From Austropuccinia psidii (taxonomy: Eukaryota > Basidiomycota > Pucciniomycetes > Pucciniales > Sphaerophragmiaceae): DNA of 64,000 nucleotides. Shown one piece after another: positions 1-64,000 of the stretch (its first letter is position 1; the number at the start of each line of letters is the position of its first letter). The stretch covers positions 50,392,698 to 50,456,697 of the forward strand of contig JALGQZ010000011.1 in NCBI GenBank assembly GCA_023105745.1, read 5' to 3'. A model generated the notes under the pieces. The model had not been told where the DNA came from, did no database searches, and saw only the letters and a list, made by a program, of their open reading frames with translations. The position numbers and the translations under genes are program-made.

Positions 1-1640
1 TTATAGAAACTTGATTAAATCATTTCAAAGAAAACTCAATTATTCATAAGTTAATTTTCTATAAAAAGCAAAAGTATTTCCTTCAACATGTTATTGAGAA
101 TAATATATACAAATTATCAACTCTATTTGTGATATAGTGTATGAATGAATTGATGTGAATAAGTAATTTTTTTTTTGGCTTGAGATAATGGTCTTTAAGG
201 ATCATTAAATGTATCAAGAGTATTTAAAAAAATAAATATCTAAAACAATCATACAAAAATAATTCTATTAAAATCAATAATTAATTTTTAATATAAAAAT
301 TTTTAAGCTCAAGTTATAATTATTTCAAATTTTTATAAAAGAAATTTTTATTAAAGAAATAATTATTTAAGAAAGTTTTAATTATTTTCTTTTTAAAAAA
401 TAAAAGATTTTTATTTAAAAATTTAATTTTAATTATTAAAGGAAGTTTTTTTTATGAATTAAATAAAATTTAATTTTAAATTAAATTTAAATAAAAAATA
501 TTTTATAAATTATTTAATATTAAATGATTTTTTTTTTTTTTTTTATGAAAAAAAAAAAATTTAATTAAATTTTAAAATTTTTTAAGAATTAAAAAAAAAA
601 AAAATTAAATTAAAAATAATATTAAAATTTATTATTAATTATTAAAATATTTAATAAATCTTTTGTGAAAAAAAAAAAAAAAAAAAAAAACAACAAATAA
701 TTTGAATTTAATTTTTATAATAATAAATTTTAAAAACATTTTTAATAAAATAATTTTTAATAAAATAATTTTTACTTTTTTTTTTTAAAAAGAAAAAGAA
801 TAAATAAATAAATTAATAAATAAATTTAATTTAATTTTTTTTTCCTTTTTTTTTTTTTTTTTTTTTTTGGTTCTTTTAATCTCCTCAAAATTAATAGGAT
901 TTCTAATTGAATTTTTTATTTTTTTTTTTATTTTTTTTATTTTTAAATTAATTTTTTTTTGATATGAATTTTTTTTTTTTTTTTAAAAAAAAAAAATTTT
1001 TGAATCTAATAAATTTTAGAATAATTTTTTTTTTTCTAATGATTTTTTTTTTTTCAATTGACCTCAATCTAAACTAAAATTCTTATAAAGAGGCCTTATA
1101 AATTGAAATTATTATTTATTTAATTCTTTTTTTCCCAGTTCTTTTTTTAGTTATTATTTTAATTTTTATATTTAAGGTTGTTTTTTTTTTTTTGCTTTCC
1201 TTCAATCTGAATAGCTTTACAAGGTATTTTAATTGAATTTTTTAAAAGTTATTTTTTTTTTAATTTGATATTTTATTTTCATTTGAAAGATAAAAGAAAA
1301 AGTTTTTTTTTAATCAACATTACTATCAATACCACTAAAAGCCAGTTTTGGTCAAAATTTATTTATTTATTTTTTTACATTTTTTTTTTATTAAAAAGTG
1401 ATTTCTTTTTAACTTATTTTTATAAAAAATAATAAAAAAAAACAATCTTTTCTTCTTTTTTCCTCTTACTTTGTAAAACTATAGGAACCAATTTGACTAA
1501 TTTTTTTTTCTTTTATGATATTTAAAAAAATCTTAATTTAAGAATGGTTTATTCAAGTAAGAAATATAAGAAGAAAATTTCTGAGGCTATCTAAAGAAAA
1601 TAAAAAACTCAAGGAAATTAAAGTAATTTTATAAATTTCA
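1..1640. repeat. Extremely AT-rich low-complexity DNA with homopolymer tracts
   Basis: Almost pure A/T with many runs of 8-20 A or T (around 530-545, 670-690, 850-870, 960-990). No open frame, terminal repeat or coding remnant is visible. It could be degenerate transposon DNA after long AT-biased mutation, or an AT-rich structural region; the sequence does not decide. Confidence 0.8.
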
Positions 1641-2329
1641 TTTAATAAAATTGAAATTGAATATTAGGTATATTATTTACCTATCAGTGGCTCTAGAAGT
1701 TCTGTGACTTTATCATATAATGAATGGGTGCACCTTTTAGGTGTTTCCCACAGTAGAATAAAAGACTTCTAATATTAAATTTTAATCTTATTTACATATA
1801 TATGGATGATATAGTTCATTCAATACCTTGATTAGATAATAATAAAGCATTCACGCCATCCACCTCAACCCCCCATAATTAAGATGACAATAGTGATAAT
1901 TATTCTGAGTTATCTGATTGTCCCCTTACAAAAGCTTCAAGAAGGAATTTTGAAAGCCAAAATCTATTAATCCAAAAATATACAAATATTGGAATTCCAT
2001 GAGAATTTCCATTTTTTGAAGAATAATGATATCTTTCACACCATTTACTTTTAATAAACCCTTGTCTTTTCCCCCAAAAAAAACTTCAAACATAATCATA
2101 ATTTTCCTCCCATTTTTTCAAATTTCACTGGAAGATAAACTAAAATGCAATTACCTTTTGAAGACCTTTTTACAAAAGAAAAGATACTTCTAAAAAGTAA
2201 AAATTATCAATAAGAGAATCTAAGGTGAATTTTGACCTTTTGGATGGTGGAAATCAATCACAAAGAATTAAAGAGTAGGATTTTATGGATTAAAAATCAA
2301 ATTAAAAAAAGAAAGATTGGAATGATTGG
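1641..2329. other. AT-rich stretch, nothing recognised
   Basis: Less extreme composition than the preceding block, with scattered stops in all frames. It may contain the decayed 5' part of the TET-like remnant that follows, but I could not identify any motif here. Confidence 0.5.
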
Positions 2330-2830
2330 GAACCAAAGCTAGCTAGGTTAGGAGTTCACCTTGAAAAACCACTTCAAAATAAAGCATTTGGAATATTTAA
2401 TGAAGCAAAAAATATTAAAAAGAAGAGAATTCCATCCTTTTTAATACTATTGATGATGATTTAACTCCTAAAAACTTTGCATAATTTTTAACTTTTACAA
2501 AAAAGGAATCTTTCAATAAACCACATAAAGACCTAGATGCTTCAACTGAGGAAAATTGATGGTTGATGAATTTAAATAAAATTAATGAATAAATCAATAA
2601 AAATATATAACAGAAAGTATCAAATGTATGGTTTAATTTTACTGAAAATGAATTTGAAGTCTATTTTTCTCAAACTAATGGAATGTTTCAAATAATTTGG
2701 AGGGACAAGGATTTTACTCATAATTCTGAAAGATATATTGATACTAGTAATGATACAATCTTGGCTCTTTTTTGTGAAGGTTTTCAAAAAGATTAGCAAG
2801 ATTTTGTAATTCCAATGATATCAATTCTGA
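2330..2830 (+). pseudogene. Decayed TET/JBP-like 2OG-Fe(II) dioxygenase remnant
   Basis: Reading frame 1 on the + strand is broken by stops but keeps two blocks of the same domain seen in the intact oxygenase at 21,986-23,328. The first is FNKPHKDLDAS, with the metal-binding HxD triad (His-Lys-Asp codons at 2524-2532); the intact gene reads FFNKPHKDLNDL. About 150 bases on, in the same frame, is GMFQIIWRDKDFTHNS, matching the G-I-(M/I)-E-(I/V)-(L/I)-W...H-(H/x)-T block that carries the distal iron-ligand His in this family. Spacing, order and frame agree, so chance resemblance is unlikely, although the stretch between the blocks is poor and holds at least two stop codons. The 5' and 3' limits are uncertain. 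No function remains in this copy. Confidence 0.6.
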
Positions 2831-3889
2831 TAATTATTTTTAAGATTAAATATTTTTTATATTCTTTAAAACATCAATCCCCACTCATGGATATTAAATC
2901 CTGTATATAATACGTAGATAAACCCTCATAATTATCGCAATAGACAGAAAAATATGAAATATAAAATACCTATGGATTAAAAAAAGAATATGAGATCTTT
3001 AATTACCATTAATTTATGGAATACCAAATAAATCTTTCACATATATTCCATTGGAAATTTAGAAAAGTTAAAAACCTACAGAACTATTTTATTAATGAAA
3101 TTCCTTATTTTTTATTAAATTCATAATTAAGTAAAGTTCTGTTTCTAACCAATTTGATTATGAAACTTCCATGGTAAGCTCATTATTTTTTGATCATTCT
3201 GAAAATTAAGTTTAAGATTCAGATTTTTCTTTTTAAAATAACTTTAAATTTTCAATTTCTTTTCCTAAAAAAGTAAATTTCTTCTTCTTTAATTGGAATT
3301 TTTATTTGTTTTTAGATTTAAGACTTCTAATTATGCTTAATTGAAACCCGTTTCTCCACTTTCAACTTCATTTTATATTAATAAAATCTTTCAATATCCA
3401 TTTAATTCCATAAAATTTAAAATAATAATATCAGATAAAACATATTTCCAAATTTCCAAAGTATCTCTAATAACCCTAAGGATGGGCTTTCAATCAAGAT
3501 TCACATGATGTGATGAGATGATTAAAATTATTTTTTAATGATGAACTCTTGGAATTTAAATTACTCAATGATTCACACTTGATAGTACTTATAAAAGGAG
3601 TTGATAGTAAAGGATTAAGAGATGATTCCACCTTTCCTTCTTCATTTAAATAATCATCAGTAATATTCATAATGAAATTAAGATAAATTTATGAAGTCAC
3701 TGAATGGGTATTCTTTTTGCCTCTGTTAATATTAAGTAAAAAAAACTCAAAACAATGTGAGAAATAATAACAAATTGGCATAAAATACATTTTTCCTTGA
3801 TCTTGATGCTATTCTGATGATCCATTAGCATATCTTTCATTTTTACAATCAGAATTGGGTTTTTATTGGAAGATATGTTCTCTTTTCAA
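2831..3889. other. AT-rich stretch, nothing recognised
   Basis: No open frame above background and no terminal repeats seen. Given the coding remnants on both sides, it is probably the body of one decayed DNA transposon, which is inference. Confidence 0.4.
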
Positions 3890-4330
3890 TAAAAAATTAC
3901 TTTTTAATGTGAGTTTTTTCTGAAAATATAGAGGAGATATCACCTACATCATCAAAATACAAATATTTCACAAAATAAGCTGAATCATCTATTTTTATAT
4001 TTTGTAGATTGAAAATTTCCATTGGAGATATATGTGGTTTGTTACCAAAATATAATCCATTTTTCTGATAGCATGAGAAAATGATTTCCAGTTCTTGAGC
4101 CATTCTATGAGTAACTTTTTTTTTGTAATTTACATAAGCTACAGCCCCAGTGAAGATTTAAAAAGTTTCTTATGAAATTTATTTATTTTTATAATTATAC
4201 CATTGGTCTCACATATTATTTGGTTAAAGATTAAATCAATTTTTAGATCTCTTATTGATTTCATTTTTCATCAATTGAAATTAAATTTTCTTTGATAATT
4301 GTAAGATTCCAGCTGAGGTCTTTACAAAAA
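3890..4330 (-). pseudogene. Decayed SANT/Myb-like Harbinger accessory protein remnant
   Basis: The - strand carries a 68-codon open stretch (3897-4103) whose first half, LEIIFSCYQKNGLYFGNKPH followed by ISPM, lines up with residues 130-153 of the intact SANT-like protein of the Harbinger element at 24,645-25,876 (LESMCPCYAEMDVLFGHKPN, then VTPI). Upstream on the same strand, across stops, KKLFKSSLGL matches KKFKNLTGAGI of the intact protein at the expected distance. This is therefore an old copy of the rust Harbinger DNA-binding partner family. It faces the TET-like remnant at 2330-2830, unlike the intact element, where the two genes share a strand. No transposase remnant was found nearby. 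Confidence 0.6.
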
Positions 4331-6794
4331 ATCCAGAACAGGATGAAAAATTATTCTTTAATTTAAGACAGTTTAATATAAAGAGATGATTGTATCTTAA
4401 AATATTTGCAGAGAATAAGAAATCAGACTTAGATTTATTTTTAGATGAAAGTTTTTTGGGTCACATTGGATTTAAATCTGAATTGACAATATCAATATGG
4501 AAGATAAATTAGAGGTGTTGAGTTTTTTTTACTTCAGATGTAATTAATTCTTAGGATTAGAATTCCAGCCAATGAGGTTAGGTATTAAAAACTAACTTCA
4601 ATTGTCTACAAATTAACAATATCTAATTCAAATAAAAATTTATGTTTTTAAAGTTCAATTGGGAATGTTATTTAATTCAAGAAATTGATATATTTCAATG
4701 TGCTTTTAGATCAAGACCCTTCATTTTATTAACTAAGTATTTTAAAATATAAGGGGGGGCTATTATGGATATACATCTTTTAGCTATGATATCTTATAGG
4801 AGTCGCAATGATAAAAGCAGATAGAACTGACAGAAGGTGTTAATCTTGGAGATGATCTGGATATAGGTTAGAAATAGGAAGAAAAATTGAACTTTAAAAT
4901 TAAAGTTTTGGAACAAATTAAATTTACAGCCATAAAGTTTCAGCTTACTTATTTAACTCTTTTTTATCTTTTTTAATGAGGCTTTTAAAAACTAAGTAGC
5001 TCAAAAATAAATTCATGAAGGATTACTATAATGCTTCATTTACTTGTTTTTGTTTTCAAATTCATATTATTTAGTTTCAAAACATAATTTAAAATTGAAG
5101 TTCTAATTTATAGGGCTTTAAATGAATATTATAGCTTAAATATTATTTTTTTCATTCAATTATTTATGGTAAACCATAAAAAAGTGATATTAAAGATATA
5201 GAAATATTATTTTGTAATCTTTCATTAATGAGAGAATTTATTAAGGACTCAAGGATCTTCTTAACATAAAGATATCATGTAAGAATGACTCTACCATGAA
5301 ATTGATTTTTCTTATAAAAATCTATATTTATTAAGAAATAATATTTATTATGCTTCTTCTCCCCTAAAAGTAAGATTTTCCATTTGAAATTTAAAAAAAT
5401 CATTAAGATTAATGAAATGAGAGTTATTTCAAGAAGGCCTTAGGAAAAATGGAGTACACATTTTGTGAATATCACCATTATTTAATAAAAAAATTATACT
5501 TAGAAAAAGATAGGTTATACTTAAGATATATTAATCTTTTAAGCAGAATATATTTATTTAACTTTGAACTTGGGGAAATTTTCCTCTGACAAAATTGAAA
5601 GGGGTCAATTGATAATTATTCTGATAATAAAAGAACCAAATCTTCAAAATATCATAGACTGTGAAAGGAAATTATAAAATATCAGTTTATGTAGTTTTTG
5701 GAAGATAGAATGTATCATTTTGATATAAAAATTTATCTATTAATTGGAATATTTGTTATAAAAAATGAATTTTTTGGAATTTAGAATTTTGACATAGTGG
5801 AATATTTGAATCTGTCAAAGATAAAGATAAAATAATTATTAATAATTGAATTTGAGAGTCATTATTTTAAGAAATTTAGGGGAGATAAAATATGGATAAA
5901 ATAAATATAGATCTAATACATAAAATGTATATAGTTTGTATTAAGACAATGGAAGCATACTTGTTAAACTTGAGTGAAATTGAACTTTGACTATTAATAT
6001 GGTTGAAATTAATTTTTTTTATTCTTTTTATTCAAAATTATTCAATTAGTCTCATTTTAGATCTATTTACTTTTGAACTATGTTTTCTATATTTGATAGA
6101 AATATCATTTTCTATTATTTTGGGATGAATAACTAAATATAAATATATTTTTGGAATAAGTAGGATCTATGAAGAGTTTTAATATTCTTAAAAAATAAAA
6201 GATTGTATTTATATGTAACGAGCTCATAAAACTAATTATTTTAAAATTAATCTCCTGCCTTTCCCCAATATTGAAAAAACAAAAAAAACCAAAATTATTA
6301 AAAATGATTGAGAGAATTTTTTTCTGCTTTATATAAGCTAAATTTACTCAAACAATATAGTGTGGATGGTGTTTCATAATTCAAAAGATTCTGAGAAATC
6401 TGCAGAACTGTGGAGTAGTGAAAGCTTCAGAAGAGAAATCCACAAAGCTGTGGAGATTAGGGAAAGGTAGATAAGGTTAAAACAGAATCAGAAGCTGAGA
6501 AAAGCTGAAAAGCTAGTGCTAGGTCTAGCTTGAAGGTAAAAGATCACAAACATTTACTCCTCAAAGGTATGCAGCTCAGGAAAGTAGTAACCCATCATTG
6601 GGTCATACTAATAGGATTTTCACCCATAGAAGGTACCTTTTTGATAGAGTCTGTCAGAAGATAATTGGGAAACATGGAAATGTGTATAGAAGGGTCTCAC
6701 AGGGTCCACAAATGTAATTTTGGAAGGGGGTAAAACCCCAAGTACCATAGGTTCCATAGACAATGAATATTTTACAGGGGTGTAGGTGTGTCTT
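4331..6794. other. AT-rich stretch without recognisable genes
   Basis: Long AT-rich sequence with stops in every frame. From about 6360 the composition changes to more normal values with phrases such as repeated 'ctgtggag', suggesting a different, less decayed piece of DNA up to the LTR at 6795. Nothing in it was identified. Confidence 0.5.
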
Positions 6795-8189
6795 TGTCAA
6801 AACAATCAACAATCACCCTCTTGGACCATTTTACATAATGTCAATTCCAGATCTGATTTATGGAAATTTGGCTATATACATAGTTTTCTGGCCAAATTAG
6901 CCACTTTTGCCTTGGAGTTTTATGGCCATTTCTTTATCTGGGGCCAACCTGCCCCCTTCACCATCATCAGGCTATTCTTGGCAACTTTTAGGAATTTCCA
7001 AGTAAACAAGGGGACTAAATCCCAAAAGGATGAATTATTATTTGTAGCACTTAAGTACAGATTTGCAAAATTTTCACCTTTTGGTGCACTATGCCTTAAT
7101 ATTCCATTTTCCCATTAATTCTAGAAGATATGCCCAAATGACCATACTAGGCCATTTGGGGCTTAATCGCCAGATGTGCCCTTTTTTGGGCAAATACAGT
7201 TTTAGGCCTGTAAAGGTTTGTTTTGGCCAAAGAACCCAAAAATGGAAAAAACACTTCTGCAAGCCCCAAAGCCACCCAAAAATCCTTTTCTCTCACTTTA
7301 CTCCTGGTAATAATTTCAAAAGAACATTGGAAAATTTTCCCTCCAATAACCAAGAGTTCCATAAATGGTGTTATAAACCATTATGAACCTTTTTAAATTA
7401 AATCAAGGCACCACATCATACAGAGGATTAATCAAGGCTCAAACACAAGTGTTCTTCTCAAATAACAATTATGGAATCAAGAAATCATTGGATATTTTTA
7501 TTTCTAAAGTCTTCCTCCAAGGGAATACTGGCAGTTCATTCTAAAGGGATTATTCAAGAGGTAGTTTGAAATCAAGTTTTCAAGCTTAAAGTCTCCCTCA
7601 ATCCATCTTGACAACCAAACTCACTAAATACAGTCACCTTCCATGGAGGCCTGTATTTAAATTTCAGTCACTGGGAAGATAATTCAACCCAGTTGATCCT
7701 CAAATCATGGAAAGCTGTATTTTTCCAAATAACTCAATACAGCCTCAAGGTTTAGTACAGATCAGTTTTCAGCCTGAAGGTTTAATACTATCAACTGTTC
7801 ATATATACAACCCTCTCTTTCAACTCTGAGGGGGTTTCCCCCAGTTAATTAATATACTATGATTTTATTTTAAATTTATTTTATTTCATTTCTTCATTGA
7901 ATAATTATATTATCAAGCCAGTAATTTAGAACATTTGATTTCTTTGACTGTCAGTGGATATTGGTGGTAATATTCTTTTCTAATTCCATTATTATTTCTG
8001 GAAGGTGGAAACAGTGATTAAGGACTTACTTGGTCAGCTGTTTGGCCATTTGGCTCCTTTTATCTTATTGCATCTCATATTAGAGAAATTTATCTAATTC
8101 TTTGGATTCTTCCAAGTGGGTTCCCTTATTTCTGAGTGGCAGGCCACCATCATTCCCAAGAGGCCTTTTGAGGGACTTCTGCAGGGACA
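6795..8189 (+). mobile_element. Solo LTR related to the LTR of element C
   Basis: The 1395-bp segment is collinear with the - strand LTR at 37,964-39,431. Both begin TGTC, both carry CACCCTCTTGGACC at base 20 from the start, and both keep blocks such as TATGGCCATTTC-TATCTGGGGCCA, CAGTTAATTAAT and CAAGTGGGTTCCCT in order before a CA end. No internal coding region lies on either side. The flanking pentamers GTCTT (6790-6794) and GTCAT (8190-8194) agree at four of five positions, as expected of an old 5-bp target duplication. Solo LTRs arise by recombination between the two LTRs of an element. Open frames inside it (for example 6786-7118) are not regarded as genes. Confidence 0.75.
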
Positions 8190-8410
8190 GTCATTAATGA
8201 GAGCCATTCAAGGGAAAAAGAAGTATGATAATGGGATCCTAAAGGATCCATCAATTGTGGGACCCCAAAAGGTTCCACATACTCTGTTTAAAGAAAAAAT
8301 ATTTTCACAGGAGATGGGAAAGGGAGAAAGGAGACTATCCTGCAGAAGTCCCCACGCCTAAGAGGAATGGGTAGACAAGGGACCAGGCCCTTTTGGAATT
8401 TTAAAAAAAG
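8190..8410. other. Spacer between solo LTR and element 3
   Basis: A short stretch with no feature recognised; it ends in an A-rich run immediately before the left LTR of element 3. Confidence 0.4.
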
Positions 8411-10323
8411 TATAAGATGTGTCTATGAAACTGTTGATAATATCACTATTAATCAACAGTACTATGAATGTTTTCATGAAATATAATTAATAAATTTATT
8501 ATAGTCACAATTAAATAAAAAATTACTTGATAATTCCTTTTACTTGTTATACACTACTAGTGATTATGACAGTAAGAAGTAATTTTCTACAAGAATAAAT
8601 TACAAGAAATATTTGATAATAAAACTATTTCAATATATAACTATCTTTTGCAATAATAATTATAATGATGATTCTTGGAGAAAAATATTATTAAAGAAAA
8701 AATTTAAGAATTAAATAAAAAAACTCACTAATACTCCAATGAGACCTTGTAGAAAATTTGCAGTGTGATTTCAACAGATTAATTGTGGATTCAAAGGATC
8801 AAAATGGTCTTATCATAGTAATAAAGCAATATGATAGTTGAATAATATTTTCTATAGTTTGTTTCTATGATTTTATGTCTGTCTGATTGATTCTGAAAGA
8901 AGTAAAAAAATTAAGAAAAAATTTAACTAATACTTGTTGGTACTAAAGATATAATTGGATGATAAGAGTATTTGGAAAAAACAGCAAGAGGAAACCTCTT
9001 GTAAGTCAATAACAGCTCACAGAGGTGTCTGGTGGAGAAAAAAATATAAGTGATTGAAAAACCAATTATCTTGTTTGGATTAATGATTGTATCATCTGTT
9101 GTCACGTAAGATTGTCATAATTACTTAATTAAGTCTTTTATGTGACTACCAACCCATTTATAGTTAAGAATAAAATGATTAGCAACTGTAAGTATTATTT
9201 CATTTTAAAAATAAGAATTAATTTATCAAAGTTATAAAAGTTATTGAAAATTTACTCACAGGTTGTATTTTCTGTGATTTTTTGAAGATTCAGTGTTTCA
9301 TGTGGAATCATCAAACATGGAGTGTAAGTAAGACTTTTAATTCTAATTATTAAGTCATAATTATTTTTAGTTTATACATGAAAAAAAAACTCTTCATTAG
9401 TCCTGAAATCTTCAGAAAGATTAATTAAGAATTGTATTTTCAATGAATTTTTGAAGTTTTCACCTTATTTCTATGTAGAATTGCAAATAGCACAGTATAG
9501 CTGGTTGCCATGAGGTAAATGGATAGATAATAGTACAAAAGGGGTTTTAATTATTCTTTAAAGGTTTATCCATGGAAAATCATTAATAATTGACATGGTT
9601 ACAGGAGTCAGATTTGCTCTTTATGTCCTTTCCATGTCAAAATAGCATCCTATTTGTCATTTTCTTATGATTTAATGGGACTCTAGTTTGATAAAAAAGT
9701 TCTAAAAAGATCTTAGTAGACCAACTGGGCAATTATCAGCCATGGATCCAAGATTTAGACCTATCAATGCTTTAGAGGCCTCAGAAGTTGGGTACCCTGG
9801 CTCTCTTTGATGTCTTTTGTCCCCCTTAGCTATGGTTATGTCAAGAATAGTAATTCAAGCTTCAAGACTGATATACACTATTGTTTTACCAAAACTTCAT
9901 TTAAAAATACTGTATTTTTAAATTACACAAACATGCATAACACTAATATTAGTGTATATTTAATATAGGATCTCTCACATTCCCATTATTTTGGCGTGAA
10001 ATTGAGAAAAAAAAAAGTTTCACAATTCTTTTATGTGGTATTGATGATGTTTTCTTGAAGTATTTTCCATATTACCACCTCATGGAGTTAATTTAAGCTT
10101 ATTAACTCTATGGAGCTACTGTAGGTGAATTTCTGTGTAGAATTCAAATCTGGCCTCAAATCCATGGATTTGCTTACTCACAAAAAGGTTAATCATCTTT
10201 TCTTAAATCAAGAATGATAAATTTTGGATATATGAATGAATCATGGGTTATGAATAGCTTGGAGGTTAGTTTTATATTTTTTGTGGCATATTTGGATATG
10301 TAAAATATACCTCAAGGTCCACA
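8411..10323 (-). repeat. 3' LTR of element 3
   Basis: In + orientation it starts TATAAGATGTGTCTATGAA (the other copy starts TGTAAGATG) and ends CCTCAAGGTCCACA. It is collinear over its length with 16,781-18,709, including the blocks 'tagctggttgccatgaggtaaatgg', 'cacattcccattatt' and 'ttaagcttattaactc'. Divergence is high, perhaps 15-20% by eye. Confidence 0.85.
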
Positions 10324-10345
10324 TACCCTCCCACCAAAAAAATAA
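10324..10345 (-). other. Polypurine tract of element 3
   Basis: The + strand reads TACCCTCCCACC followed by an A-run directly after the LTR end. On the element's sense strand this is a purine-rich GGGAGGGTA abutting the 3' LTR, the usual priming site for plus-strand DNA synthesis. The same TACCCTCCC occurs at the matching place in elements 1b and 1c. Confidence 0.7.
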
Positions 10346-10429
10346 AATTGTACTACAATTCTATCAATGATATTAAGAAGAAACAAAGCGCCAAAGGGGA
10401 GTTAATGTCCACTTTACAACCTCTTCATA

Positions 10430-13400
10430 TTACTCAGATCAAGTAATTCAAATACCATTTATAGGCATGTTCAGGCTTGTGGCCTTCTTTAATGCCTAAA
10501 TCTTTGCAAAAGCTTTCTGAGTCAGGTATATCGGATTCTGCCAGCCACTCATCTTCATGCACTGAGTATCTATATCTGAAAAGATATTCTCCTTGATTTT
10601 TACCCCTAAGTCTCCTTTCTTTAATGACTTTATTTATCTTTTTGTCTTAATTCTGTTCCACTTGTGGTAAAGCTAAAGGAAACAATTCTTTGCCAGCTGG
10701 TTGATAAGGTTTAATCACTCCAAATGGGAAGGTGGTGTGTTTATTTTCCAATTAGTCATCCAATTACACTTGAACTGCATTGGTTCCATGTAAGGAAACA
10801 ATAAAAAAAGGTTCTATATAAAATTTTTTGAGCTCCTTTGGGACTTTGATATTGTTAAAATCCAAGATTGAAACCAGAACTAACACCCCTACTTTGAAGG
10901 CTGGTACTTTATTACTCTTGTCCCACTTCTGCTTTGAATAGTCAAAAGCACAATTCATACTTTCTTTTGCATGATTTTTCACTGTATAAAGCATAATTTT
11001 GAAAATGGAAGCTGTAGGATGGATTTAAATCAAGTCTTTCCTCAGTGTGTCCCTGGGAGTCTTGGATTTAATCCTTTTTCTAACATAGAAGGAGTTTTAC
11101 CTGTGGAAGAATAAACTGTTGTCTTTTATTCCAGCTCTAATACAGGTATTAGAGTACACCAGTAATGGGTAAAGCCATCTGAGTCTTTGAATTCTAATCC
11201 ATAGGCAAAGAATTGCCTTATCATTTATTCTAAAGTTTGAATTGTTCTCTCTGCTAGCCCATCAGTTTGAGGGTGACATGCTGTAGAAAATGATAAATTG
11301 GTCCCAAACAATCTATGAAGATTTGTCCAAAGTGCAGATGTGAACTTGGGGTCTCTGTTGCTGATGATATTCTTAAGTAACCCTTCATGAGAAATAACTC
11401 TATTCCATAGAAGGAGAGTAGTATCCATAGAAGTTTCATCTTTATGACATGGTAAGAATAGGGGAGTTTTTCTGTATCTGTCTACAATGACCAAACAAGC
11501 ATTATAGCTTCTGTAACCACTTGGAGGAAGCTCTGTGACCCAATCCATGTGAACAAATTCCAAAGGGGTTTTGGTCCTTGAATATGGATCATAAGTCCAA
11601 ATTTCTTGCCTATACTCCTGTTTTCTTTTTGGAATCTTTGCCAGGTATAGCAGTATTCAATGGCCTCTTTTCTCCAAGATGGCCGCCATGCACACTTTTT
11701 TACTTTTTCAAGTATTCTGTCCTCTGACAGGTGTCCAGAATAGATGCTATCATGACAATCATGCAGAATATTATTAATAAAAAATCTACTGAATAACTTC
11801 ATTACACAAGAATGTTTTGTTCTGTGGTAGATTATGCCATCAAACAAGTGAGATCTTCCTTCAGAATAGGAATATTTCCATATTTACTCCAGGGAATTAA
11901 CTAAAGCTGTGTCTTTAAAGTCTTTTTCCAGCAAGGATGTCAATATATGGAAATTCTTGTTCTGCTTATAGGAGTCTCTGACTTGTTTAAATAATTAAGT
12001 ACCAACATCAGTTATGTTAATGCCTTCAATTCGAATTTGTGGTTCTGCTCCTAAAGGCACATAGGTTGGGTTATCAGAAGTATTAGCCAATACCCACCCG
12101 CTAAGTCCATCAGAATTCTTATGTATATTCCCTGATTCATGAACTATAGTAAAGCTACCTCTATATTCTTTAATGGATATTTTCCATCTAAAAATGTGTC
12201 TGTTGGGTGTTCTCATGTGCAGAATTGATTTTATGGCATTATAGTCAGTTATTACCTTAAAAAAACATTCATTAAAATAATATTGTGATTTATAAAGTGC
12301 CCATACTAAGCATAATAATTCCATTTGGCTTGCACCATATCTGGCCTAGGGTGGTTTGATTTGCCTTGAGATATAACAAACTGGCCCTTCTATATGTTTG
12401 TCATCAATATTTTGAACTTGATGTAGGGCTGCCCCTAATCCATTTCCAAATGCATCAATTTACCATTTAAAAGGTATATTCCAGTATTGAATAAGGAGTC
12501 AAGGTTCTTCTGTAAGAGCTTTTATTATCCTATCATAGGATTTAATTATTTCCTGTGTCATCTCAAATACTGTCTGTTGATCACAGATTTTATATAGTGA
12601 CTTGGCTAGAATTGCAAAATATTTTAGGTGTTTCCTGTAATAACTGGCAAATCCAATTAAAGACATCCTTTCTTTTTTATTCTGGGGTATTGGATTAAGT
12701 AAAACTTCTGCTACTTTATTTTTGTCAATACCCAAGCTTAAAACAGAAACAATATGGCCCAATGCTTTAGGTTCTTCAAGGCCGAAATTGCATTTCTTGG
12801 GTGAAATCTTCATATTCACTCCTGCAACTTTTTCAATTACTCCTGCAAGTCTTTCAAGATGCAAAGATCATGATTCTGAACATATGATTATATCATCAAT
12901 ATGAAAATGAGCCATCCTTAAGATAATTCTGTGGGGAAAATGGTTTTCATCATTCTTTGATAATGAGATTAAGGATTTTAATACCAAATTACATTCTAAG
13001 ATACTCATAAATACCACAGTTAGCTATAATGATAAGTAATTTATTGGCTTTGGGTGTCAAAGAGTTGTGATTAAAGCCTTTTTATGCATCTATTGAGGTT
13101 ATGTACTGGGCTTTGGATAACTGGGTCAAAGCTTCTTGGATTATAGGAATTGGATACTTATATGGAGCTGTGTAGGTATTCAATGCTCTAAAATCTCAAA
13201 CCATCCTTGATTTATCATTATACCAAGAAATAATAACAGGAGTTGTCACTTCAACTTGTTCATTATGGCCTACTTTTCTTAGTACACCAAGATGAATTAA
13301 CTCTTTGATATATTTTTCCAAGGCTTCTCTAGCTATGGGGCTTGCTGGGTAAGCTGGTCTTCTAAGTACTGGAGGGTATGGTCTATCAATAGTGATAGTA

Positions 13401-14095
13401 ATATAAGCTTCATGCCCTCTAACAGCACCTAGTGGCTCATTATCTGAAGCAAATGAATTATTATATGTGTATAACACAGCAATAAGCTCTTGCCTCATTG
13501 TGGATGATAATGTTGGATTAACCTGTGCTTCAAAAATTTGATTTGTCACAAATTCCTCCTTCTATGTACCTTTCTCTGAAGATATTATTGATATTTTCTT
13601 TGGCATATTGGAAAAAGAAAATTTTTGTCTTTTGTTTTCTCCAATTGTAAAATATCTATGTTCATGGTAATTGATGCCAATACAATAAATATTCAAGTAA
13701 TTGTTTCCAAGAATGATATGCTGAGATGTAAAATTGTCCTTTACTACTATCTCTGTCTTAATTCACACACTTCCTTCATGGTGTGGAAACACAAGATCAA
13801 TTTCAAATATGCCCAAAGGGTACATATTATTGCTGGTACTACTAAATTACACACATTATATTGGTAATAGATGGTTCTTCCATTAAGAGAGTATGATTTA
13901 AATGTAGTCTTTTGCTACAAAAGTGCAAAATTCTCCTGTTTCCAAATTGACTTTGGCTTCAACATCATCCATTTGAATTGATGTAATAAAAGATTTTCCA
14001 GAAGTGTGACCTTTTCCTCTATCAGGTTTAGTCTTAAACATTCTGGCCTCCTGGATATTATTCACGCTGTAGCAATCTTCACTATATTGTGGCAA
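10430..14095 (-). pseudogene. pol: Decayed pol (protease-RT-RNase H-integrase) of element 3
   Basis: Reading from 14,095 leftwards: a protease block with VNLETGEFCT, where the usual catalytic Asp-Thr-Gly is Glu-Thr-Gly. Next come the RT amino end (13,196-13,549, RPYPPVLRRPAYPAS and TTPVIISWYNDKSRM), the RT thumb (12,499-12,864, [20 protein letters not shown]) and RNase H (11,995-12,324, with [10 protein letters not shown] and [10 protein letters not shown]). Integrase follows (11,225-11,847, with HMDWVTELP, SNRDPKFTS where a catalytic Asp is Asn, and QTDGLAERTIQ), then its C-terminal part (10,764-10,994). Segments lie in different frames separated by stops and frameshifts. It once encoded the enzymes for reverse transcription and insertion; this copy cannot. 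Confidence 0.85.
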
Positions 14096-16130
14096 GTGAG
14101 TTTGGACTTCAGTGACTTCAAAAAAAGCTGTGATGTTTTCAATAGGATAGTCCTCAGCTGGTGTGTTTCCAGAGATTGCAGAATCTTGGTCAGATCCTTC
14201 TTTCTATTAAGCACACTGAAGCTCTTTAATGACTTGAGCTTCATTGATTATATTATTTTGGTACAAGTGTTTGCTAAATGTGAGGTGATCCAAGATTTAT
14301 TACAATCTAAGACAGGTATTTCAGGTCTTCTTTCCTCTCTAGAAGTATTTTGGACTACTTTGGACTCCATAGGGTTTCCAGTCCAGGTTTTACAAATTCT
14401 TGTCCTAGTAATGATATCTTCCATTGCATTAATATAGTCCTCTGATTAAAAAGCTTCTACACATCTGCACTTGATAGAATTTTCTAGTTCTCCTCCACAT
14501 TTTCTTAATACTTTCATATTGATAATTGAGTTGGAAATATCTGGGTGTAAAGCAGATAATCAGTCTTTCTGTTTGAGGAAACAAGTAAGAGTTTTCTCTT
14601 TTTCTAAGCTAAAAATGTCATTTTTGAAAGAATTTTCCATTTTAAATATCCAAGAATTGTTTGCCCATTTGGTGATCATTTCAGATTTCCACCAAAGACA
14701 ATCATCTTTACCATGTTATTTTCTCATCTTGTATTACCATTTCCTTGCTGTTCTGGCATACAAGGAGTGTAATTTCCCCACTATCATTTAATCAGGTATA
14801 TGAAAATATTACTGCAACATATGAATTGTTCTCATTAAATCAATATTTTTATATTCACCTTCACTAGAGAATGTTGGCCATTATTCTAGTTTAGGGATAT
14901 CTCTTCCAGAGATTACATTTTCTACTAGAAAAGGGGTTAAACTTTTTTTCACAGAAAGGTTTTCTTCAGTAAAAGGTGTAGAATGTCTGGAAAAATGTGA
15001 ACTTGTTTCCCATTTGAAACAATCTCATTCTTTAATTTCTGCCTTTCACTGTCACTCCTTGGAAAATGTGTGGCAAAAAGATTGGTATTATCAACTATTT
15101 ATAAAACATGATTTTTCAGGATTGTAAGTTGGTCATTAATGTGACTAATGGAAAGATCCTCCACTTCATCCTTTTGTACTTGGAATTCCTTCTCAATTAT
15201 GTCACCTGTATTGGACACTGACTCAAGTCTGAAATTTGTCACTTTACACCATTCAGTGAAATTTCTGTCATTGTTTTTTAAGTAATTGAGATTTGATGTA
15301 AATTTCTTTAACTCTGCTTCAATTTGATTAAACTTTACCTCCATAATAGACTTATTATATCCAATTTCATTTATTATTTTTGTGAAAAAGTCTTGTTTGT
15401 GCTTTCCTTTTCCTTGGATGTGAACTCCATAAGAGTTATAGCCATATTGAGCATACATTCCATGACTGAAGGCCCCAATTTGGGAATCCTGTACCCTTAT
15501 GGGTAAGGTCTGTGCCAATTGGCCTTGCCCTAATTGTTCCTGGGACCTCTCTGATTATTCTGAGGTCCTTTGGGCTGTTCTGGAGCTGGTTTGGAGCTTG
15601 TTGATTCTACTGGCCTTTCTTGCTCCAAAGCTGGGGTCATTTTGAACTCTTTTTCTGGTCTATGGATAAAAGACTTTGGCTCTTAAGCCAATAATTTATC
15701 TTTTTGACCTTGTCCTTGCAAGACACAGGACTCCATCCTCCTAAGAGCTCTATGGTATTCTACTGACCCAGAAAGCTCTTGATGTGTAAGTAGGAGTTCA
15801 TGGCCCCCTTCCAAAGGCTTGTAAAGATTTCCCACTTCCCTTCCTTGGCTTCTCTGTACCAGGTTTTATACTGGGACTGATATTTTTATGGCTTCCACTT
15901 GGAAGTGGTTCAACCCTTAAGCCATTACCTTGAATCAGCTCAGGTTAAGAGTTAATATCAAAGGTTTTTGGTAAAGACCTTGGGGAATGGTGGGAAGCTC
16001 TGGAATTGTCCAAATGTGCCTTTCTTTCAGAAGGCCTGCCAGAGCTGGTCTTGGTATTGCCTCTTCCTTTTTCAGATCCACTTTGTTGGACTGAATAGTT
16101 GCTTCCATTTCTGGTATGAACCATTTTCAC
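14096..16130 (-). pseudogene. gag: Decayed gag of element 3
   Basis: The amino end lies at 15,945-16,130 (MVHTRNGSNYSVQQSGSEKG, Ser/Arg/Gly-rich). A central helical part lies at 15,099-15,518 (AQTLPIRVQDSQIGAFSHGM, then a charged coiled-coil-like region). Fragments run down to about 14,100, where the protease block begins. Gag forms the intracellular particle that packages element RNA. The frame is broken repeatedly and no intact zinc knuckle could be read. + strand open frames over this region (14,006-14,437 and 14,471-14,791) are shadows. Confidence 0.7.
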
Positions 16131-16780
16131 ATCAATTCAAGAGAAAATAGAGAAAAAAATACAAAGAACACACACCTCTTGGTAGCTGTGTGGATATCTC
16201 TTCTTTAAATAAAGTGCCTCTTTCAGAAATTTTCACTCCAATACTTTCTTCAGATTATGGACTGTTAATGTATCTCCTACCAAGCTTATTAACAGCTGAA
16301 ATGTACCTGATTGAAGACACCAGAGAAAACGTTTACAAAAGAAAATAATTCTTTATAATCTCAAATTTTTTTATAAGGTTATTATTTTTTATATATTAAA
16401 GAAACTACCCTTTTAAAAGCAAAAAATAGTTAAAATTTAAGATTTTGAACCAAAGTTCAATTCAGAGTAACTCAAAGAAGAATTTTATAAGTTTTTGGAT
16501 GTATAAAAGCTATGTGTAAAGAAATATGAAATTCATTTAAATTACTCAATAAGAAAAATATTCATAAGAAAATTTTGAAAATTAAAATGATCTTAACTTT
16601 TGAATTGAAAGAAAAAATTATTATAATTAATATATTAATTGAGGGTACAAGGCTCAGGAAACACTGCCAGGCCCCCAAATGTAAGATTTGTGTAGGTATT
16701 GCAGTTTTTGGAAAAGAAAAATTAAGTCTAGTTAATGATTAAAGCCAAACTTCTGGTTAAAACACGGCCACAACCCCAAA
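16131..16780 (-). other. 5' leader of element 3 with duplicated LTR/PBS-like junction
   Basis: Non-coding leader between gag and the 5' LTR. At 16,763-16,778 the + strand CACGGCCACAACCCCA is the complement of a TGG-starting primer-binding site two bases from the LTR. A second, similar junction lies about 100 bp further in: CACTGCCAGGCCCCCA at 16,662-16,677, then TGTAAGATTTGTG at 16,680, which resembles the LTR start TGTAAGATGTGTC. It looks like a partial duplication or the stump of an older LTR. The primer tRNA was not identified. Confidence 0.6.
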
Positions 16781-18709
16781 TGTAAGATGTGTCTATGAAG
16801 CTGTTAATAATATCACTATGAATTTTCTTATGAAATATAATAAATAAATTTATTATAGCCACAATTAAATAATTAATTACTCAATTATTTCTTTTACTTG
16901 TTATAAACTACAAGTGATTATAGCAGTGAGCAGTAATTGTCTACAATAATCAATTACAAGAAGTATTTAATAACAAAGCTTCTTTATTAAAATGATAAAA
17001 ATATTTTAATATATAATTATCTTTAGCCAGAATAATTATAAAGATAATTATTTCAGAAAAATATTACTAGAGAAAAACTTTAACAATTGAAGAAAAAAAC
17101 TCACTAATACTCACATAATACCTTGTAAAGAATTGGAAAAGTGATTTTGATGGATTAATTGGGAATCTGAAGGATCAAAATGGTATTATAGCAGTAATAC
17201 AACAATATTATAGTTAAATACAATTTTAAATATTATATTTTTATAATTTAAACTCTTTCTGATTGATTCTGAAAGAATTGAAACACTCAAGTAAAAATTT
17301 AAATAATACTTACTTGTTGGCACTAAATATATAATTGGATAATAAGATGATTTGGAAAAAACAGCAATAGGAGGCCTATTTTAAGTCAATAAAATTTCAC
17401 AGAGGTGTTTCATGAAGCAAACTGAAAAACCATTTAGTGAGAAACCAATTATCCTCTTTGGACTATTGATTGAATCATCTGTTGTCACATAAGATTATCA
17501 TAATTACTTAATTAAGTCTTTTACATTACTACCAACCCATTTATTGTTAAGAATAAAATGAGTAAGAACTCTAAATATTCTTTTATTTCAAAAAAATAAA
17601 ATCACTTCCTCAAAGGTGTCAGAGTTATTGTAAATTTACTCACAGGTTGTATTTTCTGTGAATTTTTGAAGATTCATTGTTTCATGTGGAATCATCAAAA
17701 ATGAACTGTAAGTAAAAATTTCAATTTTAATTATGCAGTATTAATTATTTGAAGTTTTGACACAGATAATGATATTCTAAATTTTTCCCAAAATTTTCAG
17801 AAGGATTAATTAAGAATTGTATTTTTAATGAATTTTTGAATTTTTTACCTTATTTCTACATAGAATTGCAAATAGCACAGTATAGCTGGTTTCCATGAGG
17901 TAAATGAATGGATACTTGTACAAAAGGGGTCTTAATTACTGTTTTAAGTTTTATCCATGGAATTTAATCAATAATTGACATGGTTACAGGAATCAGAGTT
18001 GCTCTTTACCTCCTTGTCACATCAAAATAGCAGCTTATTTGCAATTTTCTTATGATTTAATGGGACTTTAACTTGGTAACAAAGTTCCCAAAAGGCTTTA
18101 ATATACTAATTAGGAAATGATAAGCCATGGCTTTAAGATTTAGAGATATCCATGCCTCTGAGGTCACAGAAGTTGGGTACCCTGGATCTCTTTGATGTTT
18201 TTTGTCCCCCTTAGCTATTTTTACATCAAAAATAGTAATTCAAACTTCAAGACTGATATCCACTATGGGTTTAACACAGCTGAATATAGGAATACTGTAT
18301 TTTTGATTCCCAAAAGCATACATAACACTAATCTTAGTGTATATGGAATATAGGATTTCTCACATTCCCATTATTTCGGCATGAAATTGAGAAAAACAAA
18401 CATTTTAACAATTCTTGTATGTGGTATTCATGATATGGTCTTGAATTATTTTCCATGTTGCAACCTCATAGAGTTGATTTAAGCTTATTGACTCTATTGA
18501 GCTTCCCTAGGTGAGTCCTTCTGTAGAATCCAAATCTTGACTTAAATCCATGGATTTACTTACTTACAAAAAAGCTATTTGTCTTTTGTTAAGTTAAAAG
18601 TGATGAATTTTGGATATATGCATGAATTATGGATCATGCATAGTTTCAAAGTTAACTCTATGTTTATTGTGGCTTATTTGGGCATGTAAGATATACCTCA
18701 ACGCTCACA
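16781..18709 (-). repeat. 5' LTR of element 3
   Basis: Collinear with 8411-10,323. It starts TGTAAGATGTGTCTATGAAG and ends CCTCAACGCTCACA in + orientation. Contains no gene. Confidence 0.85.
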
Positions 18710-20307
18710 GAAATAGAGGAAGATAACTATATATAGATATATACATATATGGGAGATATACAAATGTAAAAAATTATATTAATCTATAGAGGAAGTAGTA
18801 GCTCTAGGAATCAGCTTCTGAAATATATGTTCCAAACCGAAACCTCTCACCAAAATGGGACAGAACTGGATAAATTGACTTAAATGATCAAACTAAAGTA
18901 AATAATAATGTTGGATGTATTTCATTATAAACTCAAACTTTCTTATTTCTCAAGAAATAAAAGAGTTCATCAATTTATTTTTTCAATAATTGAAATCCTG
19001 TGTAATATCCTAACAAATTGAATGGTATAAAATAAGTTTTTTTACCAAGTTTCTTTCTCATATTTTCTCCATAAATATTTTAAGAAAGCTTCTGAAATTA
19101 TACTAAATATTCTCAACTCAGTAAAATTTAAAGAATAGTAAGCTTGGAAACATAAGATATCTATAAGGTGTAGTTGATTGAAGTATACATGAATTTTACT
19201 CAATTATTTCCAAAATAAAATGCAAGACAGAATCTGGTTTTGTGTTTTAGTATTCATTTTGAGTAAGGGGCTAAGATATTTATTAAGCCAATCTTTCTTA
19301 AGATGGCGTTAACAGTAAGAAGCTGAAAATTCTTTTGAATTAGCATTGAATTGATGAAAATACCACTTCAAATCCATGTCCAAACAGCTTTAAAAAATTT
19401 TCACAGTCACCTCTGAAGTATTTGGATTCAATCAATTTTACCATATTTTTTTTGTGAATGGTAACATATTAAAATAGTCCTGCAGGGAAAAATCTATTTT
19501 CCTACCCTACATTGAACACACATCCAGGTCATGAATGATGAGTTTTTCAATGACATTATGACCAAATTTGCACAAATACGGCTTTCTAAAAATCATAGAA
19601 GTTCTTTCAAGCCTTGATAAAATGAAATATTATTTTTAATTGAAACTTAACTGGATCAGGAAATGATCATACTTAAATAAGCTTTTTGGAATATTTTTTT
19701 GATTCAAACCTATGAGAAGAGTATTCAGATAAATCTCAGGAATTTAATTTCTTGGTCCTAATTTTAGAATATCTAACAAAGTATTGATACTTCAATTTGA
19801 GATTTTCCATAGTTTATTAAATTAATGGATTTTCTATCATTTATTCACAGATATTTTCCTCTTAAATTCAACATTTTCCCTCCTGATTGTTAAAGAGGGA
19901 AGCATATATCAAAAAAACGAGAAAAATTGCCCTTAAAAGTATTTCATTGAGAAAATTCAACTAAAAGAATAAAATTTCCTCAAAAAATAAATGATAAAAA
20001 AATTATAAAAACTGAGTTGTAGCTTTTCTATTATTGTAATTAAATTTTGAGAAATATTTATTCTGATATAAAAAATGTGTTTTATTGATTTTATTTCACT
20101 TTTTTTAACTTTATTATCATTTACTTTATGGATATTATATTCATTCCTGGTATTAAAATTTGTTTTTTATATTTCGATGTCAAAATTTCTGAGATTTGTT
20201 TTCCTATTTTTGAGTTATTTACTTTTTTTGATTTTGGAATTGGTGTGAGTTTATAGTTTTTTATCTTTATATTCAAGGCTATAGTAGTAAACCATATAAC
20301 ACCTAAT
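18710..20307. other. AT-rich stretch, nothing recognised
   Basis: About 1.6 kb between element 3 and the Harbinger transposon. No open frame above background, no repeats shared with other parts of the window that I could see, and no RNA gene noticed. Confidence 0.5.
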
Positions 20308-20310
20308 AAT

Positions 20311-20336
20311 AGGGGGTGTCAAAGTTACCAAATCCC
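20311..20336 (+). repeat. Left terminal inverted repeat of the Harbinger element
   Basis: Begins AGGGGGTGTCAAAGT and continues through ACCAAATCCC. It matches the reverse complement of 26,111-26,136 except for T/C at position 16. Confidence 0.9.
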
Positions 20337-20500
20337 ACACTCAAAATCCCGCGTTTTTTTTTGCCAAAATCCCACATTAATTTTTTGGGATTTCAGAAAT
20401 CCCACACCTAAAGAGGTGAGGTATTTTGAGGTACAAAAACCCAGGTTTTTTGGTACCAAATCCCGTGTTTAAATACCAAAATCCCACCTTTAGCTTCCCA
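20337..20500 (+). repeat. Left subterminal AAATCCC array
   Basis: At least eight AAATCCC or AAATCCCAC/GT-type motifs in both orientations within about 160 bp just inside the left end, mirrored by a GGGATTT cluster at the right end. Subterminal repeats of this kind are usually binding sites for the transposase or its Myb/SANT partner in Harbinger elements, so this is a likely cis element for transposition (inference). Confidence 0.75.
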
Positions 20501-20651
20501 TAAAGGCACATTTTTCAAACACACAACTCAGTAAGGGCATGTTAAATTGCATAAAAATTTCCTTCTCTTGCATAAAATCTAAATACACTCATCATTTATT
20601 AAGTTATTTGATTTCAAATTTCATTTACTACCAGCCGTTTCTTTATTTACC

Positions 20652-21898
20652 ATGCCCAAGGCATCGCAAAGGCTACCTTTACTTCAGACCTTGAACTCAC
20701 TTCAGTTCATCGATGCTCTCAACTCTGATAGTGATTCTGATATCCAGGAAGATATAATCTTGTTAGATATGATAACCTCACAAAGATACATCAATCCTCG
20801 TAGAAGATATCCATCTCATTACATGTATACAATGAATGATTTACAGACATTCTCATCTGAAAAGTTTCGACAGCTATGTAGGACAACACATGAATCATTT
20901 GAAAAATTGGTTGCACAAATTCAAGCTGATAAAATCTTTCAAAACTCATCACAAAACAAACAACGCAATCCTGCCATCCAATTGGCTGTGGCATTATCAA
21001 GGCTAGGATCAAATGGAAATGGGGCCGCTTTGGGAAAGATTGGAATGTTGTTTGGAATTAGACAGGGGGCTATTGTGTTGTACACTCAAAGAGTCATTCA
21101 GATATTAATGAAGTTGAAGCGCAAAGTAATTGTGTGGCCAACAATAGAACAACGCAGAGAAATGTCTCAAGTAATGCAAGCAGAAGGCTTCCCTGGGTGC
21201 ATTGGGTTTATTGATGGGAGTCTCATACCATTATCACAACGTCCTCCCAATGATGGTGAAGCGTATTTTGATCGCAAAAAAAGGTAAGCTGTTGAATCTT
21301 TATTCTTTATTTCAATCTTACTGATGGTTTACATATAAGGTATTCTATGTCAATACAACTGGTTTGCGATATCAACAAGCAGTTCACTGCTCTGCATGTT
21401 GGTTGTACTGGGTCACTTCATGATTCGAATGTCTATCAACATATGAAAATAGCACAAACACCTCAAGAGTTTTATGAAAAGGATCAGTACTTACTTGCAG
21501 ATTTGGCATATGCAAGCTCTCCTTGGGTTGTTCCAGCATATAAGGGAGTTGTAGCACATAATGAAGACAACCGTTCATTCAATTACTGTCTAGCAAAATC
21601 AAGGGTCAGAATCGAGCATGCAATTGGCATTTTGAAGGGGAGGTGGTTTTCTCTAAGGGAAATGAGAAATCAAATGAGGTATAATCATGAAATTGAATAT
21701 TTTGTTAGTTGGGTTGTGTCTTGCACGATTTTACATAATATGTTAGCTCAAATTGGTGATGAGTGGTTTGATTTATATGAAGATGATGATCCACCACAAG
21801 TGGAAAATCAGGCCAACAATGACATTGGGGAAGATGTGCTAAATATGCGTGAGAAAATTAAACCAATCACTTTGGCATGGAAAAATAGTCAATTGTAA
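20652..21898 (+). CDS. PIF/Harbinger DDE transposase (HARBI1-like), two exons
   Basis: Exon 20,652-21,283, intron 21,284-21,339 (56 bp, GTAAGC...ATAAG), exon 21,340-21,898; 396 residues. The splice joins AG|G and keeps the frame, restoring the nuclease domain. Residues 1-60 are an acidic N-terminus. About 105-160 form a helical DNA-binding-like region (AVALSRLGSNGNGAALGKIG). The DDE catalytic triad is D188 (GFIDGS), D239 (GSLHDSNVY) and E303 (SRVRIEHAIGILKGRW), the classic DDE_4/HARBI1 pattern. The protein would cut the element out and reinsert it in the nucleus, with a SANT-like partner needed for nuclear entry and end binding in related systems. The start is the first ATG after the AT-rich subterminal region. 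It lies tail-to-tail with the oxygenase gene, 87 bp apart. Length is typical and no defect is visible. Confidence 0.93.
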
Positions 21899-21985
21899 AT
21901 TTCTTCAGGACCAATGTTTTATGTACTTAATTTAATGGCATACAACGGAGTGGAGATGTTATTCATAAAATAAAAGTATTTACAA

Positions 21986-23328
21986 TTAACATTTTTTACT
22001 TCTTTTTTGATCCTGCATATTTCGTTCAAAGTACCCATTGACTCTTGAATTTATTTCGGTGGGTGTCATTTTCAAGAATTTGTCACCTACATTAAATAAT
22101 TTATGGTTTATTTGAAAAGAACATCCAAAATGAGTAATTGTGTCATGATTGATAATTTCTGGAGGTGGTTTTGTTGTATGATGAACCATTGTTGATGTCT
22201 TCCAAAGTATTTCCATGATGCCAGGTTTTTTTGAAAAATCGATCTCCATTTTTAATTCAGGGAAGTGTAAGCCATGTCCAGAGGGGGTGAAGATAGTAGG
22301 AAGTGGAAGGAAATCTTTTTTTGATACAAAAGAAAAAATACCATAAGTCCAGGCATTGAGATCGTTTAAATCTTTGTGTGGCTTATTGAAAAATCCATCT
22401 TGGGTGACAATGACATTGGTAAACGATTTGAATCCTTCCTTGGGATTGGCAGAAGTCCATTTGAGTTGACTGAAGTTGGGTAATTGGGCTGCTTCCATTA
22501 ATGATTGATTTTCATTTGCTGCTAATTTTGAAAAATGGGAGATTCTTGAGGTAATGAATTCGTCATATTCATGAAGCTTGATCCATTGATTGTTATCTGT
22601 TTCAATTTGATGAGGAGTTAAACCAGGTTTTCTGGAGTAAACACCTAATAATTTTGTAATCAGTCAGTAATTATTAAGGGAATATGACAAAAAGATCACA
22701 CACCTGCAGATTTTCCAGCATCAGAACCAGATCGAAACCCAATACCTTTCATAATGCCACCTTCGAGTTGCTTATTGGTTTTAATTTCTTGTCGATTTTG
22801 AGATAAGGACATTAATGTCATGACGATTTTTTGCAGCATTTGAGAGTGGCCAGAATAATTATCAAATGGGGTTATTTCATATATGATGACAGGCAAAAAC
22901 GGCTTGGATGTTTTATTAATGAGGATATAAGGATGGGGGAGTGATGGAAGTTTTAACCATGAGGCATTTGAAGATTTCTTGTCAATCGAAATTGTGGAAA
23001 AGTTTTTAAATTCTTTTTTGGAATGGCCAAGGTGAGACATTATTTCTTTTGAATCATGGATGTGTTGTCTTTGGCTTCGGGTGAGCTTTCTTTTATTATT
23101 TAATTTGGTATTATTATCCTCATGATGTTCTATATTTGGTTTAGTCCTAACCATGACATCAAGAGGAGTAATATGAGCTTCATCATCTTCCAAATCATTC
23201 TGATGATGTGCTGAGTCTGGTTTAGTCCTAACCATGACATCATCAAACTGATTGGAAGAATGAGAAGGAGGAGGAGATTTTTTTTTGAATTTTAAGGATG
23301 ATGGAAGGGATGGGAAATGAAATGACAT
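21986..23328 (-). CDS. TET/JBP-like 2OG-Fe(II) dioxygenase carried by a Harbinger element
   Basis: Exons 22,704-23,328 and 21,986-22,644 with a 59-bp GT-AG intron (22,645-22,703); 427 residues. Residues 1-110 are basic, low complexity, with a duplicated DVMVRTKP motif and a KRKLTRSQRQH nuclear-signal-like stretch. The C-terminal half carries FFNKPHKD with H298 and D300 as the HxD iron ligands. A GIMEILWKTSTMVHHTT block supplies the likely distal His (363/364). A terminal THFGCSFQI strand has His380 where TET/JBP proteins usually have the 2-oxoglutarate-binding Arg. This matches the rust 'Tet-like 2OG-Fe(II) oxygenase' family as I know it. TET/JBP enzymes oxidise 5-methylcytosine or thymine in DNA. 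Here it could demethylate element DNA to relieve silencing (inference). The His in place of Arg leaves catalysis uncertain. The ATG at 23,328 is the first in frame; the six-copy minisatellite lies just upstream. Confidence 0.72.
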
Positions 23329-23410
23329 TGCAAAAGAAACCCTTATAAATAATCCACCCCTACATGAACAAATAAAACAAAAATTAAAACAAAAAAGAAA
23401 AAAAAAGTTT

Positions 23411-23756
23411 AGTAAAGATCATAATCCAAAAAAAAAAGTCGGAAATGGATAATGATGAGTGATGGTTAGTAAAGATCATAATCCAAAAAAAAAAAAGTCG
23501 GAAATGGATAATGATGAGTGATGGTTAGTAAAGATCATAATCCAAAAAAAAAAAGTCGGAAATGGATAATGATGAGTGATGGTTAGTAAAGATCATAATC
23601 CAAAAAAAAAAAAGTCGGAAATGGATAATGATGAGTGATGGTTAGTAAAGATCATAATCCAAAAAAAAAAAAGTCGGAAATGGATAATGATGAGTGATGG
23701 TTAGTAAAGATCATAATCCAAAAAAAAAAAAGTCGGAAATGGATAATGATGAGTGA
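23411..23756. repeat. 58-59 bp minisatellite, six copies
   Basis: The unit begins AGTAAAGATCATAATCC, then an A-run of 10-12, then AGTCGGAAATGGATAATGA and TGAGTGATGGTT. Copies start near 23,411, 23,468, 23,527, 23,585, 23,644 and 23,703 and are nearly identical apart from A-run length. It lies 80 bp upstream of the oxygenase start codon, so it may be in the promoter. The near-identity implies recent expansion or homogenisation. Confidence 0.95.
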
Positions 23757-24640
23757 TGTATGATGATGATTATAAAAAAAGAAAGAAATAATGATGGGTG
23801 GGTGAGTTGTGGATGATGATGGTGATGGGAGGTGCAAAAAAATGATTAAAATATTTTAAAAGACCAAAAGGACATTACCTACAGAAAAATTTAAAAAAAA
23901 TTAGCAAAAAAGGATTGTGATTGAACAAAAAGAAGAGAAATTAACTTACCTGAATTTTGAAAAAAGTGAGTTTTTTTTTAAGAGGGAAGGGTGAAAAATA
24001 AAAATAGAATAAAAATAATTGAGAATTGACAAATCAAATTTAAAAAATTTGGTGATTTTTTTTAAGAGGGAGGAGTGAAAAGCAAAAATGAAAATTAAAA
24101 TTTGAAATTCAAAAAAAAAAAATTTAAAAAAAGTTTTTTTTTTTTTTAATTGGGAGGGGTGAACAGTAAAAAAAAAAAAATTTAATGAAATTAAAGGAAA
24201 AAATCAACTTTAAAAAGCAAATTAAAAATTAAGAATTAAAAATCAAAAATCAACTGAACAAGGGACTTTGCCCATTTAAAAGTTGAAACCCTTCAAAATA
24301 AAAAATAACCATTAAATTTAAAAAAATATATAGAAAAAGATGAAAAAATTTCCTAACAAACCATAAAATGACATTTTCATAAAAAAGGAAACAAACTGTC
24401 ATCGAATTTGATTTTTGAACAGACTTCATATAAATGCTCAATGCAAAACTTGCTCAAATTTGCAAATCTGCCGCAAATTGCAAATAAATGTCATATGCAC
24501 TTGGAATGGCAAGTTGGTGCATCAATTATGCATAAAAATTGAAATTTCCCTTTGGTAATAAAGTGGAGTTAGATTTCATGACATAAGATCAATAATTAAA
24601 CAAGCACCATATATAAATTGATCACATTACACATATGTAA
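23757..24640. other. AT-rich spacer inside the Harbinger element
   Basis: About 880 bp between the oxygenase promoter side and the 3' end of the SANT-like gene. It holds several imperfect repeats of a 'ttttttaagagggagg(a/g)gtgaa' phrase (near 23,975, 24,060 and 24,148) but no open frame that looks real. Confidence 0.6.
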
Positions 24641-24644
24641 TAAG

Positions 24645-25876
24645 TTATTTTTTATTGACTAATGCCAGAATGCGTTCCAGCTCCCCGATTGGCCTGCTTG
24701 ATGACAATGCCGCTATAGTGAGATCCATCTGGCATTGCTTTTCCTTCAATTCCAATTCACGATTCCACTTTTCTTTTTCAAATTCATGTTTCTTTGCATT
24801 TTGCTTCTCGTCAAACTCCATTTGTTTTTGTAGCTTGACTTCTTCAAACCGTTGTTTTTCCATGTTGCACACTTTCTCTTCATTCCACCTCTCCCTGTCC
24901 CACTCCAAACGTGCATGTTCACTTATTTCACGGGCTAATAAGCATGAATTTTGTCAGTAGGATTCTTAATAGTATCCATAATTGCAAGTCATACCTTTGT
25001 TGCGTGATTCAAGTATATTTGCATAAGTAGGTGCAAACATATCCAGCGACCTTTTCCTAGAACCACTCTTGTCATTCAAGTTGGGTGTCATGGCTTGATT
25101 ACGCTTTTGTGCTGAATGCATTATGGATTTACTTTTCTGATCAAAGGAGGAATAATCAATATTGGTGTGAATAAATATGACTCTTAAATGTACTTACCAA
25201 ATCATCTTGAAGGTTTTCCACTGGAACCAAGTTATCCTCATTATGAAGCAAACGATCCAGATTGTGAGGTGAATCCAAGTGATTATTCTCCTTTGAAAAG
25301 CAAATGGGCTTTAATTATCTGAGGTATAAAAAGGAAGAGACCATAGCGTACCTTATCAAGCAAAACATCATCATCATCACCATTGAGACTGTCTTTTTCT
25401 TGCGAATCATAGCTTGCAATGGGAGTGACATTGGGCTTGTGGCCAAAGAGCACATCCATTTCTGCATAGCAAGGACACATACTTTCCAGCTTTTCACTCA
25501 TGGATTTTATTCCTTTACTCTCATCATCTTCCGTTATTCCAGCCCCAGTTAAGTTTTTGAATTTTTTGGCTGCCATATATTTCTTTTTATATGTTCGCCA
25601 TCGATCTCGGATGCTGCTTGAACTAAGGTTTAGGCGATTTCGTGATTTTTTGTTGACCTCAATGGCCATAAGCTGAAACCCATGCTGCTTTGAGGAAGGA
25701 GGTCTTCCAATAGTTGTTGAACCGCTAGTACCAAAACATGACTCGAAATTGGACTTGACTGAAAGCCAATTAATTATTGTTAAATAATCTGTACGTATTA
25801 AGTGACCTGATGGATGAGGCAGGCCAGAGGTGATCTTCATGTCTGTCTTGATTTGTCTTGCTTTGGATCGAGGCAT
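24645..25876 (-). CDS. SANT/Myb-like DNA-binding partner of the Harbinger transposase, four exons
   Basis: Exons 25,352-25,876, 25,198-25,290, 24,995-25,136 and 24,645-24,934, separated by GT-AG introns of 61, 61 and 60 bp; 349 residues. Frame is kept at every junction. Residues 30-152 form the rust Harbinger SANT-like domain with conserved W37, the FESCFGTSG and HGFQLMA motifs, W93 and CPCYAEMDVLFGHKPN. An acidic DDDD patch follows near 167. The last exon (about residues 250-340) is an extended charged coiled coil rich in E, K and R. Such proteins bind the element's ends and recruit or import the transposase. The start was chosen at the ATG at 25,876, because the open frame extends further upstream only through non-ATG codons towards the terminal repeats. 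No defect was seen. The decayed relative at 3890-4330 shows the family is repeated in this genome. Confidence 0.88.
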
Positions 25877-25984
25877 TATTATATGGATGATGAAGTATAA
25901 ATGGACTATCAGCTGTTCGGTCAGATTGTCCAAAATGGAGTTCAGAAGAACATGTTGTACAGGTATGAATTGTGAGTACTCATT

Positions 25985-26110
25985 TGGGTTAGGTTTCAAG
26001 CTGAAATCCCAGATGCATGGGATTTGGTCAAAATACCATGGGATTTATACATAAAAAACCTGGGATTTAGTGTTGGGATTTGGGTTCCAAATCCCGTGTT
26101 ATTTTAAGGC
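25985..26110 (-). repeat. Right subterminal GGGATTT array
   Basis: Six or more GGGATTT/AAATCCC motifs within about 120 bp inside the right end, mirroring the left array. It also overlaps the likely promoter of the SANT-like gene, so the same sites could couple transposition and expression (inference). Confidence 0.75.
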
Positions 26111-26136
26111 GGGATTTGGTGACTTTGACACCCCCT
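26111..26136 (-). repeat. Right terminal inverted repeat of the Harbinger element
   Basis: Reverse complement begins AGGGGGTGTCAAAGTC and matches the left end; followed by the AAT target duplication at 26,137-26,139. Confidence 0.9.
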
Positions 26137-26627
26137 AATGTAAACATTTATTGAGATTATTTGAATTAGTGGAGCGTTTGATTCCTGAAAATGTAGAATT
26201 CAGTAAAATTGAAAAACTTTTTCAAGTATAAGAATGTAACTGGAAAGTCCTTCTACTTCTCTTTTGAGTAAACTAAGAAAATATTCAAAAGAAAAAGCAA
26301 GCCATTCTCTTTATATCAGAAAAAGAGATGAGAGCCACACTATTTAAAAATTTGACAAAAATAATTAATTAAGAGATTAATTAGAATATGAGATACAAAT
26401 TGAAGCAATACCTCAATTGCAAAAATATTAATAAATAAAAAATAAAGTTTATATATATCATCTATTTTTTACTTTTCTTAATACATTTATCAGAGGAAAA
26501 TTCTATTATAATTTATCTTCTTTCTTCTAAATCTGAAAAAAATGAATTTATGAGACAAAAAAGGTATATTCATTTTGCTTGTCAAAATGAGAATTTACTT
26601 CAACATGGAAAACTTTCTAAGAAATCT

Positions 26628-27045
26628 TCTAAAGGAAAAATAGGAATTAATTTCAATATTACTGAATAATAAGTAACCAACCAAGTAAGATACAACATTT
26701 TTTCATTTTAGAAACTAGGTTTTACTCATGCAGGCCCTCAAAAGACAAAGAGAACTGCCCAAAGTCACATTAAAGATAGGATGAAATATCTTTATAGTTC
26801 ATAATTTCTGAATTCATATAAAAAAGAGCTAGAAGGGAGACAGATTCTAAAGGAAAAATAGGAATTAATATTAATATTCATTAATCATCAGTAACCAACC
26901 AAGTCACATACAACATTTCTTCATTTTTTAAACTAGGTTTCACTTATGAAGGCCCTCGAAAGACAAAGATAATTGTTTAAAGTCACAGTAATTATAGGGT
27001 AAAATATCTTTATAGTTCATAATTTATGAATTACTATAAAGAATT
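26628..27045. repeat. Tandem duplication of about 218 bp
   Basis: Two adjacent copies (26,628-26,845 and 26,846 to about 27,045) share 'tctaaaggaaaaataggaatt', 'gtaaccaaccaagt', 'gcaggccctc/gaaggccctc' and 'aatatctttatagttcataattt' in the same order, at perhaps 80-85% identity by eye. No coding potential. Confidence 0.85.
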
Positions 27046-27164
27046 GGTGAAAGAATCTTTTTTTGGACGTGTTTCATGATAATTATGTAATATAAAGTAA
27101 ATGTGCTATATAAGATTAAAATGAATTGAAATCTTGTATGTTATGTAATATTCACCATAAGAAA

Positions 27165-28626
27165 AATGGCTTCACCTGACAGCAGGTTTTGCATTTGGAA
27201 ATTAGGTTGAACCTCTTCTAGAAAGAGCTTGGACGTTTCCTTTGAGCTTGATTGAAGCCAGGATTTGAGTTTTTTAGTATTCTAAGTTATTCCAAGCCAC
27301 TGGAATATTACAGAAGTTCAGGGATTTTTTTCCTTTCTTGATGGGATGGACCAAGAATATAGTATATTTTATGAAAATTGTTTCCATTTCTATTTTCATC
27401 TTCAAGTGAATACCCTCTATGATAAAGAATTAAATCTTAAAAAATATTTTCAATTTAAATAGCTCCATTCTTTTCAAAGCCAAAATAAATGAAAAGCAGT
27501 TTATAAAATGAATAAATCTCTTATCTTTATTTATTGATGAGCTATTATTAATTTATGAAAATTGTACTTCCTATTTCCATCTTGAAAAATGGCTGCAAAT
27601 ACATATCTCAGATTTTTGCATCTGAATCCTCTTTTAAAAAAACTAGATTGTTGAATATGTTTTTTTCAAAAATGGCTAATTTTCTGGAACCTCAGAAGAA
27701 AAAGATGAAGGCTTTGAAATCCCTTTCAATGAAACTATTTTGAAAGAAATAGAAAAAAGATGTCTATTTTGTCTTATTTATTGATTTGAATATCTGGAAT
27801 TCAGGTTCTTTTGGATTTTATCATTTTCTGATTTCTTTGTATCCTCAAAAATTTGCATCAATTTTCATTACAAAAACCAAAATTTCTCTTTTTAAAGGGA
27901 AAATACCTTAATATTGCTTGTTTTAGAGTAGTATTTCTTAGTTCAAAAGAGAATTAGTGGGTTTTATAAATTACAGCCCCTGAAACTGGAAGAAATGCAA
28001 ATTTTAAAAGGGAATTACAGTACAGGGCCTGTAACAAAATTGGCACTTGTAAATGATTTTACATTAGCAGGCCTTTCAAAGCCTTCTATGGTAATTTTAA
28101 TTGAAAGCCAAAAAAATTCAAAATAATGAAAAGGAATTAAAGAAAATTGAAAAAAAGCAAAAAATAAATAAATAAAAAAAAAGTGATAACATAATCAAAA
28201 TAACACATCACTCTAAAAATTTGTAAAAACACACAAAAAAGTGAAAAAAATGGTCAAAATGGATTTAGCCTAGAAGAAAACAAAATTTCCTCTTGCTTTC
28301 ATTGAAAAAATATGAAAAAATATTGATTTCAATAATATTAAAAAATGCATTTCACATTTTTAATTTTTTATACTTCTTCTTTTGAGTTCTTTCTGTCATT
28401 TTATTCCAAATCTTTGTTAAAACAATATTTTTAAGATTTTTTGGGGGTTTTTTGTCTCTGTTTTCTCTTTCAACAATGAAATCAAAGAATATGTCTATTA
28501 TAAAATAATTTTGGAAAGAGCATTTTGAGCTTTCAAATTCAATAGCATTATGATAAAACTAATAAAAAGTGAGAATAATTTGCTATTTTTAAAGAAGGAA
28601 GGGTCAGTTTGCTTAATATCTGATAT
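27165..28626 (+). repeat. Dispersed degenerate repeat, copy 1, left part
   Basis: Shares ordered blocks with 35,760-37,860: 'gcatttggaaattaggttg', 'ttattccaagccactggaatatta', 'ggaattacagtacagggcctgta', and 'tctctttcaacaatgaaa' near the solo LTR. The right part continues after the solo LTR at 30,068. It has no open frames and the type of element is unknown; it could be an old LTR or a non-autonomous DNA element. Confidence 0.6.
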
Positions 28627-28631
28627 GTATA

Positions 28632-30062
28632 TGTCAGGCTGAGTCTATGATGAAGCTTATTAATGACTAGTTGCAAGCTTTAACAATGAATTTGACATGG
28701 TAAGAATAAGAAATAAAAGGTTTATTTATGATGGTAAGGGGTTATAATAGAATATTCAGGGCTTTACTATTGAGAAATAGTGATGGTGAGTGCTGTTGAA
28801 AGCCCTGGGTGCAGCTTTACATGTTGGGTTACAACATTAAAGACTACAATGATTAAAATTATAGTTAAAAATGATTATTTTCAAAGAGTATAACTGTTTT
28901 TAACAGTTGTGCTATGTAGGAATTCAAGAGATAGGATGAGGAAACCTTTCCTGGTGAAGAAAAGGTCCCTTTTTATCCTCAAAGTGGGTGGAAAGGGCTA
29001 CAAGACCTTTCCATGTAGAGGAAGTGAAGATTTTTCCCTTCCAAGGACTGGATTGTGGTTTTCACAAGGTCTGTATAGCATGTATTGGGCTCAGATGTGG
29101 TTTTGAAACCACATCTGGGAAGTTTTCACCAATACAGGGTGAATATTTTCATCTGGGGACCACATAGCCCTCTTCTGATGTGTAGAATGCTGTACAGAAC
29201 CTGTACAGGAACCCAGTATTGATGAAACTATGAGTTATTGAAGTATAAACAGGCTTCTTTGTCTGTTTGACACCTCATAATAATAGTTATGGGAGAATAT
29301 CCCACAGTAAGGCTGTATTGGTCTAAATGTGGGATTTTGACCTTAAAAGTTCCAAAGCTTTGTCAGTTTTTGAGATATAAAGCTCAAAGTTGGTTCATTG
29401 TGTAGCCCTGGATGTTTTCTACACAATGGTACCTCATTTGACATGGCTATCATTAAATATGGCAAAGTTATGCCATCTACAAGAGTTTCTGTACATATGT
29501 TTGATTTGCTTAAAATCTTTATGGAACTTATTTGCCCCATAAATTCTATTCTAGATGAGATATGGGGAAATGGATGGCACTTTCAGATAGCCCTAATTGT
29601 TGTCCTTTTCAAAAGGACCCCACTTTAGGTATCTCACACTAAAACTGTAGAGGTTAGATAAGAGGTGAATATTTTTTTCACCCTTCTTTGACCTTATTTT
29701 GGTCATAACTTCCATAATTCTGATGCTAGCTCAATTTGGCAAGTAACATTTGATATCCCTGACTTAGGGCTTCATGTCAAATACCAATTTGATGGGGTTA
29801 ACTTCCTTTCTCTGGATTTCGGATGAGAGGTGAAAATTAAGGTTTATGCTCAGCAACAACTTTGAGCAGAAATAGCTTTTTTATTCTTTGTCCTATGATG
29901 GTGGGACTTGTTTATTTGGAAAGTGATGGGGTTCCTCTTTCTTTTGATACATTGTGAGATGGTGTGGCTTAGCTTCATGCTTTGGTGGTATCTTGGCTTT
30001 ATCATTGGTTTATGGTATTTGGCTGTCATGCTTGTGCTCTATTTTTGAGTCACAGGCTAACA
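28632..30062 (-). mobile_element. Solo LTR of the element 1 family
   Basis: A 1431-bp segment starting TGTCAGGCTGAGTCTATGA and ending CACAGGCTAACA in + orientation, collinear with the LTRs at 41,322-42,757, 44,578-45,990 and 63,111 onward. It is flanked by a perfect 5-bp duplication, GTATA (28,627-28,631 and 30,063-30,067), so it is a solo LTR left by recombination. Short open frames within it are not genes. Confidence 0.92.
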
Positions 30063-30067
30063 GTATA

Positions 30068-30560
30068 TGCCAATATAGAATAGGATTATGTCAAAAAAAT
30101 ATATAAAAGATTGATTTTTCTAAAAGCCTGTTTAAATATTGTAATGATTCAGATTGATTCTTTTTTTACTTTTTTCAGGTTCAACAGTGTTTTCCTTTAT
30201 TTTCAAAAAGATATATATAAACGTTTTATCATATTTTCATTGATAAAAGCAAATTATTAGATATTATTCTCAATAGTCAATTACTTATTTGTGAAAAAAT
30301 TCAAATATGTGTTCGAAAATGTTTGAAAAGAGACTATTCATGACTTTACATCAAAAAAAGAAGATTGAATGGGTCAGTTACTTGATAAATCCTTGCAGCT
30401 TACAATTCAATCCTTGAGATATTATTAAGAAAGTTTCAGATTCTGATTGGACATGGCTCCAAAGTAATATTTGTGCCACTAGAAGCTCAATTCCCCAAAG
30501 GGTTAAGCCTATTTCTGTCGCCTCCCTTTTTGAGATGTGAATTTAATCAGTACTTTAACC
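30068..30560 (+). repeat. Dispersed degenerate repeat, copy 1, right part
   Basis: The block 'ggacatggctccaaagtaatatttgtgccact' matches 'tgacatggctctgaagtgaaatttggttcact' near 37,739 in copy 2. Removing the solo LTR makes copy 1 (about 1.95 kb) collinear with copy 2 (about 2.1 kb). Confidence 0.5.
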
Positions 30561-32329
30561 ATTTTGGGAAGGATAAATACCAAAGAAAACCACCAAATTT
30601 TCTCATATTATCTTTTAAACACACTTTAGAGAGCTGTGTATATGATCTTTTTACCTCCAATTTCTAAATATCTGATTATTCTAAGTTCATCATACCTTCA
30701 GATTTTCCAAGTTTATTGGCATAATTATTAATATAAAATACTCACAAGATATGTATGGATATATTTTTAGAAATAAATTTGTTAAAAGAACCTATTTATA
30801 CAAGTTCTTTTTCCTAAATATTTTATAGGATTCCTATTTTTTCAAAGAAAGCTAAATAAGCCGTCTCAGTTATTCATGAATATGCCACTTTCAATTATTT
30901 TCAATATATATTCAAGCTATATATCAGTTTAAATTACATGATAAAATATAGCATAGAAAGATATCCCTAAAACTGTTGAGGAGATTTCAGTTTTGAGAAA
31001 GTGAAAAACTCTTTTCTGAATTACTCCTGATAATCTGAGTTTAATTATGTAGTATTTATAAAGTAAAAATTATATTGCAAGATGATTAAGTCTGTAAACC
31101 CATCAATTTCATATGAGATATTAAATATTTGATTCCATGGAGCACTCTCCTTATATCCTAATCATTGAGAATTGTTTCAATATGAATTGTGTTGAATTTA
31201 AATTGCAAAAACTATCACAATAATTATGTAAAAGATTTCCTTTAAAAAATCGTTTTATATAATTAAATAACTGATAGCAAGAATGGCTGGCCATATGGAC
31301 ACATGAAGATTAGATTTCCTCAAATTTCAAAAAAAAACTTGCATTGTTCCATGTTAATTTGACGTTTTTATACAGATACTACCCTCATCTCCTCAAAATA
31401 GAAATTCAAATGATCTTGGTTTTCACATATTTGAGTAACACATTAAATCAAGATACTGATTGTGGAACTCATAATTTCTCCACAGAAATATGCTAAGCTG
31501 ACCTAAATTTGTATCAGTAAATAAAAATTGAATTCTCCACAGAATTCTAGAATATGATGTTTTTGATTTTGATGAAGATCTAAAGCTATATTATCAATTC
31601 AATTTTTTTTATATGAAAATAAAAATAGTTTGTAGCTTACACCATGGAATAGTATAATGAAAATTTCCTTGATAATAAAGCTAAAAACTTGTATTCTAGC
31701 TTAAATATTTATTTTATCTAGATATAAGGGTAATTTTCTCCTTCAACTTAGTTTATGGGCTAAACTAGGAGTGGTATTCTTTCAATATAGACTAAATTTT
31801 GATCAGCTTCTCCTTAAAATGAATCTGTACCACAAGGATTGAAATCTTGTTTCAATTGTATTAAAACCTTTATCTTAAAAGAGAGAAAAAATAAGGCATA
31901 TAATGCCTCACTAAATACAGCTTTTTATAAGAGAAAAAAGTCAAATGGTATGACATATTTTTCATAATATGTATATATTCAGACAGTCACAAAGTCCCTG
32001 AGAAATTCCAAGATTAATTATAATCATCTTTTCAAATTAAATGTTTCTAACTTCATTATTATTTATCTTTCCCATGAGTGAGCTTGACAGAAAGCTCATA
32101 TTGAAAGTGTGATATATATGTTAACATCTACAGGAAAATACCCAGAGATTGAATTTTTTGGAAAGAAAATGATAGAGAGTAATAAATGATATTTGAACAA
32201 ACTAAAAATTAAAATAACTCTGTTGATTGTGTATTTTTGAATTTTTGGGCTTTGAAAATCCTGAACAAACACTGATATTGAGCCAAGTCAATTAGGGAAT
32301 TGTGGCTTGCATATGTGGATTTAATTTAT
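30561..32329. other. AT-rich stretch, nothing recognised
   Basis: No coding or repeat signal identified. Confidence 0.4.
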
Positions 32330-32620
32330 TCCAAAGCTTCTATTTATGAATTGAGTTCCTTTACTACCTTCAAACTAAATCCAATCTACCTCCAATGTCA
32401 AATTCAAAATGCAACACCTGCTGTCAGGTCTAGACAATTTGCTCATGGTGATTCTAGTAGCTTGAAATAACTCAGAATATGAAGAAATATTAAATTCCTG
32501 GGTACAATCTAGCTCAGAGGAAGGATCCAAGCTTATTATATGCTTAGTACAAGGAAGTTTTAACATAAAATACTTGCTGTCAGGTAGAGCCACTTTTCTC
32601 ATAGTGAGCTGCAATGAAAC
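32330..32620 (-). repeat. Dispersed degenerate repeat, copy 3 (edge, internally duplicated)
   Basis: On the - strand two direct copies of about 175 bp each begin near 'cctgacagca(g/a)gt'. They carry the same order of blocks as 27,175-27,330: 'gcttggatccttcctctgag', then 'attctgagttatttcaagctact'. A sister phrase 'accatgagcaaa' before each unit also occurs at 35,765. The 90-residue - strand open frame here (32,375-32,647) is a by-product of this duplication. Confidence 0.6.
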
Positions 32621-32759
32621 ACATTGAATGTTGATTCTTGAAGGCATAATTTATTCTTACCTACATTGGATGTAAATGAGTTCTAATATTTGGGGGCGGA
32701 AATTTAATTATTCTTGGCAGGACAACTTCAGATAATTTGGTTTATTAAATTTGGGTATT

Positions 32760-34145
32760 GGTAAAAACATGTAAGAGCTTACGTGTTTTTACTAAAAACT
32801 TACGTGTTTTTACCATCAATTGGTAAAAACACGTAATTTTATGGTAAAAACGCGTAAGGGATGGTTTTTAAATGAAATATGGCTATTTATGGCATTTATG
32901 ATGCCATTAATGCCATTTGTGGCATTAAAAATTCCATTTATGGCATTAACAGTGCCATTAATGGAATTATCAATGAAATATTTCTGATGCCATTAATTCC
33001 ATTTATGGAATCAACATTGCCATAAATGGCATTAACAATGCCATAAACGGCATTAACAATGCCATAAATGGAATTATCAATGAAATATTATTGATGCCAT
33101 TAATGCCATTTATGGCATCAACAATGCCATGTTGCATTTTTGATGCCATTAATGCCATAAATGGCATTAATAATGCCACATTAACAATGCCATTAATGGC
33201 ATTACTAATACCATGAATGGCATTATCAATGCAATAAATGGAATAATGCCATTTATGTAACACCATAAATGGCATTGTTAATTCCATTTATGTAATGCCA
33301 CAAATGGAATTTTTGATTCCATAAATGGTATTTTTGATGCCATTTATGTTATAGTTAAGGCCATTAATTCCATTTTTAAGGTCAATGTTAAGGCCATTCA
33401 TGCCATTTTTAAGGCCATTTATGGCATTTTTAAATGCATAAATGGCATTGTCAAGGCCATTAAATTCAATTTATGGCATTGCTGTAATGCCATTTATGCC
33501 AATTTTCTGGCCATAAATGGCATCTGTATGTCATTCTTGATGCCATTTATGGCATTATTATGTCATTAGTGATGCCATTTATGGCACTATTTATGTGATA
33601 AATGACACTGTTAATGCCAAAAATCAAATTTTAACTTCCACTCATCATAAATTAAATTTTGAATTCAATTTATGTCATAAATGGCATTTTCAATTTAATT
33701 ACAAACATGAACAAAAAAACATAAAAAAACATGGACTTTTTAGGCCTACAAATGTTCTTGCAAAAAAAATACCAAAATGTTGGGCTTCTGGTTTATTATT
33801 CTCAACATTCTCACCTTCATTTTAAAAGAAAAATTATTGAAATTCATAAGTGGGAACATTTTTAATGAATTTTTTTAAAAAAATAGGCCATTTTACCAAA
33901 TTTCCCAAAATAGAAAAATTGGGCAAAAAAAAAATTTGAAAAAATTCGGGGACCTTCACATCCCATGTCAGAAAAAATATGGCAAAAAAAAATGTTAAAA
34001 ATTCTCAAAAATGAGCCTGAGGAATTTTTATAAAAAAATTAGGTTACTTACGTGTTTTTACCATAAAATTACGTGTTTTGGCCATAATTTGGTAAAAACA
34101 CATAAGGGCTTACGTGTTTTTACTAAAAGCTTACGTGTGTTTACC
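32760..34145. mobile_element. Foldback/MITE-like element with 99-bp inverted termini
   Basis: A 1386-bp unit whose two ends (32,760-32,858 and 34,047-34,145) are inverted copies of each other, each built from four or five short units of the type GGTAAAAACACGTAA in both orientations. It is flanked by the 3-bp repeat ATT (32,757-32,759 and 34,146-34,148). It encodes nothing; the interior is mostly a palindromic satellite. Foldback elements and non-autonomous DNA transposons have this design and rely on enzymes from elsewhere. The superfamily is unknown; the 3-bp flanking repeat would allow a Harbinger-like source. Confidence 0.75.
32880..33620. repeat. Palindromic ATGGCATTAATGCCAT satellite
   Basis: Dozens of TGCCAT/ATGGCA units in alternating orientation, separated by short AT spacers, fill about 740 bp. 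The core ATGGCATTAATGCCAT is self-complementary, so each strand can fold into many small hairpins. No fixed period is seen. Open frames here (33,003-33,287) only translate the repeat. Confidence 0.9.
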
Positions 34146-34148
34146 ATT

Positions 34149-35759
34149 ACCCTTAAATTTTTCCAAAAAAGGGAAAATTTTTTATGTTTATGTTTAAGCT
34201 CAGAATTTCAAGACAGAATTCACTTTTTCAAAAATAGTACTTTCAGAAAGCAGGATTGACTTGACAAGACATTGATAAAACAGATGGAATTAATATTTTT
34301 TGTTGAAATGAAGCTGGTTTATGTACTTTTATTTGAAGAAAAGGGGTAAATGTTTTACTCCTGTTTCATTTTATATTAAAGAAATCATAATTGAGGTCTT
34401 GTTGTATTTGAGAAGATGTACTTGCTTATGAGGAGGCTTTCTCCCGATTTCAAAAAAAAACAGAAAAATTATACAATATTGATTGATGGTACCAAAAGGA
34501 CAATGCTTAAAAGATTCAAGTTTTCTCCATATCTTATATAGAACTTGAATTGAAAAGATATTATAGAGCTTAGAGGAAAGATATTTCATTCAAGAATTGA
34601 GATGAAATTGTTGAGGATTGCTTTTTATGTAATAAATAACTGGTCACATTATTTCTTCTCTTAAATTATCCCTTCCAGTGACTCTACATATGAAGAAAGT
34701 CTGCTATTGGTATCTTTTAGAGTGAAAAATCTTCCTTTTTATTGGTGAGTAGGCCACTTGTTTGTTTTTAGAGAAGGTTTTGTTCTTAATTTTAAATAAA
34801 TTAATTAATAGCTTACAGGATTCCTTGAAAGGTTTCTAAATAAAATAGATGAATCATATTTGAAGGGGTGTTTATCTCTGAAGAATCAAGTGATGATAAT
34901 GAAAAAATAGTATTTTAACCTTGAATAGACATTTTAGACTATGGATCAAAGCTGGAACACAATAATGACCCCCAAGTTTACCACAAAGATGGTCTCCAAG
35001 GAGAAGAGTGAAATAGACATCTTCAGAATTAATGGAATAAAGTAAAGTCACAACAAGGCCACAACCACCAAATAGAATACTCAAAAAAGGAAGCCTTTCA
35101 ATTTGATAAAAATATTATTTTGATAAAAAAGAGGGCCATAAAACGGTACAGGCTTGAAGACTATATCATAATTGTATCCAGATATACCATAACACTACTA
35201 ATTGGATAAATAGAGGGAACGCTGCCATTTCTCACCTCCAATCCAGCTTCTAAGTCTTTGATGAGAGACTAATCAAGCATAATATTTTCTCAATTGGAAA
35301 CTAAATTGATATGAAAAATATGTCACTTGTACCTGTATCTCTCACAGATAAAAATTTACTAATAAATTACTCATAAAAAAGAAAAGGACTCTTTGAAAAA
35401 TAGTAATATTAGTTTGAGCCTGAATAGCTATGAAAAATTAATTCAAAGTAGTTCAGGGGCTTCAAAATATTTATTAGTGTACTTGGTACCACAATTTCAG
35501 CCACTTTTTAATTTTTTAAATTGAAAGCTGCCAAGGTTATAATCTCACACCAAGTGTTACCATAGAATACCCTCCAAGAAAATTGAATAATGAGGCTCCA
35601 AATCCATCAAAAATACTTTTTTAGAAAAATTATGGATTTTAGGAAATTACTAAGCCATCCATTGGTGAGCGCTTTCACCTTTTATGGGCCTAAATGGACA
35701 CATTGTGGCTTAAAGCCACATTTGGGCACTGATAACGGCGTTTTTATTTGTTGTGAGCC
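34149..35759. other. AT-rich stretch, nothing recognised
   Basis: No coding or RNA feature found. The small palindrome GTGGCTTAAAGCCAC lies near 35,705, just before the dispersed repeat copy 2. Confidence 0.4.
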
Positions 35760-37860
35760 ACAATAACCATGAGCAAAGTGTATAAACCTGAAAGAAGGTG
35801 TTGCATTTGAAAATTAGCTTGGAGCTGTCTTAGACTTAGCTTGGAACCTTCCTCTGAATTAGGTTGGAACCAAGGTTTAGTTGTTTGGTAATATTCCAGG
35901 GTATTTCAAGCCAACTGGAATATTAAAGAAACTCTAAGATTTCTATTTCTCCCAGTTTGATAGGATACATAAAATGTTTATAATATGAAAGCTACCCTCT
36001 TTTGATTATGATATTAATCAGAAAAATACTTACTATAACAATCTTACTTGAAAGCTATACTCTCAGCTTAAATGAAAATTTGCAGATAATCATGACCCAA
36101 TTACAGGTTTTGAAAATTAATTGCTCCAATCTCCTAATTGTTTGGATAATCATCTTAATTTACAAAAATAATACTACTAATTTTCTATTTAAGAGGTGGT
36201 ACACAAGATTTTTTTTTCAATAAAATAAATACATCAAGAAACTGAATGCTTTAGGCCTTTTTATGACTTTTATATTCCTATTTATTTAATTGAAGAAGTA
36301 AAATCAAAAAACTATAAGATTATGAGCTTATTCCAAAAAAAAAATTTAAAGCTTATATTTTTTCTTCTTCATTTAGTAAGATTTTAATAATTTTATAATC
36401 ATTATACTTGTTTTTTATTTTTATAATTTCTTATTTCATTTTTTAGGCCAATCAGTTTCTTCATTATTAATAATATAATTTCATGTTTTGTAAATAGAAA
36501 AAAATGTTTTCCCATGTAATCTTTCAAATTTGTATTTTCTTGATTAGAAAAGAATCAGCAAGCATTGTGCAGATCATCACCTGCTACTCAAAAAAATGAA
36601 GCTTGTGAATAAAATCACAATTTACGGAGTTTGGGGGCTCACTACTGTAGGATAGATGACAAATGTCAACAATTTAGCAATAAGGAATTTTACAGGACCT
36701 GTCATGTAAAATTGTCGACAATTTTATAGCTGCAGGACTTACAAAGTGACTACTGTAAATTTAAATACAAAATCAAACTTTAAACTTAGTCAATTCAATT
36801 CAAACATTAAAAAAAGAAAAAAAAGAAAAAAAACAAAAATTCAGATCAAATATCAGTCAAATTTGCAGAGAAAAAGAAAAAAAAGAAAACTAGACATATG
36901 AGATAATAACATAGAATAATTAAATGAGATTCAAAAGGCTGCATATAACCCTACCAAATTAATTCTTTGATGTGAGATTCATAGCATTTTTTCTACTGGT
37001 ATTATTCAAAGAAAAGATGACAAAAATAATATTACCATCAATAGAAATTGAGAAACAACTTGGCTTTACCAAACTTTTCTATTCTTACCTTTTTCAAGTT
37101 ATTATCATCCTTTTAGCTTATTCCTTTTTTTGAGCAAGACTCTTCATTAACTATTCTTTGGTTTTCTTATTTTTTTATTTCTCCTTCAGCAATAAGAAAT
37201 TTTTTTATTCAATTTAGCATTAACACATGTTGGAGGTGATATAATAAGACATTTCTGACTTGAATATAATACTGGTAGTCCCAATTACAGACCTCAATAT
37301 TGTGTTTGATATCAAGAAAGAGGACCAAGTCACTCAATCCATGGAAGATATCTAAGAATATTTTTCATGTGATTCAATAAGAAATATTTCAAAAATGTTC
37401 ATAATAATTTAGTAACTTTTAGTCAAGTTCAATGATTAAATTGAATCCATTATTTCACTTTTTCAAGCGGTAAAAGATTTATTTGATTTTTAAAGATGAT
37501 ATATTATTAGAATTTGATAAATATTTTCTTTATTAATTCATATTATTCATTATTTGAATGAGAATGACTACAAAGTATGAACAGAAAGTCTATTTGTGCA
37601 TTTGCAAGCTCCTGACATGAAAATATTACAAAATTAAAATCCAAGATGTTTTCATCATATGTACATGCCTTGGGAAATCGTCAATGAAAATAAAGAGCTT
37701 GTTTTAAAGTGATTGAGACCATGCTTTGAACCTTGTCTGACATGGCTCTGAAGTGAAATTTGGTTCACTTCAATTTTACTTCCAAAATAGCTGCAGCTTA
37801 TTTCTGCATACTCTCTTTCAAACATGTCACTCCATTAAATAATTTAAGTCCTTCATTTAA
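35760..37860 (+). repeat. Dispersed degenerate repeat, copy 2
   Basis: The least interrupted copy of the family at 27,165-30,560: 'accatgagcaaagtgtataaacctg' then 'ggtgttgcatttgaaaatt', 'tatttcaagccaactggaatatta', 'ggaattttacaggacctgt', 'tctccttcagcaataagaaa', 'tgacatggctctgaag'. AT-rich and non-coding. Its right end is cut off close to the LTR of element C. Confidence 0.6.
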
Positions 37861-37963
37861 TGTAAAGAGAAAAAATAAAATAAGTGATTTTTCACATCTT
37901 TCATCTTGAAACCACTTAAATGAGCTAAATATTTAGTTCCATCACACCCCCTTAATGAATATC

Positions 37964-39431
37964 TGTCACAGGAGCTCTTGGGGATAACAATAGTGGCCTG
38001 GAACTCAGTAATCAGGGAACCCACTTGCAAGACTACAAAAAATAAAGAAGACCAAAATAAAAGCAATTAATTTATGTAAGAAATATGCAGGTACAAAATG
38101 GGATGCCATAAGAGAAATAAGAAGCCAAATGGCCAAAGATCTAACCAAGTAAGTCCTTAATCACTATTTCAACCTTTCAAAATGAAGAATGAGATTAGTA
38201 TAGGATATGACCACAAATATCCACTGACAGGCAAAGAAAGAAAAGAAAAGGAGCTAAATGACTGACTTGATAATATAAGTATTCACTTAACAAAATAAAA
38301 AGATAAAATAAAATCAAGCTACATTAATTAACTGAGGGAAAACACCCCCAGGGTCAAAGAAGGCTGGTATATGTGAAAGGTTGAGTGCTTGACTGCTTCA
38401 GGCTGGCAGCTGATCTTCATTGAATACTGGAAGCTGTATTGATCGTCTGATGGAATGTATACTTTTCCAAATTGGGAAATGAACTGGGTTGAATGATTTT
38501 CCCATGGTGTATGGTTGAAAATACAGGTAATGATGAATCCAGACTGTATTTAATGAATGTAGTTGCAAAGGTGGATTGGGGGAGCATTGAAAATTGAAAT
38601 ATTGCTTGGAACCACCTCTTGAATATCCCTTGAGAATGAACTGCCAGTACTCCCTTGGATGAATACTGTGAATGAGAATATGCAATGATTGCTTGATGGT
38701 GTCATTGATATTTGAGAGTGACACTTGCCTTTGAGCCTTGATGAACTGTCTGGATTACATGATGCCTTGTTGTCTTTTTGAAATGGTTAAATAACCATTT
38801 GATATTGGAGCCATTTGATTTCTGGTGGAAAAAGATTCATAAAGGTGTATAACACCATTTATGGCACTTTTGGTTATTGGAGAATGAAAGTGGCCAAATA
38901 TCTTTTGGAAGGATTCCAGGATGATATGAGTAAAGAATGGTTTTTGGGTGGCTTCAGTGTGACAAAGTGTTTTTGGGTGTTTTGTCCAAAAACAGCTTAT
39001 ACAGCTTTAAAACCTTATTTGTGCAAAGTGCACAAAAAATGCACAAAATTTACAAAACTGGCAATTAAGCCTCAAATTACCTAATATGGCTATTTAGGAA
39101 TATTTCCCATATTACATGGGAAAATGGCATAAAATGTATGAATAGGCCAAAATGTGCAAAATGTGCAAAACTGTACTTAAATCTTAAAACGCCAAATACA
39201 AGCTTTTGGGCTGTATATTTCCCTTTTGACTGGAAAATGCCTAAGAGGGCTCAAAAACAAAGACTGTCCAGGAAAGGCCTGATGATGATGAAGGGGCCAA
39301 GCTGGCCCCAGATAGTGAAATGGCCATAAAAGGCCTGGAAAGATGAAACGGCCAATTTGGCCAGGGATTATGCCTATGGAATTGATATGCTATATGGAGG
39401 TCCAAGAGGGTGAATTTCCATGAATGTGACA
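37964..39431 (-). repeat. 3' LTR of element C
   Basis: On the - strand it starts TGTCACATTCATGG and ends GAGCTCCTGTGACA (1468 bp). It is collinear with the solo LTR at 6795-8189 and, over its last 700 bp, related to the LTR of element 2 (shared CAGTTAATTAAT, CAGGCCCTCTT-like and CTGTGACA ends). Preceded on the sense strand by the purine tract TGTGGGGGTAC. Open frames at 38,398-38,724 and 38,815-39,329 lie in the LTR and are not genes. Confidence 0.8.
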
Positions 39432-39794
39432 GTACCCCCACAGTGAAATAGTGAGCTCCTGAGCACCAATACAAGGTAAATTCTGTTGAGGCTATTGGAA
39501 AGAGTTTTGAGAGAGGGATAAGGAGGAGTTCCTTTGAGAAATAAAATTGATACTGATATTAAAAATGCTGGCATCTGATGTGGGAATTACTTGATCTTAT
39601 TTTGAAATTGGCTTCCTGGTTGAAGTATAATTTGAAAATGGATGATATTTGTCTATTAATTGAATTTAATGTAACTAAAGAAAAATTTGAAATAAAAAGA
39701 AAAAAGAAAAAAAGAAAAAGAAATGAATCTTGAGGACGGTCCAATCTTCATCACAAAGGTTGGTAATTGATTTTGAAATGGGCAAAGGACTTGG

Positions 39795-40195
39795 AAAGGA
39801 ATTTTGATGCCAGGTTCTCACAGAGTGGCCAAGGTGATGTTCTGACAGATTGTACACCCCTCAGGGAAGTGCAAACCAGGAGAGGAACTTACTTTTGTTA
39901 GTTACTACTGCCACCAGTGCCATAAATTAAAAACAATCCTTGAATGAATGAATTGGAAATGGTAAATACTTGGAAAATAATTAAGAAAACAATGGTCAAT
40001 TTTCCCAAGTGAAAATGGCCATAATTTTGAAATTGATGTTGAAAGCCTGGCCAAATATTGGTCCAAAAATTGAAGAATGCTCACAAGAGTGGCCAAAGTG
40101 ATGCTTAAAACAAGAAGGGTAGAATACCTTCAAAGGTGTAGACCAGGAGTGGGACTTATGTTTGGTAATTTCTCTCCCCACCAAGCACCATCAAT
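39795..40195 (-). repeat. Two tandem 3'-region repeat units of element C
   Basis: On the - strand two units (about 40,195-40,070 and 39,925-39,795) share TATGGTGCTTGGTGG-like or TATGGCACTGGTGG, AAGTAAGTTCC, CTCCTGG and CATCACCTTGGCCACTC, in order. The same units occur twice after pol in element 2 (57,989-58,140 and 58,352-58,505). Confidence 0.8.
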
Positions 40196-40199
40196 AATC

Positions 40200-41321
40200 A
40201 AGCTTTTGAAGAATTGGGTCCTGGCTTGTAATGATATAAAGAATGAAAATCCTTGACAAGTTCTGCAAAATTCTTGAGGTGTTCATTTGTTTCCCAAGTT
40301 GATATTTCTGGGTATTGACTGAAACCTTTCCATTCCACCAAATACCATATTTTTCCTCTTCTGAGCTTTGAGTACAGTATTTGAGCAGCTTCCCATTCCT
40401 CTTAATTCAATGATAATTGGAGGAGGAGGCTCTTGATGCCAATTTGGGATTCATGATATCTTTACTGGCTCTAAGAGTGAAATATGGAAGACTGGGTGGA
40501 TGAAATTCCATTGGGATGGGAGCTTGAGATGGTAGTCATGAGTTGTGACTTTCTTCAAGATTTGAAAGGGACCCAACCATCTTTCAGACAGGTTTTTGGT
40601 GGGCCTAGCTTGTTTGATGTTCTTGGAAGAAAGCCATTACATTTCACCAGGATTGAAAAGGGGGGGGTCTTGCTCTACTTTTATCTACATACCTCTTAAG
40701 CCTTTTTATGGAAACTTCAAGTTCTCTCCTTACATCTTTCTGTACTGATTGGAATTTTGTTGATAACTTTCCAGAAGGAGTATCTTGAGCAATGTGAGCT
40801 TAGTCAAATTGAAGATCTCTTCCATAAGAAGTGAAAAATGGTTATTGTTTTGTTGAAGAGTGGTCAGAGTTATTTTAAGAAAACTCAGCCAGAGGGACCC
40901 AGTTGTCTTAATAATATTGATAATAACTGTCATACCTAAAAATGTACTGTTCTAGTATCTGATTTACCCTCTCTGTCTGTCCATCAGTTTCTGGATGGTA
41001 AGCAGTTGAAAGATCTCTTGAAATCTTGAGATTCTGACAAAGGCTGGCCCAAATAAGAAGAAGCAAAAAGGGAACCTCTATCACTAGCAATTTTTGAAGG
41101 AAGGCCATGCTTTGAAAAGATATTCTTGATAAAAAAATGGGCCAAATACAGTGAAGTAATTGAACACATTGTTGGAATAAATACTGCCATTTTTGAGATT
41201 CTGTCCACTATGAAAAGGATTGAGTCAAAGGAATGGGAAAGTGGAAATTGATTGATTAAGTACATTGAAAGAGAAGTCCAAGGACCATTTGTAATTGGAA
41301 GATGTTTGAGGAGTCCAAACT
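40200..41321 (-). pseudogene. pol: Integrase and chromodomain remnant of element C pol
   Basis: From 41,321 leftwards: an integrase core in which the first catalytic Asp block (SMDFI in element 2) reads MYLI, so that Asp is lost. The second Asp (ASDRGSLF) and the Glu ([11 protein letters not shown]) remain. Next, across stops, come a GPY/F-like block (SERWLGPFQILKK, HPVFHISLLEPV) and a chromodomain remnant (GKIWYLVEWKGFSQYPE, FHSLYHYKPGP). Chromodomains direct chromoviral integration towards marked chromatin. Truncated at its 5' side by the element 1b insertion and broken by stops. Confidence 0.85.
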
Positions 41322-42757
41322 TGTAAGGATGAGTCTATGAGGAAGCTATGATAATACTATTTAAAACTTTGAATATGACTGTTAAATGGTGAAATGACTT
41401 GAAAAAAGGCTTTGGGATGATAATAATGGATTAGAATAAAGTATTTAGGGCTTTACTATTAAGAAATAGTAGTGGTGAGCACTGTTGAAAGCCCTGGGTG
41501 AAGTCTTACCAGCTGGGTTACTATAATAAGAGCTACAATACTAAGAATTGAAGTATACCCAAGTTGTTTTCAAAGAATATAACTTTTTTTGGAAATTTTT
41601 ACTAAATATGACTTCAAGAACAGGATGGGGATTCCTCTTTTGGGTAGAGAAAGGTCCCTTTTTATCATGAAAATGGGTAAAAATGTCCTCTAGACCATTT
41701 CACGTGGATGAAGTGAGGATTTTTCACTTCAGAGTACTGGCTTGTGGTTTTCACAAGGCCTGTATACTCTGTATTGGGCGCAGATGTGGCTGTGAAACCA
41801 CATCTGGGCAGTTTTAACCAATACAGGGTGGACAATTTCATCTGGGGACCACTCAGCCCTCTTCTGATGTGTATGACATGTAGAATGCTGTACAGAACCT
41901 GTATGGGACCCCAGTATTGAATGAACTATGAGATATTGAAGTATAAAAATTCTTCTTTGTCTGTTTGACATGTCATAATCATGGTTATGGGATATTATCC
42001 CACAGAAAAGGTGTATTGGTCCAATTGTGGAAAGTTAATCTTTAAACAGCTATAGCTTTGTCAGTCTTTGAGATATTGAGCTCAAGGTTGGTTCATTGTT
42101 TAGCCCTTGCTGGGATCTACAAAATGGTACCCCATTTGGTATGGGTAACATTAAATATGGAAAATTTATGCCATATTCAATTTTTGTTATCCATATATAT
42201 GATTTTCTCAAAATCTGCATGAAACCTTCTTTCTCCATAACTCTTGTTATAGATGAGATATGGTTGAATGAAAGGTGCCATAAGATAGCCCCAATTGTGC
42301 TCTTCATAGCAGGACCCCCTTTCAGTATCTCACACCAAAATTGTAGAAGTTAGATGAGAGGTGAATATTTTATTCATCATTATCTGACCTTATGTTGGCC
42401 ATAACTTCTGTAATTTTGGTGTTAGCTCAATTAGTCTAGTACCATTAGATATCCCTGACTTAGATCTTTAATTTGAATACCAGTTTCCTGGGGTTAAGCC
42501 TCTTCCTCTGGATTTTAGATGAGAGGTGAAAATTAAGTTTATGCTTAGCAACAAATTTGAGCAGGAATAAATGTTTTATTCTTTGTCCTATGATTATGGG
42601 ACTTTTATATTTGGAAAGAGGTGAGTTTCCTCTTTCTTTTGATACATTTTGAGCTGGTTTGGCTCAGCTCCATGTTTTGGTGGTATCTTAGCTTTACCAT
42701 TAGTTTATGGTATCTGGCTGTCATGCTTGTGCTCTGGGTTTGACTCACAGGATAACA
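41322..42757 (-). repeat. 3' LTR of element 1b
   Basis: In + orientation it starts TGTAAGGATGAGTCTATGAGG and ends CACAGGATAACA (1436 bp). It is followed at 42,758 by TACCCTCCCTC plus an A-run, the complement of the polypurine tract GAGGGAGGGTA. Collinear with the other family 1 LTRs. Confidence 0.88.
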
Positions 42758-44577
42758 TACCCTCCCTCAAAAAAAGGCATATCATTGAAGAGACTGTTCA
42801 GTCCTCCTATAGGCCCTGAACCTCCTTAGATGAAGGTTCCCATCTGGTATGTCATCCTCTGCAAACCATTTGCCTTTGTCTGCTGTCTGGATTCTAAATC
42901 CAACCAAATACTGTCTTTGGTCTTGACCATTAAGTATAATCTTCCTGGCCTTGATTATCTTTTTAACAGATCCAGGGAATTCTTTCACTGCCACTATGTC
43001 TTGTGGGGTGGTAGTCTTCTTTCTGGAGGGGAACTTGTCCTCTCCTGTCTGGAAGTATGGTTTGACCAAACTCACTGGGAATACTGGGTGTTTCCTGGAG
43101 AATTCCTCTGTGGATCTAACCTCCACTGCATTATTCCCTATCAATTTAATGATAGTGAAGGGTCCTACAAATGAAAATATTGTTTTCTTTGGTCCCTTGA
43201 GATTATTGAAGTTGAGTGTGGACACTAACACCTGGTCCCCTTCTTTGAAGTCTGGTTCCATATGTGTCTTGTCATACCTCTGCTTGTTGTATTATTTGGC
43301 CTCAGCTATGCACTTAGAAGCTGTGAAACAAGCTCTCTTCCACATATCATGAAATTCCTTGGATGTGGGGTGGATAGTTGAAAGATTAATCCTCAGGTGA
43401 TCCACAAAAAATAAGGGGTTCCACCCTTTTTATACCAGTGAGGGTGATTTCCCTGTTGTAGAGTGCTGGCTTGTGTTGTAAGAAAGCTGGAATGATAGTA
43501 GAAGTGTAACACAGTCATGGTTATATACTTCATGGTCCTTATATTCCATGCCATATGCACAGAACCTTCCAATGATGTCTTCCATTGTTTGGATCATCCT
43601 TTCATATATACTATCTGCCTGTGGATGGTAAGCTGTAGAAAGTTCAAGTTTTGTACCTAGCATGTCATAGAGATTGCTCCAAAAATCTGATGTGAATTTT
43701 GGGTCCCTATCCCTAATTATGATTTTTGGGACTCCACATGTGGCTATGATGTTATTCCAAAATAACAAAGCTGTATCCATTGCTGTGTCCTCCTTGTTAC
43801 ATGGCAAGCACCTTCCACTTTTGCTATACCTATCAACTATTACTAGGCAGGAATTGAAATTTTCTTTGCCTCCTGGGACAAGTCCTGTGACCCAGTCCAC
43901 ATTAATGGTTTCCCATGGGTGTTTGGGTTCTTCTATGTGTTGAAGGAGCACATATTGTTTACCATCTTTTCTGTTTGCCTTTTGGAATCTTTCACAAGTG
44001 TTTATATATTCACTCAACTCTTGCTCCCATTTGGGACACCAAGCTGTGCTTGCTACCCTTTCCTTGGTCCTGTATTCACTCATGTGTCCCATATAGGGGC
44101 AGTCATGAGATTGCTGCAGGATCAGTGATATGTGGTCCCTGTACACCACTGTGAGGGCACTTGTGTGCTTCTCTCTGTGATATAGTAGTCAATCTAGAAG
44201 AAAAAACTTCTTATCCTTATAGTCCCTCGACAAGGGTTCCTCTAACTGGGATTCCAGCTCTTGGCTCCTGTATTTCTGTTGAGGAAGTTGCAACAATATG
44301 CCACACTGTTTGTATTTGGCATAAGGCTTCATTACTGAACTGAAGAGCTCATTGTATAGTTCTGAGGAACCTACCCCAAATATAGGAGTTTCTGTTCCTT
44401 CTGATTCAGCTTCTTCACTTGCTGGGGTACCAATTTCTGGCGCCCATTCAGAAGATCTGAAGTTTTTCCTCCTGTCTATTTCCATGATATAGATAGGGAT
44501 CTTGGATACTACTTCAGGGTCATAAGCTGGGTTTCTTTTGACATTATCCAGTGGCCATCTGAATTGCTGTGGCTTTT
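42758..44577 (-). pseudogene. pol: Integrase part of element 1b pol, disrupted
   Basis: Pieces: linker 44,189-44,485 (MEIDRRKNFRSSEWAPE); integrase 43,430-44,149 with a partial zinc module (CERFQKA, where the second Cys of the usual CERCQKA is Phe). The catalytic D, D and E lie in [16 protein letters not shown] and DSIYERMIQ. The C-terminal part is 42,782-43,261, with FVGPFTIIKLIGNNAVEV and KHPVFPVSLVKPYF. Stops and frame changes separate them. Integrase inserts reverse-transcribed DNA; this copy is truncated and dead. + strand open frames over it are shadows. Confidence 0.88.
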
Positions 44578-45990
44578 TGTCAGGCTGAGTCTATGATAAA
44601 GGTGAAATGAAGCTCTTCACAACTTTAACTATGACTGTGACATGGATAGCAGTATTAAAAAAGTTTGTATTAAAGATATAAAGGGCATTACTAATGTGGA
44701 TTAGTGGTGCTGAGCACTGTTGAAATCCCTGGTTTCAGCTTTACCTGTTGGTTTGAAATAATACAGACTACAATACTAAAATTTATAGTATAACCTCTTC
44801 ATTTTCCAAGAGTATAACTGTTTTTGACAGTTGTACTGCATAGGAATTCAAGAGAAGGATGGGATTCCTTTTCTGGAAGTGAAAAGGCCTCCTTTTATCC
44901 TGAAATGGGGTGAAAAGGCTGCTAGACCTTTCCATGTAGAGGAAGTGAAGATTTTTCACTCTCAAGGACAGGCTTGCGGTTTGCAAAAAGGCTTTATAGC
45001 CTGTTTTAGGCTAAGATGTGGTTTTGAAACCACATCTGGGCAGTTTTCACCAATCCAGGGTGAAGGCTTTCATCTGGGGACCACACAGCCTGATTCTGAC
45101 ATGTATGATGCGTAGAATGCTGTTCAGAACCTGTATGGGACCCCAGCATTGAGTGAAATATGAGTTATTGAAGTAAAAAAATTTTCTTTGTCTGTTTGAC
45201 ATCTCATAATCATTGTTATGGGATATTATCCCATGGTAAAGCTGTATTGGCCAGACTGTGAGATTTTGACCTTAAAACAGCCATAGCTTTGTCAGTTTTT
45301 GAGATATAAACCTCAAAATTGGTTTGATATGTAGGCCTTTATGTGCTCTACACAATGGTACCTCATTTGATATGTTTATCATTCAATATGCTAAAGGTAT
45401 GCCATGTACAAGACTTTTGTACATATGTGTGTTTTAGGCAAAAAGCTTTATTGGGCTTGTTTGCCTTATACCTTTTGTTCTAGATAAGATATAGGGAAAT
45501 GAATGGCACCATCAGATAGCCCTGAGTTTATTCTTTCCAAAAATACCCCACTTTAGGTATCTCAAACTAAAACTGTAGAAGTTAGATGAGAGGTGAATAC
45601 TTTATTCACCCTTATTTGGTGTGTATTTGACCATAACTTCTGTAATACTGGTGCTAGCCCAGTTTGGCTGGTACCGTTGGATAGACCAAACTTAGAGATT
45701 CATTTTCAATACCCATTTGATGGGGTTAAGCCTCTTTCTCTGTATTTCAGATGAGAGGTGAAAATTAAGGTTTATGCTCAGCAGCAACTTTGAGCAGAAA
45801 TAACTTTGTTATTCTTTGTCCTATGATGACGGGACTTTTATATTTGGAAAGGATTGAGTTTCCTCTTTCTTTTGATACATTTTGAGCTGGTTTGGCTCAG
45901 CTCCATTTTTTGGTGGTATCTTGGCTTTACCATTGGTTTATGGTATTTGGCTGTCATCCTTGTGCTCTGGTTTTGAGTCAAAGGATAACA
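44578..45990 (-). repeat. 3' LTR of element 1c
   Basis: Starts TGTCAGGCTGAGTCTATGA and ends CAAAGGATAACA in + orientation (1413 bp). The polypurine-tract complement TACCCTCCCTC follows at 45,991. Confidence 0.9.
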
Positions 45991-45999
45991 TACCCTCCC

Positions 46000-47820
46000 T
46001 CTAAAAAAGGCTCATAATTGATAAGACTTTTCAGTCCTTGTAGAGGCTTTGAATCTCCTTAAATGAAGGTTCCCATCTGGTATGGCATCTTCTGCCAACC
46101 ACTTGTCTGTATCAGCTGTCTAGTTCTTGAATCTGACTAAGTACTGTCTCTGATCCTTACCATTAAGTCTGATCTTCCTGGCCTTGATGATTTTCCTCAC
46201 TGGTCCAGGGGAATCTTCCACTTCCACTATTTCTGGTGGTGTGGGGTTCTTCTTTCTGGAGGGGAATTTATCCTCCTCTTTCTGGAAGTATGGCTTGACT
46301 AAACTCACTGGGAAGACTGGGTGTTTCCTGGAAAATTCCTCTGTGAGTTTGACTTCCACTGCATTTTCCCTATCAATCTAATGATAGTGAAGGGCCCTAC
46401 AAATGAGTCTTTCATTTTCTTGGGTCCTTTGAGATTATTAAAGTTCTGTGTCGACACTAACACTTGGTCCACTTTTTTAAAGTCAGGTTCCATGTGTGAT
46501 TTGACCCACCTCTGCTTTTTATATTTGTTTTCCTCAGCTATGCATTTGGAAGCTGTGTCACAAGCTGTCTTCCACATTTAAGGGAAATCTTTGGCTGTGG
46601 GGTGGATGGTCATAAGACTTTTCTTTAAGTGATCCACAGGCAATAGGGGATTCCACCCTTTTTCTACCAGTGAAGGTGTTTTTCCTGAGGTAGAGTGCTG
46701 ACTTGTGTTATAAGTCAGTTGGACTGCTGGTAGAAGGGTAACCCAGTCATGGATGTAACCTTCATGGTCCTTATATTCCATGCCATAGGCACAGAATCTC
46801 CAAAGGATGTCCTCCATTGTTTGGATCATACTTTCAGCTAATCCATCTGTTTGTGGATGGTAAGCTGTAGAAAAAGCAAGTTTAGTACCTAGCATGTCAT
46901 AGAGGTTGGTCCAAAATTCAGATGTGAGCTTTGGGTCCCCATCACTGATGATGATCTTAGGGACTCCACAGGTAGATATGATGTTGTTCCAGAATAACAT
47001 AGCAGTATCCATGGCTGTGTCCTCCTTGTGACATGGTAGGCACCTCATACTCTTGCTGAACCTATCAACTGTGATTAAGCAGGCATTGAAGTTCTCTTTG
47101 CCTCCTGGGACAAGTCCTGTAACCCAGTCCATGTTGATGGTCTCCCATGGGTGTTTGGGTTCTTCTATGTGTTGAAGTAACCCATAATTCTTCACATCTT
47201 TTCTATTTTCCTTTTGCCATCTTTCACAAGTGTTGATATATTCACTCAACTCCTGTTCCCATTTGTGCTACCAAGCAGTGCTTGCCACCCTTTCTTTGGT
47301 TCTTTCTTCACTCATGTATCCGATATAGTGGCAGTCATGGCATTCCTGCAGGATCAAAGATATATGTTCTGTGTCTACTATTGTGAGTGCACTAGTTTTT
47401 TTCTCTCTATGGTAGAGCAGGCCATCTATAAGGAAACATTTATTGTCCTTATAGTCCCTCAACAAGTGTTCTTCTAACCAGGATTCCAGTTCTGGGCTCC
47501 TGTCCTTTTGCTGAAGGAGTTGCAACAATATGCCACATTGTTTGTTTTTGGCATATGTCTTCATCACTGCATTGAAGAATTCATTGTGCAGTTCTGAGGA
47601 ACTTATTCCCAATATGGGAGTTTCTGTTCCTTCTGAGTCAGTGTTTCCACTTCCTGGGATACCACTTTCTGGTGCCCACTCAGAATATCTGAAGTTTTTC
47701 TTCCTGTCTATTTCCATGAAATGGACAGGAATTCTAGCTTCTACTTCAGGGTCCTAAGCTAGGTTGCTTTTGACATTGTCCCGTGGCCATCTGCATTGGT
47801 ATGACTTTTACCCTCTTTGT
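46000..47820 (-). pseudogene. pol: Integrase region of element 1c pol
   Basis: The linker and HHCC region (47,268-47,717) includes HISLILQECHDCHYIGYMSE. The catalytic core (46,578-47,249) has [16 protein letters not shown] and [11 protein letters not shown], so D, D and E are kept although neighbouring residues are altered. The Cys pair of the zinc module reads CERWQKE (second Cys lost). The C-terminal part lies at 46,120-46,577 with FVGPFTIIRLIG and KHPVFPVSLVKPYF. A stop (CAW*) separates zinc module and core, and a frameshift splits the C-terminal part. No chromodomain was seen, unlike elements 2 and C, so this is a different Ty3/gypsy lineage. Confidence 0.88.
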
Positions 47821-47842
47821 ATATGATGGTCATATTCCCTCT

Positions 47843-48184
47843 CTACTCCTGAATGGCTATTTTCCACCTCAAAATGTGTCTATTGGTAGTCTTCATGTTC
47901 AGTAAAGACTTCAAGGCTGTGCAGTCTGTGTAGACTTCAAAGACTGCACCCTCCAAATCATAATAGAGTTTCTCTAGAGCCCAGACTAAGCATAGACATT
48001 CAGTCTGGGTGGCCCCATACCTAGCTTCTAAATCTTTCAGTTTCCTAGAGATGTAACATATTACTCCCTCTCTTGGTTCACCATCTACAATTTGTCTCTG
48101 GTGAAGGGCTTCTCCTAAGAATTGGCTACATGCTGCATCTATGTATAACTTGTATGGTAGTTCAAAGTCAGGCAAGATGAGCAC
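47843..48184 (-). pseudogene. pol: RNase H domain of element 1c pol
   Basis: Contains the three expected acidic positions: Asp in LYIDAACS, Glu in TECLCLVWALEK and Asp in VYTDCTALKS. RNase H removes the RNA template during reverse transcription. It is separated from the RT frame by disruptions at 48,185-48,343. Confidence 0.88.
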
Positions 48185-48343
48185 AGGTGAATTTTTGAGT
48201 TCATATTTGATCTTCTCATATGCATCCCTTCTTTCCTTGGTAATTTCAAAAACTAAATCTTTTGATCATAACTTGTATAAACTACTAGTTATGTGGACAA
48301 AACGTTTGATGTGGTTTTAATAGTAGCTAGGAAACGCAAGGAA

Positions 48344-49813
48344 TTATTGCATCTCCTTGATGTTTCTTGGTACTGGCTTTTTCAGTACTGCTTCTACTTT
48401 GTTCTGGTCAATTGCCAGACTAAGACCTGGGACTTGACGTCCTAGAGCTAGTAGCTCCTGTTGGCCAAAATTGCACTTTTTAAGTGAAAGTTCCAGATTT
48501 ATGGGTGTGCATTTACTTAGCACTCTGTCTATGTATTGCACACGGTCTTCCCATGTCTCTGAGTATATAATGATATCATCAATATATACTACCATCCAGC
48601 CTTCCAGCATTTCTTCTTGAAATATGGTGTCCATCATACTTTGGAAGTGGGCTGGTGCATTCTTGATGCCAAATGGCATCCTGGTGTAATAATACATGCC
48701 CATATGACATATGATTCTGAGTAATTTGATGGGGTTTGTTTTAACTCCATTCTGGTGGAAGCCTTTCATACAATCCATTTTGGTTATGAATTTGGCTTTT
48801 GCCAGTTTGTCTAATGCATGAGGTATCCTGGGTATAGGGTGCCTGTCAGCTTTGGTGTAGTTATTTAGAGCTCTGAAATCTCCACACAACCTAGACTTGC
48901 CATCATGCCAGGTGATCAGGACAGGAGTGGTAATTTCCACTATTTCATTATGTCCAATCTTTCTGATGACATCCATGTCCAGGAGTTCATTGATTTGTTT
49001 TTCAATTTCTTTCCTAGTTTCCAGACTTGCTGGGTAAGGAGGTCTCCTGAGCATGGGTGGATAAGGTCTTTCCACCTCCAGATATAGTTCTATATCATGG
49101 CCTTTAAGCTTTCCTAATGGTTCTTCACCAATGGCAAATGCTGGTCTATTCTTTCTCAGCATTTTCAGTAAGCTTAGTTTTTGTTTACTGGTGAGGGTAG
49201 TACTAAACTGTCCCTCTCTGAATTCATTCAGTAGTTCTTCCAGAGGGTCTTGGGAAGATATGTGGTATATATCAAGTGAAATTCTTTTTTCCTTGTTGGT
49301 ACCAATGGTAATGTGCCTGTTTTTACTATTGTAAATATCTATGCCATACATCCTCTGGTAATTGGTTCCCAGTAAAATCCCTTGGATGTGGGCATCATCA
49401 AGCACTAAAAGCTCTGGGTTGAGTCTGATATTACCCTTCCTATGGGGTATAATTATCTCTTTGATAATTTTCCCAATGGAAGTCATCTTCCATGCTGCAC
49501 TCTTGAAGTTCTTTGCTTTGGTGGGCAACAGCTGGTTTTCCCAGTTTGAGAAGTGGATTTCCAGATAATTTCTGGCCACTTTGGAGCAGTGTGCCCCACT
49601 GTTTATGATCAATGGGTTTTGAGCATTGTCAATGCAAACATTCATTTTTGTGGCCATCCCATGTATGTATGCCATTCCTTTGGTTGGTGTGACCAGGAAT
49701 GTTTGTGCATCTTGTTTGTGTTTGCACAAGTTTTTGTTGGCAGTGTCTTGTGGCATGCCTGCTTCTAACTGTATGTCCTGGATTTCTAGTGGTGTTTCGT
49801 CTTGGTATTCCAC
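48344..49813 (-). pseudogene. pol: Protease and reverse transcriptase of element 1c (489-codon open frame)
   Basis: The longest open piece of element 1c pol. The protease block reads INSGAHCS: the catalytic Asp of D-S-G is Asn (codon AAC, complement of 49,601-49,603), so the protease is inactive. RT motifs follow in order: RPYPPMLRRPPYPAS, TTPVLITWHDGKSRLCGDFR, KMDCMKGFHQ, YTRMPFGIKNAPAHFQSMMD and the YIDD box (VVYIDDIIIYSE), all intact. It ends at a stop in the connection/thumb region (NIKEMQ). RT copies the element RNA into DNA. Taken alone the RT domain looks functional, but the polyprotein around it is broken. Confidence 0.9.
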
Positions 49814-51392
49814 TAGAAATTCTTCTCTTGGGTCTTTCTCTTAATCATATTTTTCTCTGATGGCATCTCCCATAGAGTCTGAGTCAGAATCCTCTGTTGG
49901 GGATTCCTCCTCTGGGACTTTCTCAATGGCATAGACTTTTTTCTTTGCCTTTGGACAGTTGTTGGCATAGTGGTCTGTTGAGTCACAGTTGTGACAAGAA
50001 TTTTCTTCTTTGCCACTTCTGCCACTCTTTCTCTGGGCTTGTCTTTAAACTCCACCCTGAAAGGTTGTTTCTCCTTGAAAACACTGCTTTTATATGGGGT
50101 GTATTTCCCTATATTAGTTCTTTTCCCTACATATTGTAAGGAATTTGCAATGTCATCTAGAGTGCAATTGTGGTTGGATCTGAATTTTACTGCATTTTCT
50201 AGTTCTACTGGCATTTGTGTCAGGATTTTGTGATTCCTCATCTGAATGTTCATTTGAGGATCAATGGCTTCAAGTCTTTTATACTGTCTGAGACACCACT
50301 CATTGATCCTTGTCCACAGAGTATTTGTCATTTTCAAATGACATTGTCTTTTGCCATATTGAAGTACAATTGCTGTACTTTTGGATGATTTGACTCTTCC
50401 ACCATGTCCAGTTTCTTCTACCATTGATTTCTTTCATTTCTGTGTACCATATACTAGCATGTCCTTTAAATGCTGTATTAAGTCTAGCAGTAATCCAGTA
50501 GTCTGGTATGCTTGGTACATCAATGAAGAGTCTATCAATATAATCTATGAGTTCCATATGATCATATTCTCCAGTTCCAGAGAGTTTGGGCCAGCTTGAT
50601 GCCCCAGGAAGCTGTTTCAAGGCTTCCTTCTCTGAATAAGACATATTATTTACATCCTGGTATTGTGATGGAGATCTTGCCTTATTCATCAGCATGGCGT
50701 ATGGTTTGATGTCATCCTGATGATATGGATTATCCATAACATGGCCTTGTGGTTGGGGCTTCATGCTATGGTAGACATTAAACAGTTTGTTTATGTCTTA
50801 ATCCAGAAAATCCCTGTCCCTTTTGCTGTGGTGTTGTTCTTCAAAGACTAGATTCAGTCTTTTGTTGGTTTCTTCAGAGGCTTTGCTCAATTGAGCATGT
50901 CCTTCTTGAAGAGTTTTGACAATTTTATCCATGGAGGCTGTTAATATTTTCATCCTCTCATGGCTTGCTTCAAGTTCTGCAAACTGCTTTTGAGTTTTCT
51001 CGGAATATTGGGAAATTTGTAACCACAGTGCATCAGTGTTAAGGTTACTCTCAGGTGTGACAACATTGTGATCAATCTGAGTGGGGGTAATCTTTCTATT
51101 AATGGGACTACTGAGTATAGAGTTATTTACAGCTATTTATGGTTCTTGTGCACTTCTTTCACCAAATCCAACAGTTTCTGGATCATAGGGTCTGACTATT
51201 TCTTCCTCTGGCTGAAGGTGGTCTTGCTTTTGCCCTTGTATCCTTTTCATTGCCTGGAAACGTCCTGGGATTTTGAAGAATGGTGACTCTTGGCCACTGA
51301 TCTGTTGGTTTCTGAATGGTGTGAAGCCACTGGAGAGCTGATTTGGCCTGCTCTGTGTGAGCCTGAAGGAATCTGAGTATGCCCTGTCTGGG
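49814..51392 (-). pseudogene. gag: Gag of element 1c, C-terminal part
   Basis: From 51,392: disordered region (DPDRAYSDSFRLTQSRP), a stop after SAQEP (about 51,137), helical region (ELEASHERMK), another stop (FLD*DIN), then the Gag domain (50,300-50,764, GEYDHMELIDYIDRLFIDVP and WWKSQIIQKYSN). Near 49,985-50,030 a CCHC zinc knuckle (CHNCDSTDHYANNC, C-X2-C-X4-H-X4-C) is in a different frame from the preceding segment, showing a frameshift. Gag packages RNA. The amino end lies beyond element 2 at 61,682-62,142. Confidence 0.85.
51388..51392. other. Target-site duplication CTGGG, left
   Basis: The pentamer CTGGG immediately left of element 2 recurs at 61,677-61,681. Removing element 2 and one pentamer restores both reading frames of element 1c gag. 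Confidence 0.93.
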
Positions 51393-52152
51393 TCTAACAA
51401 CCACTCACCAGGGGTAAGGGTATTAATCAATACACCCACTCAAACACCTCAAATCAGCAAATCCAGTATCTGCATCAGCATTCAGTTTCAGCAATCTTCA
51501 TCCTGAAACATGCATACAGTTTGGTACATCAATACAGCCTGTCAATACCTGTACAGGTTGGATTCACCCAATACAGTTTCAATACACCATTATGAAACTG
51601 TATGATCACTCAAATACACCACACCTCTTGTACAGGTTCTGTACAGCTGTACAGGACCTGTATTGGCCAGACTCAACTCAATGATTCAATCCTCTCATGA
51701 AAATTCTTCTTCTGGATCAGGGCTGGTGTTTCTCACATATACCAGCCCCTCTTTCTCCCCCTGGGGACTTTTCCCCAGTTAATTAATTTAGTTTATTTAT
51801 TATTTTATAATTATTCTTATCCTTATTTTGGGTATTATAATTATTTGATTTTAAGTTAGTCTTTGCATTTCTCTCTTTGCCTGTGCAGTATGAGCTGGGT
51901 GGCCAAATCCTTATTAACCCTTCTCTTTTCATTCTGACATGTTAAAACAGTGGACTTGGACTTGTTTGTGGTTGGCTCTTCTATTTCTTATTCTTATTTC
52001 TTTGTTGCTGCTTTTCTCATATCTTTTATTGAGGTAATTCATTCCTTACACTCTTAAGTGTATTCCATCTTCCCATATCCTTGAGCCCTCCATAAGTGAG
52101 TACCAGTTTATTGAGTGCCAGGCCCTCTTCACTTTGAAGAGCCCCTGTGAGA
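51393..52152 (+). repeat. 5' LTR of element 2
   Basis: 760 bp, starting TCTAACAACC (the other LTR starts TGTAACAACC) and ending CCTGTGAGA (the other ends CCTGTGACA), so both terminal dinucleotides are mutated from TG...CA. It contains a cluster of TACAG/CTGTA motifs at 51,500-51,665 and the conserved AGTTAATTAATTTAG at 51,777-51,791, a candidate RNA start. Confidence 0.92.
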
Positions 52153-52168
52153 TTAAATGAATTAACTC
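52153..52168 (+). other. Primer-binding site, probably self-priming
   Basis: The bases directly after the LTR do not begin TGG as tRNA-primed sites do. Instead TAAATGAATTAACT (52,154-52,167) is complementary at 13 of 14 positions to AGTTAATTAATTTA in the LTR (51,777-51,790). Tf1/sushi-type chromoviruses are known to prime with the 5' end of their own RNA, which would place the RNA start at about 51,777. Confidence 0.6.
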
Positions 52169-52909
52169 ATATTTGATTCTTTCTTTCATTTATTTATATT
52201 CATTTTATCTTATTCATCAATTATGATCTCTTTTATGATTTAATTATCTTTAATGATTATGATTTTTTCTTTCTCATCAATTTCATCTCATTTATTTCAT
52301 TCATATGAAATTGATTTTTCTTCTTTCTTAATCATTGCTGACCATTTCATTCACTTCATTCATTTTATCAAATCAAATTTTTTCTGTGTTATCATTCAGG
52401 TTCTATTTAGGAATTATTGATTGGTTTAATTGATTGGATTATTCATTGGGATTCATTGGGTTTATTGATTCAGCAATTCAGGATTTTTTCATTGGATTGG
52501 ATTGATTGACTTTGAATTCTCAAGATATTTTATTGATCCTCAAGAATTGATTTTGATTATTGATTGATTTGACTCATCAAGATATTTGAATTGATTTCTG
52601 AAGATTTTGAAGTGATTGATTGATTCCTCAAGACCTTGATTTCATATTGAAGACACTGATTTATTGACTGATTGATCATTGATTGAATATTGATTGATTT
52701 TTGATTACTCAAGATTATTGATATTTAATTTGAATTTGATTTATTGTTGATTTTTGATTGAATTGATTGATTGTTGATTGAAGTTGATTTCACCTCAAGA
52801 ATTGAATTGATTCCTCAAGACTCATCAAGATTTATTGTGATTGATTTGGCCAAGTTCTGATTTCTGTTCTCAATACCATCAAGTTTCTTTTATTCAACTT
52901 CTGTTCATA
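52169..52909 (+). other. Untranslated leader of element 2
   Basis: 740 bases rich in TTGATTGATT, TCATTTAT and CAAGA phrases with no conserved frame. It probably holds packaging and translation signals, none of which I can define. Confidence 0.5.
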
Positions 52910-54271
52910 ATGTCAGTTCAGCATAGTCCCCCAGCAAAGAACACTAGATCCCAAAAAATCCCAGCTGTTCTTACTCCTACAATAAAGGCTCCTCTTGACT
53001 GCACACCATCAGTTCATCAACTGAGTGCAAATTTGGACAGAGGACCACCAATGGAAGGAGCAGCACCCTCAAGAAGAGGTGGAATGGAATCTAGAAGATC
53101 AAGATCCTTTTCTGGACTTTTGGGTGGCTATCCTGGCATGTCTGAAGGGGAAAGAGCAAGATTAGGGGAAGTTGAAGATGAAGAGGGGGAAGAGTCCATG
53201 GAAGAGGAAGATTCTGGGGAAACTGAAGTGGCAGATGCCTTGGCAAATGCTCCAGAGGTGCCTCAGGGTTCTAATCTAGCACTTTCTAGTCAACCTCTTG
53301 TCTCTAAAACTGATCCAAGTCTCCTCAAGATGATGGAGCAGATGACTCAATTCATGAGGCAACTCACTCAAGCAGTTGCTCCCAGGGACAATTCCAAAGC
53401 CCCTGCTTTCAAGACTCTATCCATGAAGGCACCTGATTCTTTTGATGGTACTCAAGCTCAGAAATTGAGAGGATTTATCCATTCCTTTCAATTAATCTTC
53501 CATAATGATCCAGCAAATTTCTTCTCTGACAGGAAGAAAGTTCTTTACTCAACTTCTTCTCTCACTGGTAGAGCTGGAAAGTGGATTGAACCCTATCTCT
53601 CAAATATTTCCAATGAAGACCCTTCCTACCTCCTCAATGATTGGCCATTATTTGAATCTCAATTATTCACTCTGTTTGGTGACCCCAATGAAGTCAGGAA
53701 AGCTGAACAAGAGTTGGACAATTTGAGGATGAAGGAGAGTGGTCATGTTTCCTTGTACATTGCAGATTTCAGAAGCTTAATGTCAAGAATTGGAGATTGG
53801 GGGGAAAGAGCTTATATCCATGTTTACAGAAGAGGATTGGCATCAAGATTATTGGATCAGTTGGCTTCTCACCGTGGAGATTTTGATAATCTTCAAGAAC
53901 TTATGGATGTCACTTTAGAGTTAGACACAAGATATCATGAGAGGCAAAAAGAAAAGGGTGGAAATCAAGAAAAGAAGCCTCCAGTCAATGGATCCAATCA
54001 ATCTAGGCCTCCTCAAAACTCATCTTCAAAGAGGCCTCACCAGAAGAAGAATAAGAAGGGAAAGCAGTTTCAATCTTCAAAGGACAAGCCTCATGCTGCT
54101 CTCCTCAATAAGGACAATAAATTGATTGGTTCTGAAAAGGACAGGAGGATTAAAGAGGGGTTGTGTACTTATTGTGGTGGAAAGCACCCAATTGAAAAAT
54201 GCTTCAAGAGACCTCAGAACAAGCCTGGGTCCTCATCAAGAGGCTTCCCTAGCAAGCAGGGAAAAGCCTGA
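52910..54271 (+). CDS. gag: Gag of element 2
   Basis: 453 residues from the ATG at 52,910 (MSVQHSPPAKNTRSQ); the frame is open further upstream but only through non-ATG codons. Residues 1-150 are disordered, with an acidic E/D-rich stretch. About 160-345 form the retrotransposon Gag domain (LRGFIHSFQLIFHNDP, GKWIEPYLSNI, WPLFESQLFTLFGDPNE, YIADFRSLMSRIGDWGERAY). A Lys-rich linker leads to the zinc knuckle CTYCGGKHPIEKC at 419-431 (C-X2-C-X3-H-X4-C, one residue shorter than the usual C-X2-C-X4-H-X4-C). Gag assembles the particle and binds RNA. No stop interrupts it. Pol follows in the -1 frame relative to gag. Confidence 0.92.
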   Translation: MSVQHSPPAKNTRSQKIPAVLTPTIKAPLDCTPSVHQLSANLDRGPPMEGAAPSRRGGMESRRSRSFSGLLGGYPGMSEGERARLGEVEDEEGEESMEEEDSGETEVADALANAPEVPQGSNLALSSQPLVSKTDPSLLKMMEQMTQFMRQLTQAVAPRDNSKAPAFKTLSMKAPDSFDGTQAQKLRGFIHSFQLIFHNDPANFFSDRKKVLYSTSSLTGRAGKWIEPYLSNISNEDPSYLLNDWPLFESQLFTLFGDPNEVRKAEQELDNLRMKESGHVSLYIADFRSLMSRIGDWGERAYIHVYRRGLASRLLDQLASHRGDFDNLQELMDVTLELDTRYHERQKEKGGNQEKKPPVNGSNQSRPPQNSSSKRPHQKKNKKGKQFQSSKDKPHAALLNKDNKLIGSEKDRRIKEGLCTYCGGKHPIEKCFKRPQNKPGSSSRGFPSKQGKA

Positions 54272-54285
54272 GTGGGAATCATGAT

Positions 54286-57200
54286 GTGTTCAATGGTTCC
54301 CACTTATTTCCTTCAAGAGCACAATTGTGCACTCTGAATACTAGTGTCAAGAAATCTTTAAAGTTTCTTATTTTTTCTTCTATCTCTGATATTTTTTATA
54401 GTATTCTCATTGATTCTGGTGCTACAAACTCTTTTATTGCAAAGAATTTTGTTCTCAAGTACTCATTGACTCTGTCAAAGCTCCCTGAAAAGATTCCTCT
54501 TTTCATTCTGGATTCTAATGAATCCCCCGCCTTGTTCATCACTCATTATACCAAGTGGGTAGTTGACTTGCCTTCCTTCCCAAGCTTTGAATGGGACTTC
54601 TTTATCATAGATTCACCCAAGGGAGAAGACCTGATATTGGGCTATGATTTCCTTTACCATTTTAATCCCATTATTGATTGCAAAAATGGACAGATCACCT
54701 ATGATTCTAGTCATAAGGATTCTAGTGGTATCATTCCTTCTACTAGTAATGACTTAGCCACTGCTGTCAACAGTGTTGCTCTGGTTGGTGAACTTAAGAC
54801 ACCTTCCCTTCCTTCTTCTGTCCATACCCCTTCCATCATTCCCTCTCAGTCATTACTTCCATTAAGAGATGAAGTCTTCAAAGAGATAAAGGATGTTGGA
54901 GAAGATGTTGCCATATCTTCACTTCATCTCTTTCAAGGGGATATGGACCTTCTTCCCTTATCTTTTCATGCATCCCTGGAGGAGCAGTGGGATGAGGAGG
55001 AAGAGCCAGAAGAAATTGAAACTGTGTTGAAGGTTGTCCCTCCTGCTTATCACCAATATTTGGATGTATTCTCCAAGGTGAAAGCAGAGAAACTTCCTCC
55101 ACACCGCGCCTGTGATCACCATATCGAATTGGAGGGTCTTCTACCTCCAATTGGTGTTATCTACTCCTTATCAAATCAAGAGTCAGAAACACTACAGGCC
55201 TACATTTCAGAGAATTTAGAGAAAGGTTTCATTAGACCAAGCTCCTCTTCAACAGGAGCACCTGTCCTTTTTGTCAAAAAAAAGGATGGAGGTCTTCGTT
55301 TGTGTGTTGACTACCGCAAACTCAATGCTGTCACTAGGAAGAACAGATACCCTGTTCCTCCTATGAACCAGCTCCTTACCGTATTCAACGGTTTCACTTT
55401 CTTCTCCAAGATAGATTTGCATGGTGCATATAACCTTCTGAGAATCAAAGAGGGGGATGAGCACTTAACCACCTTTAAAACCAAATATGGTAGTTATGAG
55501 TATTTGGTCATGCCATTTGGTTTGACCAATGCTCCTGCTTCTTTCCAGAATCTTGTGACTAATATATTTGCAGATTTCTTGGATGTGTTTGTTGTGGTTT
55601 ATCTAGATGATATTATGGTATGCTAAAGTTCTGAGGAAGAACATGTCAAACATGTGACCTCTGTCCTCCAAAGACTCAGAGAAAATAATTTATTTTCCAA
55701 AGCCTCCAGGTGTGTATTCCATGCCTCAAGTGTGGAATACTTGGGCTATGTTGTTTCAAGTGATGGCCTCAAGATGGATTCTTCAATAGTTCAGCAGATC
55801 CTTGATTGGCCTCAGCCCACAAACATCATAGCACTTCAATCCTTTCTTGGCTTTGCCAATTTTTGTTGTTGTTTCATTAAAAATTATTCCAAAAAAATCA
55901 CTTCTCTCACTTCCCTCCTTAAAAAAGATTCTCCTTTCATCTTCAATGAGGAAGCTCTTAGTCAGTTTCAAGCACTCAAAGAAGCTTTCACCTCTGCTCC
56001 TATCTTATCCCATTTCAATCCATCTCTACCTACTATTGTAGAGACTGATGCTTCTGATTATGCATTGGGAGCTGTACTGAGTCAGGTGAATGACTCAGGA
56101 AAGCACCCCATTGCATTTGATAGTTGCAAGCTTCTCCCAGCTGAGCTGAACTATGAAATTCATGACAAGGAACTCCTTGGCATAGTTTGGGCTCTCAAGC
56201 GCCGGAGAGCATTTCTTCTTTCTCTTTCCAATTCTTTTGAGGTCTTGACAGACCACTCTTCCTTGCAGTATTTCATGTCTTCCAAAGTTCTTACTCGTCG
56301 TCAGGCCCATTGGGCTGAATTTCTCTCAGAATTTCATTTCACTATCACTTACCGCCCAGGCAGGCTGGCCACTTTACCAGATGCCTTGTCACCTTGGGAC
56401 AACATGTACCCAGAGAGGGGGGTGAACTTCATCAGCAAGAATCCTCAAAATTTTCATCAAGTACTTAAGCAAGATGGAATTCAAGAGTCAAGATTCTTCT
56501 CAATCAAAGCGGAGATTTTCTCAGATTTAGTGGACAAGATTCAAAAAGAAGTATGGCAAGACAAAGACTATAAAGAAATACTCAAGCAACTAGCAAGAGG
56601 TGAATAAGCTCCAGTTTATTCTCTTGAACCTCAAGCCAAGTTATTATTTTTCAAAGATAGAGTGGTAATCCCAAGCAATGAAGAGCTTTAACTCGATATT
56701 CTTCAAAAGCGTCATGACTCACCATTGGCTGGCCATCCTGGCCAGGAGAAGACCCTCAAGCTCATCAAGAGGGATTTTTATTGGGCTGGCATGAATCAAT
56801 TCATCAAGGACTATGTGTCCTCATGTCAGCAATGTTCAAGAAAGAAGAACATTCATCACAAGAAGTTTGGATTACTCAAGCCTCTTTCAATTCCGTCTGG
56901 TCCTTGGAATTCATTATCAATGGACTTTATCACTCAATTGCCCTTGTCAAACAACTTTGACTCAATTCTAGTAGTTGTTCACAGGTTCTCAAAAATGGCA
57001 ATCTTCATTCCAGCTTATGGAACAATCACTGCTCTGGACTTAGCTCAAATTTTCATTAGTCATGTGTTTTCCAAGCATGGCCTTCCAGTCAGTATTGTCA
57101 GTGATAGAGGATCTTTATTTTTTTCATCATTTTGGACTCAATTATGTCAGCAGCTCAAGATATCAAGAGATCTTTCAGCTGCTTTTCACCCTGAAGCAGA

Positions 57201-57987
57201 GGGACAGACAGAGAGGGTAAATCAGATACTAGAACAGTACCTTTGGATGTATGTCAGCTATCATCAAGATGACTGGTACACCTGGCTCTCTCTGGCTGAA
57301 TTTGCCTATAATAATGCAGAACATTCATCAACCAAGCAATCACCTTTTTTCACCATTTATGGAACAAATCCCAGTTTTGACTCAATCCATATTTCTCAAG
57401 ACTCACCTGCTGGAAAGGTATCAACAAAACTCCAATCAGTACAGCAGGTTGTCAAAGAAGAATTAGAGTCAGCAATAATGAGATTCAAGAAGTATGCAGA
57501 TAGAAATAGGACAAGTCCACCTGATTTCCAACCTGGGGACAAAGTATGGCTAGCTTCCAAGAACATCAAGACAACAAGACCCACCAAGAAGTTATCAGAA
57601 AGATGGTTGGGACCTTTTGAAGTTCTGAAGAAGATTGGCAGCCATGAATATCACCTCAAGTTGCCTCAGCAATGGAAGTCATCTCACCCTGTCTTTCATG
57701 TGTCCTTATTAGAACCAGTTAAGCATTCAACTATCCCAAATCAACATCAATGGCCACCACCATCAATCCTAGTGGAGGAGCAAGAAGAATGGGAAGTGGC
57801 TCAGGTTCTGGACTCAAAGCTCAAAAGAGGTAAATTATGGTATCTTGTAGAGTGGAAAGGATTCAGTGAAGACCCAGAAAGAACCACTTGGGAACCAGCT
57901 TCCAACCTTACCAACTCACCAGACCTTGTTAAGGATTTCCATTCATTATATCCAGACAAGCCTGGTCCAATTACCTCAAGGGTTTGA
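54286..57987 (+). pseudogene. pol: Pol of element 2 (protease-RT-RNase H-integrase-chromodomain) with three stops
   Basis: One frame throughout, interrupted by TAA at 55,624-55,626, 56,605-56,607 and 56,689-56,691. Domains: protease (ILIDSGATNSFIA, near 54,410); RT (LCVDYRKLNAVTRKNRYPVP, KIDLHGAYN, VMPFGLTNAPASFQN, VVYLDDIMV); RNase H (ETDASDYALGAV, HDKELLGIVWALKR, VLTDHSSLQYF). Integrase has H-H-C-C (CQQC) and D, D-X35-E in SMDFITQ, VSDRGS and [11 protein letters not shown]-type HPETDGQ has become HPEAEGQ and VVVDR has become VVVHR. A GPY/F-like module and a C-terminal chromodomain follow (LWYLVEWKGFSEDPERTTWE). The first stop falls three codons after YLDD. There is no ATG at the frame start; the frame is open back into gag, suggesting -1 frameshifting for expression (inference). 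Confidence 0.92.
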
Positions 57988-57988
57988 T

Positions 57989-58140
57989 TTATGGTGCTTG
58001 GTGGGGAGAAAAAGTTATGAAAGTAAGTTCCTCTCCTGGAATGCACCTTTAAGGGGGTATTCTACCCATATGTTGCTGTAAGCATCACCTTGGACACTTT
58101 GTGAGCACTTGCCAATTCTTTGGACAGGTTCAGGAAGCAT
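57989..58140 (+). repeat. 3'-region repeat unit 1 of element 2
   Basis: Shares TATGGTGCTTGGTGGGGAG, AAGTAAGTTCC, TCTCCTGG and CATCACCTTGGACACT with unit 2 at 58,352-58,505 and with two units in element C. Lies directly after pol. Confidence 0.85.
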
Positions 58141-58269
58141 ACAACACCAATACCCTCCAATTTGGACCTTATCAAGATATGGCCAAATGTTTCTTTCTTT
58201 ATTTTCATTCTTTTCTCTTATTTATCATTTCAATTTATGCCAATCATTATGATTAAAGACATTCATTAC

Positions 58270-58350
58270 TTCAAGTCATTTATGGCAATTCATTTCAGAA
58301 GTCATTTATGGCGATTCATCTTAGAAGTCATTTATGGCAATTCTTTTCAA
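58270..58350 (+). repeat. Three 26-bp direct repeats
   Basis: AGAAGTCATTTATGGC(A/G)ATTC-type units repeat three times with period 26 between the two larger repeat units. Confidence 0.85.
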
Positions 58351-58351
58351 T

Positions 58352-58505
58352 TTTATGGTGCTTGGTGGGGAGTGGAAGTTACAAAAGTAAGTTCCATCTC
58401 CTGGTATGGATCCCTGAGGGTTCTACGTCTTGTAAAACATTACCTTGGCCACTCTGTGAGCATCAAATGCTTGGTTTTCCTTTTTGAGACACTTCTTGGC
58501 CAGAA
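58352..58505 (+). repeat. 3'-region repeat unit 2 of element 2
   Basis: Second copy of the unit at 57,989-58,140, with CATTACCTTGGCCACTCTGTGAGCA near its end. Overall identity between the units is moderate (perhaps 70%) with short fully conserved blocks. Confidence 0.85.
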
Positions 58506-58753
58506 TCAAGAAACTCACCACAAGAAGGACCAACCATCAGGATTTCTTCTTTATTTCCTTTCTTTACTCTCATTTTCTCTTATTCTTTCATTTTTCTTTC
58601 TTTCTTTACTTGTATAATTTTCTTTCTTTTATTTCTTTAAAGCAACACCCCTTCCCAAATCATGTATTGGGAGGTTCCATTATTTTTTCATTTTTTAGTA
58701 TTTATAAGAGTGGGGATAGAAGTCCAACCAAACACAAACAAGGAAAAGGAAAA

Positions 58754-60087
58754 CTAGTTATCTCTACCCAAATAATCAAAAGTTCTCTGGAAATCATTTA
58801 TCAACTCATCTTCATACCAGGAAAATTTTGCAGCCATCTCTTCAGAAGCAGTACCTGGAATAGTCCTGTCATTGGCATACATAATCACCTCTCTGCTATT
58901 TCTATCAACCCTCCTGAACAATCTGGCCACAGCATCTTGATTTTCACTAGCCGCGTTGGGATCTTCTCTGGTAACCCGGATAGGCCAATCTTCTCTTCTT
59001 TGAAAAACTTGAGCGGCAGGAAACGGCAAAGGGGACAATCCATCTCTTCTTCTGCTGGAGCTGGCCACAGGTTGGAGTTGACGGGAGGTGGCTATGGGTG
59101 AGTTTCTAGGTTGTTGAACTGGGGAGGGTCTTACTTCTGGCTTCAAGGCAGGCCTGGTGGTGTGGGAAGTAGTTGGTGAAGGAGGAGGAAGGGTTGTAGG
59201 AATAGAAGCAAGCATTGGTTGAAAGGTTTTTGGAGTGCTGGGAATAACTTGGCTTTGGAATCTAGTGTTGGAAAGAGGTTGAGAAGAGGGATTGCTGGAT
59301 GGATGGCCAACTGAATGAGGAACAACTTCAACTTCTTCACCATCCAACTCATCACTTCCTTCAGCATCTGGATCTGTTGGGAAATCAACAATTCTTCTTA
59401 GTTTTTTCACTACCTTCACTACTCCATCAGTATTGGTCCTTGAGATTGGGATTTCTGAGCTGTAGTGTATGGGCCTACCACCAATTGGAATGGGCCCTCC
59501 AACATTAGTCCACCTGGCCACATCCCTCTGCCTGGAACCAGTCACTACATCAAAATATCAGTACTAATTCAATCAAGATAGGCAAATCACTCACATTGAG
59601 AAAATCCTGAGGTTGCATCAGGAGTAGGTTCCTCAAGAATGGGGAATTCTTGCCCATAAGGCCCATCTTTCCTGCTCCATAAGTACCTCCTGATGATGGA
59701 CAAAGTTGACCCGGTACGACAACATGGTTTCTTCCTAATGAAGCAAAAGTGGCATTTTGACAATCCAGGATTGTAATGTTGAAAGCAGTCCTTACCCTTG
59801 GCCAAAAATTCAGTACAGGCAGGATCAAGAACTTCAACTGCTCTGAACCCATCATAAGTTTGGGAGGGATCAAAATGACCAGAAGACGCAATGGAAGGGG
59901 AGGACAATTGACTGAAGACACCAGAACCACGAAGAACAGACGGTGGCGGTGCAGAAGGAGAATATTCAGTGAGTTCAGTCAGTTTGGAACTCATAACTGA
60001 AGAATATGCAAGCAGAAGATTCAAGACGTCAGAATCAATCCACTCCATATCAAGAAAAAGATTTGACCTCAAGGAAATGGGGGCCAT
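58754..60087 (-). CDS. Antisense spliced accessory gene with Zn2Cys6-like cysteine cluster
   Basis: Two exons, 59,595-60,087 and 58,754-59,544, with a 50-bp intron (59,545-59,594, GTGAGT...GATGTAG); 427 residues, start MAPISLRSN. Splicing joins CAA T|TG and removes the stop that would end exon 1. Residues 91-122 have cysteines at C91, 101, 112, 115 and 122, with Phe94 where a sixth would complete C-X2-C-X6-C-X10-C-X2-C-X6-C, the spacing of fungal Zn2Cys6 transcription factors. I recall relatives in A. psidii with Cys there (not verified). The middle (about 190-330) is disordered, Pro/Ser-rich, with an acidic DPDAEGSDELDGEEVEV patch. The C-terminal 70 residues look helical (DAVARLFRRVDRNSREVI). 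Lying antisense between pol and the 3' LTR, it may regulate the element or host genes (inference). No other domain was recognised. Confidence 0.75.
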
Positions 60088-60094
60088 AACTCAA

Positions 60095-60480
60095 TTATGT
60101 CCCCCCCTCAAAGCCTCTAGGTGAAGGTTCATACCCCTTTGGGGCTGAACTCATCACCCAGGGCCTCCCCTGCAACTTTGGGGAGGCCAGGATCTTGATG
60201 ATCCTGGACCCCACCAATGGGTCCAGGCCATATAGGGTGAAAAATTGTGCTTGGGCCAATTCTAGGCCCCTTGGGCACCCTAGGTCCCCATCAAATTTGG
60301 ACCTAGGGGCCTCCAATAGCCCCCACGGCCCACGGCCCGCGGACCGTAGGACCCCAAAGACCCAAAATGGCCAATAATGACCAAAATCCCCAAAGCACCC
60401 AAAAAGGCCCAAAAGGCCATAAAAATCAAAGATATCAAGATTCATCAGGGTAGAGGCCACAGCCCAAAAACACTTTTGAG
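60095..60480. promoter_or_regulatory. GC-rich hairpin segment upstream of the antisense gene
   Basis: An island of high GC in an AT-rich window, with three consecutive inverted repeats: GGCCTCCCC/GGGGAGGCC (60,162-60,170 and 60,180-60,188), CCAGGATC/GATCCTGG (60,187-60,194 and 60,200-60,207) and TGGACCC/GGGTCCA (60,205-60,211 and 60,219-60,225). It lies immediately 5' of the antisense start, so it may be its promoter or 5' UTR. The - strand open frame of 140 codons across it shows no domain and is not called a gene. Confidence 0.45.
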
Positions 60481-60904
60481 GGCTGTTTGAGGCCATTTCC
60501 ATGGACAATGGCGACAAGACCCCTTGGAGGAAATTTGTTCAAGATTCATTGGATTAAGCCTTGCCCAATGAGTACACTTCATATACTCATTAAGCATCAT
60601 TTTTTGAGCAAAAGAGCTCAGTGGCCCTTATTTTGGGATATATCCCAAGGCCACACCCCAAGGGCAAGGTGGATTGAATCAGAAGAAAAGAAAAGCATAT
60701 TTCAAAGTGGAAGACTTACTCAAAACTTGAAAGAAGGGAGGAATCAATTTAATTTGACAGGGAAGCATTGAAGAAGGATTTTCAGGATAATGGTCAAGAG
60801 GAAAAGAAAATTAAAAAGAAATTTTTTGAAAAAAATGTGGGGATATTGAGATGCCACTCAACAGTGGCAGGGTATTATGGTGTTCAGGAGCCCACCAGTT
60901 TCAA
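60481..60904 (+). other. 3' non-coding region of element 2
   Basis: No gene recognised. It ends with a phrase (TTCAGGAGCCCACCAG) that also precedes the LTR of element C (CTCAGGAGCTCACTA), so the approach to the 3' LTR is conserved between the two families. Confidence 0.5.
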
Positions 60905-60915
60905 GAGGGGGATAC
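60905..60915 (+). other. Polypurine tract of element 2
   Basis: AGAGGGGGATAC directly before the 3' LTR; the equivalent in element C is TGTGGGGGTAC. Confidence 0.75.
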
Positions 60916-61676
60916 TGTAACAACCACTCACCAGGGGTAAGGGTATTAATCAATACACCCACTCAAACACCTCAAATCAGCAAATCCAGTATCTGCATCA
61001 GCATTCAGTTTCAGCAATCTTCATTCTGAAACATGCATACAGTTTGGTACATCAATACAGCCTGTCAATACCTGTACAGGTTGGATTCACCCAATACAGT
61101 TTCAATACACCATTATGAAACTGTATGATCACTCAAATACACCACACCTCTTGTACAGGTTCTGTACAGCTGTACAGGACCTGTATTGGCCAGACTCAAT
61201 TCAATGATTCAATCCTCTCATGAAAATTCTTCTTCTGGATCAGGGCTGGTGTTTCTCACATATACCAGCCCGTCTTTCTCCCCCCTGGGGACTTTTCCCC
61301 AGTTAATTAATTTAGCTTATTTATTATTTTATAATTATTCTTATCCTTATTTTGGGTATTATAATTATTTGATTTTAAGTTAGTCTTTGCATTTCTCTCT
61401 TTGCCTGTGCAGTATGAGCTGGGTGGCCATATCCTTATTAACCCTTCTCTTTCCATTCTGACATGTTGAAACAGTGGACTTGGACTTGTTTGTGGTTGGC
61501 TCTTCTATTTCTTATTCTTATTTCTTTGTTGCTGCTTTTCTCATATCGTTTATTATAGTAATTCATTCCTTACACTCTTAAGTGTATTCCATCTTCCCAC
61601 ATCCTTGAGCCCTCCATAAGTGAGTCCCGGTTTACTGAGTGCCAGGCCCTCTTCACTTTGAAGAGCCCCTGTGACA
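60916..61676 (+). repeat. 3' LTR of element 2
   Basis: 761 bp, TGTAACAACC to CCTGTGACA with intact TG...CA ends, nearly identical to 51,393-52,152. Followed by the CTGGG duplication (61,677-61,681). Confidence 0.93.
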
Positions 61677-62492
61677 CTGGGTCAGCTGTTCTTCTAAAGC
61701 TGGGATAGTGGCTTGACTCTCCCTTATCCTGTTTGTCCTCACCTCCAGGAGTCTGAACTGCCTGGCAGGATTCCAACCTTTGGTGATTACCATAAGGTCT
61801 CTGAAGTCTATCTCTTTGAGACAAATCTTCTGGAAACTTGCTCCAAGTTCTTCCCAGTGGGATACCAGGTTGAACCTCTTGTTGTCCATGCTCCATTGAA
61901 ATAAATCTTTGGGGAGTTGGTGAAGCTGAAGAACTTGACCCATGTCTCTTCAGTCCTCTGTCTTGAGGTTCCTGTTGAATTGGAAAGTGAGTTTCAGGGT
62001 GGGTATGATTTCCCTCGGTGTCTCGCCATCTACCACTTTGTCCAAGGTGTCCTCTTCCAGGTCTTCTGGTTCTGGACAAGCCTTCTCTGTCCTCTGGTTG
62101 GTTCCTTTGGAAGCCAAGGCTTCTGAGGTGTACAGGTGACATATCAGTGTTTTCAGCCAGTCAAAAAGTTCATGCTCTTAGGGTATGTACCTTTGACTGT
62201 GCCTCGTACAAATTTGTTATCTGCTGATTTTGGAAATTTACCTTTAGAGGTCACAACTGGGTTAATTATGGTCATTTTCCCTATACAAGTGGTTCAGGTT
62301 GGTTTACCTTGTATTGAAGCAGAGTTTCATGGTTTTCTATTCCTCTGAGTGGCAATAGGTGTCCACTTCTTTGCTTTAATGAGAACTTCACTATTCCTCT
62401 TTCCTTTGCCCTTGCTGCCCTCTGGTTCTGAGGTTGTCACTGGTGTGTTGGCCTGTGACTGGGTTTCTAGTGGGATGTAGTTTTCTTCCACT
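61653..62492 (-). pseudogene. Overprinted spliced ORF (frame B) overlapping element 1c gag
   Basis: Upstream exon (about 62,191-62,492, after a TTTTGTTTCAG acceptor): ENYIPLETQSQANTPVTTSE, interrupted by two TGA stops. Then a 68-bp GT-AG intron (62,123-62,190). Then a downstream exon in the +1 frame relative to gag: ACPEPEDLEEDTLDKVVDGE, VLQLHQLPKDLFQWSMDNKR, FQKICLKEIDFRDLMVITKG. It is open to the element 2 insertion and continues in frame at 51,390 to a TAG at 51,133-51,135 (LLDLVKEVHKNHK), with two more stops on the way. The composition looks like a folded helical protein, unlike frame A. I recall both frames being predicted as proteins in A. psidii (not verified). The function is unknown. 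It may be the ancestral amino-terminal product of the element, selected by splicing. Confidence 0.6.
61682..62142 (-). pseudogene. gag: Gag of element 1c, N-terminal part (frame A)
   Basis: Starts at the ATG at 62,142 (MSPVHLRSLGFQRNQ) and is open to the element 2 insertion (SSHYPSFRRTA). After removal of element 2 it continues without a frame change into DPDRAYSDSF at 51,391. It is rich in Arg, Gly, Gln, Ser and Pro, probably disordered and basic, as in an RNA-binding amino end. Its start codon lies inside an intron of the overlapping frame B gene. The apparent further coding into the LTR (to 61,570) is an artefact of the insertion. Confidence 0.75.
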
Positions 62493-63091
62493 GAAACAAA
62501 ACAGTAAGAGAGGGCTTATTGTCAGTCAGGACTTCTTAAAATGCTGTTTGCACATCTAAGAATGGCCTCTGGGCTTGTATGTTACTACAATATGCCCTTT
62601 TATAATGACAGTGTAATTGAATTGACAATTCCATGTCAGGAATACAGCTTACAGATGTCTAGTACACTGTTTTTATGCCAGTATCTCACATAATAACTTG
62701 TAATTAGCAAGTATAATCTGATAAAAGTGGTGTGTAAGAGGGTAATTGAATTAACAATACACCCAACCACACCTCAACTGTTGGCTTTACAGTAAGAGGT
62801 GTCCTTATTTAATGAAAAAAGGACTTTATTATTGGCTTAAAGTGTTTTTATATGTAAAAAACACCAAAAATAACGGTCTTGTGGTGATTTAATTATAATC
62901 AACCACACAACAATATGATTAAAAAAGATAAAAAGTAGTGGTATGTAACATAAACCACTCAAATATATAAAAGATATATATTTTATATATTTTTTTAAAA
63001 AGGAATTACACCTAAAAAGAGAAAATAATTTGTCAGAAATAGAGAAAATAAGAGAAAAAGCTTACTTATAAGGTCCAAAAACTTAAAAAAA
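62493..63091 (-). other. 5' leader of element 1c
   Basis: AT-rich leader between the frame B exon and the primer-binding site. A further upstream exon of frame B would have to lie here but could not be recognised. Confidence 0.5.
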
Positions 63092-63107
63092 CACAGCCTG
63101 GCCCCCA
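63092..63107 (-). other. Primer-binding site of element 1c
   Basis: On the element's sense strand TGGGGGCCAGGCTGTG lies three bases after the LTR end. It begins TGG, as expected for annealing to the CCA end of a tRNA. The tRNA species was not assigned. This contrasts with the self-priming site in element 2. Confidence 0.6.
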
Positions 63108-63110
63108 AAA

Positions 63111-64000
63111 TGTCAGGCTGAGTCTATGATAAAGGTGAAATAAAGCTATTTACAACTTAAACTATGACTATGACATGGATAAGAGTATAATCAAAGGTTT
63201 GATTAAAGATATAAAGGGCTTTGCTAATGTGGATTAGTGGTGGTGAGTGCTGTTGAAAGCCCTGGGTGCAGCTTTACCTGTTGGTTTACCATGATAAAGA
63301 CTAAAATACCAAAATTTATAGTATAACCTGTTTTTTTTCCAAGAGTATAACTGTTTTTTACAGTTGTACTATGTAGGAATTCAAGAGAAGGATGGGATTA
63401 CTTTTCTGTCAGTGAAAAGGCCTCCTTTTATCCTGAAATGGGAAAAAGGCTGCTAGACCTTTTCACCTAGAGGAAGTGAAGATTTTTCACTCTCAAGGAC
63501 AGGCTTGTGGTTTGCAAAAAGGCTGTATAGCCTGTATTGGGCTCAGATGTGGTTTTGAAACCACATCTGGGCAGTTTTCACCAATACAGGGTGGAAAATC
63601 TCATCTGGGGACCACACAGCCTGATTCTGACGTGTATGACGCAAAGAATGCTGTACAGAGCCTTTATGGGACCCCAGTATTGAGTGAGCTATGAGGTATT
63701 GAATTAAAAACAAGATCTTACGTCTGTTTGAAACCTTATAATCATGGTGATGGGATATTATTCCATGATAAGGCTGTATTGGCCAGACTGTGTAATTTTG
63801 ACCTTAAAACAGCCATAGTGTTGTCCATTTTTGAGATATCAACCTCAAATTTGGTTATATGTGTAGCCCTATATGTGATCTACACAATGGTACCTCATGT
63901 GATATGTGTATCATTAGTTATGGCAAAGGTATGCCATGTACAAGACTTTTGTACATATGCATGTTTTAGGCAAAAAGCTGTATTGGGCTTGTTTGCCTTA
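63111..64000 (-). repeat. 5' LTR of element 1c, cut by the window end
   Basis: Starts TGTCAGGCTGAGTCTATGA in + orientation and is collinear with 44,578 onward. About 890 of an expected 1.41 kb are present. Confidence 0.92.

What the first reader, a model, noticed from the sequence alone, without database searches (positions are those of the whole stretch)
20311..26136. A complete Harbinger transposon carries a TET/JBP-like DNA dioxygenase
Seen: matched terminal repeats, AAT duplication, DDE transposase, SANT-like partner and a third, spliced 427-residue gene with HxD (H298, D300), a GIMEILW...HHTT block and THFGCSFQI. Known: TET/JBP enzymes oxidise modified bases in DNA, and fungal TET/JBP genes have been reported with KDZ-type transposons. 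To my knowledge, transport by a PIF/Harbinger element is not well described. Inference: the element may bring its own eraser of cytosine methylation and so escape silencing in a heavily methylated genome.
Basis: partly seen in the sequence, partly recalled or inferred. Interest (0 to 1): 0.9.

Follow-up and report, generated by a model that had tools for sequence, protein, structure and literature searches.

The report
Jumping gene carrying a demethylase-like enzyme
In a plant rust fungus, a common cut-and-paste jumping gene carries its own copy of a DNA-demethylase-like enzyme, a kind of cargo already reported in rusts, and the enzyme is kept by selection although old copies of the jumping gene still decay as methylated DNA does.

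Summary
Window 20311-26136 is a complete Harbinger-type (PHIS superfamily) element with 26-bp terminal repeats, AAT duplication, transposase and SANT-like partner. It carries a spliced 427-residue Tet-like gene (PF20515, E 3.5e-32). The genome is probably Austropuccinia psidii (myrtle rust). The gene is no chance insert: 19 of 20 transposase-selected loci carry it in place, as do both tested loci of a sister subfamily. The genome holds 1212 perfect element ends. Pairwise dN/dS of TET is 0.26-0.45 in the 11 distant copies, like the transposase.

The central claim is already in print: Kojima 2025 (PMC12730594) reports TET-carrying Harbinger families in rusts, A. psidii included, with the same anti-silencing idea. 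Added here: (i) duplications are 3 bp, AAT or ATT, in 12 of 12 clean copies, not TA; (ii) TET-carrying copies still lose CpG 3-24 times faster than other C, so any protection is transient; (iii) this lineage, shared with Puccinia, has His where TETs have the 2-oxoglutarate-anchoring Arg. Catalysis is untested; the structure model failed.

The parts
20308..20310 (.). left copy of the target-site duplication AAT
   Evidence: 12 of 12 two-ended copies with clean termini (at most one mismatch per end) have matching AAT or ATT
20311..20336 (+). left terminal inverted repeat AGGGGGTGTCAAAGTTACCAAATCCC (T type)
20652..21898 (+). Harbinger-type DDE transposase, 2 exons (20652-21283, 21340-21898), 396 aa, open
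   Evidence: PF13359 E 8.3e-27
21986..23328 (-). Tet-like 2OG-Fe(II) dioxygenase gene, 2 exons (23328-22704, 22644-21986), 427 aa; H298, D300, H363 iron-ligand candidates; H380 at the 2OG-Arg site
23409..23758 (.). 59-bp tandem repeat, 6 copies, between the TET and SANT-like genes
24645..25876 (-). SANT-like partner protein gene, 4 exons (25876-25352, 25290-25198, 25136-24995, 24934-24645), 349 aa; a relative models as an N-terminal helical bundle and a C-terminal long helix
26111..26136 (-). right terminal inverted repeat (C type)
26137..26139 (.). right copy of the target-site duplication AAT

Best explanation
The stretch is a recently mobile, complete DNA transposon of the PHIS superfamily (Harbinger in the broad Repbase sense), one of a high-copy family in a rust genome that is probably Austropuccinia psidii. 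Besides the transposase and a SANT-like partner it carries, as a long-standing part of the element, a Tet-like dioxygenase gene tail-to-tail with the transposase. Shown: gene content, fixed position in the sampled family copies and in two loci of a sister subfamily, recent spread, and purifying selection on all three genes. Inferred: the Tet-like protein acts on methylated bases of the element or its target DNA and helps a young copy to be expressed or to move before host CpG methylation settles on it. The help is transient: older TET-carrying copies decay by CpG-to-TpG change down to the CpG depletion of the rest of the window.
For: PF20515 E 3.5e-32 and DDE_Tnp_4 E 8.3e-27. TET in 19 of 20 loci chosen by transposase similarity. 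TET in the same tail-to-tail place in both tested loci of a sister subfamily, L049 and L050 (transposase exons 62-65% identical). 40 of 40 scored TET places, the window included, print as 99-100% identical over the full gene, of 1919 first-look candidates. 1212 exact ends, control 0. TET and partner fragments on the same contig, with locus tags one or two apart, in 4 cases in isolate MF-1. Pairwise dN/dS against the window: TET 0.26-0.45 in the 11 copies with dS over 0.25; transposase 0.20-0.52 in the 13 with dS over 0.17; partner 0.22-0.46 in the 12 with dS over 0.15. H298 in 20 of 20, D300 in 19 of 20, H363 in 19 of 20 aligned sequences. CpG observed/expected 0.413 in the element against 0.080 in the rest of the window, as expected of a young insertion. 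Context from papers: TEs of A. psidii are hypermethylated at CpG (PMC12774611, passages).
Against: No enzyme activity, expression or methylation data were available for this element. Old TET-carrying copies reach CpG o/e as low as 0.03, at or below the rest of the window, and even the closest fetched copy, L044, shows 5 of 60 CpG positions against 3 of 875 other C/G positions changed; the window itself lacks 2 of L044's 27 CpG. The A. psidii paper reports higher, not lower, 5mCpG in younger TE families as a whole (PMC12774611, passages). Comparison with other elements was too thin to say whether decay is slower in TET carriers (33 background pairs; 6 and 11 CpG sites in the bins of 1-3% and 5-8% divergence). 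Closer pairs give higher TET dN/dS, 0.38-0.79 in 8 copies. Among MF-1 predicted proteins showing the HxD stretch, 6 of 25 have it broken. The 2OG-anchoring Arg of known TETs is His here. AlphaFold gave no usable model.
Confidence: 0.6

Rival explanations
1. The TET gene serves the transposition reaction or its repair (oxidised bases at ends or target feeding excision repair) or acts in trans on the whole genome, rather than unsilencing the element's own copies.
For: TET-carrying copies are not spared CpG decay. TET is kept next to the transposase and is under similar constraint. Kojima cites oxidised 5mC over both DNA transposons and retrotransposons in mushrooms (PMC12730594, discussion).
Against: No data on timing or targets. 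Long-term decay does not exclude short-term cis protection.
Confidence: 0.2
2. This Tet-like lineage no longer uses 2-oxoglutarate in the usual way: it has a changed co-substrate or has become an iron-binding 5mC reader or blocker. It is still maintained by selection.
For: At the site of the strictly conserved 2OG Arg (R1896 HsTET2, R289 NgTET1: PMC7854593, passages; R385 of CcTet, whose Ala change abolishes activity: PMC11040006, passages) this lineage has His in 14 of 14 rows, rusts of genus Puccinia included, while two other TET sequences of the same genome in that alignment have Arg. Of eight top PF20515 loci, six show the site and all six have Arg; in two the open frame ends before it. 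hhalign pairs the same columns (probability 99.2, E 7.4e-20). His is kept in 19 of 20 element sequences. Iron ligands are kept.
Against: The site was assigned by alignment at about 24% identity, without a model. Other residues could hold 2OG. PMC7854593 notes that 2OG-binding residues are not universally conserved across the wider dioxygenase superfamily. In MF-1 proteins that show the site, 9 of 11 have His, one Pro, one Asn.
Confidence: 0.17
3. The Tet-like gene is a chance host insertion or passenger without a role.
For: Some copies have stops in TET (0-8 in 19 copies). TET genes are very common in this genome (7498 first-look candidates for PF20515).
Against: Fixed position in 19 of 20 loci and in two sister-subfamily loci; dN/dS well under 1 in distant copies; linked in a second isolate.
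Confidence: 0.03

Closest known systems
TET+ Harbinger families (PHISTA) of rust fungi, Kojima 2025, PMC12730594
   Same: PHIS-type DDE transposase, Tet-like dioxygenase in rusts (his PU type), a third protein, terminal repeats; the host species list includes A. psidii; same anti-silencing hypothesis (sections read).
   Different: There: TA duplications, and third proteins said to lack a Myb/SANT domain. Here: 3-bp AAT/ATT duplications in 12 of 12 clean copies, and a third protein with weak Myb/SANT-like signals in relatives. Whether this family is one of the 15 could not be checked (supplement not available).
Pangu group of the PHIS superfamily, Han et al. 2015, PMC4482050
   Same: 5'-ANT-3' target duplications and termini usually starting AG or GG (passages); this element has A[A/T]T and AGGGGG.
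   Different: No transposase tree was made here, and Kojima's text places TET+ Harbingers near or inside Nuwa, with weak support.
KDZ (Kyakuja-Dileera-Zisupton) transposons with TET/JBP genes in basidiomycetes (Iyer et al. 2014, recalled and cited by Kojima; not held)
   Same: A DNA transposon carrying a TET/JBP gene.
   Different: Different transposase superfamily. Kojima places CcTet near the AG-type TETs of Kyakuja and Zisupton, and CcTet has the 2OG Arg.
CcTet of Coprinopsis cinerea (PMC11040006, passages)
   Same: Fungal TET family enzyme with HxD...H iron site.
   Different: Has the 2OG Arg (R385) that is His in this lineage; 5mC/6mA activity is shown for CcTet and untested here.

Membership tests
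Tet-like 2OG-Fe(II) oxygenase superfamily (PF20515) | Profile match over the curated cut-off | tested here: met
   112.6 bits, cut-off 27
Tet-like 2OG-Fe(II) oxygenase superfamily (PF20515) | HxD...H iron triad | tested here: met
   H298, D300, H363: 20, 19 and 19 of 20 element sequences; 14 of 14 rows of its lineage
Tet-like 2OG-Fe(II) oxygenase superfamily (PF20515) | Double-stranded beta-helix fold | tested here: inconclusive
   AlphaFold model of relative P0001, mean pLDDT 43.7
Catalytic TET enzymes (HsTET2, NgTET1, CcTet) | Conserved Arg that holds 2-oxoglutarate after the distal His | tested here: not met
   His380 in its place in 14 of 14 rows; Arg in L001 and L007; Arg called strictly conserved in HsTET2 and NgTET1. 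Not filed as a TET enzyme, only as Tet-like
Catalytic TET enzymes (HsTET2, NgTET1, CcTet) | Oxidation of 5mC in DNA | not testable with these tools
   needs biochemistry
PHIS superfamily (PIF/Harbinger, ISL2EU, Spy, Pangu, Nuwa) | DDE transposase of the IS5/Harbinger type | tested here: met
   PF13359 E 8.3e-27 and PF04827 Plant_tran 2.5e-07
PIF/Harbinger group in the narrow sense | TWA target duplication | tested here: not met
   AAT in 8, ATT in 4 of 12 copies; the rule is from PMC4482050
Pangu group | ANT target duplication, termini starting AG/GG | tested here: met
   only A or T seen as N
Pangu group | Transposase inside the Pangu clade | not tested
   no reference transposases were fetched
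PHISTA (TET+ Harbinger of rusts) | TA target duplication | tested here: not met
   the third base matches on both sides in 12 of 12 clean copies; the empty-site test did not complete
PHISTA (TET+ Harbinger of rusts) | TET gene plus a third gene in the element | tested here: met
PHISTA (TET+ Harbinger of rusts) | Third protein without Myb/SANT domain | tested here: inconclusive

The most novel reading that the evidence does not exclude
Rust transposons carry a whole Tet-like lineage, here called TH type, in which the 2-oxoglutarate Arg has been replaced by a conserved His while iron ligands and purifying selection are kept. It may be a TET with another co-substrate or product, used by transposons to mark or shield their DNA in a way that slows silencing briefly without erasing CpG methylation in the long run.
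Probability: 0.17. Interest if true: 0.8.

Novelty: new member of a known kind. Interest (0 to 1): 0.45.

Why it matters
It gives a complete, recently mobile example of a transposon that carries an epigenetic eraser-like enzyme in a genome whose TEs are reported as hypermethylated, with many copies of graded age. That makes the published idea of escape from methylation testable on long-read methylation data that a paper reports, and already shows that escape cannot be lasting. The His-for-Arg change flags a rust Tet-like lineage whose chemistry should not be assumed.

Tried and rejected
Chance insertion of a host gene: rejected. TA duplication: disfavoured, because if only TA were duplicated the neighbouring base would match on both sides in 12 of 12 copies with a probability of about 0.001 (my estimate from 8 A and 4 T; counts). 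Of 15 two-ended copies, three with diverged ends (L031, L033, L038) mismatch at one base and were left out of the 12; L031 and L033 share flanks, so they are one insertion. L037 has a doubtful second end (3 mismatches) and was left out too. Structure of TET by AlphaFold: failed. Sequence search of solved structures for TET (0 matches at E 1; profile best E 0.3, unrelated) and for the partner (best E 1, unrelated): nothing. Foldseek for the partner: nothing under E 0.7; the Sap1 and telomere-Myb rows by VIA-align are at a level that may mean only a common helical arrangement. Contrast of CpG decay with other elements: too few background pairs (33). Empty-site search and genome-wide AAT end count: not completed. 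Passages and sections of Kojima 2025 that I saw do not discuss the Arg: its main text holds 0 uses of 'arginine' and of 'purifying' (figures not held). A six-term paper search for rust TET and arginine (at least five terms) listed six of 87 papers, none on fungal TET by title. Supplements were not available, so neither result is claimed to be unprinted.
Full report
What is there. The window is part of a 1.015-Gb genome of 84 contigs. The TET proteins found by search are all from Austropuccinia psidii MF-1 (45 of 45 hits), and size and GC agree with the published gigabase genome of 33.8% GC (window 33.6%; PMC8063080 passages). I therefore take the organism to be A. psidii; no name was given. 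The element runs from 20311 to 26136 with 26-bp terminal repeats differing at one base, flanked by AAT. It holds three spliced genes open in the window: transposase 396 aa (+), Tet-like 427 aa (-), and a SANT-like partner 349 aa (-). The DDE motifs (GFIDGS, ADLAY, RIEHAIG; assignment recalled) are present.

Is it more than chance. The 26-mer end occurs 613 + 599 times, against 0 for the reversed control. Among the first 100 places listed, 31 neighbouring plus/minus pairs lie within 30 kb, all 31 pairing a T-type with a C-type end; 14 are 5.7-6.2 kb apart, 2 about 2.2-2.3 kb, one 4.5 kb and 14 longer. The TET gene DNA found 40 scored places of 1919 first-look candidates, all 40 over the full gene and printed as 99-100% identical, window included. 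The element has therefore spread recently and widely.

Is TET part of it. I fetched 20 loci of 9.2 kb, the 20 best-placed transposase loci, chosen without regard to TET. 19 of 20 carry TET in the same order and orientation; the exception, L040, matches only the left end and the first 1090 bases of the transposase gene. At least part of the partner gene is found in 16 of 20. Two loci of a sister subfamily (transposase exons 62-65% identical) also carry a TET gene tail-to-tail behind the transposase, 41-59% identical in its pieces to the window protein and 75-89% to MF-1 protein P0034. In the MF-1 assembly, TET and partner fragments sit on the same contig, with locus tags one or two apart, in four cases. 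The TET gene is thus probably older than the split of the subfamilies. Modules also recombine: in L029 the middle of TET is 74-83% identical to the window but 89-92% to L032, while its transposase and partner are nearer the window.

Selection. Against the window copy, dN/dS of TET is 0.26-0.45 in the 11 copies with dS over 0.25, stops excluded and counted; the 8 closer copies give 0.38-0.79. The transposase gives 0.20-0.52 in the 13 copies with dS over 0.17 and 0.24-1.24 in 7 closer ones; the partner 0.22-0.46 in 12 copies with dS over 0.15 and 0.64 in one closer one. In distant copies, leaving out codons hit by CpG changes alters little. Most of these copies have stops (0-9 per gene), which pushes the ratio towards 1, so constraint on the active lineage is probably stronger. 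H298, D300 and the distal H363 are kept in 20, 19 and 19 of 20 sequences, window included. In the same call, of MF-1 predicted proteins that show the HxD stretch 19 of 25 have it intact.

Does it protect the element. A. psidii is reported to have CpG methylation concentrated on TEs, more in younger families, and CpG loss (PMC12774611 and PMC8063080, passages). The window outside the element has CpG observed/expected 0.080, the element 0.413. That fits a young insertion. TET-carrying copies nevertheless decay: in the closest fetched copy (L044) 5 of 60 CpG positions but 3 of 875 other C/G positions show the transition; in L043 14 of 60 against 17 of 875; the most depleted carriers have o/e 0.03-0.10 (direction assumed, the window taken as the younger copy). 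Across the family, when other sites differ by 1-3%, 53% of CpG sites have already changed in one of the two copies (7 pairs). All NCG contexts are hit, TCG most (251 of 618; ACG 114 of 364, GCG 80 of 269, CCG 44 of 169), against 4-7% for other C. TET cargo does not keep copies free of such damage in the long run. The rate could not be compared with TET-less elements for lack of data.

Active site. The Harbinger TETs end in T-H-F-G-C-S-F-Q-I, where the TET families with the highest Pfam scores in this genome have T-R-L-S-M-S-L-Q-I (or, in one, I for the M) at that place (six of eight loci; in two the open frame ends before it). In an alignment of 16 sequences, 14 have His (window, two A. psidii relatives, six proteins of P. 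triticina, P. striiformis and P. graminis, five from unnamed sources) and two, L001 and L007, have Arg; a profile comparison pairs the same columns. In HsTET2 and NgTET1 the corresponding Arg is called strictly conserved for 2OG binding (PMC7854593, passages), and in CcTet its change to Ala abolishes activity (PMC11040006, passages). That the rust column is the same one is my inference from alignment. The lineage may be catalytically altered, and TET chemistry should not be assumed.

Target duplication and class. In 12 of 12 copies with both ends clean, the three bases outside AGGGGG...CCCCCT match: AAT in 8, ATT in 4. A TA-only duplication does not predict the third-base match. By the rules of Han et al. 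2015 (PMC4482050, passages) ANT is the Pangu signature, TWA that of PIF/Harbinger proper. Kojima 2025 gives TA for the TET+ Harbingers of rusts. The two readings differ by how the end A/T is assigned, so this family may be one of his, read differently; the empty-site test that would settle it did not complete.

Prior work. Of Kojima 2025 I saw the abstract, introduction, start of the methods, results 3.1 and 3.4, the first part of the discussion, the figure legends and passages. [quoted passage not shown] psidii among the Harbinger hosts, and the escape hypothesis. A 2026 review cites it as yet to be functionally characterised (PMC13297926, passages). The finding is therefore a well-preserved member of a published kind.

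Noticed in passing
window 21986-23328: The window TET gene is 9 bp shorter than the other near-identical copies (38 of 39 span 1352 bp, one 1353); in the protein alignment three residues are missing in frame.
   Followed up: partly
window 23409-23758: 59-bp tandem repeat in six copies between TET and partner genes; the near-identical copy L044 is about 66 bp shorter over the stretch between the two genes.
   Followed up: no
genome-wide, L001-L008: PF20515 had 7498 first-look candidates and 150 of 150 scored places over the cut-off; the top families are single-exon TETs with Arg at the 2OG site, carrier unknown.
   Followed up: partly
window 32885-33586: Dense palindromic repeats of the type ATGGCATTAATGCCAT over about 0.7 kb.
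   Followed up: no
window 42782-50797 and 52841-57987: Long ORFs that by eye look like Ty3/gypsy-type gag-pol pieces; not searched against families.
   Followed up: no
L031 and L033: Two copies 37 kb apart on one contig with matching flanks: a segmental duplication of an inserted element.
   Followed up: partly
L043:743-861: A second, inverted copy end of the element lies about 22 bp from the first.
   Followed up: no
L044:5841-7744: A near-identical copy has about 1.9 kb inserted inside its partner gene.
   Followed up: no
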